A stretch of DNA of 64,000 nucleotides from Latrodectus hesperus (Eukaryota; Arthropoda; Arachnida; Araneae; Theridiidae), in assembly GCA_037975125.1 (NCBI GenBank), contig CM075850.1, positions 127,615,292 to 127,679,291 on the forward strand. Reading direction: 5' to 3'. Of the stretch, positions 1 to 64,000 are shown in pieces. Under the pieces are notes generated by a model. That model searched no databases, had not been told where the DNA came from, and was given only the letters and a program-made list of their open reading frames with translations. The number at the start of each line of letters is the position of its first letter. Position 1 is the stretch's first letter. Made by a program: the position numbers and the translations under genes.

Positions 1-743
1 GCTGTCATTTTGTGCTCTTGAGGGCTAATTAGACAAGGACCAACAGCTTAAAGAGTATTCTGAACCACTACAAACATCCAAGATTAAAGTGGATCTGAAC
101 CCACAAATTCTTAAACTAAAGGCCAGAGAACTAACAATTAAGCTGCCAGTTTGGTTATAAAGATTGGATTAAAGCAGTGTTAAAAACTATAATTTGCTTA
201 GTCAATTTATAATGGTTTACATAATTTTAAAACAGTTTAAATTAGTTTTGCCACTGGTCATATCAAAAACAGCAACAAAAACCAAATTATAAATTCATAA
301 AATATCAAACAGTAAAATTCAATAAAATATGCATGTGATATCATCTTAAGAAATTTTGGTTAAGAACTATACTCTGTGTTATGCAATATTAAATTGTTTT
401 TGATGAAAGATCGTATAAAATTATGTGTTATAAAAGAACATATCTTCATATATATATAATCTTTTTGCATTATTTTAACATAAAAATTACAAATATACAT
501 GGACACATTTTCTTTTACTTATTTTAATAGAACATATCATTTCTAGTCTCAGACTATATACATAAATTTATAATCAAATTCATTAGTATGTTATTTGACT
601 TAAAGCAATTAAAAAAAATCAACATAAAGTTAAAAATGCATTCCAAATAATCCATACTATTTACATACATAGCCTCAAAATATTTCAAAATTAAAAATTT
701 TTAGCAATTATCTTTAGTACAAAATATCATTTAACATATATAC

Positions 744-1030
744 CTGATCGTTCCCAGTCTTGATTAGCTAATCTTTCAGAAGCATTTTCTTGCAAGCGTT
801 GATTTATTATTTGTTTTCGTGACACGAGTTTTTGTCTTTTATTCGATAACTTTTCTATAGCTCGATCTATCTGAGCAATATCAGAATCAATTTTTTGCAA
901 TTCAACTTTTAAATCTGCAATAAAAAAATCAATTATCGAGCCAAGTTATTTTAAAAATATTTTAAAATATGCAGGGGAATATATTATTTTAAAAATTTAA
1001 TTTTAGATATTTACCACTGTCATCAGACAT
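744..1030 (-). CDS. Two 5' coding exons of a probable RECQL (RecQ1-like) DNA helicase
   Basis: Minus-strand exon 1 starts at the ATG at 1028-1030 and codes for MSDDS plus one base (1030-1015), followed by a GT donor at 1014-1013. Exon 2 (914-744) follows a CAG acceptor at 917-915 and ends before a GT donor at 743-742. Joined, the exons stay in frame for 62 codons and give an acidic start, then a charged amphipathic stretch containing LQKIDSDIAQIDRAIEKL and ending NQDWERS. The heptad-like layout, the length and the Trp near the end resemble the N-terminal coiled coil ahead of the helicase core in animal RECQL. RECQL unwinds 3'-5' at forks in the nucleus. The helicase core would lie beyond the left edge of the window. 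I saw exon structure and the coiled coil; the family name is inference. Another coiled-coil protein is possible. Confidence 0.45.
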
Positions 1031-1392
1031 CTTTAAAACTAGGAAATAAATGCAAATCAATTTATATATAAATCAATATATTTTGATTACAAAAATATTA
1101 TTTATATATTTGAATGCGAGGATATATAATAAAATTCTGAAAGTGTTTTGATTTCATTATCATATCCTAAGTATTTCGTTGAATTTATTTATTTTTTACA
1201 TTAATTTGAATTAAAACTTCTAATTAATTGAATTTGTAGCTTCAATTTAAGTATTTTATACAGTAAATCATAAGACAGTTGTAATTTAAAAGTTGAGAAA
1301 TTCAAATCAAATTTAAGTAATTTCATATACATCTGATTAAAATCATAAAATTGCAGGAGCATAGTTATTTTTCCTGATTTTAAATTACATTT

Positions 1393-1502
1393 TGTTGGGA
1401 TGCTTTATGAAAAGCGAAATTTGATCTTTGAAATATTTTTTAAAAATTTCAATCAATTATTTAGCATCAAATATCTAAAATAAACTTTTCATAAAGCCAA
1501 CA
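1393..1502. repeat. Imperfect inverted repeat between the divergent 5' ends
   Basis: TGTTGG plus CTTTATGAAAAG (1393-1414, with a 4-base interruption) is mirrored by CTTTTCATAAAGCCAACA at 1485-1502. The AT-rich interior also carries TTTGAT/ATCAAA partners. It lies between the RECQL-like start and the small ORF at 1559. It may be a tiny foldback element or part of a shared promoter. Confidence 0.6.
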
Positions 1503-1558
1503 ATTTCTAATGTTTGTTTTTATACACTTCAAAATTCTTGTAAGAAATTGCGGACATC

Positions 1559-1762
1559 ATGAAGCCTTGCTTGTTCAACCAATGTGTTAGATTAAAATTA
1601 AAAGAAAAGTTTTCATTGGATGAGTATGGCATCATTCTTGTTAATTCGTCGGCGAAAGAGCGATATCAAAATAGACAAAGCAAATTTTATCTTTTCTTTT
1701 TTTTTCTCTCTCCTTTGGTAATAATATTTGCGATTAACTTTATCAAATATTTTTATTCATGA
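1559..1762 (+). CDS. Hypothetical 67-residue single-pass membrane protein
   Basis: This ORF encodes a basic, charged N-terminal half of about 40 residues (LKLKEKFSLDEYG, then KERYQNRQSK). About 22 hydrophobic residues follow (FFFFLSPLVIIFAINF), and a short KYFYS tail closes it. The layout suits a small tail-anchored membrane protein with a cytosolic N-terminus. The ATG follows the string gacatc. A strong donor (AG|GTAAGA, about 1778) lies 15 bases after the stop, so this may be the coding exon of a gene with a spliced 3' UTR. It is divergent from the RECQL-like exons, 529 bp away. I do not recognise the family, and chance coding in AT-rich DNA is possible. Confidence 0.3.
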   Translation: MKPCLFNQCVRLKLKEKFSLDEYGIILVNSSAKERYQNRQSKFYLFFFFLSPLVIIFAINFIKYFYS

Positions 1763-2139
1763 TAAATTTTTACGGAGGTAAGAAAAATATTTTTTGAACA
1801 TTAAATATTACTCTTTATTTAATTATTAATTAAAAATTTATTGAATTATTAATTATAAAATAACGAAAATTAATTATTGTATTAAAAATTAACATTTTTA
1901 TTAAATTTTAGAAAGTTTATTAATTTTATAAAATTATATTCAGATGGAAGATATTTGTGGGACTCAAAAGATAGAAATTATTTTGACATATAAAAGAAAA
2001 TACTCTACTCAAGGAAATAAGCCATATATTTTACGAAACATTTGAGAAATTTGAAACAGGTTATGATTTGTATTTGTACCAAATATGGATTTCTTTGCGA
2101 AAAAGAAACACAAGGTAAATAAGAAAGTTCTTGCTGTTT

Positions 2140-2810
2140 TTAATGACCCAAAATAACGTGACCAACAGAAAATATAGCCAATTATTAGTCCTCGAAGTGA
2201 AAACAGTCTGCATCGAGCATCTTATACCAACGTGTCCCCAGTTACGTTATCCTCTTGAGATAAAACGCGTGGGTTTTGGACGCAAAGAAGTCCGTGGGCG
2301 CTTGGCGCAAGTCTGCTTCCCTAGTGAAGGATTTTCCACGAAGATGATCGTCTAGGGAATAGAAGAGGTATTGATCTGATAGTTCAAGGTCAAGCGAGTA
2401 AGGAAGATGGCACAAAGTCTCCCAACCAAGTCACTGTATAGTTTTTAGCCACCCACGTGACATGTGGCCTTGCTTTATTGGCCAAAAATAATACTCCTTT
2501 GCGATTAATCAGTGTTTATTCATTCCGTTGCAATGCCTGTTTCACACGTTCCAATTACTGTGAGTATATGTCCACAGTGACCATTTAGCCTGTTGTAAGC
2601 AGCTCATTGTGAACCAATTGACTAGACACCAGCTTCATCGCAGAGAGATAAATCATCCGACCTGAAGTTGTAAAACTAATGTTTAGTTGTACTATCACTC
2701 ACAACACTATCCAAAATGCTAGACATATTCGGTGACTCGATGCAGCAGCTGATAAGCTGACTTTTAAGTCGTAAAGCAAACAACACCAAACGAGCTCCTT
2801 TGACGCATTC
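2140..2810 (-). pseudogene. Decayed mariner (irritans-like) transposase relic
   Basis: Read on the minus strand across frames, this stretch gives a recognisable mariner C-terminal half. It includes VDIYSQ.LERVKQALQRNE, INRKGVLFL, a degraded NKARPH in place of the catalytic DNARPH motif, LDDHLRGKSF, and FFASKTHAFYLKR. A closing LDADCFHFED follows. Several stops and at least two frameshifts interrupt it. The order matches DD34D mariner transposases. Terminal repeats were not identified. The relic is dead, and the family is the same type as the one split at 50.9-52.4 kb. Confidence 0.7.
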
Positions 2811-2854
2811 ATTTCTCTTCGCTACGGTACGATTGATGAATATGCAGGGGGACC

Positions 2855-3872
2855 TCCCTTTATGGATGGAGTTTTCAATGTAAACAAAAAACTAACCTCA
2901 GTTGACCGGAAGCCATCTCAAATACTACCGGTTTTCTCTCTTCCCACTGAAATTCAATGCAATCGCAAAATTTTTATGTAAATATTTTTAGGTATTTATT
3001 TTTCTTTTCGGAAATTTTTTTTTATCCGTTAAAATCATAATTTTAATAAGAGTGTAATCAGTGGTGATCTCGTAAATTTTTAAATTTTTTTATTTTTTAG
3101 TTAAATAATCCTGATGAATTACCATATTTTGCGGGGAATCGCTCTTATTAGCAATATTAAGATCAATTGTTGGTGAATGATATATTGTAACCCACATTCT
3201 AACTCTTGTTATTATTTATCTCAATTGTTAATCATTTTTTTCTTTAACTAATTTTTAAATTTATGCATTTGTTCCAAAATTTCATAAAATATATTTTGCA
3301 CGCGATTGAACTAGAAATCATTTCAAATATTAAGCAAGGTATTATTTATGCTTTCATTTATAGTATTATAAATTTAATTAAAATTTTTTTGACTTTGCTA
3401 GAATATATGAATTGGTATAAATAATGAATAGAACAAAATTGTTATGATGTGTTTAGTTACTTATTGTTTGTTAACATTTTAAACAAATCTTGGTTTTTAT
3501 TGCAATTAAAATTTAAGTTTTATTTTTAAGAGTTGATTTAATATATAGCTAATTAAATTAAGGATTGTAAATTAGGTTCCATTGGAAATTTGAGCAGTTT
3601 CATTTGCGAAAGTAAATTTGTTCCAGCTAACATATTGCAAATAAATGCTTCGAAACAACTACTACCTTTATGTGCTTTCTGCATTTCAAAAAATTTTATA
3701 GGATAATTACTTTTAAATGAATATTTCTCAAAAGCAATAGAAACTACAGAAAACAAGCACAATGGTATAAGACAATAATGGAATAGTAAGTAGGAAGTTT
3801 CGTGCCGGAAGTTTTCTGGATCTCCACGGTAGTAGCGCTCTCTATTCTACACTTTATAGAAACTTCCATTCA
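2855..3872 (-). mobile_element. Non-autonomous repeat carrying half a THAP domain, copy 1
   Basis: This ~1.0-kb unit recurs in inverted orientation at 37955-38993. The ends are imperfect inverted repeats (TATGGATGGAGTTTTC against TATGAATGGAAGTTTC). On the minus strand it encodes a 43-codon peptide that starts MQKAHKGSSC and ends KFPMEPNLQSLI, the front of a THAP zinc finger. This copy has lost THAP cysteines that copy 2 keeps. The second half of THAP (CxxH) is absent. THAP domains are typical of P-superfamily and ISL2EU-type transposases, so I infer a non-autonomous DNA transposon. Confidence 0.6.
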
Positions 3873-4192
3873 TAACGACTAATATTCTTGCTCTCGACTG
3901 ACCGGTGTGTCAACCCATAGAGTAAGGGATTAACTCTATGTCACAACCATTCATAAACTAATTTGCACGCTTATTCTCACTCCATTCTATGGCAACGGGA
4001 AAGCAGCAAGAATTTTCTTGTTTACCTTATAAATTGTAATTCAAAATTTTACTTTTCTTACAATCAAATGCATCTTTAAATTATTTTATATAAAATGTAA
4101 ATCAGAACATATTCTAATTTAAGAATATTTTATTTAATATTATTGAAAAAATAATTTTGTTTAATTTATAACTGAAAAAAATAATTTTATTA

Positions 4193-4209
4193 TGTGTGTG
4201 TGTGTGTGT
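4193..4209. repeat. Short (TG)n tract
   Basis: About eight TG units in otherwise unassigned AT-rich DNA. I see nothing else recognisable between 3873 and 4690 apart from a small CATAGAGT/ACTCTATG inverted pair near 3915-3945. Confidence 0.9.
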
Positions 4210-5893
4210 ACAGCGAAACAACAAAAAATATGGTTTGGCAATAGTGCTTGTTGTTATTGTCTTAAATACGAGAAGGAGAGTATTTGTGATTCGGAGTAGT
4301 TCAGGTCTACTGCTAGCCTTTCCTGATATGGTTTATTCAACGTTATCTACTTCATCTGAGATTTGAAAAGATGGTTTTAAGTGATTTAAGAAAAAGGTGT
4401 ATTGTTTGCCATTAGTGTCTAAAATTTTTTTCAGTTCTATTTGTAACTAAATGTGGTCTAGTGTAAAGAGGTGATAAAAGTGAATAATCTTAACCGATCT
4501 TAAAAATACACGATATATCGAAATATTACATACCCATACAGTTTTTAGAGAAGAATTTACATAATATTTTGAATTTACCATGGGTGATTGAATTCAATTC
4601 GCTCACCCTATTACTTAAATTTGACACATAATTAAGTTAATACACTGATTAGTTAAACTACTGGAAACAAGGTCACATTGTAATGTAAGGGTGGTGCAAT
4701 ACACTAGTTGGGCACTAGTTGCCTTTATGTCGTTTTTAAGAACAGTGTTTAAATTAACAATACTACTGGTAAAATTTATGTCCAATTTTTTGATTATGAG
4801 CTTTTAAGGAGAATTTAAAGCATCGGTGTATGTATTCGCTAATGATACCATTACATGAGAATGAAATGGTGAGGTTCGAATTCTATTGGAACCCAACATA
4901 CTAATGAGTTCGTGAAATAGATGAGATTCGAAACTTCTACCTTGTACTGTTGTGATAGTGATCCAAATCTTGAAACCCGTCCATGTACTATGATGAGCTG
5001 CTGTTTATACAGTCATGTCTTCTATCGGAATCACTTCAGGCCATCTTGTATTCTGTCAATTATTGCCAAACAATATTATTTTACTCCAGAAAAAGGAATA
5101 GGTTCAATAAAATCAACATGTATATGGGCAAAGGGAGCATCCAGTGTGGCAAAAGTGCTAATGGATGATTTATTGTGTTATCTTATTTATTGTCATTGCT
5201 CACTGCTGCGAATCATATCTTTAATATGTTTGCACATGCCAGGACAAAGGAAACGCTCCGTGATTAAATGAACAGAAACCGCAATACCTGGACGAGTAAA
5301 AAATATATATAAATTTTCAAATATTTTTTTACTCATACATTTTGCAACAACTGGACGAAAGGTAGCTTGTTATAGGTACATTTCCATACAGGTTAATGTT
5401 CAAGAGGAAAGTAATGTTTCTTTAAATGTGAAGATGTATTCGCAGATAAAAGATTATGTAATTTCCCATCTGTTAACTAAGCCGAGGCGAATTTTTTAAA
5501 AACAAGTACTGAAGTAGATATTTCGAGTATCTCAATACGAGAATGACTCCAGTCTTGTTAGATCCTTCAATCTTGTTAGATACTTTTCAGTAATGAATGT
5601 CAGTGGAGAATTGAGAAATGAATTTCAAGTGATGTAATTGGAGGGGACATCCTTTGTCAGGATTTTGTTTAAATTCATAGCTAAGAAGTTTTTGGTCAGC
5701 AAGTATGACAAAAGAGCTACTTTCTAATATAAGTCTTTATCTTTATTTTACTGTAGAATATATACCATATAACTCACGGACGTAAATGAACCAATTTCTT
5801 TGGGATTTGCTTAATCTAGCTGGATAAAAAGCGATAGGTTACCAATTGCTATTTGATGCTTGCTTTAAAGTACCGCTTGTTGCTACATAAAAT

Positions 5894-5943
5894 CTGAAGT
5901 ATCTGTAGCATATAGTACCACCTATATGCTACAGATATTTCAG
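5894..5943. repeat. Near-perfect 22-bp hairpin inside the Gypsy relic
   Basis: CTGAAGTATCTGTAGCATAT.. (5894-5915) pairs with its complement at 5922-5943 around a 6-base TACCAC loop, with one mismatch. One arm is the Gypsy RNase H TDTSD coding segment, so the other arm arose as a local inverted copy. Confidence 0.85.
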
Positions 5944-6098
5944 AGGTATCTGCCCATAAATATAATTCTGCAGCTAGAATGGAATGCCTTAATAGCCTTA
6001 GCAAACACTTGTGTTGAACTTTTAAAAGAAATATTAGTTTCTTTGTCCCAATTATTTGTATTAATACACATTGCATATTCATTTAGATTTGAAAATAA

Positions 6099-6178
6099 TA
6101 GGTCTAGAATCTAGACCTACTATTCCTCTAGAACCTAGTCTAGAATCTAGATATAGACCTATCATCTAGACTCTAGAT
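6099..6178. repeat. TCTAGA-rich palindromic cluster
   Basis: TAGGTCTAGA-A-TCTAGACCTA (6099-6119) is a perfect interrupted palindrome. It is followed by several further TCTAGA/CTAGAC motifs to 6178, including tagtctagaatctagatatagac. It looks like local slippage or inverted duplication of a short motif. Confidence 0.8.
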
Positions 6179-7029
6179 GAATGAGGTGTTCACTTTCAGA
6201 ACAGGAGGCTATAAGTATGTATTCAATAAATGTGTAAACAAATCGTAAGTCTCTATTTACCTCGATAATACAGCGTTAAAAAGTTAAGGACGGTTTGCAA
6301 AAGTCGAATTGGAGTTGAAAATTTTCAAAAAATCCAAAAAGAGTGCCGACGTCTGTCTAGTGAGCATTAATTGGAATTTGATGAAAGGTTTTAACCAGGT
6401 CTACGTGACTAAGCACTTGTTTGCCATGCAAATTTGTAAGATTAATTATGCAAGGAATTGGATAATGCTGTTTTATAGTTTGTGCATAAGCCTTTTTTAG
6501 GTACCATATGCAAAGGAAAAACGTATTGGTTTTTAGTAGTCTGATCAGGCGAAGTTGAATCTTGTGTTAAATTTCATCTTATATACTTTTTAGAGTTAGT
6601 TCTTAGGCCAGGTGTTAAGTATTCAGTTTTAACTTTTAACTTAATTAAATATAATTATTTAAATAAACTACTATAGTTAGCTGCTTTAAGAGTAAATTTT
6701 TAAAATATCTACACCTTTGTCATTATTAACTTAATACCAAAAACATTTTTTATTTATTCGATAAATAATAATTTTAAAAAAGTTTGAACAATTCGTCATA
6801 AATATATTACTTTACATTCCGCTTTCCATTTAAGACGATTGATTCTACCAGGCAAAATTTTACAGCATTTAATTAATTTCAAGATCTGAAAAATTACTGA
6901 ATAAGTATTGAAACAAAGGCAACTGTACTTACAAATTTTTACGAGAATTCTAATTTCAGTAATTGCAATATAGTTTACTCACCAGTATAAATAATTTATG
7001 ATAGTGAATATATTCAAATTTGCTAATAT

Positions 7030-8175
7030 TTGAAAATCTTAATTCAACAGTCAAACAATATTTCCGAAAAGTCGGTAGTCCCCCAGGGTTCCCTACTAGG
7101 ACCCTTCCTTTTCCTAATTTACATTAATGACATACCAACACATCCATCAACTGAAATCTGTCTTTTCGCGGACGACAAGGACATTGTCTCGTCGAATAAA
7201 GACTTGGAAAAGTCTACCACAACCTGGAAACTCATATTAAAAAGCTAGAATGTTGGTTTAACAATTGGAAAATAAATATCAACCCAGACAAAAGTGTTGC
7301 AGTACTATTTACCAGAACCAAGGCAACCTACCTCCCTCTCAAACTCTATAATAAAGAAATACCATGAAGCAAGAAAACCATCTATCTTGGTGTCACTACA
7401 GGCAAAAAATTAACATGGAAACCTCACATCCTTAATATTAAGCGCAAATTCATAGCTGCCAAACATAAACTCTGCCCCCTCCTATCGAGGAACTCCCCCT
7501 TTCAATTAGTAATAAATTCTTAATTTATAAAACCTTCCTTAGGCCAATTATAACTTATGCGGGCTACATATGGGGTGGTACAGCCACCAGCAACTTCCAA
7601 TTACTTGAAATTGAGCAAAATAAACTATTAAGACAAATAACCAACTCCCCATTTTACGTCAGAAATAACCTAATCAGAAAATCTTTAAATATCACTTCCC
7701 TAAAAAGTTTTATTCAAAAGCTGTCCTTCAAGTTTTATGATGAATTGTTTAAATCCCGCAACCCGCTCATTAATATGATGGAAGCCTATAATATTTATGA
7801 CAAAGAGAATTTTAATCGCCCTAAGGGCGTCCTAAGACTCAACCCATCAACTGCAGCCTAAACAGCAGATTAATGGACTGGTCGCACTCACTTTGCCGGG
7901 GTTCGAACCTACATTATTCTTTGGAACTCCATGGGCCAAAACTGTACTTACTCATTATGAAACTTCACATTGTATATAAATTTTCCTATTATATATTTTT
8001 GTTTTCTTTAATTGCTCTTCATCTGATATTTACTAACACATTACCTGTATATATTGTTTGATACTAACCCACCTATCCAAGAATTTTTTGTATTATTGTT
8101 CATTATATTTTGTAACTGCTCTTATACATGTGAATATGTGTGTCAATATATAATGTTATTCAATAAAGAAAAGAT
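7030..8175 (+). pseudogene. 5'-truncated Jockey-clade non-LTR retrotransposon
   Basis: The first frame carries reverse-transcriptase motifs: [21 protein letters not shown] followed by LFADDKDI, the FADD catalytic box. After frameshifts it continues through [18 protein letters not shown] text, INPDKSVAVLFTR, TIYLGVT, LTWKPHI, and a Jockey-type C-terminal thumb region to about 7860. A 3' UTR ends near an AATAAA at 8161-8167. The 5' end falls within RT, as expected from incomplete reverse transcription. At least three frameshifts and several stops make it inactive. It abuts the Gypsy relic, in opposite orientation. Confidence 0.85.
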
Positions 8176-9079
8176 GGGGCAATATCAAATTAAGACAATA
8201 TAGTAAACTGAATTTCCATTGTTACAAAAAAAGAGTCTCAATCAGCTTATTAATCATTCCCTTAACGTGTATTTACTTGTGCTCCCCTACTATTAACAGC
8301 TTTTTTCAGGTGAAATTTCTTACCGCTCGAAATAAACAGTTCAAAACCTCACTAACTTATGTGCAAACCGTTATGTCCCCCTTAATTTTATTCAGACTGG
8401 AGTCAGCGGGCATCTACCTGGATACTCCCATCGTAGTCTTGTCGACGAAATAGGAAACAATAATTACAATATTCTCCCCCATTATATAACAGCAAGTGTG
8501 GGTGAAACAGGTATATGAGAAAGGATTTTTACTGTTTAGTGTTATCTCCATTTGTATTTCAGACAGCTTCTTTACTAAATGAGCAAACTGTCAGTGTTAT
8601 ATTCATCAAACATTATTCACGTTTAGTATGTGGTGGGTTGAACTCACAAAAGTAAATACGAGTGGTCAGAGATGAGCCGGATCAAGTTAAATTTAGTTCC
8701 ATCTGGGGAGAACAGTTAAAATCATATTAACGAATGAAATTTAGTGAAAAAATTTGTGAAAGACAGCTTTAAAAAATTTTTTTAAGAAACAAATAATTAG
8801 AATGTACTTGTTACTCAGCATTAAGAGGAAGGGCAAAAATTTGACAAGCTTACTGGTAACTATCATTTTAACCCTTTTTTTAAATAGTGACTAACGGTTG
8901 AATTCTGATTGACCTGTTGACAAAAAAAAAAAAAAAAAAAAAAAAAAAAGAAATGAAAAACACTTTAAATTGTTTCTCATAAATTTATTTCACAGTTAGT
9001 TTCATTCGTTGATATCATTATAACTGGGAGGCGTTTCCAGTTCAGTAAAGATAACGAAACAAAAAAATAATTAAATAAA
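8176..9079. other. Unassigned AT-rich DNA with a 28-base poly(A) tract
   Basis: No coding signal was recognised. A pure A tract at 8922-8949 could be the tail of an otherwise unrecognised plus-strand retroposed insert. The segment before it (8380-8760) is less AT-rich than the surroundings but matches nothing I know. Confidence 0.5.
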
Positions 9080-9270
9080 AACTCATACCTTTCTTACCAA
9101 CCTCAGGGCATCATTTCATTTAGTGGACTTTTGCGACCACGATATTTTTTATAAGCCCACAAGAACGATAAATGAAATGAGCATAACGAATCTTCGGCTA
9201 AATCGGTATTCGAGCTCACTACCTTCCGATAACGATAATTTAATAAAATAGGTCACCGCGTGACTCACAA
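9080..9270 (-). repeat. Possible degraded tRNA-headed SINE
   Basis: On the minus strand a GCGGTGACCTATTT box is followed about 45 bases later by GTGAGCTCGAATACC, resembling Pol III A and B boxes. The stretch TTATCGGAAGGTAGTGAG resembles the SINE at 55.5-55.8 kb. The B box is degenerate, so the call is tentative. Confidence 0.35.
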
Positions 9271-9459
9271 TTCAAAATGTAGTGTTATTTAAAGGTATAC
9301 ATTTTTTGTTAGCTCAAAGAGAGACCATGTTTTGAGCGGTAACAGCTTTCTTTTTAAAACATGCAGTTTAGTAACTGAAACAGTATTCATTTTTGAAAAA
9401 TTCAGGCGAATATAAATGGACTAAATAAAATATCTGAAAAATCATGTATGTATGTACAC

Positions 9460-9782
9460 TTCTTCTTCTTCTTAGAATTGGGTTTGTATGTCATTGGGCA
9501 CCTCTGCTTTTATCAGCATTTTGTACCAATAACTCCAAACCCAATGTTTCCTAGTTCTAGTTGCTCGGGTCACCCACTTTATTAATAAAGTCCGATAACC
9601 CTTTAATGAAGTCTAGGTGTAACTCTCTAGTATGGATGATGCCTAAAGAAGTTCATCTAGGGAGGGCAAGAGCCTCGCATTCGTAAATGATATGCTCTGC
9701 CGTTTCCTCTTGCGTATGACATTTCCAGCAGATAGGGTCTTGCTGAAACAGTCCCATCTGGTCAGAAAGTCAGTCATGCTAG
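9460..9782 (-). mobile_element. Short non-LTR retrotransposon 3' fragment with 14-bp target duplication
   Basis: This segment matches 51061-51391 closely. The minus strand encodes the C-terminal zinc-knuckle region seen intact there (CWKCHMQEETAEHVIYECEA, Cx2Cx8Hx4C), typical of R1/Jockey-group ORF2 ends. The element's 3' end is a short GAA-type repeat (plus-strand ttcttcttctt). GTATGTATGTACAC flanks it at 9446-9459 and 9783-9796, a perfect 14-bp duplication. It is therefore a bona fide, strongly 5'-truncated insertion. Confidence 0.85.
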
Positions 9783-9796
9783 GTATGTATGTACAC

Positions 9797-9931
<135 letters not shown>

Positions 9932-10533
9932 CCGCGCGTGCTGTCAGTCATCCATGTATCAATGTGAGGGAGTTATATATAATTCTGTGAGAAAGTAGAC
10001 ACAACAGTGGAAGGTGACAGACGAGTTTTTCATCGGTCTTCCTTTATTCCTTTTTTAATTTTTTGCTATGCTTAAATAAATGTTTGTTTTTGTTACATTA
10101 CAGTCCACTTAAATTCTTTAGTTATTAAAACGGCTCCTATAGTATGTGTGTGTATAATGAAACTTTAAGGTTTTTTAAAAGATCATTAGAAACTTATTAT
10201 GTGGTTACAGTAAATACATTATCAGAGTTTTCGCAATGGAAAACTGTAGTAAAAAGTTCAGATCCTTGTGCTTGATGTTTGCCGAGAGAAATGTTGTGTC
10301 AAATTCCAGCTGAGTTAACTTTTAGTATCAAGTCCTTCATTATTTTTTTTATCCAACCTTCTTTTCCTTTCCTCATGTGAAAAATGGAAACAGTGCTAGA
10401 TAGATATATTCTTCATTTTTGAATTTTTTGCTCTTTAAAATATTCTGTAAAGACAAAAATAAATGATAAATCCGGGTGTTAGAAAGTGAAAGGAACTGTG
10501 CCTGGTGGCTGAGTGGTGCTGTTTGTAATTTCA

Positions 10534-10760
10534 TGTTTTCTGTTCTTTTGTAGTGTAGTAGAAGAGTAAAAATGCTTTGATTAAGTTGTGCTTTTGTGTT
10601 TGTCACTAAATTTTTTTGTTTTTCTTAATGAATCATATTTTGAAAATACTTTTATCATCATATCAAAATATCTAAAGCATCAGGTAGATGCAAACCCCAT
10701 GAAAAAAAAACATTTGAAGTTTTACTCAAAAATACTTATTTTCGATTTTGAAAGGCAACA
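10534..10760 (+). repeat. 5' LTR of the BEL/Pao element
   Basis: This 227-bp direct repeat is shared with 14598-14823. It begins TG and ends CA. Shared blocks include TGTAGTGTAGTAGAAGAG, TTTTGTGTTTGTCACTAAAT and AGATGCAAACCCCATG. A candidate primer-binding region (TGGTACCCTCGGCGGGA) follows directly. The two LTRs differ at many positions, so the insertion is old. Confidence 0.8.
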
Positions 10761-13700
10761 TAATTTGGTACCCTCGGCGGGACGGAGTATTTTGTTATAT
10801 TTTTGACTGAGCTTCGAAATTCAAGATGGATTTTGGCGCTCTTAAGTCTCAAAGAAAAGGACAACGAACAGCACTCTCTTTTACTATGAAGAAAACTGAA
10901 CTAGGAATTATCAAAAGAAGTAAGTGATATAAATACGCTTCCAATTTTGAAATGTCTGTTAAATGATAAATTTCAGTGACTGGATGTTTGTCAGACTGAA
11001 ATTTCTGAGAAACTTTTGTAGTCTAAAAATGTCGAACAAATATTCAATAGTGATTTTGTTGAAGCTGAAAATTACGGATATCAATTTATTGAAATGTCTT
11101 CGCAAATTGATTTGAAATTAAAAGAACCATGTGATAAGGAATAGAGGAAGTTCAAATAACCGAAAATTGAAATTAAAGAATTCAATAGAGAAGCAAAAGA
11201 ATACCTCACATTTTGGAATTAATTTTAAAAAAAATCCAGGATGACAGAACCATTACCGATGAAAACAAATTTCAATAGTTATTGTAACCTATGGAGCCGG
11301 GCTCTAAAGTTGAACGCTTAGTGCTTAGCTACCCAGCTACTGCAGATAACTATTCGAAGGCAATTGAACAGTTAAAGGAGCATTTGGGGGTTGAAGATTT
11401 ACTAGTGCAGATTTATGTCCGAGATTTAATGTCGATGGTCATGAAGAATGCCTCTACAGGAAGAATGAGAACTGATTTACCATCTCTTTATGGTGAGCTA
11501 GAAACTAAACTACGTGTATAAGAAAGTCTTGGAAGAACTCAGGAAAAATACGGAGATATCCGGACAACTTTGGTTGAGAGTTGTGTTCCCGAAGAAGTAT
11601 TAGTCGTCTTGGAAAGGAGCCATAAACATGACTCTTCAAAAACAAGATCATTAGAACTTTTAATGGACTTCCTTCGTCAGGAGGTAAAGGGTGAAGAAAT
11701 GGTACTTCTGGCTCGTTCTGGATTCGGCCTCTGTCAAAATCAGCGGAAAATTGAACAGGTAAAACCTGCTAACAGCATCAGCATTCGTAATTTTGGACAA
11801 TTCAGGTAAGACCATTAATAATTTTATTTTTTGCGATAAATCACACCCTAGAGAAAAATGTTTTACCGCGAAGAAAATGACATTGGTTGATAAAAAGCAA
11901 TTGTTATTAATTACGAGGCATATTTTTCTTGTTTAAAAAAGGCTGGACATTTAAATAAATATTGTAGTTTAAAAAATTAATTACATTGCTCTTATTGTAA
12001 AAATAATCATTGGGATATTATGTGTAATAAGCAGGAAAAAATAAATGAAAAATATATTCAAAAGGAGAGTTCCCTTTCTAGTGCAGGCAGATGCGAAACA
12101 GTATTTTTGCAAAACCTTTCTGTTCGCATTAGGTGTCAAGGTCGGCAGAAAAGCATTCGCGCTGTAATAGACACTGGGAGTCAGAGAAATTACGTAAGCG
12201 AAAATTTGATGACCCAGTTTGGAAGGAGACGTTGATCCATGCACGCTTTTTGCGGAGAATGAAACTAAACCAAAACAACATCAAGTGTTTTCTGTGGAAG
12301 TCAGAAATTCGAAACTTGGCTCGTTCTAGGCTCTTTCTGAAAAACAGATTTATGGATTTATTCCTACAATTGAGAATAGAAAGATTTTGAATGAATTAAT
12401 ATAAATTAAAATAGATTTTACCGATTCTTTTCGAAAGGAAGCAGAAATTAATCTTTTAATTGGTGCAGTTGTTATAGGAAAATTACTATCCGGAAATTCT
12501 TTCGAATTAAAATCTGGTCTAACTGCCATTGAAATGAAACTCCAGTGGACTGTATTTGGAAGATATAATTCATGTGAGGGGAATAATATTTCAAAAACTC
12601 TATCGATGTATTCTATGAAGATAACCTTAAGTAAATTATGGGAACTTGAACTTCTAGGAATTTTCGATCCAACCCCAGTCGAAAAATAAAAAAAACTGAT
12701 TTTAATTTACATGATTTCAATAATAAAATGAAAACTGTTCCTGATGAAAGATATGATTTAGAACTCCCATGGAAAAATAATAATATGAATCTATCGAATA
12801 ATAGAGAACTAGTTTTTAAAAGACACGCGAATTATTAACAGATTAGGATGCAGAGAATGTTTTGTTTATCAGCGTGTTTTTCAGGATTGGAAAAAATTAA
12901 AAATATCGAACGCGTGCCGGATTTTGATATAAACAATCAATGTCATTATTTGTCTCAAACCAGTAATTAAATTAGCGAGCCAAACAGCTAAAATCCGTCC
13001 TGTATTTGATGCTTCTGCCTCGGAGAAAGGGAAGTCTTCTTCAAATGAATGTTTGTATAAAGGAATTAGTCTTATTGAGTTAATATACCTTATATTCTTG
13101 ATAGATTTAGAATGCAGCGAATGTTTATTAGTGCTGTAGTAGCTATTGGTATTAGTGCTGATATTGAAAAAGCTTTTTAATATTGTCTATAGCACCACAT
13201 CACAGATATTTTCTTATATTTTTTCTCCATCCAATAAATGTCAGCTAGTTTATGGACATTTTAGGGATGTTTTTGGAGTCTCTTTAAGCCCGTTCCTGCT
13301 TAATGCTTCTATTATACATTTCTTAGAAAACTGTAAACCTGAATAATATGATGTAATTGAGAAGCTTAAGCGTTCCTTCTACATATATAATTGCGTGTCG
13401 GGTGTATTTAATAGCTATGAACAAAAGCAATTTATAAAACATACTAAATTAATTATGATGAATGGATGTTTTAATTTGCGTAATTTTGAAAGCACTGTCA
13501 CTGGTATAAATGTTGATAAACTTTCAGAGGAGATACTTCTGTGTTAGGAATAATTTAGAATTTGGATAACAATACATTAAAATGTTGCACAGATTTGAAT
13601 GCTTTGACTTCTAATACTAAAATTACAAAAAGAGTAATTATATCAATTATACAAAGAATTTTCAATACTATTGGATTATTAACACCAATTACATTGCTTC

Positions 13701-14597
13701 CTAAAATGTTATTACAAAATTTGTGGTAAATAAAAATTTCTTGAATGAAGAATTGTCTCAAAATAATTTAAGTGAATTTTAAAAATGGTTTAAAGATTTA
13801 TCTATTTTAAAAGATGTATCTTTGTCTAGTGATTTAATGGCAATGACCTGCCTCGAGAAATTATATGGTAATTAATTCAACATCTGAATAACATGTTTTT
13901 GTGGATGCTTACAAGGGGCATGCGCAGCGTGCTTCTTTGTTCGATCGGTATTCGATGCTGAAGTTAAGGTAATTCTCATACGAATAAAATCTAGAGTCAC
14001 ACCCTTAAAACTTTTAAGTATTCCGCGTTTAGGATTAATGGCTTCCTGCATAGGTTCTAGACTTGCAAATTCTATTATTAATGCGCTCGATTTACCAGGT
14101 ATAAAAATTACTTTTTGGTCCGATTCTACCTCGGCTTTTTAATGGATAAAATAGCAAGGAAATTGGTCTATTTTGTGTAAAACCGAGTTAAAGAGATTCG
14201 TGATTTGACAAAATGTCAGTTATGGAGACATATTCCTGGAAATATGAATATTGTTGATGTATTATCGCGGGGTTGTTCTGTGAAACAAATGTATTTTTCC
14301 CAAATGGTGGGAAGACCCTTTGTGGCTGTGAGAATGTTCTGAGTATTGGCCTGTTGGAGAAACTCTCTGCCAAACTGAACAAGTAGATTTGGAAAGAAAA
14401 AAAGTTAAAGAAATGAATATTGATCTATCAAAATACGCACCCCCTTGGCTTTTGAATGATGTATCATGTTATAATAAATTGACTAGAGAATATTTGCATG
14501 ACTATTGAGGTTTGTAAATAATTGTAAAATATGTCCGAATAAATGCAAAGATCATGAACTTACCTTATCAGAAATAGAGAATTCCAAAGAAACTTCA
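10761..14597 (+). pseudogene. BEL/Pao gag-pol relic
   Basis: A start codon at about 10825 opens a short basic MDFGALKSQRKG segment. Gag (DUF1759-like) is clear from 11291, with MEPGSKVERLVLSYPATADN and YSKAIEQLKEHLGVEDL. A zinc knuckle (HCSYCKNNHWDIMC) and aspartic protease (VIDTGSQRNYVSE, about 12160-12210) follow. The A17/Pao region reads LIGAVVIGKLLSG and KLQWTVFGR. RT pieces read PVFDASA, CLYKGISLIELIPYILDRFR and ADIEKAF, with FGVSLSPFLLNASI after them. The domain after RT reads KRVIISIIQRIFNTIGLLTP, and WWEDPLWL lies near the end. All the expected order is present, but stops and frameshifts occur throughout. Confidence 0.85.
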
Positions 14598-14823
14598 TGT
14601 TTTTTGTTCTTTTGTAGTGTAGTAGAAGAGTAAAAATGGTGCAACAAAGCTGTGCTTTTGTGTTTGTCACTAAATTCTTTGCTTTCCTCAATGAATCATA
14701 TTTTGAAAACACTTTTATTATCATATCAAAATATATCCAGCATCGGGTAGATGCAAACCCCATGGAAAAAGAACGTTGAAAATATTACTCAAAAATACTT
14801 ATTATCTATTTTGAAACGCAACA
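14598..14823 (+). repeat. 3' LTR of the BEL/Pao element
   Basis: This 226-bp partner of the repeat at 10534-10760 also begins TG and ends ACA. A short purine-rich stretch (CCAAAGAAAC) precedes it as a weak polypurine tract. I saw no matching target duplication outside the two LTRs, so either the outer ends are mis-set or the duplication has decayed. Confidence 0.8.
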
Positions 14824-14989
14824 TCGGGGAATATGATGCATGGGATGGAATTTCTTAGCCTAGTTTTGAAATTTTTTGACGAAATCGTTTCTTGGAACAT
14901 TATCAGCCATTTTTCTTGGACTACTCCCTTTACATTGTCCAATTGCTGACAATATTCTTCCGAATTCAGCCTTTTGTTCTATTTTTTAA

Positions 14990-15330
14990 TATTTATAATG
15001 TATTGGTCCTCAAATGTCTAATCGTATGCACAACATTCTCTTATTCAGAGTCAAATTTTTTTTAGAGTTGGAAGAGCTAAATTTTCTGCACAATATACCC
15101 TTTTTCTTATGATGTTTACGTAAGTAATCCACTTTTCATCCCCAGTCATCATCTAGTTCAAGAAGGGGTTGGTTCTGTCCTAAAACAAGCAGAGATAGGA
15201 ATATGATGACTCAGTTATCTAAATTCTTCTGACTAAATTCACGTGGCACCCATTTTGAATATTTCCACACCAGTCTTATATTCCAAAAAATATATATTCT
15301 GAAATAGTTTATTGAACTGAGTTAAGCTTT
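14990..15330 (-). pseudogene. Mariner transposase relic, central part
   Basis: On the minus strand WVPREFSQKNLDN is followed in a shifted frame by NPFLN.MMTGDEKWITYVNI, IRKR and NLALPTLKKNLTLNKRML. TGDEKW contains the first catalytic Asp of mariner DD34D transposases. Stops and frameshifts inactivate it, and no terminal repeats were found. It sits just downstream of the BEL/Pao 3' LTR. Confidence 0.65.
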
Positions 15331-15814
15331 CTGCGAAATCTGATGTTGTCAGAAAAAGATATAATATGCTTTTAACAACATCGTCATCTATCAATTTACA
15401 AAACTTTCCGGTAGACCTAATATTTATTAAATTGCAATGGGTAAGTTTAAGAATGGGCTTTTTTATTTTGCATGCGTACGCTATATTAGTAATTGATATT
15501 TCCTCTCTTTAAACGAATCCCTTTTTTTTTATCAATATATCATAAACATGATTACTTCCGGTTACCATTATTCGAATTGTCATTGGCTCTGAACTGATAA
15601 CTGTTACTGTTTCAGTGTGCAGCATTTTGTACCCGTTACGTTACTCCGCATACAACTTTATTCAGCTTAGTATATTGTATCCGCATAGGTTACTTCTCAT
15701 ATCTGGTTCCTTTCAGCCTCTGAATGAGTTTCAAACAATATCAGTTTGAACATTTTATCTGGAAATAAAATGTAATTGTAACGATTTTTCTAGATTGCTG
15801 AAAGCAATTGCTGT

Positions 15815-15985
15815 TTTGGAAATGAAAAGTACTGTTTACTGTTAGCTATATTAAATTACCAATTACAAAATACTGCTAACGGATACTTTTCTCCATTTCT
15901 TGTAGCGAATAACAAGTGGTGATAATGAGGAACAAGAATAGTTTCATATTTAACTTTGCGATAGAAACAGAATGAAACATCCTCT
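15815..15985 (+). repeat. Dispersed repeat R, copy 1
   Basis: Similar in the same orientation to 36016-36190, sharing ATACTTTTCTCCATTTCTTG and AACTTTGCGATAGAAACAGA. Its core GTTAGCTATATT...AATACTGCTAAC is a damaged version of the perfect hairpin in the other copy. Confidence 0.75.
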
Positions 15986-16207
15986 TATTTGATTTCTCAA
16001 TATTGAATATTTTCATTTTCCCTATCGCCTCCCCGTCAAGTTCTTTGGCTGTTTACTTTTCTGTATCGATGAGAAGTAATGTGAAAGAAGTTATATTATG
16101 TATTAGAAATTTTCGATAATAGAGTGCATTGTCTCTTAGTTGAATTCATTGTATCTGAATAAATTATTTTGTCTCTTCAGCTACTCTTATTTTCTTATTA
16201 TATAAAG

Positions 16208-18700
16208 CAGGGGTGGCAAAGACATTTTAGGTAGTCCACGCGACCATCTCGATAATGACCTCGGATATTAACAATTTAATTTATGACTTACGACATAGAG
16301 TTTATGAATTATTTAAAAAAATTTACTACAGTTTACACTTTAAAATATAAAACAAACTGTGCAAAGTAATATAATGAATTTGTTATTTTACAATGGAGAA
16401 TTAAATAGAAACAACTTGACAAAGTGAGATACTTAGATTAAATCCAGTAGCCGGCGCGATGATAGCGACGTGGCGAGTCGACTAGTCCATCCGTCACCCC
16501 CCCTTAAGTTTCAGTTCTTACGTTTCAGGTAGCTCGCTTTCTACCGCACTGAGGCGATAATTTGTTGTTTAATCAACCCTTCCAAAATGACTCGGCCAGG
16601 TTCCAATGCTAAGAGAAGTAAAACATACCATTATCACAATGAGTAGGAAGATGATTTCTTTTTTGTTATGATGAAGAAGAAATGTGTTTGTCTCATATGT
16701 AACTCAAGTGTGGCACTACCAAAAAAGCAACCGTTGAAAGACATTTTAAAACCATGCATTTAAAATACGTTACAGACTTTCCAATCGGTTGTGAACTTCG
16801 AAAAATTAAGTGCATGAATTAAAATCGAATTCACATTTAAAGCAATCGTTATTTTTGAGACCAGGCACCAAAGCTAAAACAGCAACATTGGCTTCATTTA
16901 ATATTACAAAAGATTTAATAAAGCGAAAAAAAACACATTTGAAGTTGGAAAATTGATAAAAAAAGCTTTCTGTAAGGAAGGAGAAGTGCTTTCCAACGAT
17001 TTTAAAAACTAATCTGAAATAATATTGTTAATAAGCAATATTTCTTTGTCGTGTAACACTATGATGCGACGGACTGAAGCTATGAATAATAATTTGGTGG
17101 ATTTATTAAATGATGATTTAAAAGATTGTAATCTACTATCACTTCAATTTGATGAATCGCCGGAAATTAGTGACATTGCACAGTTATGCAATTTTGTGAG
17201 AATGGTTTTCGAAGATATGACTTCAAAGGAAGAGTTATTATCTATAATTTCATTGAAAGGAACAAACAAGGGCCCGATATATCTACAATTTACTTAAAAA
17301 CTTTGTTGACTAAGACAGGATTTCCAATATATAAATTGGTCTCTATTACAACAGATGGAGCTCCAGCAATGGTCGGGAATCGAATTGGTTTTATTGCCTT
17401 TTCCAATAATGATGAGGAAATTCCTAGTTTTACCAGCTATAAATGTATTATTCATCAGCAGGTATTGTGTTAAAAAATACTAAAATCTAATTTTATAATG
17501 CAAATTGCTTTTAAAATCATCAATTCCATCCAATTCAAGAAGTCTTCAGAGACGACAATTTCGAGCGTTTTTGGAAGTAACTGGATCAGAGTACGGAGAT
17601 CTCGTATTGCACACAATCGTGAGGTGGCTAAGCCGTGGTCCTTTTTTAAAAAAGATTTCGTATTCTGTTAATTGAAATTAAAAAAATTTCTACGAATGGA
17701 AGGAGAGCACATTACTGAATTGGAAGATGAGAATGGCTCATGAAACTAGCTTTTCTCTGTGATATCATTGCAAAACTTAACGACTTAAATCTAAATCTAT
17801 AAAGAAAGAATAAATGTTTAACAGACATGGTGAGAGCGATTAAAACTGTCAAAGAAACGTTAAAAAGGGTGCGTCTCACTTAAGAAAACATGAATTGAGA
17901 AACTTCAAAAACATGGAGGAAAAGTGCATCCATAATCCAAACCGAGATTTCGAAGATTTTGCCGAACACTTAGATGTTTGGCTTGAAGAATTTGAAAGAA
18001 GATTCGTTGACTTAACTAGGTTGGAAGAAATACTCAGTTTTATGATATTTCCATTTAATGAAAATGTCAACATTGATGGAGTATCTGAAAAAATAGGACA
18101 TTTAATAGATACCACATCAGTTACGGTCGTGGAAGAAATTATTAAATTAAGATGTGATATATTTCTGAAATCCAGAGCATTTAGCAATACTGACTTTTGG
18201 AAATTAATTTCTGAGGAAACGTTTCCAAATATTTAAAAATTGATTTTGTATTTGAAATCATATTTTGGATCGATATATCTTTGGGAATCTGCTTTTTTAA
18301 CCATGAACCCCATAAAAACCAAACATCGGTCGCGTTTAACAGATGAACATTTAATTTCGTATTTACGCATTGCAATATGCTCATCCCAACCACAATATGG
18401 TAAACTTGTCACACATATACAGTGCCAAATTTCAACTGAACGAAGTGAATAGGATGATCAATTTTTTGATATATGATTACTTTGATTATTTACGTCAGTA
18501 ATTTTTTTGTAAAGGTTAATTTTTTTTAATTAAGTTTTTTTTTGTAAGAAAAATTAGATAATTTACCATTTTTTCTTGTTACTGGAAATGAATATGTAAA
18601 CATATACGTTACGTTAATTTAGCTCCGCCTTTGGTAGACCACCTTCGATTTTTTTAGTGTGGAGTAGACCGCGGAATCCAAAAGTCTGACCCCCCCCCTG
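16208..18700 (+). mobile_element. hAT element (GTF2IRD2/ZBED-like), copy 1, inactivated
   Basis: Ends are CAGGGGTGGC at 16208 and the complement of CAGGGGGGGG at 18700, hAT-style termini. Inside, a BED zinc finger (CVCLICNSSVAL, then VERHFKTMH after a one-base frameshift) lies at 16680-16760. The catalytic region follows at 17025-17470 with LLSLQFDESPEISDIAQLCN, ITTDGAPAMVG and CIIHQQVLC. A middle region spans 17895-18236. The hAT C-terminal dimerisation region reads FWKLISEETFPN, YLWESAFLTM and RSRLTDEHL to 18450. Several stops and frameshifts break it. The closest known family is the GTF2IRD2/ZBED-type (Charlie8-like) hAT transposase. Confidence 0.85.
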
Positions 18701-19283
18701 CATTATACAGTGACTCTTAAAAATCACATTCTAAATTAATATTATTATTATTTTTTGTTTCTGTAATTTATTTGGAAGAATTGCTTTTATAAAATATTTA
18801 AAATTGTACATTAATCCTTACCTTTCTTCATGTTTCATTTGAACGTTTATTTACTTTTAAAATTTTTTAAGGATATTCCATAAATTTGTTAAATATTAGA
18901 AAGTATTGATGTTCACTAGATTTGTAATACTTGAGAAAGTTTCAAATGGTTCATAGAAACTGTTATAATCTTTTTTATCATTCATTTTAATATCAAAATT
19001 ATTATATATGTCCTAGAAATTACAAGATATGGACCAGTATATGGAGGTGAGGTTTCACACTATCAATATGTAAAAATACATGGGAACAAGTTTGCAGTGA
19101 GGGGTAAACATAAACAGATTTTTTACAGTGTCTAGATGTTGAAATAGGATTAAGAGATTGCATAATTGACTCACTTCCTGTGACGTCAAAGTCACATGAC
19201 AAGTACGCTCCACGATTTGTTTACTTTTTCCCAAACCTAATAACACGCTAGATTTCGATTAGATTTTGTACGTGAGTTTAAAT

Positions 19284-22077
19284 ATGGACGATAAAAATTT
19301 ATGTAAATCTAGATATTGTGCAGCATATGGATGCAAAAATGCCAAGTATAAGGCTGATTGCAGAGAAAAATCATTTTTTAGATTTCCCTTAAAGAATCAA
19401 AAACTACTAAAAGAATGGCTCATTAAGTTACGACGAGAAGAATTTTCCCCTTCCCCATGGTCAGTTTTATGCTCTGATCATTTTGAAGAGACAGATTTTA
19501 AGTATGAAAACTTCACGAATCGGCGTTTATTGAAACAAGATGCTGTTCCAAGCAAATTTGTTTTCTCGAAGCCAAAAAATGAACGGCGTGTGATTCGGCG
19601 CCAGCTTCCAGAACAAGGGAATGATGAAAACGAGGATGCCTGTACAACAGAGTAAGTAATTTTGTTTTGCCAGTTTATTCTCTCTATGGAATTAAGTGTT
19701 ATAAAAATTTGCTATATTAAATTAAACAAATATTATATTTTGAAACTTGATATGAATCTAATGTAATTTGACTTTATTATCAAATATTTTTAAGAAATTT
19801 AAGTATGTTTAACATATTTTATGTATATTACCTTAAATGTGAATGAAAAAATTATCATTATCAAAATTAAAATTTATATTAAAAATTGATAAATGCATTA
19901 CAAATTACTGAAATTAATTTTAATTAATAAAATTGCTTACTGTAATATAATAATAAAATAATCACACAATACATATAATGAATGCACATATCCTACTTAT
20001 AAATTATTATTCAAAATATAAATCTTGTAAAAGATAAATGAATCCTCACAAGGAAAAAATTAAGAAAATAATAACAATATAAAAAATATTACTTAAGGTT
20101 CTCTCTTTGGTGGTTATTTTAGCTTTAAATGAATAAGTAATATAGTTTTTTATGGGCTAAAATTACAATTTTTTTCCCTCAGTGAAGAAGGAAATTGAAT
20201 TGTTAATTTTCTAGTCTTTAACTCAACGGTTTATTTGTATCACATATTAAGTGTGGATTTGCATTATTTTGAAATCAGTTTTAAAATGTTTTCTGTATTT
20301 CATAATTACTGATTGAGAATGAAACACTGAATTAAATTCCTTACATAATTATACAACTATTAATTTGTCTTCTATTTGAATACAATAAAGTTAATTTATT
20401 TCTGTAAGCTTGATACCAGACAAATTCCTGCTGTATTATCTTCAAACTATTAATTTTCAATTTAATTATTTTCTAATATATGTCTTGATTCTAAATAACA
20501 CTTAATTTGACCTTAAGTAATGCTGAACATCAGAAACTTTATCTTGTGCTTGCATCTAAATGAATAAAAAAATTTGTTTAGCTTCTTTTTCAGGCACTAA
20601 TATGGATAATAGTTCAGATTGTACTTTAAATGTAGGTTAAATTAGTCAAGTGCAAAATATGAAGAAATGAACACATCAAATTTTTCATTATTACTAAAAT
20701 GAAATGAATTATTTAACTGAGCATTTTTTTATTCTAAAATTGAAAAAAAGGAAAAACTTTTGTGATTAATTTTTGATTTTTTAATTATACATATAACACT
20801 TATATTGAAATTTTTTGTTTTATTTGAGATAAATAACTCTTTTTCAGAAGTTATCCTTTGTCACATTAATTTTTAAAATCAACAAATTATATAAAAAATG
20901 TTACTTTTTGTTTCATTCATTTATATGGCTTAGATATCTAACAAAAATTAATGAGAAAAAACTAAGGACTAAGTTACAATCATCAAAACAGATATTGGTG
21001 AAAATTGACATGTATTTTGTTCCATGATTCATTGACTTTAAAACTATTTAAATATATGTTAATAATATAATTTCTATTATTTTTAGGACCTCTTTGGGAA
21101 ATAAAAATGTCTCAACACAAACTAGTAGCTTCAGTGATATCATTGATGAACTTTCCTTGGCACAAAAAGAAGCTTGTGAACTTAAAAATATCTTATCATC
21201 AAAAGAATTTAAACCAGAGAACATAAATTCTGATGAACAGATGGTAGCAGTTACTGGTTTCACAAAGCAAATGTTTTTTGCTCTGTTTAAATTTCTTAAT
21301 ATTGAAGGAGATTTGATAAAAGGGAAAACATTACGGGCAATTGATCAATTTTTCTTGTTCCTAATAAAGTTGCGTACAGGAATATCGAATGAATTCTTGT
21401 CTTTATTGTTTCATATTTCGGATTCAACTGTTTCAAGATACTTTGTCCACACAGTCGGTATTTTAAATAAAAAATTCAGGATATTAAATATTTGGCCTAG
21501 TAAAGACCAAGTAGCAGAGGCCATGCCATCCCATGTTTCCAGAGAAAATAAGAATTGCCGCGTAATCATAGATTGCACAGAATTCAATATACAGAAGCCA
21601 AGCAATCCAAGAGAACAGCAAATGACTTTCAGCAGTTACAAAAACAACAATACTTTAAAAGGCATGATTGGTATAATGCCCTCTGGAGCAATTACTTTCA
21701 TATCAGACTTATATTGTGGAAGTATTTCTGATAAGGAATTATTTCTTCAGAGTGGTATTATGAATAAATTAGAAGCAGGTGACATGGTGATGGCAGATAA
21801 GGGCTTTCGAATTGAAAAAGAACTGTCAGAAATAAATTGTGTTTTGAAAACACCCTCGTTTTTAAGAGATAAAATACAGTTTCCTGCTGTAGAGCGGGAA
21901 AGCAATACTGTTGTTTCAAATACAAGGGTTCATGTGGAAAGGGCGATTTCCAGAATAAAATACTTTAAGTATTTTGAAGGAGATATACCTTATACGTCAC
22001 TACATAATATTTCTGAAATTTTTTTCATAACATGTAATTTAGTTAATTTTAGAAAACCTTTAATAAAAATAAACTAG
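19284..22077 (+). CDS. THAP-domain DDE transposase, spliced, apparently intact
   Basis: Exon 1 (19284-19651) ends at a GTAAGT donor. Exon 2 (21087-22077) follows a TTTTAG acceptor. The phase-2 junction joins in frame to give 452 residues. THAP spans residues 8-92, with C12, C17, C63 and H66, W45 and W59, and a DAVPS box at 86-90. A helix-turn-helix region (about 205-245; NEFLSLLFHISDSTVSRYF) precedes an IS5/Harbinger-like DDE_Tnp_4 core. The candidate catalytic residues are D285 (IIDCTEF), D360 (MADKGF) and E407 (VHVERAI). THAP would bind element ends and DDE would cleave DNA, in the nucleus. All key residues and frames are intact, so it may be active or recently active. Domestication as a host gene is the alternative. 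AATAAA lies about 75 bases after the stop. Confidence 0.85.
19652..21086 (+). other. Intron of the THAP-DDE transposase
   Basis: A 1435-bp GT-AG intron, AT-rich, with no recognisable coding. A tempting 38-base acceptor-donor pair near 20595-20632 would bring an immediate stop and is not used in my model. Confidence 0.7.
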
Positions 22078-22229
22078 CAATGTCAAGTTTATTTTTATTA
22101 TAAAGGTTTTCTATAACTGTGTGTGTAGCTTTAAACTTTCCTAAACTGTGATTCTAATAAAAGTTTTAAGATTATGTTATGCTTTCTTGCTGAGTAGTTG
22201 CATTTTGCTTTATAAGTTCATATTTTATA

Positions 22230-22751
22230 ACATGCTAATTGTTTTATTTACTAATAAAATGAAATTATGTGTGTATATATCTATATTTAAAATAGTTGAA
22301 GATAATATATTTTTAGTATGAAACTTTTTGTTACTGAAGAAAATATTACTTGGATATTAATAATTCATTTTGAGGAAATACAAAAATAATTTATACAAAT
22401 TAAAAATATGAATTTCATATTTTTTAAGGAAACACATTTTAGAATCACATATTGGTAAAAAATACAAAAAACATGCTAATTGTTTTATTTACTAATAAAA
22501 TGAAATTATGTGTGTATATATCTGTATTTAAAATAGTTGAAGATAATATATTTTTAGTTTTAATATATTTCATATTAAAATTTGTAAGGTTTGATTTTAA
22601 TGGAAAATTTTTAGTATGAAACTTTTTGTTACTGAAGAAAATATTTGGATATTAATATTTCATTTTGAGGAAATGCAAAAATAATTTATATAAATTTCGT
22701 ATTTTTAAGGAAACACATTTTAGAATCACATATTGGTAAAAAATATAAAAA
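22230..22751. repeat. ~245-bp tandem duplication between the convergent genes
   Basis: The unit starting CATGCTAATTGTTTTATTTA at 22231 repeats at 22472. Shared blocks include TTTAAAATAGTTGAAGATAA and GGAAACACATTTTAGAATCA. The second unit carries an extra ~55 bases. It lies in the shared 3' flank of the transposase and exonuclease genes. Confidence 0.85.
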
Positions 22752-22998
22752 AACAAGTCTTTCATTTTTAGCTGTGTAATTTCGAGCTAATAAGTTTGTA
22801 AAGAGATTCACATGTTTCAATAAAACCATTAATTGAAAATAATTAAATTCATTGGGCATTAACGAAAAACATCTGAAATAAATGTGAAGTAAGATTTATT
22901 GGTGACTAAATATTTATTATTACTAACATTGAATTCATAAAGTTGAAAAATCAAATCAAATACTATTTACAAATGAGTTAATGAATGTCATAAATACA

Positions 22999-24123
22999 CT
23001 AGGTGAATAATATAAGAAAATATTTATTGGGATAATGTATAAAGATAAGGAAAATAATAACTTGAAAAAAATTTTTTAATCTTACATCCCAATCTGCCCA
23101 TTGAATTTCATCAAAATAAACAATTTCTTCATGAAAATAGTCTTTTCCATCCTTCTGTAAATACACAACAAAAAGACATTTGTGTAAGTTTGAACAAGCT
23201 AATTGGCACTGGATTTGGGCATAATATTTATGTTGTTTTTTAAGAACTAGTGCACCACTAACAATTTCTAAACAGAAGTTAACTCTAGCAGTGCACAGTT
23301 CATTTAGTGTTAAATTTTCTTTGTTGTAAATTGTTTTAATTTCTATCAGCATCACTTCTGTATTTCCAGGTTTACATAGTAAACCATCAGGTGATGCTGC
23401 TAAATGAGGAAAAACTGGATTAATTATAACTCCAGTTTTTCGTAAAATATAGTTTGAATATTTTTGTTGTATGTAATTTCTTACATAGCTTTCCTTTTCC
23501 AATCCATACCTAACTGCTGGAATAAAGGAAATATCTCTACTTTTATTTTTAAAAATTTGGTAAGCTATTGCAGAATAATCACTCTGTCGACTTATAATTA
23601 ATTTAATGTCTGTTGCAGTAAGTCTATATTTTCTTATTTCATGCCATTCTTGATTGTTTTGCCCAATTGTTCTTTGTTCTATATCTATGCATTCCTCTAA
23701 AGTAAAACTATAATTTTGATGGTAAAATATTATTTCGTTTACATCTAAGTTTGTTTCACCAGTAAAAGGAATGATGGAATTACCAGCATAAACTACAGCT
23801 GGTAAAGGAAGCGTTAAATTTTGTTTAATTTCATTACTCTCTCTAAGAGCATCAAACACTGGTAAACTAAAATCTACAAGGCAATTCCATTTAAATTCAG
23901 TGTTTGATAAGTGTACGTCTTCACACTTGTTACTGAAAATTGCAGATGCTTTAACAGGAACAGTTTTTATGATTTTGGGCTGATGCCATGTTTGGAGCCT
24001 CTCAGTTGGTGCATCATACAATTTCTTTGAAGAATAATCTTCTAATCCTTGCAATAATGCAAACACATGTTTGCAACATGCTGGCATCCCTCCAGCAGCA
24101 CAAGTGCAAGAAGCAGTTTTTAC
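22999..24123 (-). CDS. SWIM zinc-finger / YqaJ-type exonuclease gene, 3' exon
   Basis: A CAG acceptor at 24126-24124 opens a 374-codon exon in frame with the downstream ATG. A SWIM finger lies at residues 6-19 (CTCAAGGMPACCKH: C6, C8, C17, H19). A linker follows, then a YqaJ/lambda-exonuclease core (RLTATD about 167-172, GLEKE about 207-211, AASPDG with D246, IEIK with E261 and K263, YYAQIQCQ about 300-306). These are the acidic and Lys residues expected for Mg-dependent 5'-3' exonucleases. SWIM fingers bind DNA or protein. An internal GTAAGA donor at 23085, with a possible acceptor near 22998, could replace the last ~29 codons by CIYDIH. Upstream exons are not identified. The family pairing with the neighbouring DDE gene supports a transposon accessory role. 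Confidence 0.8.
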   Translation of the reverse strand, partial: VKTASCTCAAGGMPACCKHVFALLQGLEDYSSKKLYDAPTERLQTWHQPKIIKTVPVKASAIFSNKCEDVHLSNTEFKWNCLVDFSLPVFDALRESNEIKQNLTLPLPAVVYAGNSIIPFTGETNLDVNEIIFYHQNYSFTLEECIDIEQRTIGQNNQEWHEIRKYRLTATDIKLIISRQSDYSAIAYQIFKNKSRDISFIPAVRYGLEKESYVRNYIQQKYSNYILRKTGVIINPVFPHLAASPDGLLCKPGNTEVMLIEIKTIYNKENLTLNELCTARVNFCLEIVSGALVLKKQHKYYAQIQCQLACSNLHKCLFVVYLQKDGKDYFHEEIVYFDEIQWADWDVRLKNFFQVIIFLIFIHYPNKYFLILFT

Positions 24124-24180
24124 CTGTAAGAATAAATAAAAAAATGAGTTTTTACCTGTAAGAATTAAATAAAAAAGGTT
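24117..24180. repeat. Tandem 32-bp duplication of a splice acceptor
   Basis: Two adjacent 32-bp units (24117-24148, 24149-24180) each contain the minus-strand acceptor TTCTTACAG|GTAAAAA. The exonuclease exon could start at either. Use of the outer acceptor would add an in-frame stop, so the inner acceptor is preferred. Confidence 0.8.
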
Positions 24181-25270
24181 GACTTAACTTTTCATCGCTT
24201 CAGTGAGTTGTTAAAATTGGATATAAAGCATGCTTCAGATTAATAACTAGGGATTTTACATAAGGCTGACCAACTAACTTTGATAAATACATCAACTGGG
24301 ACATGTTTGGTCACGAAAACAGATATGGGCACTGAAGGTCTTGTCTTTTATTGCGTGGCAATAAGGGAAGGTTGCGTGCCACTAAATTTAGTTTTTATAA
24401 AAAATAATGCAGTAGAGCAATATTTAACTTTTAAATTATAAATACTCAAAGACTGATAAAATATTTTGAAATTTAAAATGATTCCTTACTACTAAATTGT
24501 GGTACGCACCTAACCCATTTTAATATATAAATAAACACAAATGGATACTTAAACATAGGATAAAAATACTATTATGATGTAATTATAATGCTAGATGCCA
24601 TTTTACTTGGTACATCTTAAACAGTTATCATGCAACACCTTTTAGATATTTACTTTACTCTTAAATATTTTCTTCAATATTCGAGCATTGCATCTCAAGA
24701 TTAACAAAATTATCTAAATAACCCAGGTGAAATAAAGGCTCAGACTAACTTGTAAAACATACTAACATTGTGCCAGTAAATTATGTAGACACTAATTACA
24801 TTTAGCAATTCTTCAAAACATGTATTTTTATTTAACTATGCATTTAAAAGTAAAATCTTATTGAACAATTATATTTTGAAGATTGATTTGATGCAATCTA
24901 ATTACTGCATAATGCTTACACAATAACTATAATAAAAATAACATTAATTATCTTTCATTAATAATGATAGTCATATTTTTGTTTCAGGATCTCTTGTAAT
25001 TATTTATGAAAACTAGAAAGAGACATGATACACAGAATTTCTAAAATTAAAGCTCTTAATAATACTTTTTATTCATAACAGAATCAGAAATTCAAACAGA
25101 GTTATTTTTTAAGTATTTAGAGAGAGAGTAATATAGTTTTTGCCGAGTCAACTAAAAATTTCAATATTCAATGAAACTCTCAGGCCTATAATCTTTATTT
25201 ATAATCTTAAAATTATTTATCTTTATTTTAATACATTATTTTTTAAATGAGACTACATTATACATTTTAG
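24181..25270. other. Unassigned AT-rich DNA upstream of the exonuclease exon
   Basis: I expected 5' exons of the minus-strand SWIM/YqaJ gene here. The segment 24240-24400 is less AT-rich but gives no convincing exon or terminal repeat. Confidence 0.4.
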
Positions 25271-25410
25271 AAGGCGTGTTCCGAGGTAATGGAGATAGGA
25301 GAATGCTTCCGTTGCATTCCGATAGTTTGTACCAATTAAATGAGCAGCTGGTACAGATGTTTTTGGAGTATCTGGAGCTGAGCTCCCTCGACCGTTATGA
25401 TATTAAGTGA
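25271..25410 (+). other. Orphan candidate terminal exon
   Basis: A TACATTTTAG acceptor precedes an open frame (entered after two bases) that ends at a TGA at 25408. It encodes 45 residues with balanced composition, including MLPLHSDSLYQLNEQLVQMF and ending LSSLDRYDIK. The composition and GC content differ sharply from the surrounding AT-rich DNA. I do not recognise the protein. No upstream exon was found. It may be a real last exon, a processed fragment or part of an unknown element. Confidence 0.3.
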
Positions 25411-26219
25411 ATTGTTGCAATTATTGTTTTTGCGTCTGATCGTAAATAGAGAAAGAAAGGGCAGAAAGAATCAAGAAAAAAGCAATAATAAAGACTTACT
25501 TTAGTAATTGTTTTTCTCCTTGAATGTTTACAATATCGTAGTTAATGATAGCTTGATAAAAAAATATTTTAAATCATTCTTTTTGCTGATTTTTGTGGAC
25601 AGAATGAGAATAATAGGATGTGACAATTTAAAATTGGCTAAACTCAGACCTCCAATAGGAGTAGCGCTTTTGTCATATATCCTTATCTCCACTTCGATGT
25701 TTTTTGCAAGTATAAGAGCGTGTTAAATCTCCAGTTGTGCTTATATATATATATATTCTATATAATCATTGTATACCCTATTTACAATATATCCAATATA
25801 CTCAAGATGATTTAATTTGTTTTTACTTTTTTTCATTTATTTTTAACCATTTATCCTTCCATTCATTTATCCAATGTTAAAAATTTTTTATAAAAAGGAG
25901 CAATAAACTTAGTGCACCAAAAGGTTATTCCACTTAAACTAATAAAATTTCAGACTGGAGATAGGAGTTCTACTCCAGGCGCTCCGTAAAACAGAAAATG
26001 GTTCCTGGTTCCAGTTGTGCTTTTGGTTCTTCCTTCCTACCACCTCTCTATTCTGATTTCCGAGTTTGTTTTGCTTGTAAGCAAACGTGTTTGCTTATGT
26101 ATGAATTTTTTTTCTAATTTGGTTGTATTTTTGAAAGAAAAAAAATTATTATTTAGAATTGATCTAGTTCTGCTTTTATTTAACTCGTGGAGATTTTTGA
26201 GTTCTAAAGATTAGGTTGT

Positions 26220-26640
26220 CTGTCATTCGGAGTCTCGATGTGTTGATTGAGGCTGTGTTTTTTCAGTGCTCCCGATTCTTCTACAAGGGAACACCGCGTT
26301 CGTGCTTCGGTGTCCCTGCAGATGCTGGTGACTTCTCATTGTTTTTCCAGTGATTGTGTTTTTTATGTGGTCCTGTGATTTCATTTTTTCAACGGGCTCC
26401 GCACCGGTGGAGTAATTTTGTGTTTGTACCAGAAATAGAGACTGGTTTGTGTTGTTCATAAGTGATGTGTGCTCCAGTGAAGTGGTTTTGGACAAAACCC
26501 CCTAAAGACAAGGCCTTCGTACCAAAACTTCTTCCTGGAATGAGCCATCCACACAAGGCTGACCAACGACCTCCTAAAGGTGAAATTTCAACTTCCTGAT
26601 CGACCACTCTTTTCAGTCTCTGTGCGGTGTTGATTTTCCA
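26220..26640. other. GC-richer segment, function unknown
   Basis: About 420 bp of markedly higher GC than the flanks. It contains open frames on both strands, including a 44-codon plus-strand ORF from 26465 (MCAPVKWFWTKPPKDKAFVP to ISTS, Pro- and Lys-rich). It could be an untranslated first exon, an LTR or other element end, or coding. No family was recognised. Confidence 0.3.
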
Positions 26641-26775
26641 CGTGTGTGTGATAAGCCTTGTCTTAAAGTATTTGTTAAGGGTATTGTGTTATTTTAAGAA
26701 ATTTTATAAAAATGCCATTCAAGTGTTCAATTCCCAATTCCCAATCGAAATATGATAGAGTAGCAAAGGTATCTA

Positions 26776-28185
26776 CACTACTGGTCATTAAAATTGCTAC
26801 ACCAGGAAAGCGGCACACCACACACGTGAAATTTGCATGACAGTTATTACTTTCTGTGATATGCAATAGATTATATTTTCAGCGCATTCATACAAAGCAG
26901 GCGACAGTAGCGACATCTTCAATGTGTATAAAACCAGAGATTTGACAGCAGTTTTCTCATACTCAATTTCCGTTTCAACGTTGTTTTCGGCAAAGAAAGT
27001 TGTTGTAATGCCTCGTGTAAGAAGAATGAAATAACCATCAGGACGTGTCTGAATTTGATCGAGGAAGGATTATAGCCTACCGGGATTGCGGTTTATCCTA
27101 CCGCAATATTGCTGGTCGCGTCGGTCGAGACCCCATGACTGTTGGCAGAATATGGAATCGATGGGTTAAGGACAAATATACGGAACGTCATGCAGGATCT
27201 CAGCGACCCCCCATCACTAACAGCAGAGAAGACAGACATTTTATCCACATGGTCACAAGGGATCGTACAGCCACGTCACGAACACTGAGTCGAGAAATGG
27301 AGTCATTTGCAAGGCAACAAGTTTCTGCTAGAGCAGTTCGACGACGTTTGCAGCAGCATGGATTGTCTGCATGGCGACCATGGCTTCGGCTACCATTGAC
27401 GCTGCGTAACAGACAGGAGCAACTTCAATGGTGTGATCAGCGACGAACCTGGACTCGGGAATGGCATCACGTCATCTTTACGGATGAATCTCGGTTCTGT
27501 ATACAGGACCATGATGGCCGCATCCGTGTTTGGAGGCATCGTGGATAACGCGAATTGCCAGCTTGTATTGGACATAGCCATACTGACCCATCTGCTGGAG
27601 TGATGGTATGGGGTGCCATTGGATACACGTCTCGATTACCTCTTGTTCGCATTACCGGCACTTTGAACAGCAACCGTTACATTTCCGATGTGTAAAGGCC
27701 CGTGGCTCTGCCCTATCTTCGAAGCCTCCCTAATGCTTTGTTTCAACAGGATAATGCCCGACCGCATGTTGCCCGTACTGTTCAGAACTTCCTTGATACA
27801 GAACAGGTGCGACTGTTACCCTGGCCAGCACGTTCTCCTGATCTGTCACCAATTGAGAACGTGTGTCAATGGTTGCCGAGCGATTGGCACACCATCACTC
27901 ACCATCCACTACTGTTGATGGACTGTGGCATAGTGTTGAAGCTGCATGAACTGAGATCCCCGTACATGCCATACAATCTCTGTTTGACTCCATGCCTAGG
28001 CGGATAAATGCTGTTATTGCAGCCAGAGTTGGCTGCTCTGGGTACTGATTTCTCAAGTTCTATACATCCTAATTTCCTGTAAATCTAATCACTTGTTCTT
28101 TCCACTATAATGTATGTGTCCAATAAATATATCGTTCTGTTATTTGCATTCCTTCTTGGTGTAGCAATTTTAATGACCAATAGTG
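26776..28185 (+). mobile_element. Tc1-family element, copy A, full length but inactivated
   Basis: A 1410-bp element flanked by TA, with ~33-bp terminal inverted repeats (CACTACTGGTCATTAAAATT... against CACTATTGGTCATTAAAATT...). The start codon at 27008 runs into a stop after eight codons. An open frame then runs from 27045 with a paired HTH (FDRGRIIAYRDCGLSYRNIA) and the first catalytic region (HHVIFTDESRF). A stop follows at 27546. A shifted frame holds QDNARPHVART and WPARSPDLSPIEN. Spacing from DNARPH to SPIE is 34, so DD34E. A further frameshift follows. It is dead, although the catalytic triad is still legible. Confidence 0.9.
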
Positions 28186-31100
28186 TATCTTCAGTTTTCC
28201 TAAATATGCTAAAGAAATGGCTGGCTGTTATTACTCAAGAAAATCTAAAAGTGATGAAAAATTATAAGTTAAGTTTTATTTTATTTATTTCAAATAACTA
28301 TAATTAAATCGTAAGTGAAATAAACTTTTTAAATTTTAAAATGCGCATGCTTGTGGTATGGATATGAAATATTAAAGTTAATTTTACCTCAGTCACACCC
28401 ATATGTATGCTTTTAATCTTATAAGAATTCTCATTCTGTAGTTAACTTGGTTCTAATTTGTAGAACTTTCAATAGTTTTGACAATATAAGAAACTCTGTA
28501 TCTATTCCTTTTTAATTATTTTGTTAGTTATCTTTAGTGTAGCTTCTCTTTTTGTCTACATATTTTTAATAAGCTGCAGAGCTGAAAATTTCCCACATTT
28601 ATCTTTTCGTTGTATATGCTCATCCATTTAAATCACGAAACAAAATATTTAAATATTATTAATATACTTTTAATATAATTAAATTATATTAAAAGACAAA
28701 TCACTCGATTTTAATCTTAATTATTGTTATAAAAATTTCTCTCAGCTTACTGTTCATTAACATTATTTCATATTTATATTAAAAGTTAAGTACCTAAAAC
28801 GTGTTATAATTCCATTTAGTTTTATAGCTTCGCAATACAAATTCTTTAAAAGATGTAATATATGCAATTACTTTAAGCAATATTCTTTGCGAAATGATTG
28901 AAGGATCAATACGAAAAGAACAAATTTGTCGGAATTTGCTTCATCATTTCCGGACGATGGAATTTTATACACGTTAGGAATTTATATTATGAATCAGATT
29001 ACGAATATATTTTGACTTTTATTTGATAATGAGTGAATATGTTGTGACATCATACAAAGAGATAGCGGATAATTTCACTGTCCATTGGATTGGATTCCCA
29101 TCTTCGTCTTAAAAGACTGCAATAGCTCGGAGTCCATTTTAAACTGCAGGTATGAAAGGGATAGTTAGTCCTGTCTTTATTTCTTGTGGCTTGATTGTGA
29201 TGCAGTGTCACATGGCACTGTATCCAAATAAAACATTAAATGGATCTCAGGTTAATATGAATGAATAGATGATCCTATATTTTAACAGTAGAGTATTCAA
29301 GGGATGCACTCTTTAACACAATGTAGGGCTTTTGCAGCAGACTTACAATAGGTCAGACTATAATGAAATCATAACAGGTAAATACATAAACATCCTATTC
29401 TGTCATTTACACTTATTCGTTGATTATTCATGGATATGGTTTTCAACAGTTCCAGTAAGACAATGCTATATCCCGCAGATTAAAAATTGATTCTCAGTGT
29501 CTACGATTAGTCTTCTGATTTAATCTACTATGTCACCAACATAAATATTATTGAGTATAATATTATATGTTTTCCAATATACCAATCATCATAGATACCT
29601 CAATCTCGTGCTGCATTAGTATAGATGACGACATACTTATGATTTTCGAGTTGAACTGACGAATTCCTGATGTTAACTGTCTCCTGAATAATTTCGAACA
29701 TATGATGATAAAATCATACCACGTCATGATACAACTCTCTTTCACGCTCATGGAAGTTTTTCTTCGTATTTTATCTGTTGTACAAGTATCGAGTGGTACT
29801 TGTTTTTTCTATCTTTGAATTTATATATATTTATTATTATTAATAAAGTAACACCCTTATTTCAGAAAAAGGACACGATAGCGAAATATAGTCTTGATTG
29901 ACCATCAATGTTTTTAAGAATTTAATTTCATTAATTGCTCGTGAATGCCTTTTAATATTGCTTAACCTGCTGAATATGATCAAGATTTTGCCCGTGTATT
30001 GAAAATGACATCTTTGCAGCACCCCTGAGTAATTTGATGTTGTAAACGGAGACGTGCAAATTTGAAAATGATTAAATAAATCTAGTGACATGAATATAAA
30101 AACAGAAATAAAAAAGTTTTTTAAAAATTTTTTTGTAGAAATGAAATGTAGGACAATCTTTTTAAATAAATTAAAATTTTTTAATGTAACTGAAAAATTT
30201 ATGAGTTATAAGAACAAATCACATTGATCCATTTGAAAGTAAACACTATTCTTCTTGTAAATGTAGATTTCAAAATATATTAGAAAGATTGAATATATCC
30301 ATTTGTGACAGAATATAAGTAAAAACCTCAACGAATCAGCTTTCCTTGAAACATTTATTTTTGAAAATAATAAATATAAATTATTTTTAATAAAAAATAA
30401 TCGTTCCCATTGGAAAAAAATTTCCTGCCAAATTCTTAAAATAAAAAAGTAATATATGCATACACATTAAATATGGAAAAAAAATTATTAATCGCGCCAA
30501 TGTCTCCACTCATTTATATTGTTAGCTACTTGTAATAATTTTTAACGAATAGATAACAATATCCAGTAAATGAGTTTGGTGTTAAAATGATTTTTAAACT
30601 AGCACCTGATCGCTCGCAAGAGTGCACACACACACATTTAATGACTATTATCAAAATTAATATCAATTAACACTCTCTAACTTTCAATAACCTCCTTACT
30701 AGCTGTACAACTTCAAGGATAATCGTATGCAGCCAGACGTACAATTATTCTTGCAAATTGGATATCTAAATTTCATAAATTTCAGACATGTTTAAACATT
30801 TGGAGTAAAATGCAATTTTCTCTTTGAACTCAAGATATAGTAAATAATTGCAAAAAAGAAGCAAGAATTTTAATTGATTAGTTTTTCTTAAAATATTTTA
30901 ATAACTATTATGAACTGTAATGTTATCAACAATCAGAAAATGAATGTTTTCAAATCACTGCATAATCTGTGCAACGTATTTTCCAAAGAGATTGCAACTT
31001 CAGGCAAGCTCTCATTGTGGTATCACTTAAAGGTAATTTTTATTATAGTACCAAATACTTATACTATAGTACAATTTTTACTTATTATAATAAGTAATAA

Positions 31101-33700
31101 TATCCAAAAAATATTATTTTTAAGATGAGAGTAAATTATTCCATATGAATATTTGGCGAGTATCTTGCAGGAGGAACTTAATAAAAGAAAAGGGGAGACT
31201 TGTTTTGAGGCGTGATTCTGTTACGCAAGTTAATCTCTGCGAGCTTTACTCAGTCATCCAAAAGGACGAATTTTGGCCTTGTCTTCTTATTTCCTTTTCG
31301 ATGTGTCTATTTCTAAACAATCATGTTTGCTTACATTTTAATTTTAGGAAATTGCTAATAAGGTTGCATTTTTGAGAGAGGTTTGGTTTGTTTGTTTGTC
31401 GCTCAACGGTTTTTTGCACACGAGGTGGATTGAATAGACCGTTATTAAAAGATAATTTTGTAAATATAAATTTTATTTATTATTTAACATTGATTTAGAT
31501 TTGCGTTTATTTAATTTATCTTTACAGTCGTAATTTGTAATGCTTTTATATTTTGGATATGGGTGTTCTATAATATCCATGAAGAATTTTTTTGCTTATT
31601 GTGTCATGTATTTAATTAATATTGAATTCCTGTTTCATGTTTAATTTTTTGATTTCTCCATGGAGCATTTGTAATCGTTCTTAGTGAGATATTTCGAAGA
31701 CTAGTTATTAGAAATTTGATTTAGCTGTGGAACAGTAAAATGGAGATCTATACATAATTATTGGTCTGAGATTGATTTTGTTGATTATTATTTTATTTTT
31801 GAAGTGTAATGTAGAATAAAAAGCCAGGACAAAGGCTCTTTCCCATTTGAGGTTTGAGTTAAGCCAGCGCGGATTGACACGCCCTTTTAGTCGCAGAAAA
31901 CGTCTATGAGAAATAAGGAGGTGGGGCATTAACGTTACTCCTATTATAGTTCTGAGTTCAGCTGCATTGATGTAGTCACACCCTTTTACTCACATTTTCT
32001 ACTAGGTCTGGAAGCGTAGAACAGTCTATGAAAAGAAATAAAAATGATTTTAAATTGAAATTATTTGCATTGCTCAGTATCCTTTTTATTTGAACATTCT
32101 TTATAATTATAAATATATATTGAAAAAAATAAAAGTATTTATTCTTTGCTGTCCTGTCAAACTATGAATTCAAGCTACATTTTAAATACTCAGGGAAAAA
32201 AATTACAAATCAGAATTGCAAAAGTAAATTTTATTATTAGTATTCTAAATTTTACAATTTTTATATCATTTTATTTCTTTTTCTCTTTATTCTTGCTTCT
32301 CTTCTTTTCTCTGTTTAAAATTAGGGCACAAATATGGAGAGTTGCACCATAAAGTTGTTTCTATCAATATTATAGAAATGAATACTGAATCTCAGATCTC
32401 TAAGTACTCCGGAAACAGCTATCCCAGCTTCTTCAGTCTCTTCCACGTATTCTTCCTTTTATGTTAATGGCGAGCTTTTATTATCATGTTTTATTTTTCT
32501 TGGATAATATCTTGTTTCTTTTTAAATATGCTGGAGTGAATTAGCAGTACATTCTTTTTTAGTAATTAAAACTTTTCCTTAAATTCATATTCTATAATTT
32601 TAAATATTTTCTGAAGACAACGGTATTGTGAATTTATGAATGATAAAAATAAACTTTATCACGCCTCTTTGAAAAACTCTTGCAATGATATTAAATATTT
32701 AAGAAAAATTATTAACATTTTAAGGGTTGGTGTGATAAAATCTCAAGTTTACTTTGCTTCAGACATTTATCATATCTTTTTATCTTTATTCAGTATTTCT
32801 AGAACAGGGAGAACAAAGAATTAAAATATAAATTATTAATATCTTTATAAGTACGTTACCAGTAATTATTTATATTATTTATGTATATATACAATAAATA
32901 CAATGCCATTATTATATAAGTTATATATTTATTTAACAATATCAAAATTCCATACCTTAATAATACGAGGTGTGGTTAATTAAGTATATTCAACAAAACA
33001 ATTGTTACTATATCGGACGTTAATATTATTAAGGGACTGTGGACTGTCAAAATGTTAAAAATGGACAAAATTATCGATTTCTCTTTTTTACAAAAAAAAT
33101 GTGAATCATTCTCTATCTTACACAAAAAAGAATTTTTGATTTCATTCAATTTTAGGCAAAGTTATTAATGTTTTAATAAAGTACATTATTTGCCGTACGC
33201 TTTTTCACGTTTGCTGGGAAACGTAAGCAAGTAACACGAGGACAGTGTATTTGAATAAAAACTAATTTGCAATGAAATGTATGTATTTCTAGAATATAAA
33301 AATTTTTAAATATCACACATTTTGGCTAATATCTGTTTGATTTACACTATTAAAACTTGAAAAAAAAAAGGTATTTATTTTGTAAACAAACGGCCACGCC
33401 CATTTCTTATCGTCTTACAATATGCAAATATTTATTCTTCAAGTTATTATTAACTGAATTCTTGTTTTAAAATGTTTTAGCAACATCAAAATTATTTAGT
33501 TTTTATTATTTGTATGATTTCGTCTGGCAACACTAAACTTGTTGATTTTTCACAGCTATCATTATTTTGATTTCAAACCTTGATTTCTGTTTTGATTTTG
33601 AAACTTGTATTTCTGTTTGCTGTTCAGTGTTTGCAAGACAGTTCTTTTCAGAACGTCTTTCTCAAATAATAATCTCTTGAATAGAACACTGTAATTTTCA
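28186..33700. other. Unassigned AT-rich DNA, no gene recognised
   Basis: Short ORFs here (for example 31145-31375) have no recognisable domain. Less AT-rich islands at 29040-29240, 31150-31320 and 31820-32010 are not identified. TACGAGGTGTGGTTAATTAA near 32965 resembles a mariner-type terminal repeat, but no partner end was found. Confidence 0.5.
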
Positions 33701-33705
33701 TCATA

Positions 33706-33984
33706 ATGCATGCAATTAGTTCCAGATACAGGAAACCTAAAGGCAGACTAACGAAACGAAAACTTGCTGTGATTGATTCAGCTCTTAAAAGACAATCAAT
33801 ATTTGCTGAGGAAGCGTTACCAAGGGAAACAGTTGACCAAAAAATTTCTTTTATAGATGTAAATGTTCCAGAATATGTCCATTTACGTAATGATATTCCT
33901 CCTGCATGTGGAAATGAGTATATTCTTATGAATAAAAACTGCGTCTCCAGTCTTCTAAGGAATTTGCCATGCAGTAATTGTACT
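33706..33984 (+). pseudogene. N-terminal piece of a Mutator-like (PF20700-type) transposase
   Basis: The first ATG opens 93 codons. The start is basic (RYRKPKGRLTKRKL), the middle acidic, and the end reads GNEYILMNKNCVSSLLRNLP then CSNCT. The pattern of a basic start, a hydrophobic ...SLLxxLPCxxC ending and a CxxC motif matches my recollection of the first segment of arthropod Mutator-like transposases. It stops where homology to the hAT element begins. The family call is from motif layout only. Confidence 0.35.
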
Positions 33985-35826
33985 TAAAATATACTTCAGA
34001 CTTTCCAACTGGCAGTATACTTCGAAAAGATAAAGTACATGAATTAAAGTCCAATTTGTATTTAAAGCAATCGTTATTTACGAGACCAGGCACAAAAGCT
34101 AAAGCAGTATCATTGGCGTCGTTTAAAATATAAAAAAATTTGATAATAATAATAATAATAATAATTAAAAAAAAAAACATTCGAAGATGGAGAATTGATA
34201 AAAGAAGCTTTCTGTAAAGCGGGAGAAGTGATTTTCAACGATTTTAGAAACAAATCTTAAATAAAATTGTTAATGAACAATATTTCTTTGTTGGATAACA
34301 CTGTGTTGCGACGGACTGAAACTATCAATAATAATTTGGAGGATTTATTAAATGACGATTTAAGAGCTTTTACTTCCTATCACTTTAATTTGATGAATGC
34401 ACGGATATTAGTGACATTGCACAGTTATGCATTTTTGTGTGAATGGTTTTCGAAGATATGACTTCAAAAGAAGAGTTATTATCTATAATTTCATTGAAAG
34501 GACAAACGAGAACCCAAAATATCTACAATTCATTTAAAAACTTTGTTGATAAGACAGGATTTCCAATATATAAATTGGTCTCTATTACAATAGATGGAGC
34601 TCCAGCAATGGTTAGGAATCGACATGGTTTTATTGCCTTTTGCAATAATGATGAGGAAATTCCCAGTTTTACCAGCTATAATTGTATTATTCATCAGCAA
34701 GTATTGTGTTAAAAAATACTAAAATCTAATTTTATAATGCAAATTGCTTTTAAAATCGTCAATTCCTCCAATTCAAGAAGTCTTCAGAGACGACAATTTC
34801 GAGCGTTTTTGGAAGTAACTGGATCAGAGTACGGAGATCTCTTATTGCACACAATCGTGAGGTGGCTAAGCCGTGCTCCATTTTTTTAAAAAGATTTCGT
34901 ATTCTGTTAACTGAAATAAAAAAATTTCTACGAATGGAAGGAGAGCACATTACTAATTGGAAGATGAGTAATGGCTAATGAAACTAGCTTTTCTCTGTAA
35001 AATCATTGCAAAACTTACGACTTAAATCTAAATCTATAAAGAAAGAATAAATGTGTAACAGACATGGTGAGAGCGATTAAAACTGTCAAAGAAACGATAA
35101 AAAGGTATGCGTCTCACTTAAGAAAACATGAATTGAGAAACTTAAAAAACATGGAGGAAAAGTGCATCCATAATCCAAACCGAGATTTCGAAGATTTTGC
35201 CGAACACTTAGATATTTGGCTTGAAGAATTAGAAAGAAGATTCGTTGACTTAACTAGGTTGGAAGAAATACTCAGTTTTATGATATTTCCATTTAATGAA
35301 AATGTCAACATTGATGGAGTATCTGAAAAAATAGGACATTTTATAGATACCACATCAGTCACGGTCGGTGTATTTGAAATCATATTTTGGATCGATATAT
35401 CTTTGGGAATTTGCTTTTTTAACCATGAACCCCATAAAAAACCAAACATCGGTCGCGTTTGACAGATGAACATTTAATTTCGTGTTCACGCATTGCAATA
35501 AGCTCATACCAGCCACAATATGATAAACTTGTCACACATATACAGTGCCAAATTTCAACTGAACGAAGTGAATAGGATGATCAATTTTTTGATATATGAT
35601 TGCTTTGATTATTTACGTCAGTAAATTTTTATTTTGTAAATATTAATATTAAGTTTTTTTTAATAAAAATTAGATAATTTACCATTTTTTCTTGTTACAG
35701 AAAATAAATATGTAAATATGTACGTTACTTTAGTTTAGCTCTGCCATCGGTAAACCGCCATCGATTTTTTAAGTGTGGAGTGATTTTCAACGATTTTCGC
35801 GGATTCCAAAAGTTTGACCACTCCTG
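33980..35826 (+). mobile_element. hAT element, copy 2, 5'-truncated with an internal deletion
   Basis: Close to the hAT copy at 16208-18700 from just after the BED finger. It carries NNLEDLLNDDLR, the MVFEDMTSKEELLSIISLKG frame, ITIDGAPAMVRNR, CIIHQQVLC, and the 35064-35380 middle region. The stretch coding for the start of the C-terminal dimerisation domain is deleted around 35366. The 3' end (complement of CAGGAGTGGTCAAACTTTTG) is at 35826. The BED finger and 5' terminus are replaced by the Mutator-like piece. It is dead. Confidence 0.8.
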
Positions 35827-36015
35827 ATATAAAGCATAACTACAATATCGGAAACAGCATGAAAACAATCATGTTGTAACATGTGCTATTTTCTTAGCAT
35901 CTTACATACGATTTTGTCAAATTATTAAAAAGCTAAAACACTTTGTACCGTTTCTTCAGCAGATAACACAACTGGCTCATTTTGGTAATGGTACTGTATT
36001 GAAGGAGATAAGCTG

Positions 36016-36190
36016 TAGTTTTAAAAGGTATTTCTAAATGAAACGGAGTGTTTACTCTGTTAGCTGTATTGAATTACCAATTACGAAATACAGCTAACAG
36101 ATACTTTTCTCCATTTCTTGTAGCGAAAAACTACTGAATATAATGAAGTTTCCTATTTAACTTTGCGATAGAAACAGAACGAAACATCCT
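36016..36190 (+). repeat. Dispersed repeat R, copy 2, with perfect hairpin
   Basis: Partner of 15815-15985. It contains GTTAGCTGTATT, 16 bases, then AATACAGCTAAC, a perfect 12-bp stem. It lies about 190 bp after the hAT copy 2 end, whereas copy 1 lies about 220 bp before hAT copy 1. Confidence 0.75.
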
Positions 36191-36959
36191 CAATAGATAT
36201 CATGTGTTATAATATCAACAATGGTTGTAATGTGGATTTCCTTAGAGATTTTAATAATTTTTCAGAATTACCCTATGAAAGATTTCATTTCTTCTAATAT
36301 ATCATGTGAGAAATGAAAAATCGCCACTAGAGGGCGAACAAAAAAGAGTCAGTTGATGTACGTCGATTGTGAGATGCGGTCAGAGATTGGCGAAGCGCAA
36401 TATTCAATAAAGTTGTTATTTGTTACTGAAGCGCAGTATTTTCATTTAAACGTCCTGATATGGCTATATGTGTAAGTAATCTTAAATGAAAAATTAAGTG
36501 AAGGCACGTAGGCTTTAACAATCAAGATTCTTCATTCTCCCGTTGCATCAACGATTTAGGGAGCAATTGCTGTTCTCAACTATTGACGATGGACGAGTGG
36601 GTCGGTTCTATGACGAGTGAAATGCCCGTAGTTATGTAGTTAAAGCACGTCCACTAGTACTTCCACTAACATTGTAGTACTTTCTCTACCTTCGGCTTGG
36701 TACATTCATAACTGAAGTAACCCTCCCTGCACTTGAGGCATCGTGCCTATAAGCAATATGGGTGTATAGTCATTTGATATATACAGCATTGAGGTGGGCT
36801 GTGTGATTCTCTTATTGCCTATCCAAGTAGACTTCTTAGATGGTGTATCTTTTTGAGTTTTTTACATTTTAGGAAGGTAACCGAGAAAAGTGCCATTTCA
36901 ATGATATTCCCACAAGCATCTCATAAATTTAGTTACTACGCATACTTGGAGTTAATGGT
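36191..36959. other. Unassigned segment of mixed composition
   Basis: The segment 36300-36420 (GCCACTAGAGGGCG and AGCGCAATATTCAATAAAGT, with an AATAAA) looks like the end of a retroelement or LTR. The segment 36590-36780 may be the 5' continuation of the non-LTR fragment that follows. Neither could be assigned. Confidence 0.3.
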
Positions 36960-37203
36960 ACAAAATGCTACGTGTACCTTCCTGGGGCTTGAGCAGCCAC
37001 CAGGCGCGTCGGCAGGTGTTGGATCACCAAATGTCTTGTAGGAATGACAGGATAGCCTTGAATATAGAATCAGAGGCCGCGAACCAGTTCCCGTAAACCC
37101 AGGTGTTATGCGATTCGTGCCTAGGGCTAATTGGCACCGCGGTATTGGTGTCTTAACGGAGCCTCTAGTTGCGTGGCGAACTTCTAGAGTAATTTGCCTT
37201 GCC
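36960..37203 (+). mobile_element. Non-LTR retrotransposon fragment, third copy
   Basis: Inverted relative to 51612-51875 and similar through TACCTTCCTGGGGCTTGAGC, AATAGAATCAGAGGCCGCGA-like text, GGGCTAATTGGCACCGCGGT and AACGGAGCCTCTAG. Homology ends at AGGCAATGC, before the zinc-knuckle 3' part of the other copies. Confidence 0.75.
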
Positions 37204-37270
37204 CAGTAACTCAGGCAATGCCAGTAACTTGGTTCTTTGACGATTTGCTTGACGCCAAGATCTAACTAAC

Positions 37271-37483
37271 ATGATGGCAGCCACACATAAGCTATACAAA
37301 GATAGGATTATCAGAAATATGTTTATCGTTAAACCAAGTGGTACCCGATTCTTCACCGAACCGAAACAAAGAATTGGCTTGAGCAGTCGTTTTTCATTGA
37401 TTCAATCCATTAACGCGTTGACAATAGAACATAAGAAAAAACAAAATGTAAAAGACGAGACAAAACATCCACTTTATGGTTAG
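37271..37483 (+). CDS. Hypothetical 70-codon basic ORF
   Basis: Opens MMAATHKLYKDRIIRNMFIV and ends KKKQNVKDETKHPLYG. It is rich in Lys and Arg with ordinary composition for coding DNA, and sits between a non-LTR fragment and a SINE. No family was recognised, and no splice signals or promoter are evident. It could be a coding exon, a piece of an unidentified element, or chance. Confidence 0.2.
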   Translation: MMAATHKLYKDRIIRNMFIVKPSGTRFFTEPKQRIGLSSRFSLIQSINALTIEHKKKQNVKDETKHPLYG

Positions 37484-37557
37484 TTTAAATCTGCAAGGAC
37501 GATTTGAATTTAAAAACGTTCTTTAATCAATAGAATTCTAAATTAATAATTGTAATA

Positions 37558-37868
37558 TTTGTTGTTTGTTTTTTCCAATAGCGGGCACAAGTGGGTTTAA
37601 CCCTATGCCACAACAAGGTCAGAGATTGTTACTCATTTGTCGTTTCACAGAAGGCACCTGTGAACCAAGTGACGGTGGTGAGTAGCGTTGCTCGTGCCAT
37701 ACCACCACAAAGCCGCTTATAGGGTGGGCCAGGTTCATACATCATCACGGAAGAAAGGATAGAGAAACACAGAGAGAACAGAGAAAGAAAGTAACATCAA
37801 TGCCCGAACCTGGATTCGAACCCAGGATCAACAGCTCAAGAGTCAGGAGCGCTAACCACTCAGCCAAT

Positions 37869-37871
<3 letters not shown>
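37558..37871 (-). repeat. tRNA-headed SINE, family 1, copy a
   Basis: On the minus strand TGGCTGAGTGGTTAGCGC (A box) and TGGGTTCGAATCCAGG (B box) form a tRNA-Leu/Ser-like head. A body shared with 43966-44258 follows (CCCACCCTATAA, TTTGTGGTGGTATG, ACTTGGTTCACAG), then an A-rich AAACAAACAAC tail. Pol III transcribed, mobilised by a LINE. A pure TA tract abuts the head. Confidence 0.85.

Positions 37872-37955
<84 letters not shown>
37872..37955. repeat. (TA)n tract, about 42 units
   Basis: Pure TA dinucleotides fill the gap between the SINE head and the THAP-bearing repeat, with essentially no other sequence. Confidence 0.95.
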
Positions 37956-37957
<2 letters not shown>

Positions 37958-38993
37958 ATGGAAATTTTTGTAAATCGTAGAATAGGAGGGCGCAACTACC
38001 GTGGAGATCCAGAAAACTTCCGGCACGAAACTTCCTACTTACTATTCCATTATTGTCTTATATCATTGTGCTTGTTTTCTGTAGTTTCTATTGCTTTTGA
38101 GAAATATTAATTTAAAAGAAATTATCCTATAAATTTTTTTGAAATGCAGAAAGCAAATAAAGGTAATAGTTGTTGCGTAGCATTTGGTTGCAATAGGCGA
38201 GCTGGAACAAATTTATTTTCGCAATTGAAGATTTTCAAATTTCCAATGGAACCCGATTTACAATCCTTAATTTAATTAAACATATATTAAATCAATTCTT
38301 AAAAATAAACCTTTCTTAAAAATTTAAATTTTAATTGCAATGAAAAAACCAAGATTTGTTTAAAATATTAATAAACAGCAAATAAGTAAACACATAATAA
38401 CAATTTTGTTCTACTCATTATTGATAGCAATTCATATATTCTAGCATGATCAAGAAAATTTTAATGAAGTTTATAATACAATAAAGGAAAGCGTAAGTAA
38501 TACCTTGCTTAATATTTAAAATGATTTATAGTTCAATTGCACGCAAAATATATTTCCTGAAATTTTGGAATAAATGCATAAAATTAAAAATAAATTACAG
38601 AGGAAAATTATTAACAATTGAGATAAATAATAACAAGAGTTTGAATGTGGGTTACGAAACATCATTCATCAACAATTGATCCTAATATAGCCAATTAATA
38701 AGAGCGATTCTTCGCAAAATATGGTAATCCATCAGGATTATTTAAGTAAAAATTTTAAAAAAATTAAAAAATTTGCGGCATCACCACTGATTGCACTCTT
38801 ATTAAAAATTATGATTTTAACGGATAAAATAAAAAAAGTTTCGAAAACAGAAATAAATACCTAAAAATATTTAAATAAAAATTTTTGCTATTGCATTGAT
38901 TTTCAATGGGAAGAGAGAAAACCGGAAGTATTTGAGATGGCTACCGGTCAACTGAGGTTTGTTTTTGTTTACACTGAAAACTCCATCTATATA
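37955..38993 (+). mobile_element. Non-autonomous repeat carrying half a THAP domain, copy 2
   Basis: Inverted copy of 2855-3872, about 35 kb away. From 38145 it encodes MQKANKGNSCCVAFGCNRRA, then GTNLFSQLKIFKFPMEPDL and a stop after QSLI. This keeps the first THAP zinc ligands (CCVAFGC) and the FKFP motif. The CxxH half is missing. It is bounded by TA tracts on the left and partly on the right. Terminal repeats read GATGGAAATTTTTG and GATGGAGTTTTCAG. Confidence 0.65.
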
Positions 38994-39001
38994 TATACAC
39001 A

Positions 39002-40403
39002 CACTACTGGCCATTAAAATTTCTACACCAAGAAAGCGGCACACCACACACGTGAAATTTGCATAACAGGTAGAACTTGCTGTGATATGCAAATGATTAG
39101 ATTTTCAGCGCATTCATACAAAGCAGGCGACAGTAGCGACATATACAATGTGTATAAAACCAGAGATTTGACAACAGCTTTCTCATACTCAATTTCCGTT
39201 TAACGTTGTTTTCGGCAAAGAAAGTTGTTGGAATGCCTCGTGTAAGAAGAAGAAATGCCTATCAGCACGTGTCTGACTTTGATCGAGGAAGGATTATAGC
39301 CTACCGGGATTGCGGTTTATCGTACTGCAATATTGCTGCTCACGTTGGTCGAGACCCCATGACTGTTATCAGAATATGGAATCAATGGGATCAGGACAAT
39401 CATACGGAACGTCATGCAGGATCTCAGCGACCTCGCATCACTAACAGCAGAGAAGACAGACATCTTATCCGCATGGTCACAAGGGATCGTACAGCCACGT
39501 CACGAACCCGGAGCCGAGAAATGGAGTCATTTGCAAGGCAACAAGTTTCTGCTCGAACAGTTCGACGATGTTTGCAGCAGCATGGATTGTCTGCAAGGCG
39601 ACCATGGCTTCGGCTACCATTGACGCTGCGTAAAAGACAGGAGCGACTTCAATGGTGTGATCAGCGACGAACCTGGACGCGGGAATAAAATCACTCATCT
39701 TTACTGATGAATCTCGGTTCTGTATACAGGACCATGATGGCCGCATCCGTGTTTGGAGGCATCGTGGAGAACGCGCATTGCCAGCTTGCATTGGACAACG
39801 CCATACTGGCCCATCTGCTGGAGTGATGGTATGGGGTGCCATTGGATATACGTCTCGATCACCTCTTGTTCACCTTACCGGCACTTTGAACAGCAACCGT
39901 TACATTTCCGATGTGTTAATACCCGTGGCTCCGCCCTATCTTTGAGTCCTCCCTAATGCCTTGTTTCAACAGGATAATGCACGACCGCATGTTGCCCGTA
40001 CTGTTCTGAACTTCCTTGATACAGAACAGGTTCGACTGTTATCCTGGCCAGCACGTTATCCTGATTTGTCACCAAATGAGAACTTGTGGTCATTGGTTGC
40101 TGAGCGATTGGCACGCCATCACTCACCATCCACTACTGTCGATGAACTGTGGCATAGTGTTGAAGCTGCATGGACTGAGATCCCCGTACATGCCATACAA
40201 TCTCTGACTACATGCCTAGGCGGATAAATGCTGTTATTGCAGCCAGAGGTGGCTGCTCTGGGTACTGATTTCTCAAGCTCTATACATCCTAATTTCCTGT
40301 AAATCTAATCACTTGTTCTTTTCACTATAATGTATGTGTCCAATAAATATCGTTCTGTTATTTGCATTCCTTCTTGGTGTAGCAATTTTAATGACCAGTA
40401 GTG
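39002..40403 (+). mobile_element. Tc1-family element, copy B, full length but inactivated
   Basis: Same family as 26776-28185 with the same inverted termini. The transposase start is clean here (MPRVRRRNAYQHVSDFDRGR at 39233). The N-terminal two HTH regions and a basic segment are open to 39688, where TGG has become TAA next to a one-base deletion just before the FTDES catalytic motif. The C-terminal part from 39961 reads FQQDNARPHVART and ends LTTCLGG, with the DD34E spacing kept and SPNE in place of SPIE. One stop plus one frameshift are the main visible lesions in the transposase. Confidence 0.9.
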
Positions 40404-40970
40404 TATATTTTAATTTTTATGTCTATGTTTTTATGCTCATCAATACTTTAATTTATGTACTATTGTCTGTATATTTTTATGTTTTATATAAAATGTTTAT
40501 TTACATAACTCATAGAGAAATGCATTAATATGTAAATATTAACGCACCTAGCGGGAACTTTTTTATTTTTAAAATTATTTAAGAAAATATTGCCATTTTC
40601 AAAGATATTAAAAAGTAAAAACTTGTATCGTATATCTTAACTGAGTACATAATTAACAGCTTGTTTATAGCAGAGTTTATAATTTCTATTAAATATTAAG
40701 TTTTGAATAAATAGATAATTATAAAATCAAAATTTCAAAAGTAATATTAAGATCTTATAAGACAATTGAAAAGTACTGGTATAATTTTTTCTATTTGAAT
40801 ACACTAACTATTTTATCCATGAAATACCACAATTTATGAAAGAAAGAGTCTGCTCCAGTCTGAGTGTCACTTCTGAGTAAAATAGCTTAAAAATTGTAAA
40901 TTGCATAAAAATGTCACATTAAGTGAAATTGCAAATGATTTCGCCTTGAACAATCAGTTAGTAAAATTTT

Positions 40971-42633
<1,663 letters not shown>

Positions 42634-42733
42634 ATTTTTTTTAACAAAGTGATTTTCTTATTGCTTTGCAGTTTTCGATGCATTAGAATCGAAAACTGCA
42701 GAACAATAAAAAGATTACTTGGTAAAAAATAAA
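42634..42733. repeat. Long imperfect hairpin with a perfect 13-bp core
   Basis: TGCAGTTTTCGAT (42667-42679), loop GCATTAGA, then ATCGAAAACTGCA (42688-42700). Pairing continues outward with few mismatches (AAGTGATTTTCTTATTG against AAGTAATCTTTTTATTG) to arms of about 45 bases. This is compatible with a foldback element or a microRNA-precursor-like hairpin. Confidence 0.85.
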
Positions 42734-43079
42734 TAAATTAGAAAAGCATGACTTCAGTTTACGATCTGGTAATTTGAAATCATGTCTTTCGCGCAAATGT
42801 TATTGAATTACTCAATCTTAAAAGTGTGAAAATATGATAAAATATGCATTTTGATAAGGAACTATAACAAATGTTTGTTTTTTAAAATGATGGGTGAGGA
42901 TTAAAATGGTGTCTGTGTTGAACAAGCTAAATATTATTTTAAATAAAAACAATTGATGACAATGTAGATTGCTTATACATCAGTTTGTATATTTATATTT
43001 AATGATGGCAATATTTTGAATACTTTTTCGAAATAGTTTCAGCGGTAAATTAAAATTTTCTCATTTATTATTTATTTTT

Positions 43080-43336
43080 GGCACAGGTGTCGTATAATCC
43101 ATGATTCCAAATTCTGAATTTTTTTGGCGACGTAGAAATGTTGCCAAGATAACGTATCATGACGTACGCGATGACGTAAATACTAGGCTTACCAAAATAG
43201 AATTTTTTTGCATAATTATTATAGGTCTCCATATGTATCACGTAATTTAAAACGAGGTTGCCAGATACATAAGAAAATTCACCAAAAAACCGCCAATCTC
43301 AGAATTTGGCATCATGGATTATACGGCACCTGTGCC
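43080..43336. mobile_element. 257-bp MITE with perfect 8-bp target duplication
   Basis: Terminal inverted repeats of about 45 bp begin GGCACAGGTGTCGTATAATC on the left and, read from the right, GGCACAGGTGCCGTATAATC. TTATTTTT flanks both sides (43072-43079, 43337-43344). The 8-bp duplication indicates hAT-, P- or Merlin-type integration. The interior has no ORF and carries repeated GACGTA motifs (ATGACGTACGCGATGACGTA). Confidence 0.92.
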
Positions 43337-43965
43337 TTATTTTTTAAATTTCATACACATGATTGTTTTATATACGAATTATTTTAGTTGATCTTTTAGA
43401 AATTTTTCATTGGACTGTTTTTTACTATATTTGTTGTCCTATATTGGATTGTTTTTTACTATATAATTTGAAGTTATTTTTTATGACTGAAAAAAGCTTG
43501 GCGAAGCATTTTAATCTCTAAATTTTTTACAACGCTCCAAAAAGATTGTGATCTTTTTCTGTGGTCAATGAAAACAAGATCAAAAGAATGTTTATCAGAA
43601 TATTTGTGCATATTTTCTTCTCTGTGACATTTAAAACGCAGAAATTGTTTTTGTAGAAATCCATTGACGTAATTATAAGTCAATATTGTGGTGTAATTAA
43701 CAACTACTCTTGCAATTTATATCTATTTTATTAGAATTCGAATGGCAAATAAAAAATAAATGAAATATGATTCTTGACATTACTTATTTCCTTACCGAAT
43801 TGCAGTAAAATATGAAATATGCTTACAACAAAGAAAAAAACAAAACGTAAAATGAAAACTGCAACATAGCTGGTCCGCTTGGTAAATATTCTTAAGGTAT
43901 TTTTTTCTTATATCAAAATCAGAATCATTATATATGATACTTTGCTAAAGTTACATTAAGTTTAT

Positions 43966-44258
43966 TTATTTATTTTTTCCAACGACGGGCACTTGAGGGT
44001 TGAACCCTGTGCCAAAATAAGGCCAGAAACTGCTACTCATTTGCATCTGTGAACCAAGTCACGGAAGCGAGTAGCGTTACCCGCGTCATACCACCACAAA
44101 CCCGTTTATAGGGTGGGCCACATTCATACATCATCACGGAAGAAAGGACAGAGAGAACAGAGAAGGAAAGAAACATCCATGCCCGAACCGGGATTTGAAC
44201 CCAGGACCCACGCTCAGGAGTCAGGAGCGCTAACCACTCAGCCATCGGTCGGCACAGG
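43966..44258 (-). repeat. tRNA-headed SINE, family 1, copy b
   Basis: Head GATGGCTGAGTGGTTAGCGC with B box GGGTTCAAATCCC, and the body as in 37558-37871. The tail is AAATAAATAAATAAA. AAGTTTAT flanks it at 43958-43965 and 44259-44266, a likely target duplication. Confidence 0.88.
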
Positions 44259-44266
44259 AAGTTTAT

Positions 44267-47139
44267 AAAAATCTCCATTTTTTTGTTCTCATTTTACAAA
44301 GTTTATTTTACCGGAATTTTTTTATCATAGCTATTAGAATTAGGATTATTTGTATGCTTTGTTTTTTTCGTGTGAGAACGAGATATCTGAGCTTTACCAG
44401 ATTCGTGCATCAGATCTTGTTTGCAGACACACATACTTGGGTATTCATTGCTGCCGTATATCTGAATCTGGTAACATCAAAAATCCAATGATTTGATTTT
44501 TCTTTTTTTGCAAAATTATTTTTCTAAATAGCTTCAAATACTTAATTTTTCGTTGAACAAACTAGGTTTACAAGCAAAGATATAGGAATGTTGTTCCATT
44601 AATCTATGAAAACTACTTCCAACTCATAGAGAATCTTCAAAACATTACGGTTGCTTTACGGTTGCAGAGTCATATGACTTTACAGGTAGATTTTTTATGG
44701 AATTAAGGTCTGGATTACGTTTTCGTCAGCAAAATAGCTAAATTTTTTATGTTCTGATTTTTAGTTGGATTAAATACATAGCAAACAGCTTTGTCTTGTT
44801 GAAGTTTCCAATTTGAACATAAGTGAACCATGGTAAAGTATTTGTTGATAACATTCAGAGTAAATTTGTCCAGGAATTGCACTATATTGTTAGGAATTAT
44901 ACACTTTACTGTGAGTACACCAGACTATTATATGAGGGTTAGTTTTACTGGTCTTCTGTGTTATTTTACGAGCAGATAAATTCTCTTTTGTTGAGAGGTT
45001 CAAAATTTATCTATTATGGCAAGGTGATTATTCACTATCCATCCCATATTGTGTCCGGTGGTTGTAGGTTTAATCAAAACAGCCTTTAGTGTAACAACAA
45101 TTTAATTATGCAAATCTGAGAGTTACGCACAATAAAGAACATAAACACTACATTAAAAGGATGATAAAACACATCCGAAGAGTTTGAAAGCAAAAGCCTA
45201 ACTAACTGTTTTTCCTCCCCTCCACTAGGGGCGCTCTCGGAAAGGAAGAGAGAGAGGGAGAGGGAGAGAGATAGATAGATATTTAAAGAGAGAGAAAGAG
45301 AGAGAGAAAAGTGATTTACAAATAGACGATCTAGCCGAACATATAAGAAAATTAAATAATAAACTTTTTGAAAAAGCTCAGAACTGCCAAGCAGCAAACT
45401 TCAACGAAATTTTTAAATATCAATATCTTGCGGAAGACTGCAAATATAGACCAATAGCGAGATATTTCCTTAAGGAAAGAGATAAATGTAAATAGTGTAT
45501 ATAGTGTATATATTTTCTTCTACTTGTATTATTAACCGGAATGATTTTTCTCAGATTTTCTCATTTTGAACTCTAAATACTATCATGCAAACTTGTATCT
45601 ATGTTCTCTTTCGACATTGAAAATTCTCATTTCTGGTAACCACGCCCAGTTATGAAACACTCATAGCTGATTGGCTATTACACGCAGTCAGGCTAGCGCT
45701 CTCCGTGAGTAAAGACATGTTTTTTCTTCTCATGGAGCTACTACAGATGAAGAAGTAAAGTGCCTGCCTGCTACGCAGGCCGACACTTCATAAAACATAT
45801 TAGATCCAAGAGAGAAAAGTGATTGGGTAAAAAGCATATGCCCGGTTAGGTGGTTAGTTTAAGGCTAAACTGCCAATGTATAGCTCCCAAGCATGCTTAG
45901 TACTCAGTTTTATCGAGCAAATGATAGAATGAAAGGCTGGTTCGACCTTCAACAGACCGAGGACAGAACCTCGGACTTGTATCTTGGGAGCATGAAGTAC
46001 TACCACAATGCAGGCTTCCTTGTTAAAGTAAAGTTCTTTCACAAGCTATAGAAATCTCGTAAAAAATTCATGTTTTCAGATCTATCTATTAATTTTTTTC
46101 TATTTTTTCTCAAAAGCCTCAGTGTCTTTTGTCGTTTCAGATGATTTAATAGGGATACATAATATGTTCCCAGAATAATGTCACTCCAAAATTTGGTAAA
46201 TCATTTAATCGTGACCCATCACCATAAATCACAAGCCAGTTAGACTCTGGATATCGAAGGCGAGGAGGCTTCAATATCCAATAGCACTAAATTTTAGGTG
46301 GATTTTCTTTCTTTATGGGTTGAATGATATGATTCCAAATTAGTATTTGTTGTTCCAACACAATGGTTAACTGTCTGTTTGAAATCTTACACTTAACCAT
46401 CAAAACTGAAGAATTGAGGATTGCTTCAGGATTTCCTGGTCAAAATCAAATTGAATCTAAATACTAAGTCTGAATAATGATTGTTAAGAAATTTGATATT
46501 TTTATATCACCAGTTCTTATTTACTTTACATAAAGCAGCCACTATTTCATATAACAGAGACCAAAAAAGCAATGTGTCCATTGGCATGGACAATCAGCAT
46601 CTGTTTGTACATGTTATTGGACACATTCAGCGTCTGCATTGATAATCAAGGTGGAATCCGACTCTACAAATCCTCTGCTTTTGTTATGGACTGCTGAGAT
46701 ACAGTCATCAATGGCTGAGTGTAAAAAATGAAGATTAGTAAAAATAAAGCTTTATTCGTATTATTTAGATTGACCAATCCAGAGAGGTAACTAATGAGGC
46801 TTATAATTATCGTCAGTCTTTCACTTAATGAAGGAGGCATGTATTCTATGTGGAGGTTCTAATTAAAAGGATTGGTCAAATATAACCTCAACATAAGAAG
46901 AAAAGTCAATTGTATTTGGCTGATGCTTTAGAAAATATACATGAGGCTGCAATTTCTTAGGAGTAAGAGAAAATGTCTTTACAATAGTCTTATATTATCA
47001 CTGTTGCATCAATTTTCCAGTATTTCACAGTTCCGAATATCTTCTGAATTACTTATTTGTCTGATTTTATAAGACCAGATCTCTTCAAACAAAATGCAAT
47101 GAGCTAGTTTTTCTATTCTAAGCAATTAGATCGTGGATG
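44267..47139. other. Unassigned DNA with a (GA)n tract and small repeats
   Basis: A purine-rich (GA)n-type tract lies at 45246-45316. GCCTGC-TAC-GCAGGC makes a small hairpin at 45766-45780. The segment 45860-46040 has a tRNA-like GGTTCGACC and may be another SINE piece. The segment 46560-46700 is less AT-rich and unrecognised. No gene is supported. Confidence 0.45.
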
Positions 47140-47480
47140 CGTAGATAGATACATACATAGCGATACAAGCGAGCTCTGGACTGTAACTTTAGGTAAATGG
47201 CTTTGGAATACTCGCCACGTAATTTTGAAACGCTGTCAGGTAGTGAGGTCACACCTGAGCTTGCACCTTCCTCTCCACATCCACGCCACACTAGCGGAAG
47301 GTCTTAGGACGTCACAATCAACGTGGACAAGTCCCCGACCCATGTAGCCCCATCAATCCAGTGAAGGAGAGTGCGCGTGGTCACCCTCCCAACAACTGCC
47401 CTCGGCAAATGATGCCTCACTTTGCTGAGCTTAACGGAAAGCGGCGTCAAGCTACTGAGCCACTGGAGCTCCGATGCGTT
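47140..47480 (-). repeat. SINE-like repeat with a 5S-rRNA-like box, copy a
   Basis: On the minus strand GTTAAGCTCAGC is followed by GGGCAGTTGTTGGGAGGGTG and ACCAC. This resembles the internal-promoter part of 5S rRNA (GTTAAGC... and CAGTACTTGGATGGGTGACC), with a longer spacer. A TGGCTCAGTAG stretch upstream also resembles a tRNA A box. Related copies lie at 48840-49180 and 57785-58118. The 3' end is GTATGTATCTATC. Confidence 0.65.
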
Positions 47481-47879
47481 GATAGAAGGTTTAAACAAAA
47501 AGAAGATTCGCAAGTTGTCCTTGCTGCCAATTAAAGCTTTTGAATATTTATTCCCAAAACTTGTACTACAAATGAAATGTCTTAAAAGAAAAGAGTGGAT
47601 GTAATTTCACGCTTTGACTTCCCTACCAAAGTCTATAAACAAAAGTAGTAGGATCTATATTCATACCTTATCATACGTCAATTGAAAATTTATATAAACG
47701 TCAAAACATTTAGGGCAATAATATTATGATTCATAGCTTGAGCAAATGGGTAAACTTCAGATCTGTCGATTGACTTTTACTTCATCCATACTATGTTCGC
47801 TTATCGATGCCAGTTCAACTTCGCGTGTACCCTTCTCTCCATCGCTGTTCAACCACACGGCAGTGGTATACGTTAATAA

Positions 47880-48120
47880 TTTATTTTATATTTATTTATT
47901 TTATTACATTACATATATTCAGACTTGTATGCTTGATTCTTGAGATCCGCTTGTAAGTCTTCGTCGATAATAGGACAAATAGCACAATGACAGATGTACA
48001 ACCACAGAAGAATAACGAAGAAAACACCCAGTGCCATGGTGGGAATCGAACCCACACTCCCACGCTCTCAAGCGATTAGCGGAGTGATACTTTGATTACT
48101 CAGCCACGGAGCGCCCTATA
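47880..48120 (-). repeat. tRNA-headed SINE, family 3, with 13-bp target duplication
   Basis: Minus-strand head GGGCGCTCCGTGGCTGAGTA with B box GTGGGTTCGATTCCCAC, then a short body and an AATAAAATAAAT-type tail. TATACGTTAATAA flanks it at 47867-47879 and 48121-48133, perfect on both sides. Confidence 0.9.
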
Positions 48121-48839
48121 TATACGTTAATAACTGCAATTAAAAGTTAGTAGAAGAATATAAAAATACATGATGATGATGATTTTTATTTTTAGTGAAG
48201 GATTTCTTGTAAGTTCTGGTATAGATTTTCAAATAATGAGATTAGCTTTGGTTTATTTGTTGCTCACGATCATTTTCCTTGCATATGAGGACCAATTATT
48301 GATAAGTTGGAGAGTTAAGTTAAACGAGGAATAAGATTTCAAACTATGAAATTCGAAATTACAAAGTACTTAGAAAATAATTAGAAAAGTTAGAAGAGAG
48401 ATGTCTTGTTCATCGGTGTAGTTTTCAAATCAGAGGAAATTTATTCAGCGCTTACAGAATTTCACTCATGTTACCTACGCAGTGCGAATCCTATGCTCAT
48501 GAATAATTTTTCTTAAAAAATTCTTCGAAAAATTAAAAACTTACTCATTATTCCCAAAAGAAAGGAGAAAAGCAAGAAATAAAAAGAATCATAATGGAAA
48601 AAAAGAAAAAAAAAGATTTCAAGTACAGCATGATTTTTATATTCTGACAAACGAGGAATAAAATGTAAGTTTTGATCAGGCCTTTGACACTTATTTCAGA
48701 TGCATACTTTTACAGACCGAAATCCTAAAATATAACGAACAATACGGCAATTCTGAACTACGGTAAAGCGAAAAGATCAACATATAAGTTGGCGCCCTCA
48801 TTAGAAGCCCCACTACTACACTAGCCTACATATGTAAAA

Positions 48840-49180
48840 ATATACACATGATATTTGAATCACGGTCAGCTGACGAGGTCACACTCGAGCTGGCTCTTTC
48901 CTCTCCCCATCCATGCCACACTAGCGGCAGGACTTTGGAAGTCCCAGATGGAGTTTGACATGTCCCCAACCCACGGAGCTCACACAACTCAATGAGAGAG
49001 TGTAAGTGGTCACCCTTCCAATCACTGCCCGCGGCAAATGATGCTTCACTTTGCTGATCTTAACGGGAAGCGGCGGGAGAAAAACAAAGAGTAAAAGAAA
49101 CATCCAATCCCAAACTGTGCTTCGAACCCGGAACCAACAGCTCAGGAGTCAGGAACGCAAATCACTCAGCATCGGCTGAC
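48840..49180 (-). repeat. Composite SINE: tRNA head of family 1 joined to the 5S-like body
   Basis: Minus strand: GATGCTGAGTGATTTGCG and GGTTCCGGGTTCGAAGC (family-1-like head), then GGATGTTTCTTTTACTC. The sequence switches at CCGCCGCTTCCCGTTAAG into the 5S-like body (GGGCAGTGATTGGAAGGGTG then ACCAC). This is consistent with template switching between two SINE RNAs. Confidence 0.65.
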
Positions 49181-49969
49181 TAATGGCCAAAAAGAGAGGC
49201 TTGGAGAAATATTCTTGTGATGGCCAGGATGTCCGGCCACTGATTAAGGAAGTAAATGTATTTTAAAGACTTTTATGTTGCTGTAGTTTTATTTCGTCAA
49301 AAATATTACTGATCATAAGATTTTAAACAGCTTGGCAAAACAAAACTTATCATCATGGACATCTAAACCATTGTAAATGGGAAAATTCATACGAAGAACA
49401 TTCAATGATTAAAATTAGTAGCAATACATAACAGGTATATATAAAACATTTTGTGTCATACATAGAATAAACGGTCTATATCTATAGAATACTATTCTAT
49501 GAAGTGATGGAATAATTAAATCAAACACGCGTTCATCTAATATATTACGCTAGCTAAGCGTAATGAATTTTTCAATCTTATTAGATGCCAATGAAACTAT
49601 CTTTATTGGGTTTCGCATTGAATCATCTTTACACACTTTCTCAAGAGAGGATATTGAAAGAATGAATGAATGAAAAACTTTTAGGTACTGGTTATGTGAA
49701 TGGTGAATCGTTTTGAAGCTTCAGGGGATTCACACGCGAATATACTATTAATAGTAAAATAAAAAAATTTAAAGTTTTTTAAAAAAATATAATAATAATA
49801 ATTCAGATGATTATTCCATTTATTTTTTTTATCTTATTAGACGATTATTTAAAGTTAGAATATATTTAATAATGAAAAATTAAATGGGGAATATTTCGAA
49901 TAAAAAACTTCCTTTTGGTAGAGAATTAAACAAAATATATTTTGATTTTTTAAATTTCATGTAACTATT

Positions 49970-50235
49970 TTACCACTTGCCTGACTGCGGATAAGGAGCT
50001 CCTGGGTTCGAATCCCGGTTCGGGTATGGATGTACTTTCTCTCTCTATCTATCCTGTCTTTGTCCTTTCCTTGTATGAATGAGGTGTGAATGGTTGCCTA
50101 ACCTATAAACGGGTACCGATAGCATGTGTGTACTGAAGAAGTCGGACTCCACACCAAAATAGGGTTCAGTTGAAAAAGTGGAGCAGCGCACCCCATGTTG
50201 CCAGCCTAGCTGGCACACGAAAACAACAACAACCA
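49970..50235 (+). repeat. tRNA-headed SINE, family 2, copy a
   Basis: Head text GCCTGACTGCGGATAAGGAG and CCTGGGTTCGAATCCCGG, a pyrimidine stretch (TCTCTCTCTATCTATCCTG), and a body shared with 56382-56664 (GTCGGACTCCACACCAAAAT, GCGCACCCCATGTTGCCAGC). The tail is (AAC)n. The A-box end is truncated. A short ACCACTT flank may be the target duplication. Confidence 0.85.
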
Positions 50236-50889
50236 CTTTCTTAAATCTTTGCATTTTTTTTGCAATACAGTTTTGAACTAGATATACTCTTTGCTTTTTA
50301 AATAATGTGTGTCTGTTATGCCTCATCCTTATACCATCAACTTTTTTTGATTTTTTGCTGTATAATATGCAAATAAATTAGATACACCTAGTTTTTAAAT
50401 TACATGTGTCTGTAATGCCACTTTTTTGACCATCTATATATGCATGTAATTACATGTATTGAAATCAATTACATGTCATTACATGCATTCGAATATTAAT
50501 ATATTTTCTCTATTTGAGTATAACATTCACCGTTAGATCACATTATTATACAGGTAGAACAATGGAAAAAAAAGTACGCAATATTCGGGCTGATGACGAA
50601 AAATTGTTGAAAGTCTTAAAAATAAATATAAAGTAAACAAGAAAATTCTTGACGTTTTTGTGTTGCCTTTGAATGAAGTGAGAATAAGTATGCAAATTGG
50701 TGTATGATATGGTTGAGACAGGTCAGTCGCGAGTAAGAATATCATTAGTTATAAAAGCAGATCCACCCAACACATTCAATAATCGTAACTTGTACAGTAG
50801 GTGTTGGAAATCTTGGCGATCATCAAGAAAATAATGTAACCCTCTTTGCCAATTGAGCATTGATGACGTCATGTTACGATCCCATACTC

Positions 50890-52415
50890 GGAGATTCGGT
50901 CGGGAGATTTGTGTTGAAGCTCGCAGTGGACTGACTACCTAAGATCTTGGATGACGAAATCCTGCAGGTGGCCATTGAGGGGAACAGTAGTCAACTATGT
51001 GGTGAATTTGCCAGACTATTTAACGTTTCTGGTAAAACGGTTAGAATTCATCTGCACCACTTCTTCTTCTTCTTCTTCTTAAAATTGAGTTTGTATGTCA
51101 TTGGGCACCTCTGCTTTTATCAGCATTTTGTACCATTAACTCCAAACCCAATGTTTCCTAGTTCCAATTGCTCGGGTCACCCACTTTAATAATAAAGTCC
51201 GATAACCCTTTAATGGAGTCTAGGTGCAACTCTCTAGTATGGATGAAGCCTAAAGAAGTTAATTTAGGGAGGGCAAGAGCTTCACATTCGTAAATGACAT
51301 GCTCTGCCGTTTCCTCTTGCATATGACATTTCCAGCAGATAAGGTCTTGCTGAAACAGTCCCATCTGGTCAGAAAGTCAGTCATGCTAGGAATAGCTTCC
51401 CGACTTTCACCAGAAGATGGTTTAGAGGTCATTTCTACCTCAAGTGAAGGATTCATTGCTGCCCCTTTACAAGATTGCCTCTGAGTTCCCTTGTCTTTTT
51501 CTGCAAGGTCTGCTTTAGAGGCTTCACCTGCAAATGCAGAAAGGTTTGTTACTTCCTGTGTCTTTTCACCCACAAGATAACAATTAAAAAGCTCAGGTAA
51601 TATAAGTCCACCCAGCATTGCCTGAGTTACTGGGCAAGGCAAATTACTCTAGAAGTTTGCCAAGCATCTAGAGGCTCCGTTAAGACACCAATACCGCGGT
51701 GCCAATTAGCCCTAGGCACGGATCGCATAACACCAGGGTTTACGGGAGCTGGTTCGCGGCCTCTGATTCTATATTCAAGGCTATCCTGTCATTCCTACAG
51801 GACATTCGGCTATCCACCACCTGCCGACGCGCCTGGTGGCTGTGCTCAAGCCCCAGGAAGGTACACGTACCCCCTGGTTCCAGGCATCTGCACCACTTAG
51901 GTAAGATGTAAAAGCTGAACGAGTTTCTCGCACGCTTTTGGAAGTCCATAAGGAAAAGTGAGTGGCAGTCTGTTTATCTTTGCTTTCTCACCATTTTCAA
52001 TCCAGTGATGACCAGTGACGAAGTGTCTCCCAAAGGTTCCAAGCAATGATTGTCTCCCCAGGATACAATCCTGCACAGCGCAAGACCATCTGTGCAACCT
52101 TACAAGATTATGCTTTGTGTCTGATGGGCTTGTCGTCAAGTTCATTACAAGTTACCACCAACAGGCCAAACGGTCAGTGCGGACCTGTACTCGCAGCAAC
52201 TTGAACGTGTTCGACAGACTTTGTGCCATACTCCTTACTCACCTAATCTTGCAGCATCAGATTAATACCTCTTTCGTTTCTTAGACAATCAACTTCGTGG
52301 AAAATTCTTCACCAATTCGATTAGCGCCAAGCACTCACGGTTCTTTGCGTCCAAGAATACCGGAAAAATACAACAAAAAGTCTCTCATTTATCTTGTGGA
52401 ATATTCTCCCGACAT
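50890..52415 (+). pseudogene. Mariner (irritans-like) transposase relic, split by a non-LTR insertion
   Basis: The left part reads LDDEILQVAIEGNSSQLCGE and FARLFNVSGKTVRIHLHH. After the insert it resumes LGKM.KLNEFLAR. Farther on, ADLYSQQLERVRQTL runs into HTPYSPNLAASD, then LFRFLDNQLRGKFFTNS and RFFASKNTGKIQQKVSHL. The DNARPH segment between QTL and the PYSP motif is missing, an internal deletion. Stops and frameshifts are frequent. Confidence 0.8.
51061..51884 (-). mobile_element. 5'-truncated non-LTR retrotransposon inserted in the mariner relic
   Basis: CATCTGCACCAC occurs on both sides (51049-51060 and 51885-51896), a perfect 12-bp duplication of mariner sequence. On the minus strand the element runs from TCTFLGLEHSHQARRQVV through AGEASKADLAEKDKGTQRQ to ICWKCHMQEETAEHVIYE, a Cx2Cx8Hx4C motif of ORF2 C-termini. 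It ends in (GAA)n. Frameshifts make it inactive. Confidence 0.88.
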
Positions 52416-53007
52416 TTGAAAAAAAGTGATTAAGATCAATGAAAAAGTACAGGTAAGAAATGTAATCATTTGCTCAGTCTGATTTTGAAAGAAAATCGGT
52501 ATAGATACAGAACACTTTTGTGTGAGAAAATGGTTAAAATATTTCATTGTAGTTATAATGTATAGTACTTAAAGCCATTTAATATACAAAGTCGAAATGC
52601 ATATTTATATAAACTTTTCATAGTTTTAGTTTTGTATAGATTAAGTAATCAATGCGTTAATGTATATATGTGTGGGGGGATGGGGAGTAGCCAAGGCGTA
52701 ATTTAATTAATTAACAATTATTATATAGAGCCTAATGTTTAATAACCACATATTTACAAATACAACTAAGTACAAGTTTAGGATATTTACAGTTAATCGT
52801 CTTAATGATAACAACATGAAATGAATTTTAAAGTTATTGGGGTAAGGAGAAGCAGTATTGCTATCAAATGCAACGTCTTACAGCGTCTTTCGGCATACTG
52901 TCGCTTGCTGGAGCAGTTGTCGTGCTTCTCGAGCCCCTTTCAGAGTAAGCACTTGAGTAGTGACGTCAGCTGTTGAGCTGTGTTCAACCACCATATATAT
53001 ATATATA
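52416..53007. other. Unassigned DNA
   Basis: A less AT-rich stretch (52860-52990, with ACAGCGTCTTTCGGCATACT and GTGACGTCAGCTGTTGAGC) precedes a short TA tract. No family was recognised. Confidence 0.4.
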
Positions 53008-54055
53008 TACAAGCTGACCCAGCCACGCGTTGCAGTGGCTGAGTTTTTAAAATACATTGAATAAATTTTTTACTAATTCTTTGGTTCAATCAAATTAATA
53101 TTTTCTAAAAAAATTTAGAATAGGTTTATTCATAGGAGATTAAAAATAAAACGTTTCACCAAAATTTAATAGTAATAGGTAAAGTATCGAAATTTTGAAA
53201 TTAAGCACAAATCAACATATACTTTCTGAATTTACATTTTATTTATCTTATATTAAATTATAGTTTGTAATCAGTGACTTATTTATAAAATATACTATAT
53301 AAATTAAAGACATCTAAAAATAAATTGTTATAAATGAGGTAGATAACATTGACATCGAACTATTATTATTTTAATTTTAAATTATATTAAAACTAAAAAT
53401 TTTTTCCGCGGCATTATACTGAAATAAAAAAAATTAAAGGAATTTATCATTTGAATAAATAAATTAGATCAAAATGTTCTACTGAATAAATTAATAATTA
53501 TCAAATTATAAAATAAAAATAAAAAATAATAAAAGGCTATCAAGAAATACTTACATATTTTCGAGGTGGTATGAAAATTAGTAGAGAAAAATAGTAATAA
53601 ATAAAATTTTATTTTACTATTTATAATATTAAAAATATTCAAACTGAATACTGCACATTAATAACACAATACAAAGTATAATTATGAAAATGATTCACGA
53701 AAAATTGTTATAGTATCATTATACATCATGAAAATATATGTAAATTCTATATTTAACCACGCGCTTGCGCGCACACGATAATTTTCTCGAAGATGGTATA
53801 ATCTAGAAAAATAAACACGTCGCCATCTGCCGAATACCTGTGCAACTTAGATGCTAAACCGCCATCTATTAGGAACTTACAGAACTAACCAAAAAAATAA
53901 AATAAAAAATTTAGGGTTGTACAACCCCTAACATTTAGGGGGATGAAAAATAGATGTTGGCCGATTCTCATAGATACCGGATAAGCACAAAAAATTTCAT
54001 CAAAATCGGTCAAGCCGTTTCGGAGGAGTATGGCAACGAAAACTGTGACACGAGA

Positions 54056-54063
<8 letters not shown>
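53008..54063 (+). mobile_element. Non-autonomous element bounded by TA tracts
   Basis: Begins AAGCTGACCCAGCCACGCGT directly after a TA run. Ends TCAAAATCGGTCAAGCCGTT, TCGGAGGAGTATGGCAACGA and GACACGAGAATTTTATATAT directly before another TA run. From memory, this pair of ends recurs widely in arthropod genomes beside TA microsatellites. The interior is AT-rich and non-coding. The superfamily is not certain. Confidence 0.6.
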
Positions 54064-54191
<128 letters not shown>

Positions 54192-54236
54192 CACAGGGAA
54201 CACAACTTGTGATAACTTAAGCTGTCAGTTACAATT

Positions 54237-54587
54237 TCATGGAAAAAAGTACGTGAAATTTGCGGAAATTCGAATGAAAGTGTTGCTTTTGTCTGAAACG
54301 TCTTTCCTCATGGATTTTTTCCTCAAATATTTTCTTACCAGATCATCGTTGACAGCAAGAGACCTACCACTCCGAACCTCATGGCGAACATATGCTCTAC
54401 CTTCATTAAACATTTCAACCCAGTTTCTTTTCATTCCATCTCTCATTGTTCCTTCACCATAAACATCTTTAATGTGTCTAGAGATTTCAGCCAGTCTCAC
54501 CTTCTTTGCATTCAAAAATCGAGTTACAGCACGAATCTCACAGTCAGCGGGATCAGTAATTGTCTTTAACCTTTTAAATGTGTACAA
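54237..54587 (-). pseudogene. Mariner-like N-terminal (HTH_48) fragment
   Basis: A minus-strand frame encodes PADCEIRAVTRFLNAKKVRL, AEISRHIKDVYGEG, KRNWVEMFNEGRAYV and RSGRSLAVNDDLVRK. This is the first helix-turn-helix and GRP-like linker of SETMAR-type mariner transposases. It then diverges (YLRKKSMRKDVSDKSNTF). The second HTH and the whole catalytic domain are absent. The lineage differs from the element at 62.5 kb. Confidence 0.75.
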
Positions 54588-55534
54588 GGTTAGACTATGC
54601 TTCAGAGTGCACCTTGAATTCTCGTCAAGTTTATCGCCAAGATGGGCGATTTTGTTCTATTTATGGTAACCCTAAACGTTATTCTGAAATCCATTCACGG
54701 TTCTGATTGGCTTAGATTCTGATTGGTTTTCTTCTCGGGATAAATTCAAGCAATATCTGTAGGTGCTATTAGAGAATTCTGTGTACCTCAAAGTGAGGAT
54801 ATTCCAGCAAAATAAAGTGAGTACATTTTTTTCTTTTTTTTATGTGCTTACAGCATTATTTTTGAAATATCATTATGTTTTGGCCCGCCATTACTGTTTG
54901 CCCAGCGTTCCGTGCGAACAGGATTGGCGCCAAACAAAAATCGCCAATCTCTCCAAGGGGCACCCTCATATATATTTATATGATGGTGCCCTCATATATA
55001 CCAAGAGATACCCTCATATATATATATATACAGCGTGTACAACAAGCGGAAAACAAATGCGTAACAACCTAAATGGCGTCGCTTGATAGTCAGTAAACAA
55101 GGAAAACTAGTGCGTATGTGCAGGATACCAACAGCAACATTGTGGCGGTTTTACAGTAAAACGGTACTTACTTTCTGAATACGCTTCTTACTTCCTTGAA
55201 ACATTTTACCAGTTGGAAATAATATCCATAAAATGTAATAAAAATATTCGCTACGTGTAGCAAATTTAAAATAAGAATTTATACATTTGACTGATATATG
55301 TGCGCTCAATTTATTCGCGAATCTATATTATTTGATGACATTTTATCATATATGAATGAGATCTCTCCATCAGCTCCTCATCACCTGATGGTAGGATAGT
55401 ATTCTGAACGAAAGGACACAGGTTCGTTTCCCTCCATTGTTAAACAATCAGAGAAAGATACAGTTCATATAAATGAACTTCTGTAGGGTAGAAATCGGGG
55501 ATTCCTCAGAGCATCAAAATGAAGTTTCACCATG
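54588..55534. other. Unassigned DNA with short local repeats
   Basis: TTCTGATTGG occurs twice (54701-54730). CCCTCATATATA occurs three times (54962-55020). The segment 55340-55440 has a tRNA-like AGGTTCGTTTCCC and may be a degraded SINE head. Confidence 0.4.
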
Positions 55535-55830
55535 GCCTTGTTGTTGCAGCGGCATGCTTCCCTAGCTAGCCCTGAGATGGGCTCCACCTGTTGGAATCAG
55601 CCGGGTGGAGTCTTCGTGATTTTGAAGCAGGAACCAAGCAGAAGACTCCCAATAGTTAGTCTGCCACCCCTAAAGGTAACATTTTACTTGGAAGACATTG
55701 TGACCGCGACGCGTTTTAACGTGATCCAACTGCCGTTAGTGCACACGACGGACCTTCCGTTAAGCAGGGATTTGAACTCACAACATTCCGATAATGAAAA
55801 CAACACCCTAACCAATCAAACCACCATATA
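55535..55830 (-). repeat. tRNA-headed SINE, family 4
   Basis: Minus strand: GGTGGTTTGATTGGTTAGGG (A-box-like), GTGAGTTCAAATCCCTG (B box), a body (CGTCGTGTGCACTAACGG, CATCTCAGGGCTAGCTAGG) and a CAACAACAA tail. The target duplication is unclear. Confidence 0.65.
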
Positions 55831-55834
55831 ACCC

Positions 55835-55990
55835 AGGGATTAAGAGTGGAAAGGTTCGATCCCAGCAACCAAAAATGAGTGTCCTTTTTCTGCTTTCTGC
55901 ATGTGTTTCTGTTGGAGTGAATGGGTGTGATTCCTAGCTCATGGTGTGATTCGAACCCACGAACTGTTGTGCTAAGGCCCAGAGACATAG
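55835..55990 (-). repeat. Second tRNA-like repeat directly upstream of the family 4 SINE
   Basis: Minus strand: GCAGCTGAACGGCTATG and GTGGGTTCGAATCACACC give A- and B-box-like motifs. GCTGGGATCGAACC appears near the other end. It is head-to-tail with the SINE at 55535-55830. Confidence 0.5.
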
Positions 55991-56381
55991 CCGTTCAGCT
56001 GCCAGCTTGATAGAGATAATTTCGGAGCCGATGAAGCTTGGATAATCAAGAATTTATTTTATCAATAAATTAAACGAAAGCAAATTCCACAATTTTCAGT
56101 TTTAAATTACTTTTCATAATTTTACTTAAATTAATAATTAAATAATTTTTTACATGCACATATTCGTCTTAGCATTGATTAAATGCAAATAATAAAGCAT
56201 AATTAAAAATAGAGAAGACGTTAAATTTAGTGAATATTTCTTATGGCTTTAATGACATTACATTTAGTATATTATGATACATTTAGTCGATGATACATGA
56301 TACATTTAGAGTTATACATTTAGTATATTATGATTTAAGGAATCGGATAGTTTACTGCTGTGAAAAAATTCCTGTATATAT

Positions 56382-56664
56382 TGTTGTGGTTGTCGTGTGC
56401 CAGCCAGGCTGGCAACATGGGGTGCGCTGCTCCACTTTTCCAACTGAACCCTATTTTGGTGTGGAGTCCGACTTCCTCAGTATACACATGCCACAAGGAC
56501 CCGTTTATAGGATAGGCAACCATTTACAACACATTCATACACAGAAAGGACAAAGACAGGATAGATAGAGAGAGAAAAAGTACATCCGTGCCGGAACCGG
56601 GATTCGAACCCAGGACCTCCTTATCCGCAGTCAGGCATGCTGACCACTAGACAAGTTGGGCGGC
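56382..56664 (-). repeat. tRNA-headed SINE, family 2, copy b, with 15-bp target duplication
   Basis: Complete head on the minus strand (GCCGCCCAACTTGTCTAGTG, TCAGCATGCC, then GGGTTCGAATCCCGG), body as in 49970-50235, and a CAACCACAACAA tail. AATTCCTGTATATAT flanks it at 56367-56381 and 56665-56679. Confidence 0.93.
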
Positions 56665-57006
56665 AATTCCTGTATATATATATATATATAATTTGTTCAT
56701 TTTTCTATGTAAACATGAACAGACTTCTTTTATATAAGTGTTGTGACATTATAAAAATCATATTATTGCATGACAAAAATGCAATAAATTCTTGTCCACA
56801 CACACATTCTAAATGCATAAAAAATTTCTTCGTAAAAAAAATCTTCGAATGATTTTTCTGCTTGATATATATTTAACTAATGTAATTAATTTTGATTAAA
56901 ATTATCTTATAATAAACATAAATATAAGATCAATAAAAAATTAATTTCTTTAATTTTTTCAGTTCATTCCATATTATATATAAAATTGCTACTAATAAGC
57001 GAGTTT

Positions 57007-57065
57007 TTGGCGACATTTTCCCTTTAAAGTTCCAAAACGTTGGCGACATTTTCCCTTTAAAGTTG
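57007..57065. repeat. Two direct copies of a 25-bp motif
   Basis: TTGGCGACATTTTCCCTTTA plus AAGTT occurs at about 57007 and 57041, separated by CCAAAACG. The GC-containing unit stands out from the flanking AT-rich DNA. Confidence 0.9.
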
Positions 57066-57784
57066 GTTGTTCAAGAATATCCTATCACATCAATGGTTAA
57101 TAACTGCGTATTGGGAACTCATCTGTTTGTTTTTTATTGAGTGACCTATCGCTCGACTTGGCGGGCATATTTATTTGCCATTTACATTTATCACCTGAAC
57201 AGCAATTATGATATATATCTTTTCAGTTAAAGGAAGAGGGCAATATTTTTCCTCATCAGTAAAAAATAATCTTAGTTCTTGAAGAATAAGACAAATGAGT
57301 TTCAATTACTTGTTCATCTAAAGAGAAATTTGTCAAGAAGATTCACAGAGGATTTTTTCAAAGAAACGTATCAATAATTTTCTCATTTCTTCTAAAAAAC
57401 TTTTGCTATTTTTGTAATGCACATTTCAATTATTCACGACTATAAATCAATACATTTTTAGAATTAAATTTTTGTTTCCATTTAGTTAATCGCAATCAAT
57501 TTAGCTTTTAAGAATTAATACATTTTTGTTTACTTTTCGTTTATAATCAATTGAATTGTGAGTCTAATTTCATTCAAATGAAATCCCTTTCCTATTTTGA
57601 GACAAATCAGATGACAGAGTTATAGATTATTGTGAACTGTTTAATAATTCAGTAAGAGATCATTCTATCAAATTTTAGCGAATATATAACTTTCATATGC
57701 ATTTATATATTTTAATTTCTTAGAAATTAATACCATTCTATCTAGATTTATATGAAATAAAATAAATTTTGTTCATATGTATCT

Positions 57785-58118
57785 AAACGAGCCGAGTTCC
57801 GATGGCTTTAAAGATTCACGCCGCTTCTCGTTAAGATCAGCTAAGTGAAACATCATTCGCCGCGGGCAGTGGTTGGGAGGGTGACCACATACTCCCTCAG
57901 TGAGTTGTTGGAGTCAGGTGGGTTTGGGGCGTGTCCACGTCGATCTGTGATGTCAAAAATTCTTCCGCTGTTGTAGGATGATGTGTAGGAGGCTTAAATG
58001 TGATTTCAACTCCTGATGGTACAAAATCTCGAGTCGCTTGGTGATGGCTGAGAATCCCAAACACGTTAATCTTAATGCACAGTCCGGTGGTCGCCTACGT
58101 CAATATGTAAGTATGTAT
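57785..58118 (+). repeat. SINE-like repeat with a 5S-rRNA-like box, copy b
   Basis: Plus strand: TCGTTAAGATCAGCTAAGTG, GCGGGCAGTGGTTGGGAGGG and TGACCAC. The 3' part shares CACAGTCCGGTGGTCGCC-like text with the copy at 47140-47480 and ends GTATGTATCC. Head: GAGCCGAGTTCCGATGGC. Confidence 0.65.
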
Positions 58119-59012
58119 CCAAATAAGCCGTGTTATTAAATTTCAGCTGAAAAGAAAACCTATTTAGTTGCATGCAAAAATTAAAAATAATACTTAAGAT
58201 ATCGATTTTTATTTATATGCATCTGTATGAACTTAATAATAGCTTAAAATAATTTTAATTATAGAATAATAAAATTATTAATTACAGCAACCATTGACTT
58301 TTAATCAAGTTAATTTAATCTATTTTTAGGTAATCAAAAATTTACTTTCAGCAATTTCTGCAGAAACCATAATTTTCCATTGAATCATTATTGCAAATGA
58401 AGTTAAATTAAATTTTCGTTTATTAAAAAAATAGAGAATATAACTGCTGAACAAAAAATACATTTTAGGAACTCGATATTGTGAAATTATTGGTGAAGTC
58501 AAAATCAAAAGTTATCGGCGATATTCTATTTTTAGATCTTGGTATCTTATTTCTCTGAAATCGAAGCTTAGTTACATTGTAAAAATTAAAACTGAATCGT
58601 TAATTTACTTAAGACTGAAATGCATGTTAGATTAAATATAATCACTTAATTTGGTTAAAAGTTCATATGAAACTACTTTCTAAAAATAATATTCACTTTT
58701 ATATTACAAATTTCAGTACGATTAAAGACAAATACCTCTCATAATTAAAATTTTACTTTACATAAATGGACAGATAAATTTTCAAAATATTTCGCGATTG
58801 TATTTTTAAATAATTCATAATATGTATTATATTACTGATGAGAAAAATAATTATATATACTGTACTATATTATATGGTTTTATTTTTGCTCATTTTTAAT
58901 AATTCATTTTTTAATGAATGCAAAATACGTAAAGGTAAATCATGACAAACTAATTACCTGAAGCGTTATTTTGAAGAAATGAGAAATACTAGGCAGGTAT
59001 TGACAAAATATC

Positions 59013-59121
<109 letters not shown>

Positions 59122-59299
59122 TGGTCTAAGCTGGCAAGTGCGCTCTATGTGTTTTCACCGCCAATCCGAGGACCCAAATTATATACTAAACTTACAGGAA
59201 TATTTTTACAAAATTTATTATTATGGTTTAAAATGTGATTTTAACAATCGTGTGACATAAATTATTTCAATATTTTTATTTTTTTCAAATATGTGTTTT

Positions 59300-59544
59300 C
59301 TCAAGGTAAGCGAGGACCTATGATACACACCTGTTACTGAGAACCTATGATACATACCTGTTACTGAGAACCTTCCATACATACTTGTTACCGAGGACCT
59401 CTCGTACACACTTGTAAGTGCGGACCTTTCATACACACCTATAAGTGCGGTCCTTTCATACACACCTGTAAATGAGGACCTTTCATACACACCTCCAACC
59501 ACGGACTTCTCATACATACCTGCAAACGTGGATCTCACAAACAC
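59300..59544 (-). repeat. 27-bp minisatellite, open for nonapeptide repeats
   Basis: About nine diverged 27-bp units. The plus-strand consensus resembles GAGGACCTTTCATACACACC plus TGTWASY. The minus strand is open throughout and reads as tandem ERSSFTGVY-like nonapeptides (ERTALIGVY, ERSALTSVY, GRFSVTGMY, HRFSVTGVY). No splice signals, signal peptide or promoter were seen, so coding is unproved. Confidence 0.85.
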
Positions 59545-59559
59545 ATATGCAAATTAGGA

Positions 59560-62539
59560 TAATATATGCATTCTTTTAAAAGATAATATTATGTTGTAAT
59601 CTGTATCTTAAGATAGATTTACTTGTTTCATCAATTTAGCATAAAACTTTGTTTTAAAATCCTACAGAGAGAATCTCAAAAGAAAACGATATATTTTTCC
59701 ACACAAAATGCAAGAGGTCAATAAAAACAATGCTTTAACGAGAATTTATTCATCATGTATAAAAAGTGCAAGGATGATATGACTGAAAATTATAATATTT
59801 CTACCATTGAATAATATTTTAAGAAAAGTTTTTTTATTTTTATTATTTATTTTATTTTTATTTTTATTTTTTTTTTAAATCCTGATTGTGTTCCTGAAAG
59901 AGTTAATGAACACTTGGAAGGATTTTTTTACTAAGCAGTAAAGTAATTTATCATTGGAAAATATTTTATGTGGATACATGTTTTCGCTCCCAACTAATAT
60001 TTTTCAGCAATAAAAAATAAGTTTTATTAAATTCCAAAAAAAAAAAATCATTTAAATATTTTATAGATATTTTTTTATATTTGCTTTTTAAAAAATAAAT
60101 ATTTCTAATACAACTTTTAGTTTAAATATTTAAGATGAAATTTATTAGTATTTTTTGAAATCATAATAAGCATAATTATTAATTCAATCTCTTGAAGAAT
60201 GAGTAATTTTAATGTTTAACATTAAAATTATGAAAGAAAAGAGTGTAAAATGTCATTCAGTATATATTGGATTTATAATAATTAGTATCTAAATAACTAA
60301 TTATAATTAGATCAATTAAATAATTTTAAATATTGTTGACTAAATTAATAGATATATTCAAAAAATGTATTTTCATAGGCATAAATTAATTAACAAGAAA
60401 GAAATTTTTACCAAATTTCTACAATGATAACTTTAAATTAATGTTATCAGTTGTTAGAGCTATTTTTTATTTACCATACTGAAAAAGCTGATTTCTCGTA
60501 TTGTCGTGTCATGTCACGTATATACATGTCACTTAAAATTGTATTTCTTTGATAAATATTAGAATTTATTTGTAAAAATTTATTTTGAATATTTTATTTT
60601 GAAGCATTAATTTACGTTGTAACTTTAATAAAAGCTTTTTTTTTAAAAAAAAGAGCATTTTTCAAACACTTAAAAGAATACCTTTAGAAATATTTTTTTC
60701 TTTAAGAAAAATGTTTTACTTCCTTATGAAAATAAATGTACTAACGCCATGAGTACTTTTGTATTCAACACCAGAAAGGGTGCTTTCTGTTTCCCACTAC
60801 CTGTTTCGTTAATCAGTAGCTACATAAAATTACCCCTCGAAGTTTCTGAGTACGGGCGGAGGAAGAAAAGAAATGGTCACCGAAAATGACACCGGAATCC
60901 CCTTTGACGACCTTATCAGGCATTGAGGGAGAATATATTTCCCCTCTTCCGCTGATATAGAAGAAAACATACATTTCAGAGTACGGTTTTTAAAAATCAT
61001 AATAATAATTTTATTATTAATCCTAATAAAAAGTTATGCATTGCCTCGCACACACATTGAATGATTTTTTTTTGTTTCATTAAATGGTCAAAAATATCAT
61101 GAATGTTTAAATATAAAATTGAAAACATGAATTAATAAAAATGTATGTATCTATCATTTCAATTGCCTGTATAAAAGAGCGTGAGCTTTGTAAATTTCGT
61201 TTTAATAATATTCAGTTAGTTTATTAAGATTGAAGTTCACACATTTATTAGTTTTTCAATAGCGTTTCAAAACGTGAGTCAATAGCAAACAGCCTTTATG
61301 TGAACTCCTGACTTAATTAGTTCTTATTCTGTCAGCAAAAATCAAAAGTTTTTAAAGCTAATAACCTATCATGATATAGTTTACAGGTGTCAAGTTGTAA
61401 TTTTTTTATTTTCCTCATCTTTACATAGATAAAATATTCCTTTCTATTTTCATGATTTCAATATTTTTTGACGTTATTTTAAGTATATATATCCTGATTT
61501 TTAACTTCTATATTTTGTTAAATAGCTCTTTTTAATTCCAATCACTTAATGTATTTCGTAATTAAACTGAGATTTCTTTTTTACTTTAAATAAACTTCAA
61601 GTTATTTTCTACAAGTAATAATCTATTCTTTAAATTACTTATTGAATTTTAGATATGGAATATCAGCGTTACATCTGCTTGCATCTGATTCCTTCAAAAA
61701 CTACTTATAATATTTTCCTTTTCATTTGTTCGTGTTCTCTAAGGAAATCAAATATTTAAAATTGATAATCAAAGATTAAGGAGAGTGTTGCAAAAAGGTT
61801 TTAATGTAAAAGAGCTTAATATAGTTGATTCGAAAATACCTCTGTATTATACAGTAATAAAATGCTTAATAAAGTTCTTCCTACTGGTTTATAAGTATAG
61901 AGGTACACTGAACGTCTATTTGACGGATCTAAAGTATGCCTCTCAAAGTTATTTATAGAAAAGAAAGAAGTCTATTTGAAGTATGCAAAATATGCAGTAA
62001 TCGGGATGCGCAAGATGTCCAAATCGAAACGTTCGGATTTTAAATGGATGTACTACATTTTTTACTTAATCCATAAAGAAAATTTATACAAAAAGGGAAA
62101 TAAAAAAATTCTACTTATAGTATCATACTATTTCTATGTAAGTCGCAACAGTGATAAGGAAGATGTTTAATGGATACTCCATATTACTTTTAAAGCAACT
62201 AGGAATCCACATAAAATAAAATTTCTCGATTATAACTGAACCGCAAACGGTTATTTTTGCATGAACGAAAACCGGAATTCATATATTTTATTTTAATTTA
62301 AGAGGAAAGAAAAATACAGTTTGAAGTCTTGATTCAAAAAGATTTTCAACTTCAACTTTTTACATAATAAAGATAAGGGGCTTATTTATTGTGGACAGTA
62401 TGAGGCTTTCTAATTGAGGCATTAGAAGTCCTTTTCCTTGTCTTGGAAGTCTTGGAAGTCTTAGAAGTCCTTTACTATTATTACTTTCTTTTAATGCCAA
62501 AATCTCATCTAATGTTTTGTCATTCTTAATATTTTACTA
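59560..62539. other. Unassigned AT-rich DNA
   Basis: A less AT-rich island at 60755-60960 (ACGGGCGGAGGAAG, GACACCGGAATCCCC) has no assignment. TATAAAAG at 61170 precedes a TCAGTT at 61212-61217, but at a wide spacing. A 9-bp repeat (TTGGAAGTC) lies at 62436-62470. The 64-codon ORF at 61976 has no recognised domain. Confidence 0.45.
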
Positions 62540-63430
62540 TTAGGTTGGTGCGTATGAAATGTCGGATTCTTAAGTGATTGTATAAAACTGCATATCTTTC
62601 TTCAAAAGCTGTTTATTCAATCAAAGTATGCTCCATTCGCTTCAATACACTTCTCCCAACGAGATTTTAAAGCGTAGATGCCTGTCTTAAAAAATTTTGG
62701 TCTTTAGAATTAATAAACTCTGATATCGAGTTTCTTAGACTGTCTTCATTTTCATAGTGTTTGCCCCTTAAAAACAGCTCTAAATGCTTGAAAAAATGAA
62801 AATAGGTCGGCGAGAGATCCGGTGAATAGGGTGGATGCTGCAATGATGAGCATACGTTTAACCGATCCAGCTTATTTCGCTCTGTCAGTGCGTGCGGCAC
62901 CCACTTGTCCATCTTCTTAACCTTGCCAATCTCAGAAAGGTGTCTCAATAGCGTTGTATGGTCAACTTTCATCCTGATAGCAAGTTCCCTCGTGGATACG
63001 GCTGGATCCACTTCCACTAGAGCCTTCAGGTCATCATTCTTCACAGACATTTTGGGTCTTCCGCGCGGCTCATTTTGCAGTGAAAAATCGCCAGTCCGAA
63101 ATTTTTCGAACCAACGCTGCACTTTCCGATCGTTAACCGTATTCTCCCCAAACGCTTGGTTTATGTTGCGTGCAGCTTTTGCAGCACTATTACCAAGTCT
63201 GTACTCATATAAGAAAATGACGCGAATGTTGGCAGAATTCATATCGGCAATAAACTCAAAAGAAATAAAAAGGGAAGACCTTCGAGAAAACCTATTTTGC
63301 TGAAATGAGTCTCTGGCAATGGACAATACGAGTATGAATGAGGTTATGCCAAATACAAAAGTATAACGAAAACAGGGAGGAAAACGTCCGCATGTAAAGA
63401 GAATCCGACATTTCATACGCACGAACCTAA
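62540..63430 (-). mobile_element. Internally deleted mariner with intact terminal repeats
   Basis: Inverted termini TTAGGTTGGTGCGTATGAAA (left) and TTAGGTTCGTGCGTATGAAA (right, complement), about 32 bp each, flanked by TA on both sides. The length of 891 bp is about 400 bp short of a typical full mariner. The missing part is central and catalytic. The good preservation of the ends means it could still be mobilised in trans. Confidence 0.92.
62667..63242 (-). CDS. Truncated mariner transposase, DNA-binding half fused in frame to C-terminus
   Basis: The ATG at 63240-63242 opens 191 codons; the frame is also open for 60 codons upstream. Residues 1-60 form the first HTH (NSAAKAARNINQAFGENTVN) and its end. 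GRPK at 61-64 is the linker, and about 68-105 is the second HTH (VSTRELAIRMKVDHTTLLRH). WVPHALTE follows. At about residue 134 a deletion joins DRLNVCSSL to QHPPYSPDLS without a frameshift, removing about 100 residues with the TGDEKW and DNARPH catalytic Asp motifs. In the remaining motif the third Asp position reads Tyr (SPTYFHFF). All three catalytic residues are therefore gone while both DNA-binding regions remain. It may act as a passive repressor or simply be a recent deletion derivative. Confidence 0.8.
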   Translation of the reverse strand: MNSANIRVIFLYEYRLGNSAAKAARNINQAFGENTVNDRKVQRWFEKFRTGDFSLQNEPRGRPKMSVKNDDLKALVEVDPAVSTRELAIRMKVDHTTLLRHLSEIGKVKKMDKWVPHALTERNKLDRLNVCSSLQHPPYSPDLSPTYFHFFKHLELFLRGKHYENEDSLRNSISEFINSKDQNFLRQASTL

Positions 63431-63830
63431 TATTTTCATATCTTTCTTATCAAAAGTATGGCATTTGCTTTACACTTAACAGCACAACTTTTTTAGACAA
63501 ATCTCGCGTACATAAAATGAATACTCAAAAATAACTTTCATTTATATAAAAGTGAATCTTACAACTTTTATATTTACATTGTTATATCCTCCGTGTTTTT
63601 TATAAAAGTATTTTGTTTTCCGACTGAATTCTTCCAAAATAGAAGTCTTTAAAATAACCTCACAAAAGTTAAATATATTCTTAAAAAACAAAATGTTAAA
63701 AAATTTTTTAAATAACAAAATAAAAATATCTATAAAACTACCAATATTACACATATGGGTTGTATCTCAGTTCATTATATTTTTTACATTTTCTTCAATA
63801 AAGTAAATAAATGTCTAGATGTTTGTAGAA

Positions 63831-63831
<1 letters not shown>

Positions 63832-63889
<58 letters not shown>
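63832..63889. repeat. (TA)n tract
   Basis: About 29 TA units near the right edge. Nothing recognisable lies between it and the mariner or after it. Confidence 0.95.
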
Positions 63890-63893
<4 letters not shown>

Positions 63894-64000
63894 CATATAA
63901 TCTCATATAACTTACAAAATAATTTGAAAAAGGACTGACTTTGTTTTAAAATACTGTGTTATTCTCATGAACATGTTTTCTTTCTTATATTTTTGATTTT

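Follow-up and report, generated by a model that had tools for sequence, protein, structure and literature searches.

Here, we propose with high confidence that positions 19167..25196 (+ strand) of the window, as we call the whole 64,000-nucleotide stretch of DNA analysed, are a right-truncated copy, very recent in origin, of a multi-copy DNA transposon of the ISL2EU group (PHIS superfamily) that was mobile until recently. This confidence covers the identification and excludes the role of the nuclease that the element encodes. The retained part, about 6.03 of about 6.97 kb, is common to copies whose left flanks are unrelated. All 12 copies compared on the right run on past 25196, where the window copy departs from them, and their continuation has no match elsewhere in the window; at the breakpoint (25196..25197) the element gives way to low-copy host sequence starting ATT. 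The piece lost from the window copy is the last ~0.9 kb, comprising exon 1 of the nuclease gene and the right terminal repeat. Judged from its sequence, the window copy keeps the transposase gene whole but has neither a proper nuclease gene nor a right end. Since a normal nuclease is impossible and one end is missing, it should not move by itself. An earlier note on this DNA had described a possibly intact ISL2EU-like transposon spanning 19266..24123; it was right about the family, membership being backed by the ends, a 2-bp duplication, an empty site and the gene content, and wrong about both the extent and the intactness of this copy.

The evidence comes from a search of the 1.64 Gb genome, whose contig C1 carries the window. 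With 1,001 bases of the element's left part as query, at least 40 matches were obtained, scored from 95 candidates, and among the matches listed four, the window included, reached the full score. We compared 20 of the 39 non-window matches with the window, eight of them (L017, L019, L021 and L024-L028) by local alignment only, and most of the 20 share sequence with the window from 19164 on, their flanks outside being unrelated. Eleven of the 20 were extended on the right and, together with C3, make up the 12 copies, a sample that favours the best-preserved ones. Seven of these 12 encode both full products, predicted at 452 and 469 aa; the other five are C9b, with a whole transposase but a nuclease start that an exact-motif search did not find, C1b, in which the nuclease is whole and no transposase acceptor was found, C5, C12 and C3. 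A 931-base query from the right terminus gave at least 43 match rows from the 40 candidates scored of 160, and at least 11 rows span the whole query at 99-100% identity, two of which (L042 and L043) are without the left part within the stretches compared. Separately, L026, L027 and L028 (about 91-93% alike over 1.6 kb) were considered as an ISL2EU subfamily and set aside as another transposon with a captured THAP exon.

The seven full-coding copies differ pairwise by 1-9 substitutions, while the window copy shows zero substitutions against C16a over 6,033 aligned bases and zero also against C67. Given near-identical copies with both genes whole, the family is, on the sequence record, young and has moved recently, and it probably retains its mobility and full coding capacity at other places in the genome. 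The whole copies C16a, C10a, C10b, C67 and C9a (of which the first five bases read N) measure 6,970-6,973 bases including their AAT and ATT borders. C4a and C202, at 6801 and 6730, fall short of this length, and their alignment breaks at an imperfect direct duplication at 22229..22752 (spacing about 241-298) that lies between the two convergent genes. The earlier note had pointed to further copies with shared termini and a target duplication as the means of checking its reading, and both were found: the same ends recur between unrelated flanks, and a 2-bp duplication is present.

Because the right end is missing, a search for terminal inverted repeats inside the window alone gave no convincing pair, and the ends of the element are defined only by comparison of genomic copies. 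This comparison places the left terminal inverted repeat, TGACTCACTTC, at 19167..19177 (+ strand); the right repeat in whole copies, read inwards, is GGACTCAATTC. The repeats are short and imperfect (TGACTCAcTTC on the left versus GGACTCAaTTC on the right), and whole copies have the ends TGACTCA.../...TGAGTCC, the left end starting TG and the right end, read inwards, GG. Left and right borders read AAT-TGACTCACTTC and GAGTCC-ATT, respectively. Positions 19164..19166 hold the target A and the left copy of a 2-bp AT duplication; the left border is AAT in 11 of the 12 copies, the twelfth reading N, and the right border is ATT in 11 and ATA in one.

The duplication itself can be seen at C16a, which sits in a repeat with two other copies inside the window, both reading GGGCT-AATT-GGCACC without the element. 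These paralogous empty target sites lie at 51310..51884 (- strand, 97.8% alike) and 36969..37221 (+ strand, 95.3% alike). As both show AATT once, the C16a insertion has AT twice, that is, a 2-bp duplication in A-AT-T. The duplication is proved by this one insertion with its two empty sites and read from the borders in the other copies; the junction-spanning paralogues of C202 and C5, at 72.7% and 78.5% alike, are too diverged for clean empty sites. We dropped the notion that a one-sided truncation leaves the outer target border in place, as this was seen in one of the three examined, the window copy. A subterminal motif, GTCACATGACAAGTAC, occurs at 19191..19206 (+ strand) and is matched at 15 of 16 positions, inverted, near the right end of whole copies. 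The local alignment that contains this 16-base motif (GTCACRTGACAAGTAC, inverted near both ends) was matched or surpassed by 3 of 300 single-base shuffles, and we regard it as a likely candidate for the transposase-binding site.

The transposase gene consists of exon 1 (19284..19651, + strand), with the THAP zinc finger and placed by domain match and frame join, a predicted phase-2 GT-AG intron (19652..21086, + strand), for which a script found one in-frame join, and exon 2 (21087..22077, + strand), with the HTH and the DDE_Tnp_4 catalytic domain. The joined product of 452 aa is stop-free, and THAP (PF05485, E 3.7e-18), HTH_Tnp_4 (3.1e-13) and DDE_Tnp_4 (5.1e-40) lie where the earlier note had placed them. 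The earlier proposal of a single phase-2 intron joining THAP to DDE in frame holds for the predicted join. Further support for that join comes from relatives annotated as single proteins with THAP/HTH/DDE domains; the best relative is a protein of Araneus ventricosus (58% identity over 98% of the query). The catalytic residues are kept, as had also been claimed, with the presumed triad D, D, E invariant in 15 aligned proteins, and the transposase protein of the window copy is identical to that of the whole copy C16a.

The nuclease gene lies on the minus strand. In whole copies it has two predicted exons and a full product of 469 aa; exon 1, which occupies positions 6481-6765 when the unit of 6,973 bases is numbered through, encodes 95 aa and carries the ATG, and its reading frame continues into the exon at 24123. 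The window copy retains exon 2 (22999..24123, - strand; 374 aa and stop), with a SWIM-like finger and a YqaJ/lambda-exonuclease domain, and part of the intron (24124..25196, - strand), and further minus-strand open frames in 24127-27000 include nothing resembling exon 1 of whole copies. The nuclease reading has no start codon at 24123, where the span given in the earlier note ends; this base follows a splice acceptor. The claim that both genes are free of stops stands for the whole transposase and for the open nuclease exon 2; exon 1 of the nuclease gene is absent here.

The YqaJ domain is significant (E 6.2e-14 in the window exon 2 and 7.7e-14 in the full protein), and 94% of the joined nuclease aligns, at 46% identity, with a protein of Uloborus diversus; the nearest named proteins of both genes are from spiders, so a spider is the probable host. 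The SWIM finger scores 15.8 bits against a Pfam cut-off of 19.6, even in the full protein, although 9 of 12 aligned relatives retain its CxC...CxH motif, the other three being without that part. The nuclease profile also matches ZSWIM8 at E 0.0036. A model of the nuclease contains the lambda-exonuclease (YqaJ) fold; its residues 32-124 are of low confidence, and structure matches say little on residues 1-120. The E/D/E-x-K residues that align with the lambda exonuclease active site, and which we take to be the active site of a lambda-type exonuclease here, are kept in ten aligned proteins; with 15 proteins aligned, the glutamate of E-x-K drops below 90%.

Among five older copies, the substitutions common to at least two give some indication of selection on the two genes. 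In the transposase 8 of 12 are silent (P 0.002), and in the nuclease 7 of 18, which is no significant excess (P 0.10), so that selection on the nuclease within the family is not demonstrated. The test rests on few substitutions, and it is weak, since the transposase silent excess also appears in the private changes of the older copies (17 of 42 silent in the transposase and 10 of 37 in the nuclease, with an expected silent share of about 0.23). These figures call for caution against overconfidence in either of the nuclease roles considered below.

In light of the window copy being truncated, how might its right end have been lost? One option, possible but in our view doubtful, is interrupted gap repair after excision, in which synthesis from the left went no further than 25196 and its product was sealed to the old right flank. 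The post-break sequence starts ATT, which fits an AT duplication followed by T and would result from a loss reaching precisely to the former cut site; it also repeats TATAATCTT, which stands immediately ahead of the break, and the zero substitutions suggest a recent loss. However, ATT would arise by chance in A+T-rich DNA in an estimated few per cent of cases, the young left-truncated copies L042 and L043 have no AAT at their breaks, and the only other right-flank match of more than 400 bases (C7, 85%) stops short of the break; no paralogue of the right flank spanning the break site was found. It is improbable that the truncation is instead an assembly error at 25196, since low-copy, N-free sequence continues on the right side of the break through the stretch read, to 26000, although near-identical multi-kilobase repeats are hard to assemble and copy C9a abuts a run of N. 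Only such a misassembly could rescue the reading of the window copy as an intact, autonomous element, which the assembly contradicts and which we consider very improbable: its C16a-identical transposase and open nuclease exon 2 speak for it, but homology ends at 25196 while the 12 compared copies go on, and the missing part, which includes the right terminal repeat as well as nuclease exon 1, is nowhere in the window. Finally, that the two open frames are domesticated host genes merely derived from a transposon, as THAP-DDE genes have become elsewhere, is barely conceivable, because seven further copies, nearly identical, share these ends and sit at unrelated sites, which excludes domesticated single-copy genes, the target duplication and empty site also count against it, and the pattern that the earlier note gave for domestication, a single-copy locus without ends, was looked for and a multi-copy one with shared ends was found.

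What, then, might the two proteins do in this truncated but recently mobile ISL2EU element? Given its domains, the ends and the target site, the transposase would use its THAP finger to bind the inverted subterminal motif, cut out the element and join it to a 2-bp staggered cut at AATT. The nuclease would act as a 5'-to-3' exonuclease of the lambda type. With its SWIM finger keeping it on DNA, it would resect either the broken donor site or the element ends; resection would steer repair towards homologous copying, by which the lost copy would be regained. This resection role, which leans on the modelled fold, is the least certain part of the explanation and is put forward tentatively, and it is with the same reserve that we favour it ahead of an accessory DNA-binding role.

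Under the latter, which is conceivable but which we rather doubt, the nuclease would be mainly a DNA-binding partner of the transposase, like the Myb-like protein in Harbinger, with nuclease activity secondary. Consistent with this, other PHIS groups have a Myb/SANT partner in place of YqaJ, according to the group descriptions of the survey (PMC4482050), and both Harbinger genes are reported, in the relevant section of a second paper, as required for transposition in vitro (PMC9179366). On the other hand, the residues aligned with the lambda active site and kept in ten proteins would be needless for pure DNA binding, an objection that is weakened by the variable glutamate in the larger alignment. 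The survey authors, in their account of the PHIS groups, describe the extra ORFs as being of unknown function (PMC4482050), and a literature search on the role of such nucleases in transposons gave nothing further on ISL2EU. Hence the earlier remark that a transposon with its own exonuclease is unusual and the role of that nuclease poorly understood is borne out as to role, and not as to rarity, YqaJ being already part of the published ISL2EU description (PMC4482050). A bolder extension of the resection role, that the family is mobile today, that the SWIM-exonuclease is a transposon-encoded resection factor turning cut-and-paste excision into copy gain by imposing homologous repair on the donor break, and that the truncated young copies are failed repair products, is speculative and strikes us as unlikely.

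Several near-identical full-coding copies, with defined ends and target and with recent insertions, make the family a practical system for nuclease testing. With it, one could ask whether excision, insertion or donor repair of an animal transposon depends on a lambda-type exonuclease. The window also provides an example of how a conserved pair of open frames may look intact while the mobile unit is broken.

As modelled, the nuclease shares its fold and likely active-site residues with lambda exonuclease, LHK-Exo and mimivirus R354. These are viral or bacterial, whereas the nuclease here belongs to an animal transposon, and none of the three is known to be fused to a SWIM finger. PIF/Harbinger elements have a related DDE transposase and a two-gene layout, as here, but are described in the survey with a Myb/SANT partner gene and a TWA duplication, in place of YqaJ and AT (PMC4482050). 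Spy, the sister group of ISL2EU, likewise has a related DDE transposase and an A+T-rich target, but the sections describing it give one ORF, an AAATTT target and no duplication (PMC11304231, PMC4482050); the two ORFs and 2-bp target duplication found here rule out membership of Spy. A literature search for ISL2EU in spiders found no paper, and the family may already be catalogued in Repbase/Dfam. As for ISL2EU itself, the survey's description of the group (Han et al. 2015, PMC4482050) agrees with the present element in its THAP-HTH-DDE transposase with a separate YqaJ ORF, its AT duplication within A-AT-T and its animal hosts. Terminal repeats are there said to "usually" start GG, which applies here to the right end, whereas the left starts TG. 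The mean length given is ~4.84 kb, versus about 6.97 kb for whole copies here, and the survey's passages on ISL2EU make no mention of SWIM, whereas a SWIM-like finger is fused to the nuclease here. The present family also differs from that published description in its seven near-identical full-coding copies within one genome.

A piece of ~1.6 kb from the 5' part of ISL2EU, including the THAP exon of the transposase, is present at 91-93% likeness inside a second transposon in this genome, by which it has been captured. This second transposon, represented by the fetched sequences L026, L027, and L028 (91-99% alike among themselves), has a unit of ~4.93 kb (L026:2361-7291) with terminal repeats CCCAAGTAGCA, and is distinct from ISL2EU and apparently non-autonomous. 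Elsewhere, the ISL2EU family includes two young, left-truncated copies, which cover positions 4554-6973 (L042, 99.9%) and 1235-6973 (L043, 99.6%) of the 6,973-base whole unit. A further copy (L041) is inserted in a transposase-like gene, presumably of IS1595/Merlin type by its reading, and has AATTGACTCA at its left end.

Within the ISL2EU copy in the window, an imperfect duplication of 32 bases (24097-24160) has given rise to an additional splice acceptor, TTCTTACAG|GTAAAAACT, which lies upstream of the acceptor of nuclease exon 2 at a distance of 32 bases. Splicing to it would shift the nuclease frame.

The window also holds two pairs of other repeats. A repeat of ~1.9 kb, which we take to be hAT-like, occurs at 16760-18665, separated from the left end of the ISL2EU copy by ~500 bases, and at 33984-35781 (~90% alike); in a Pfam search at a threshold of 0.001, two open frames of the former copy matched nothing. 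In a comparison of 426 bases, two Tc3/mariner-like copies (26775-28007 and 39001-40227) came out ~92% alike; their transposase frames are broken into pieces.

The left end of the ISL2EU copy (19167-19188) contains TGACTCA and TGACGTCA, which match AP-1 and CRE sites; the transposase start codon follows ~100 bases downstream.
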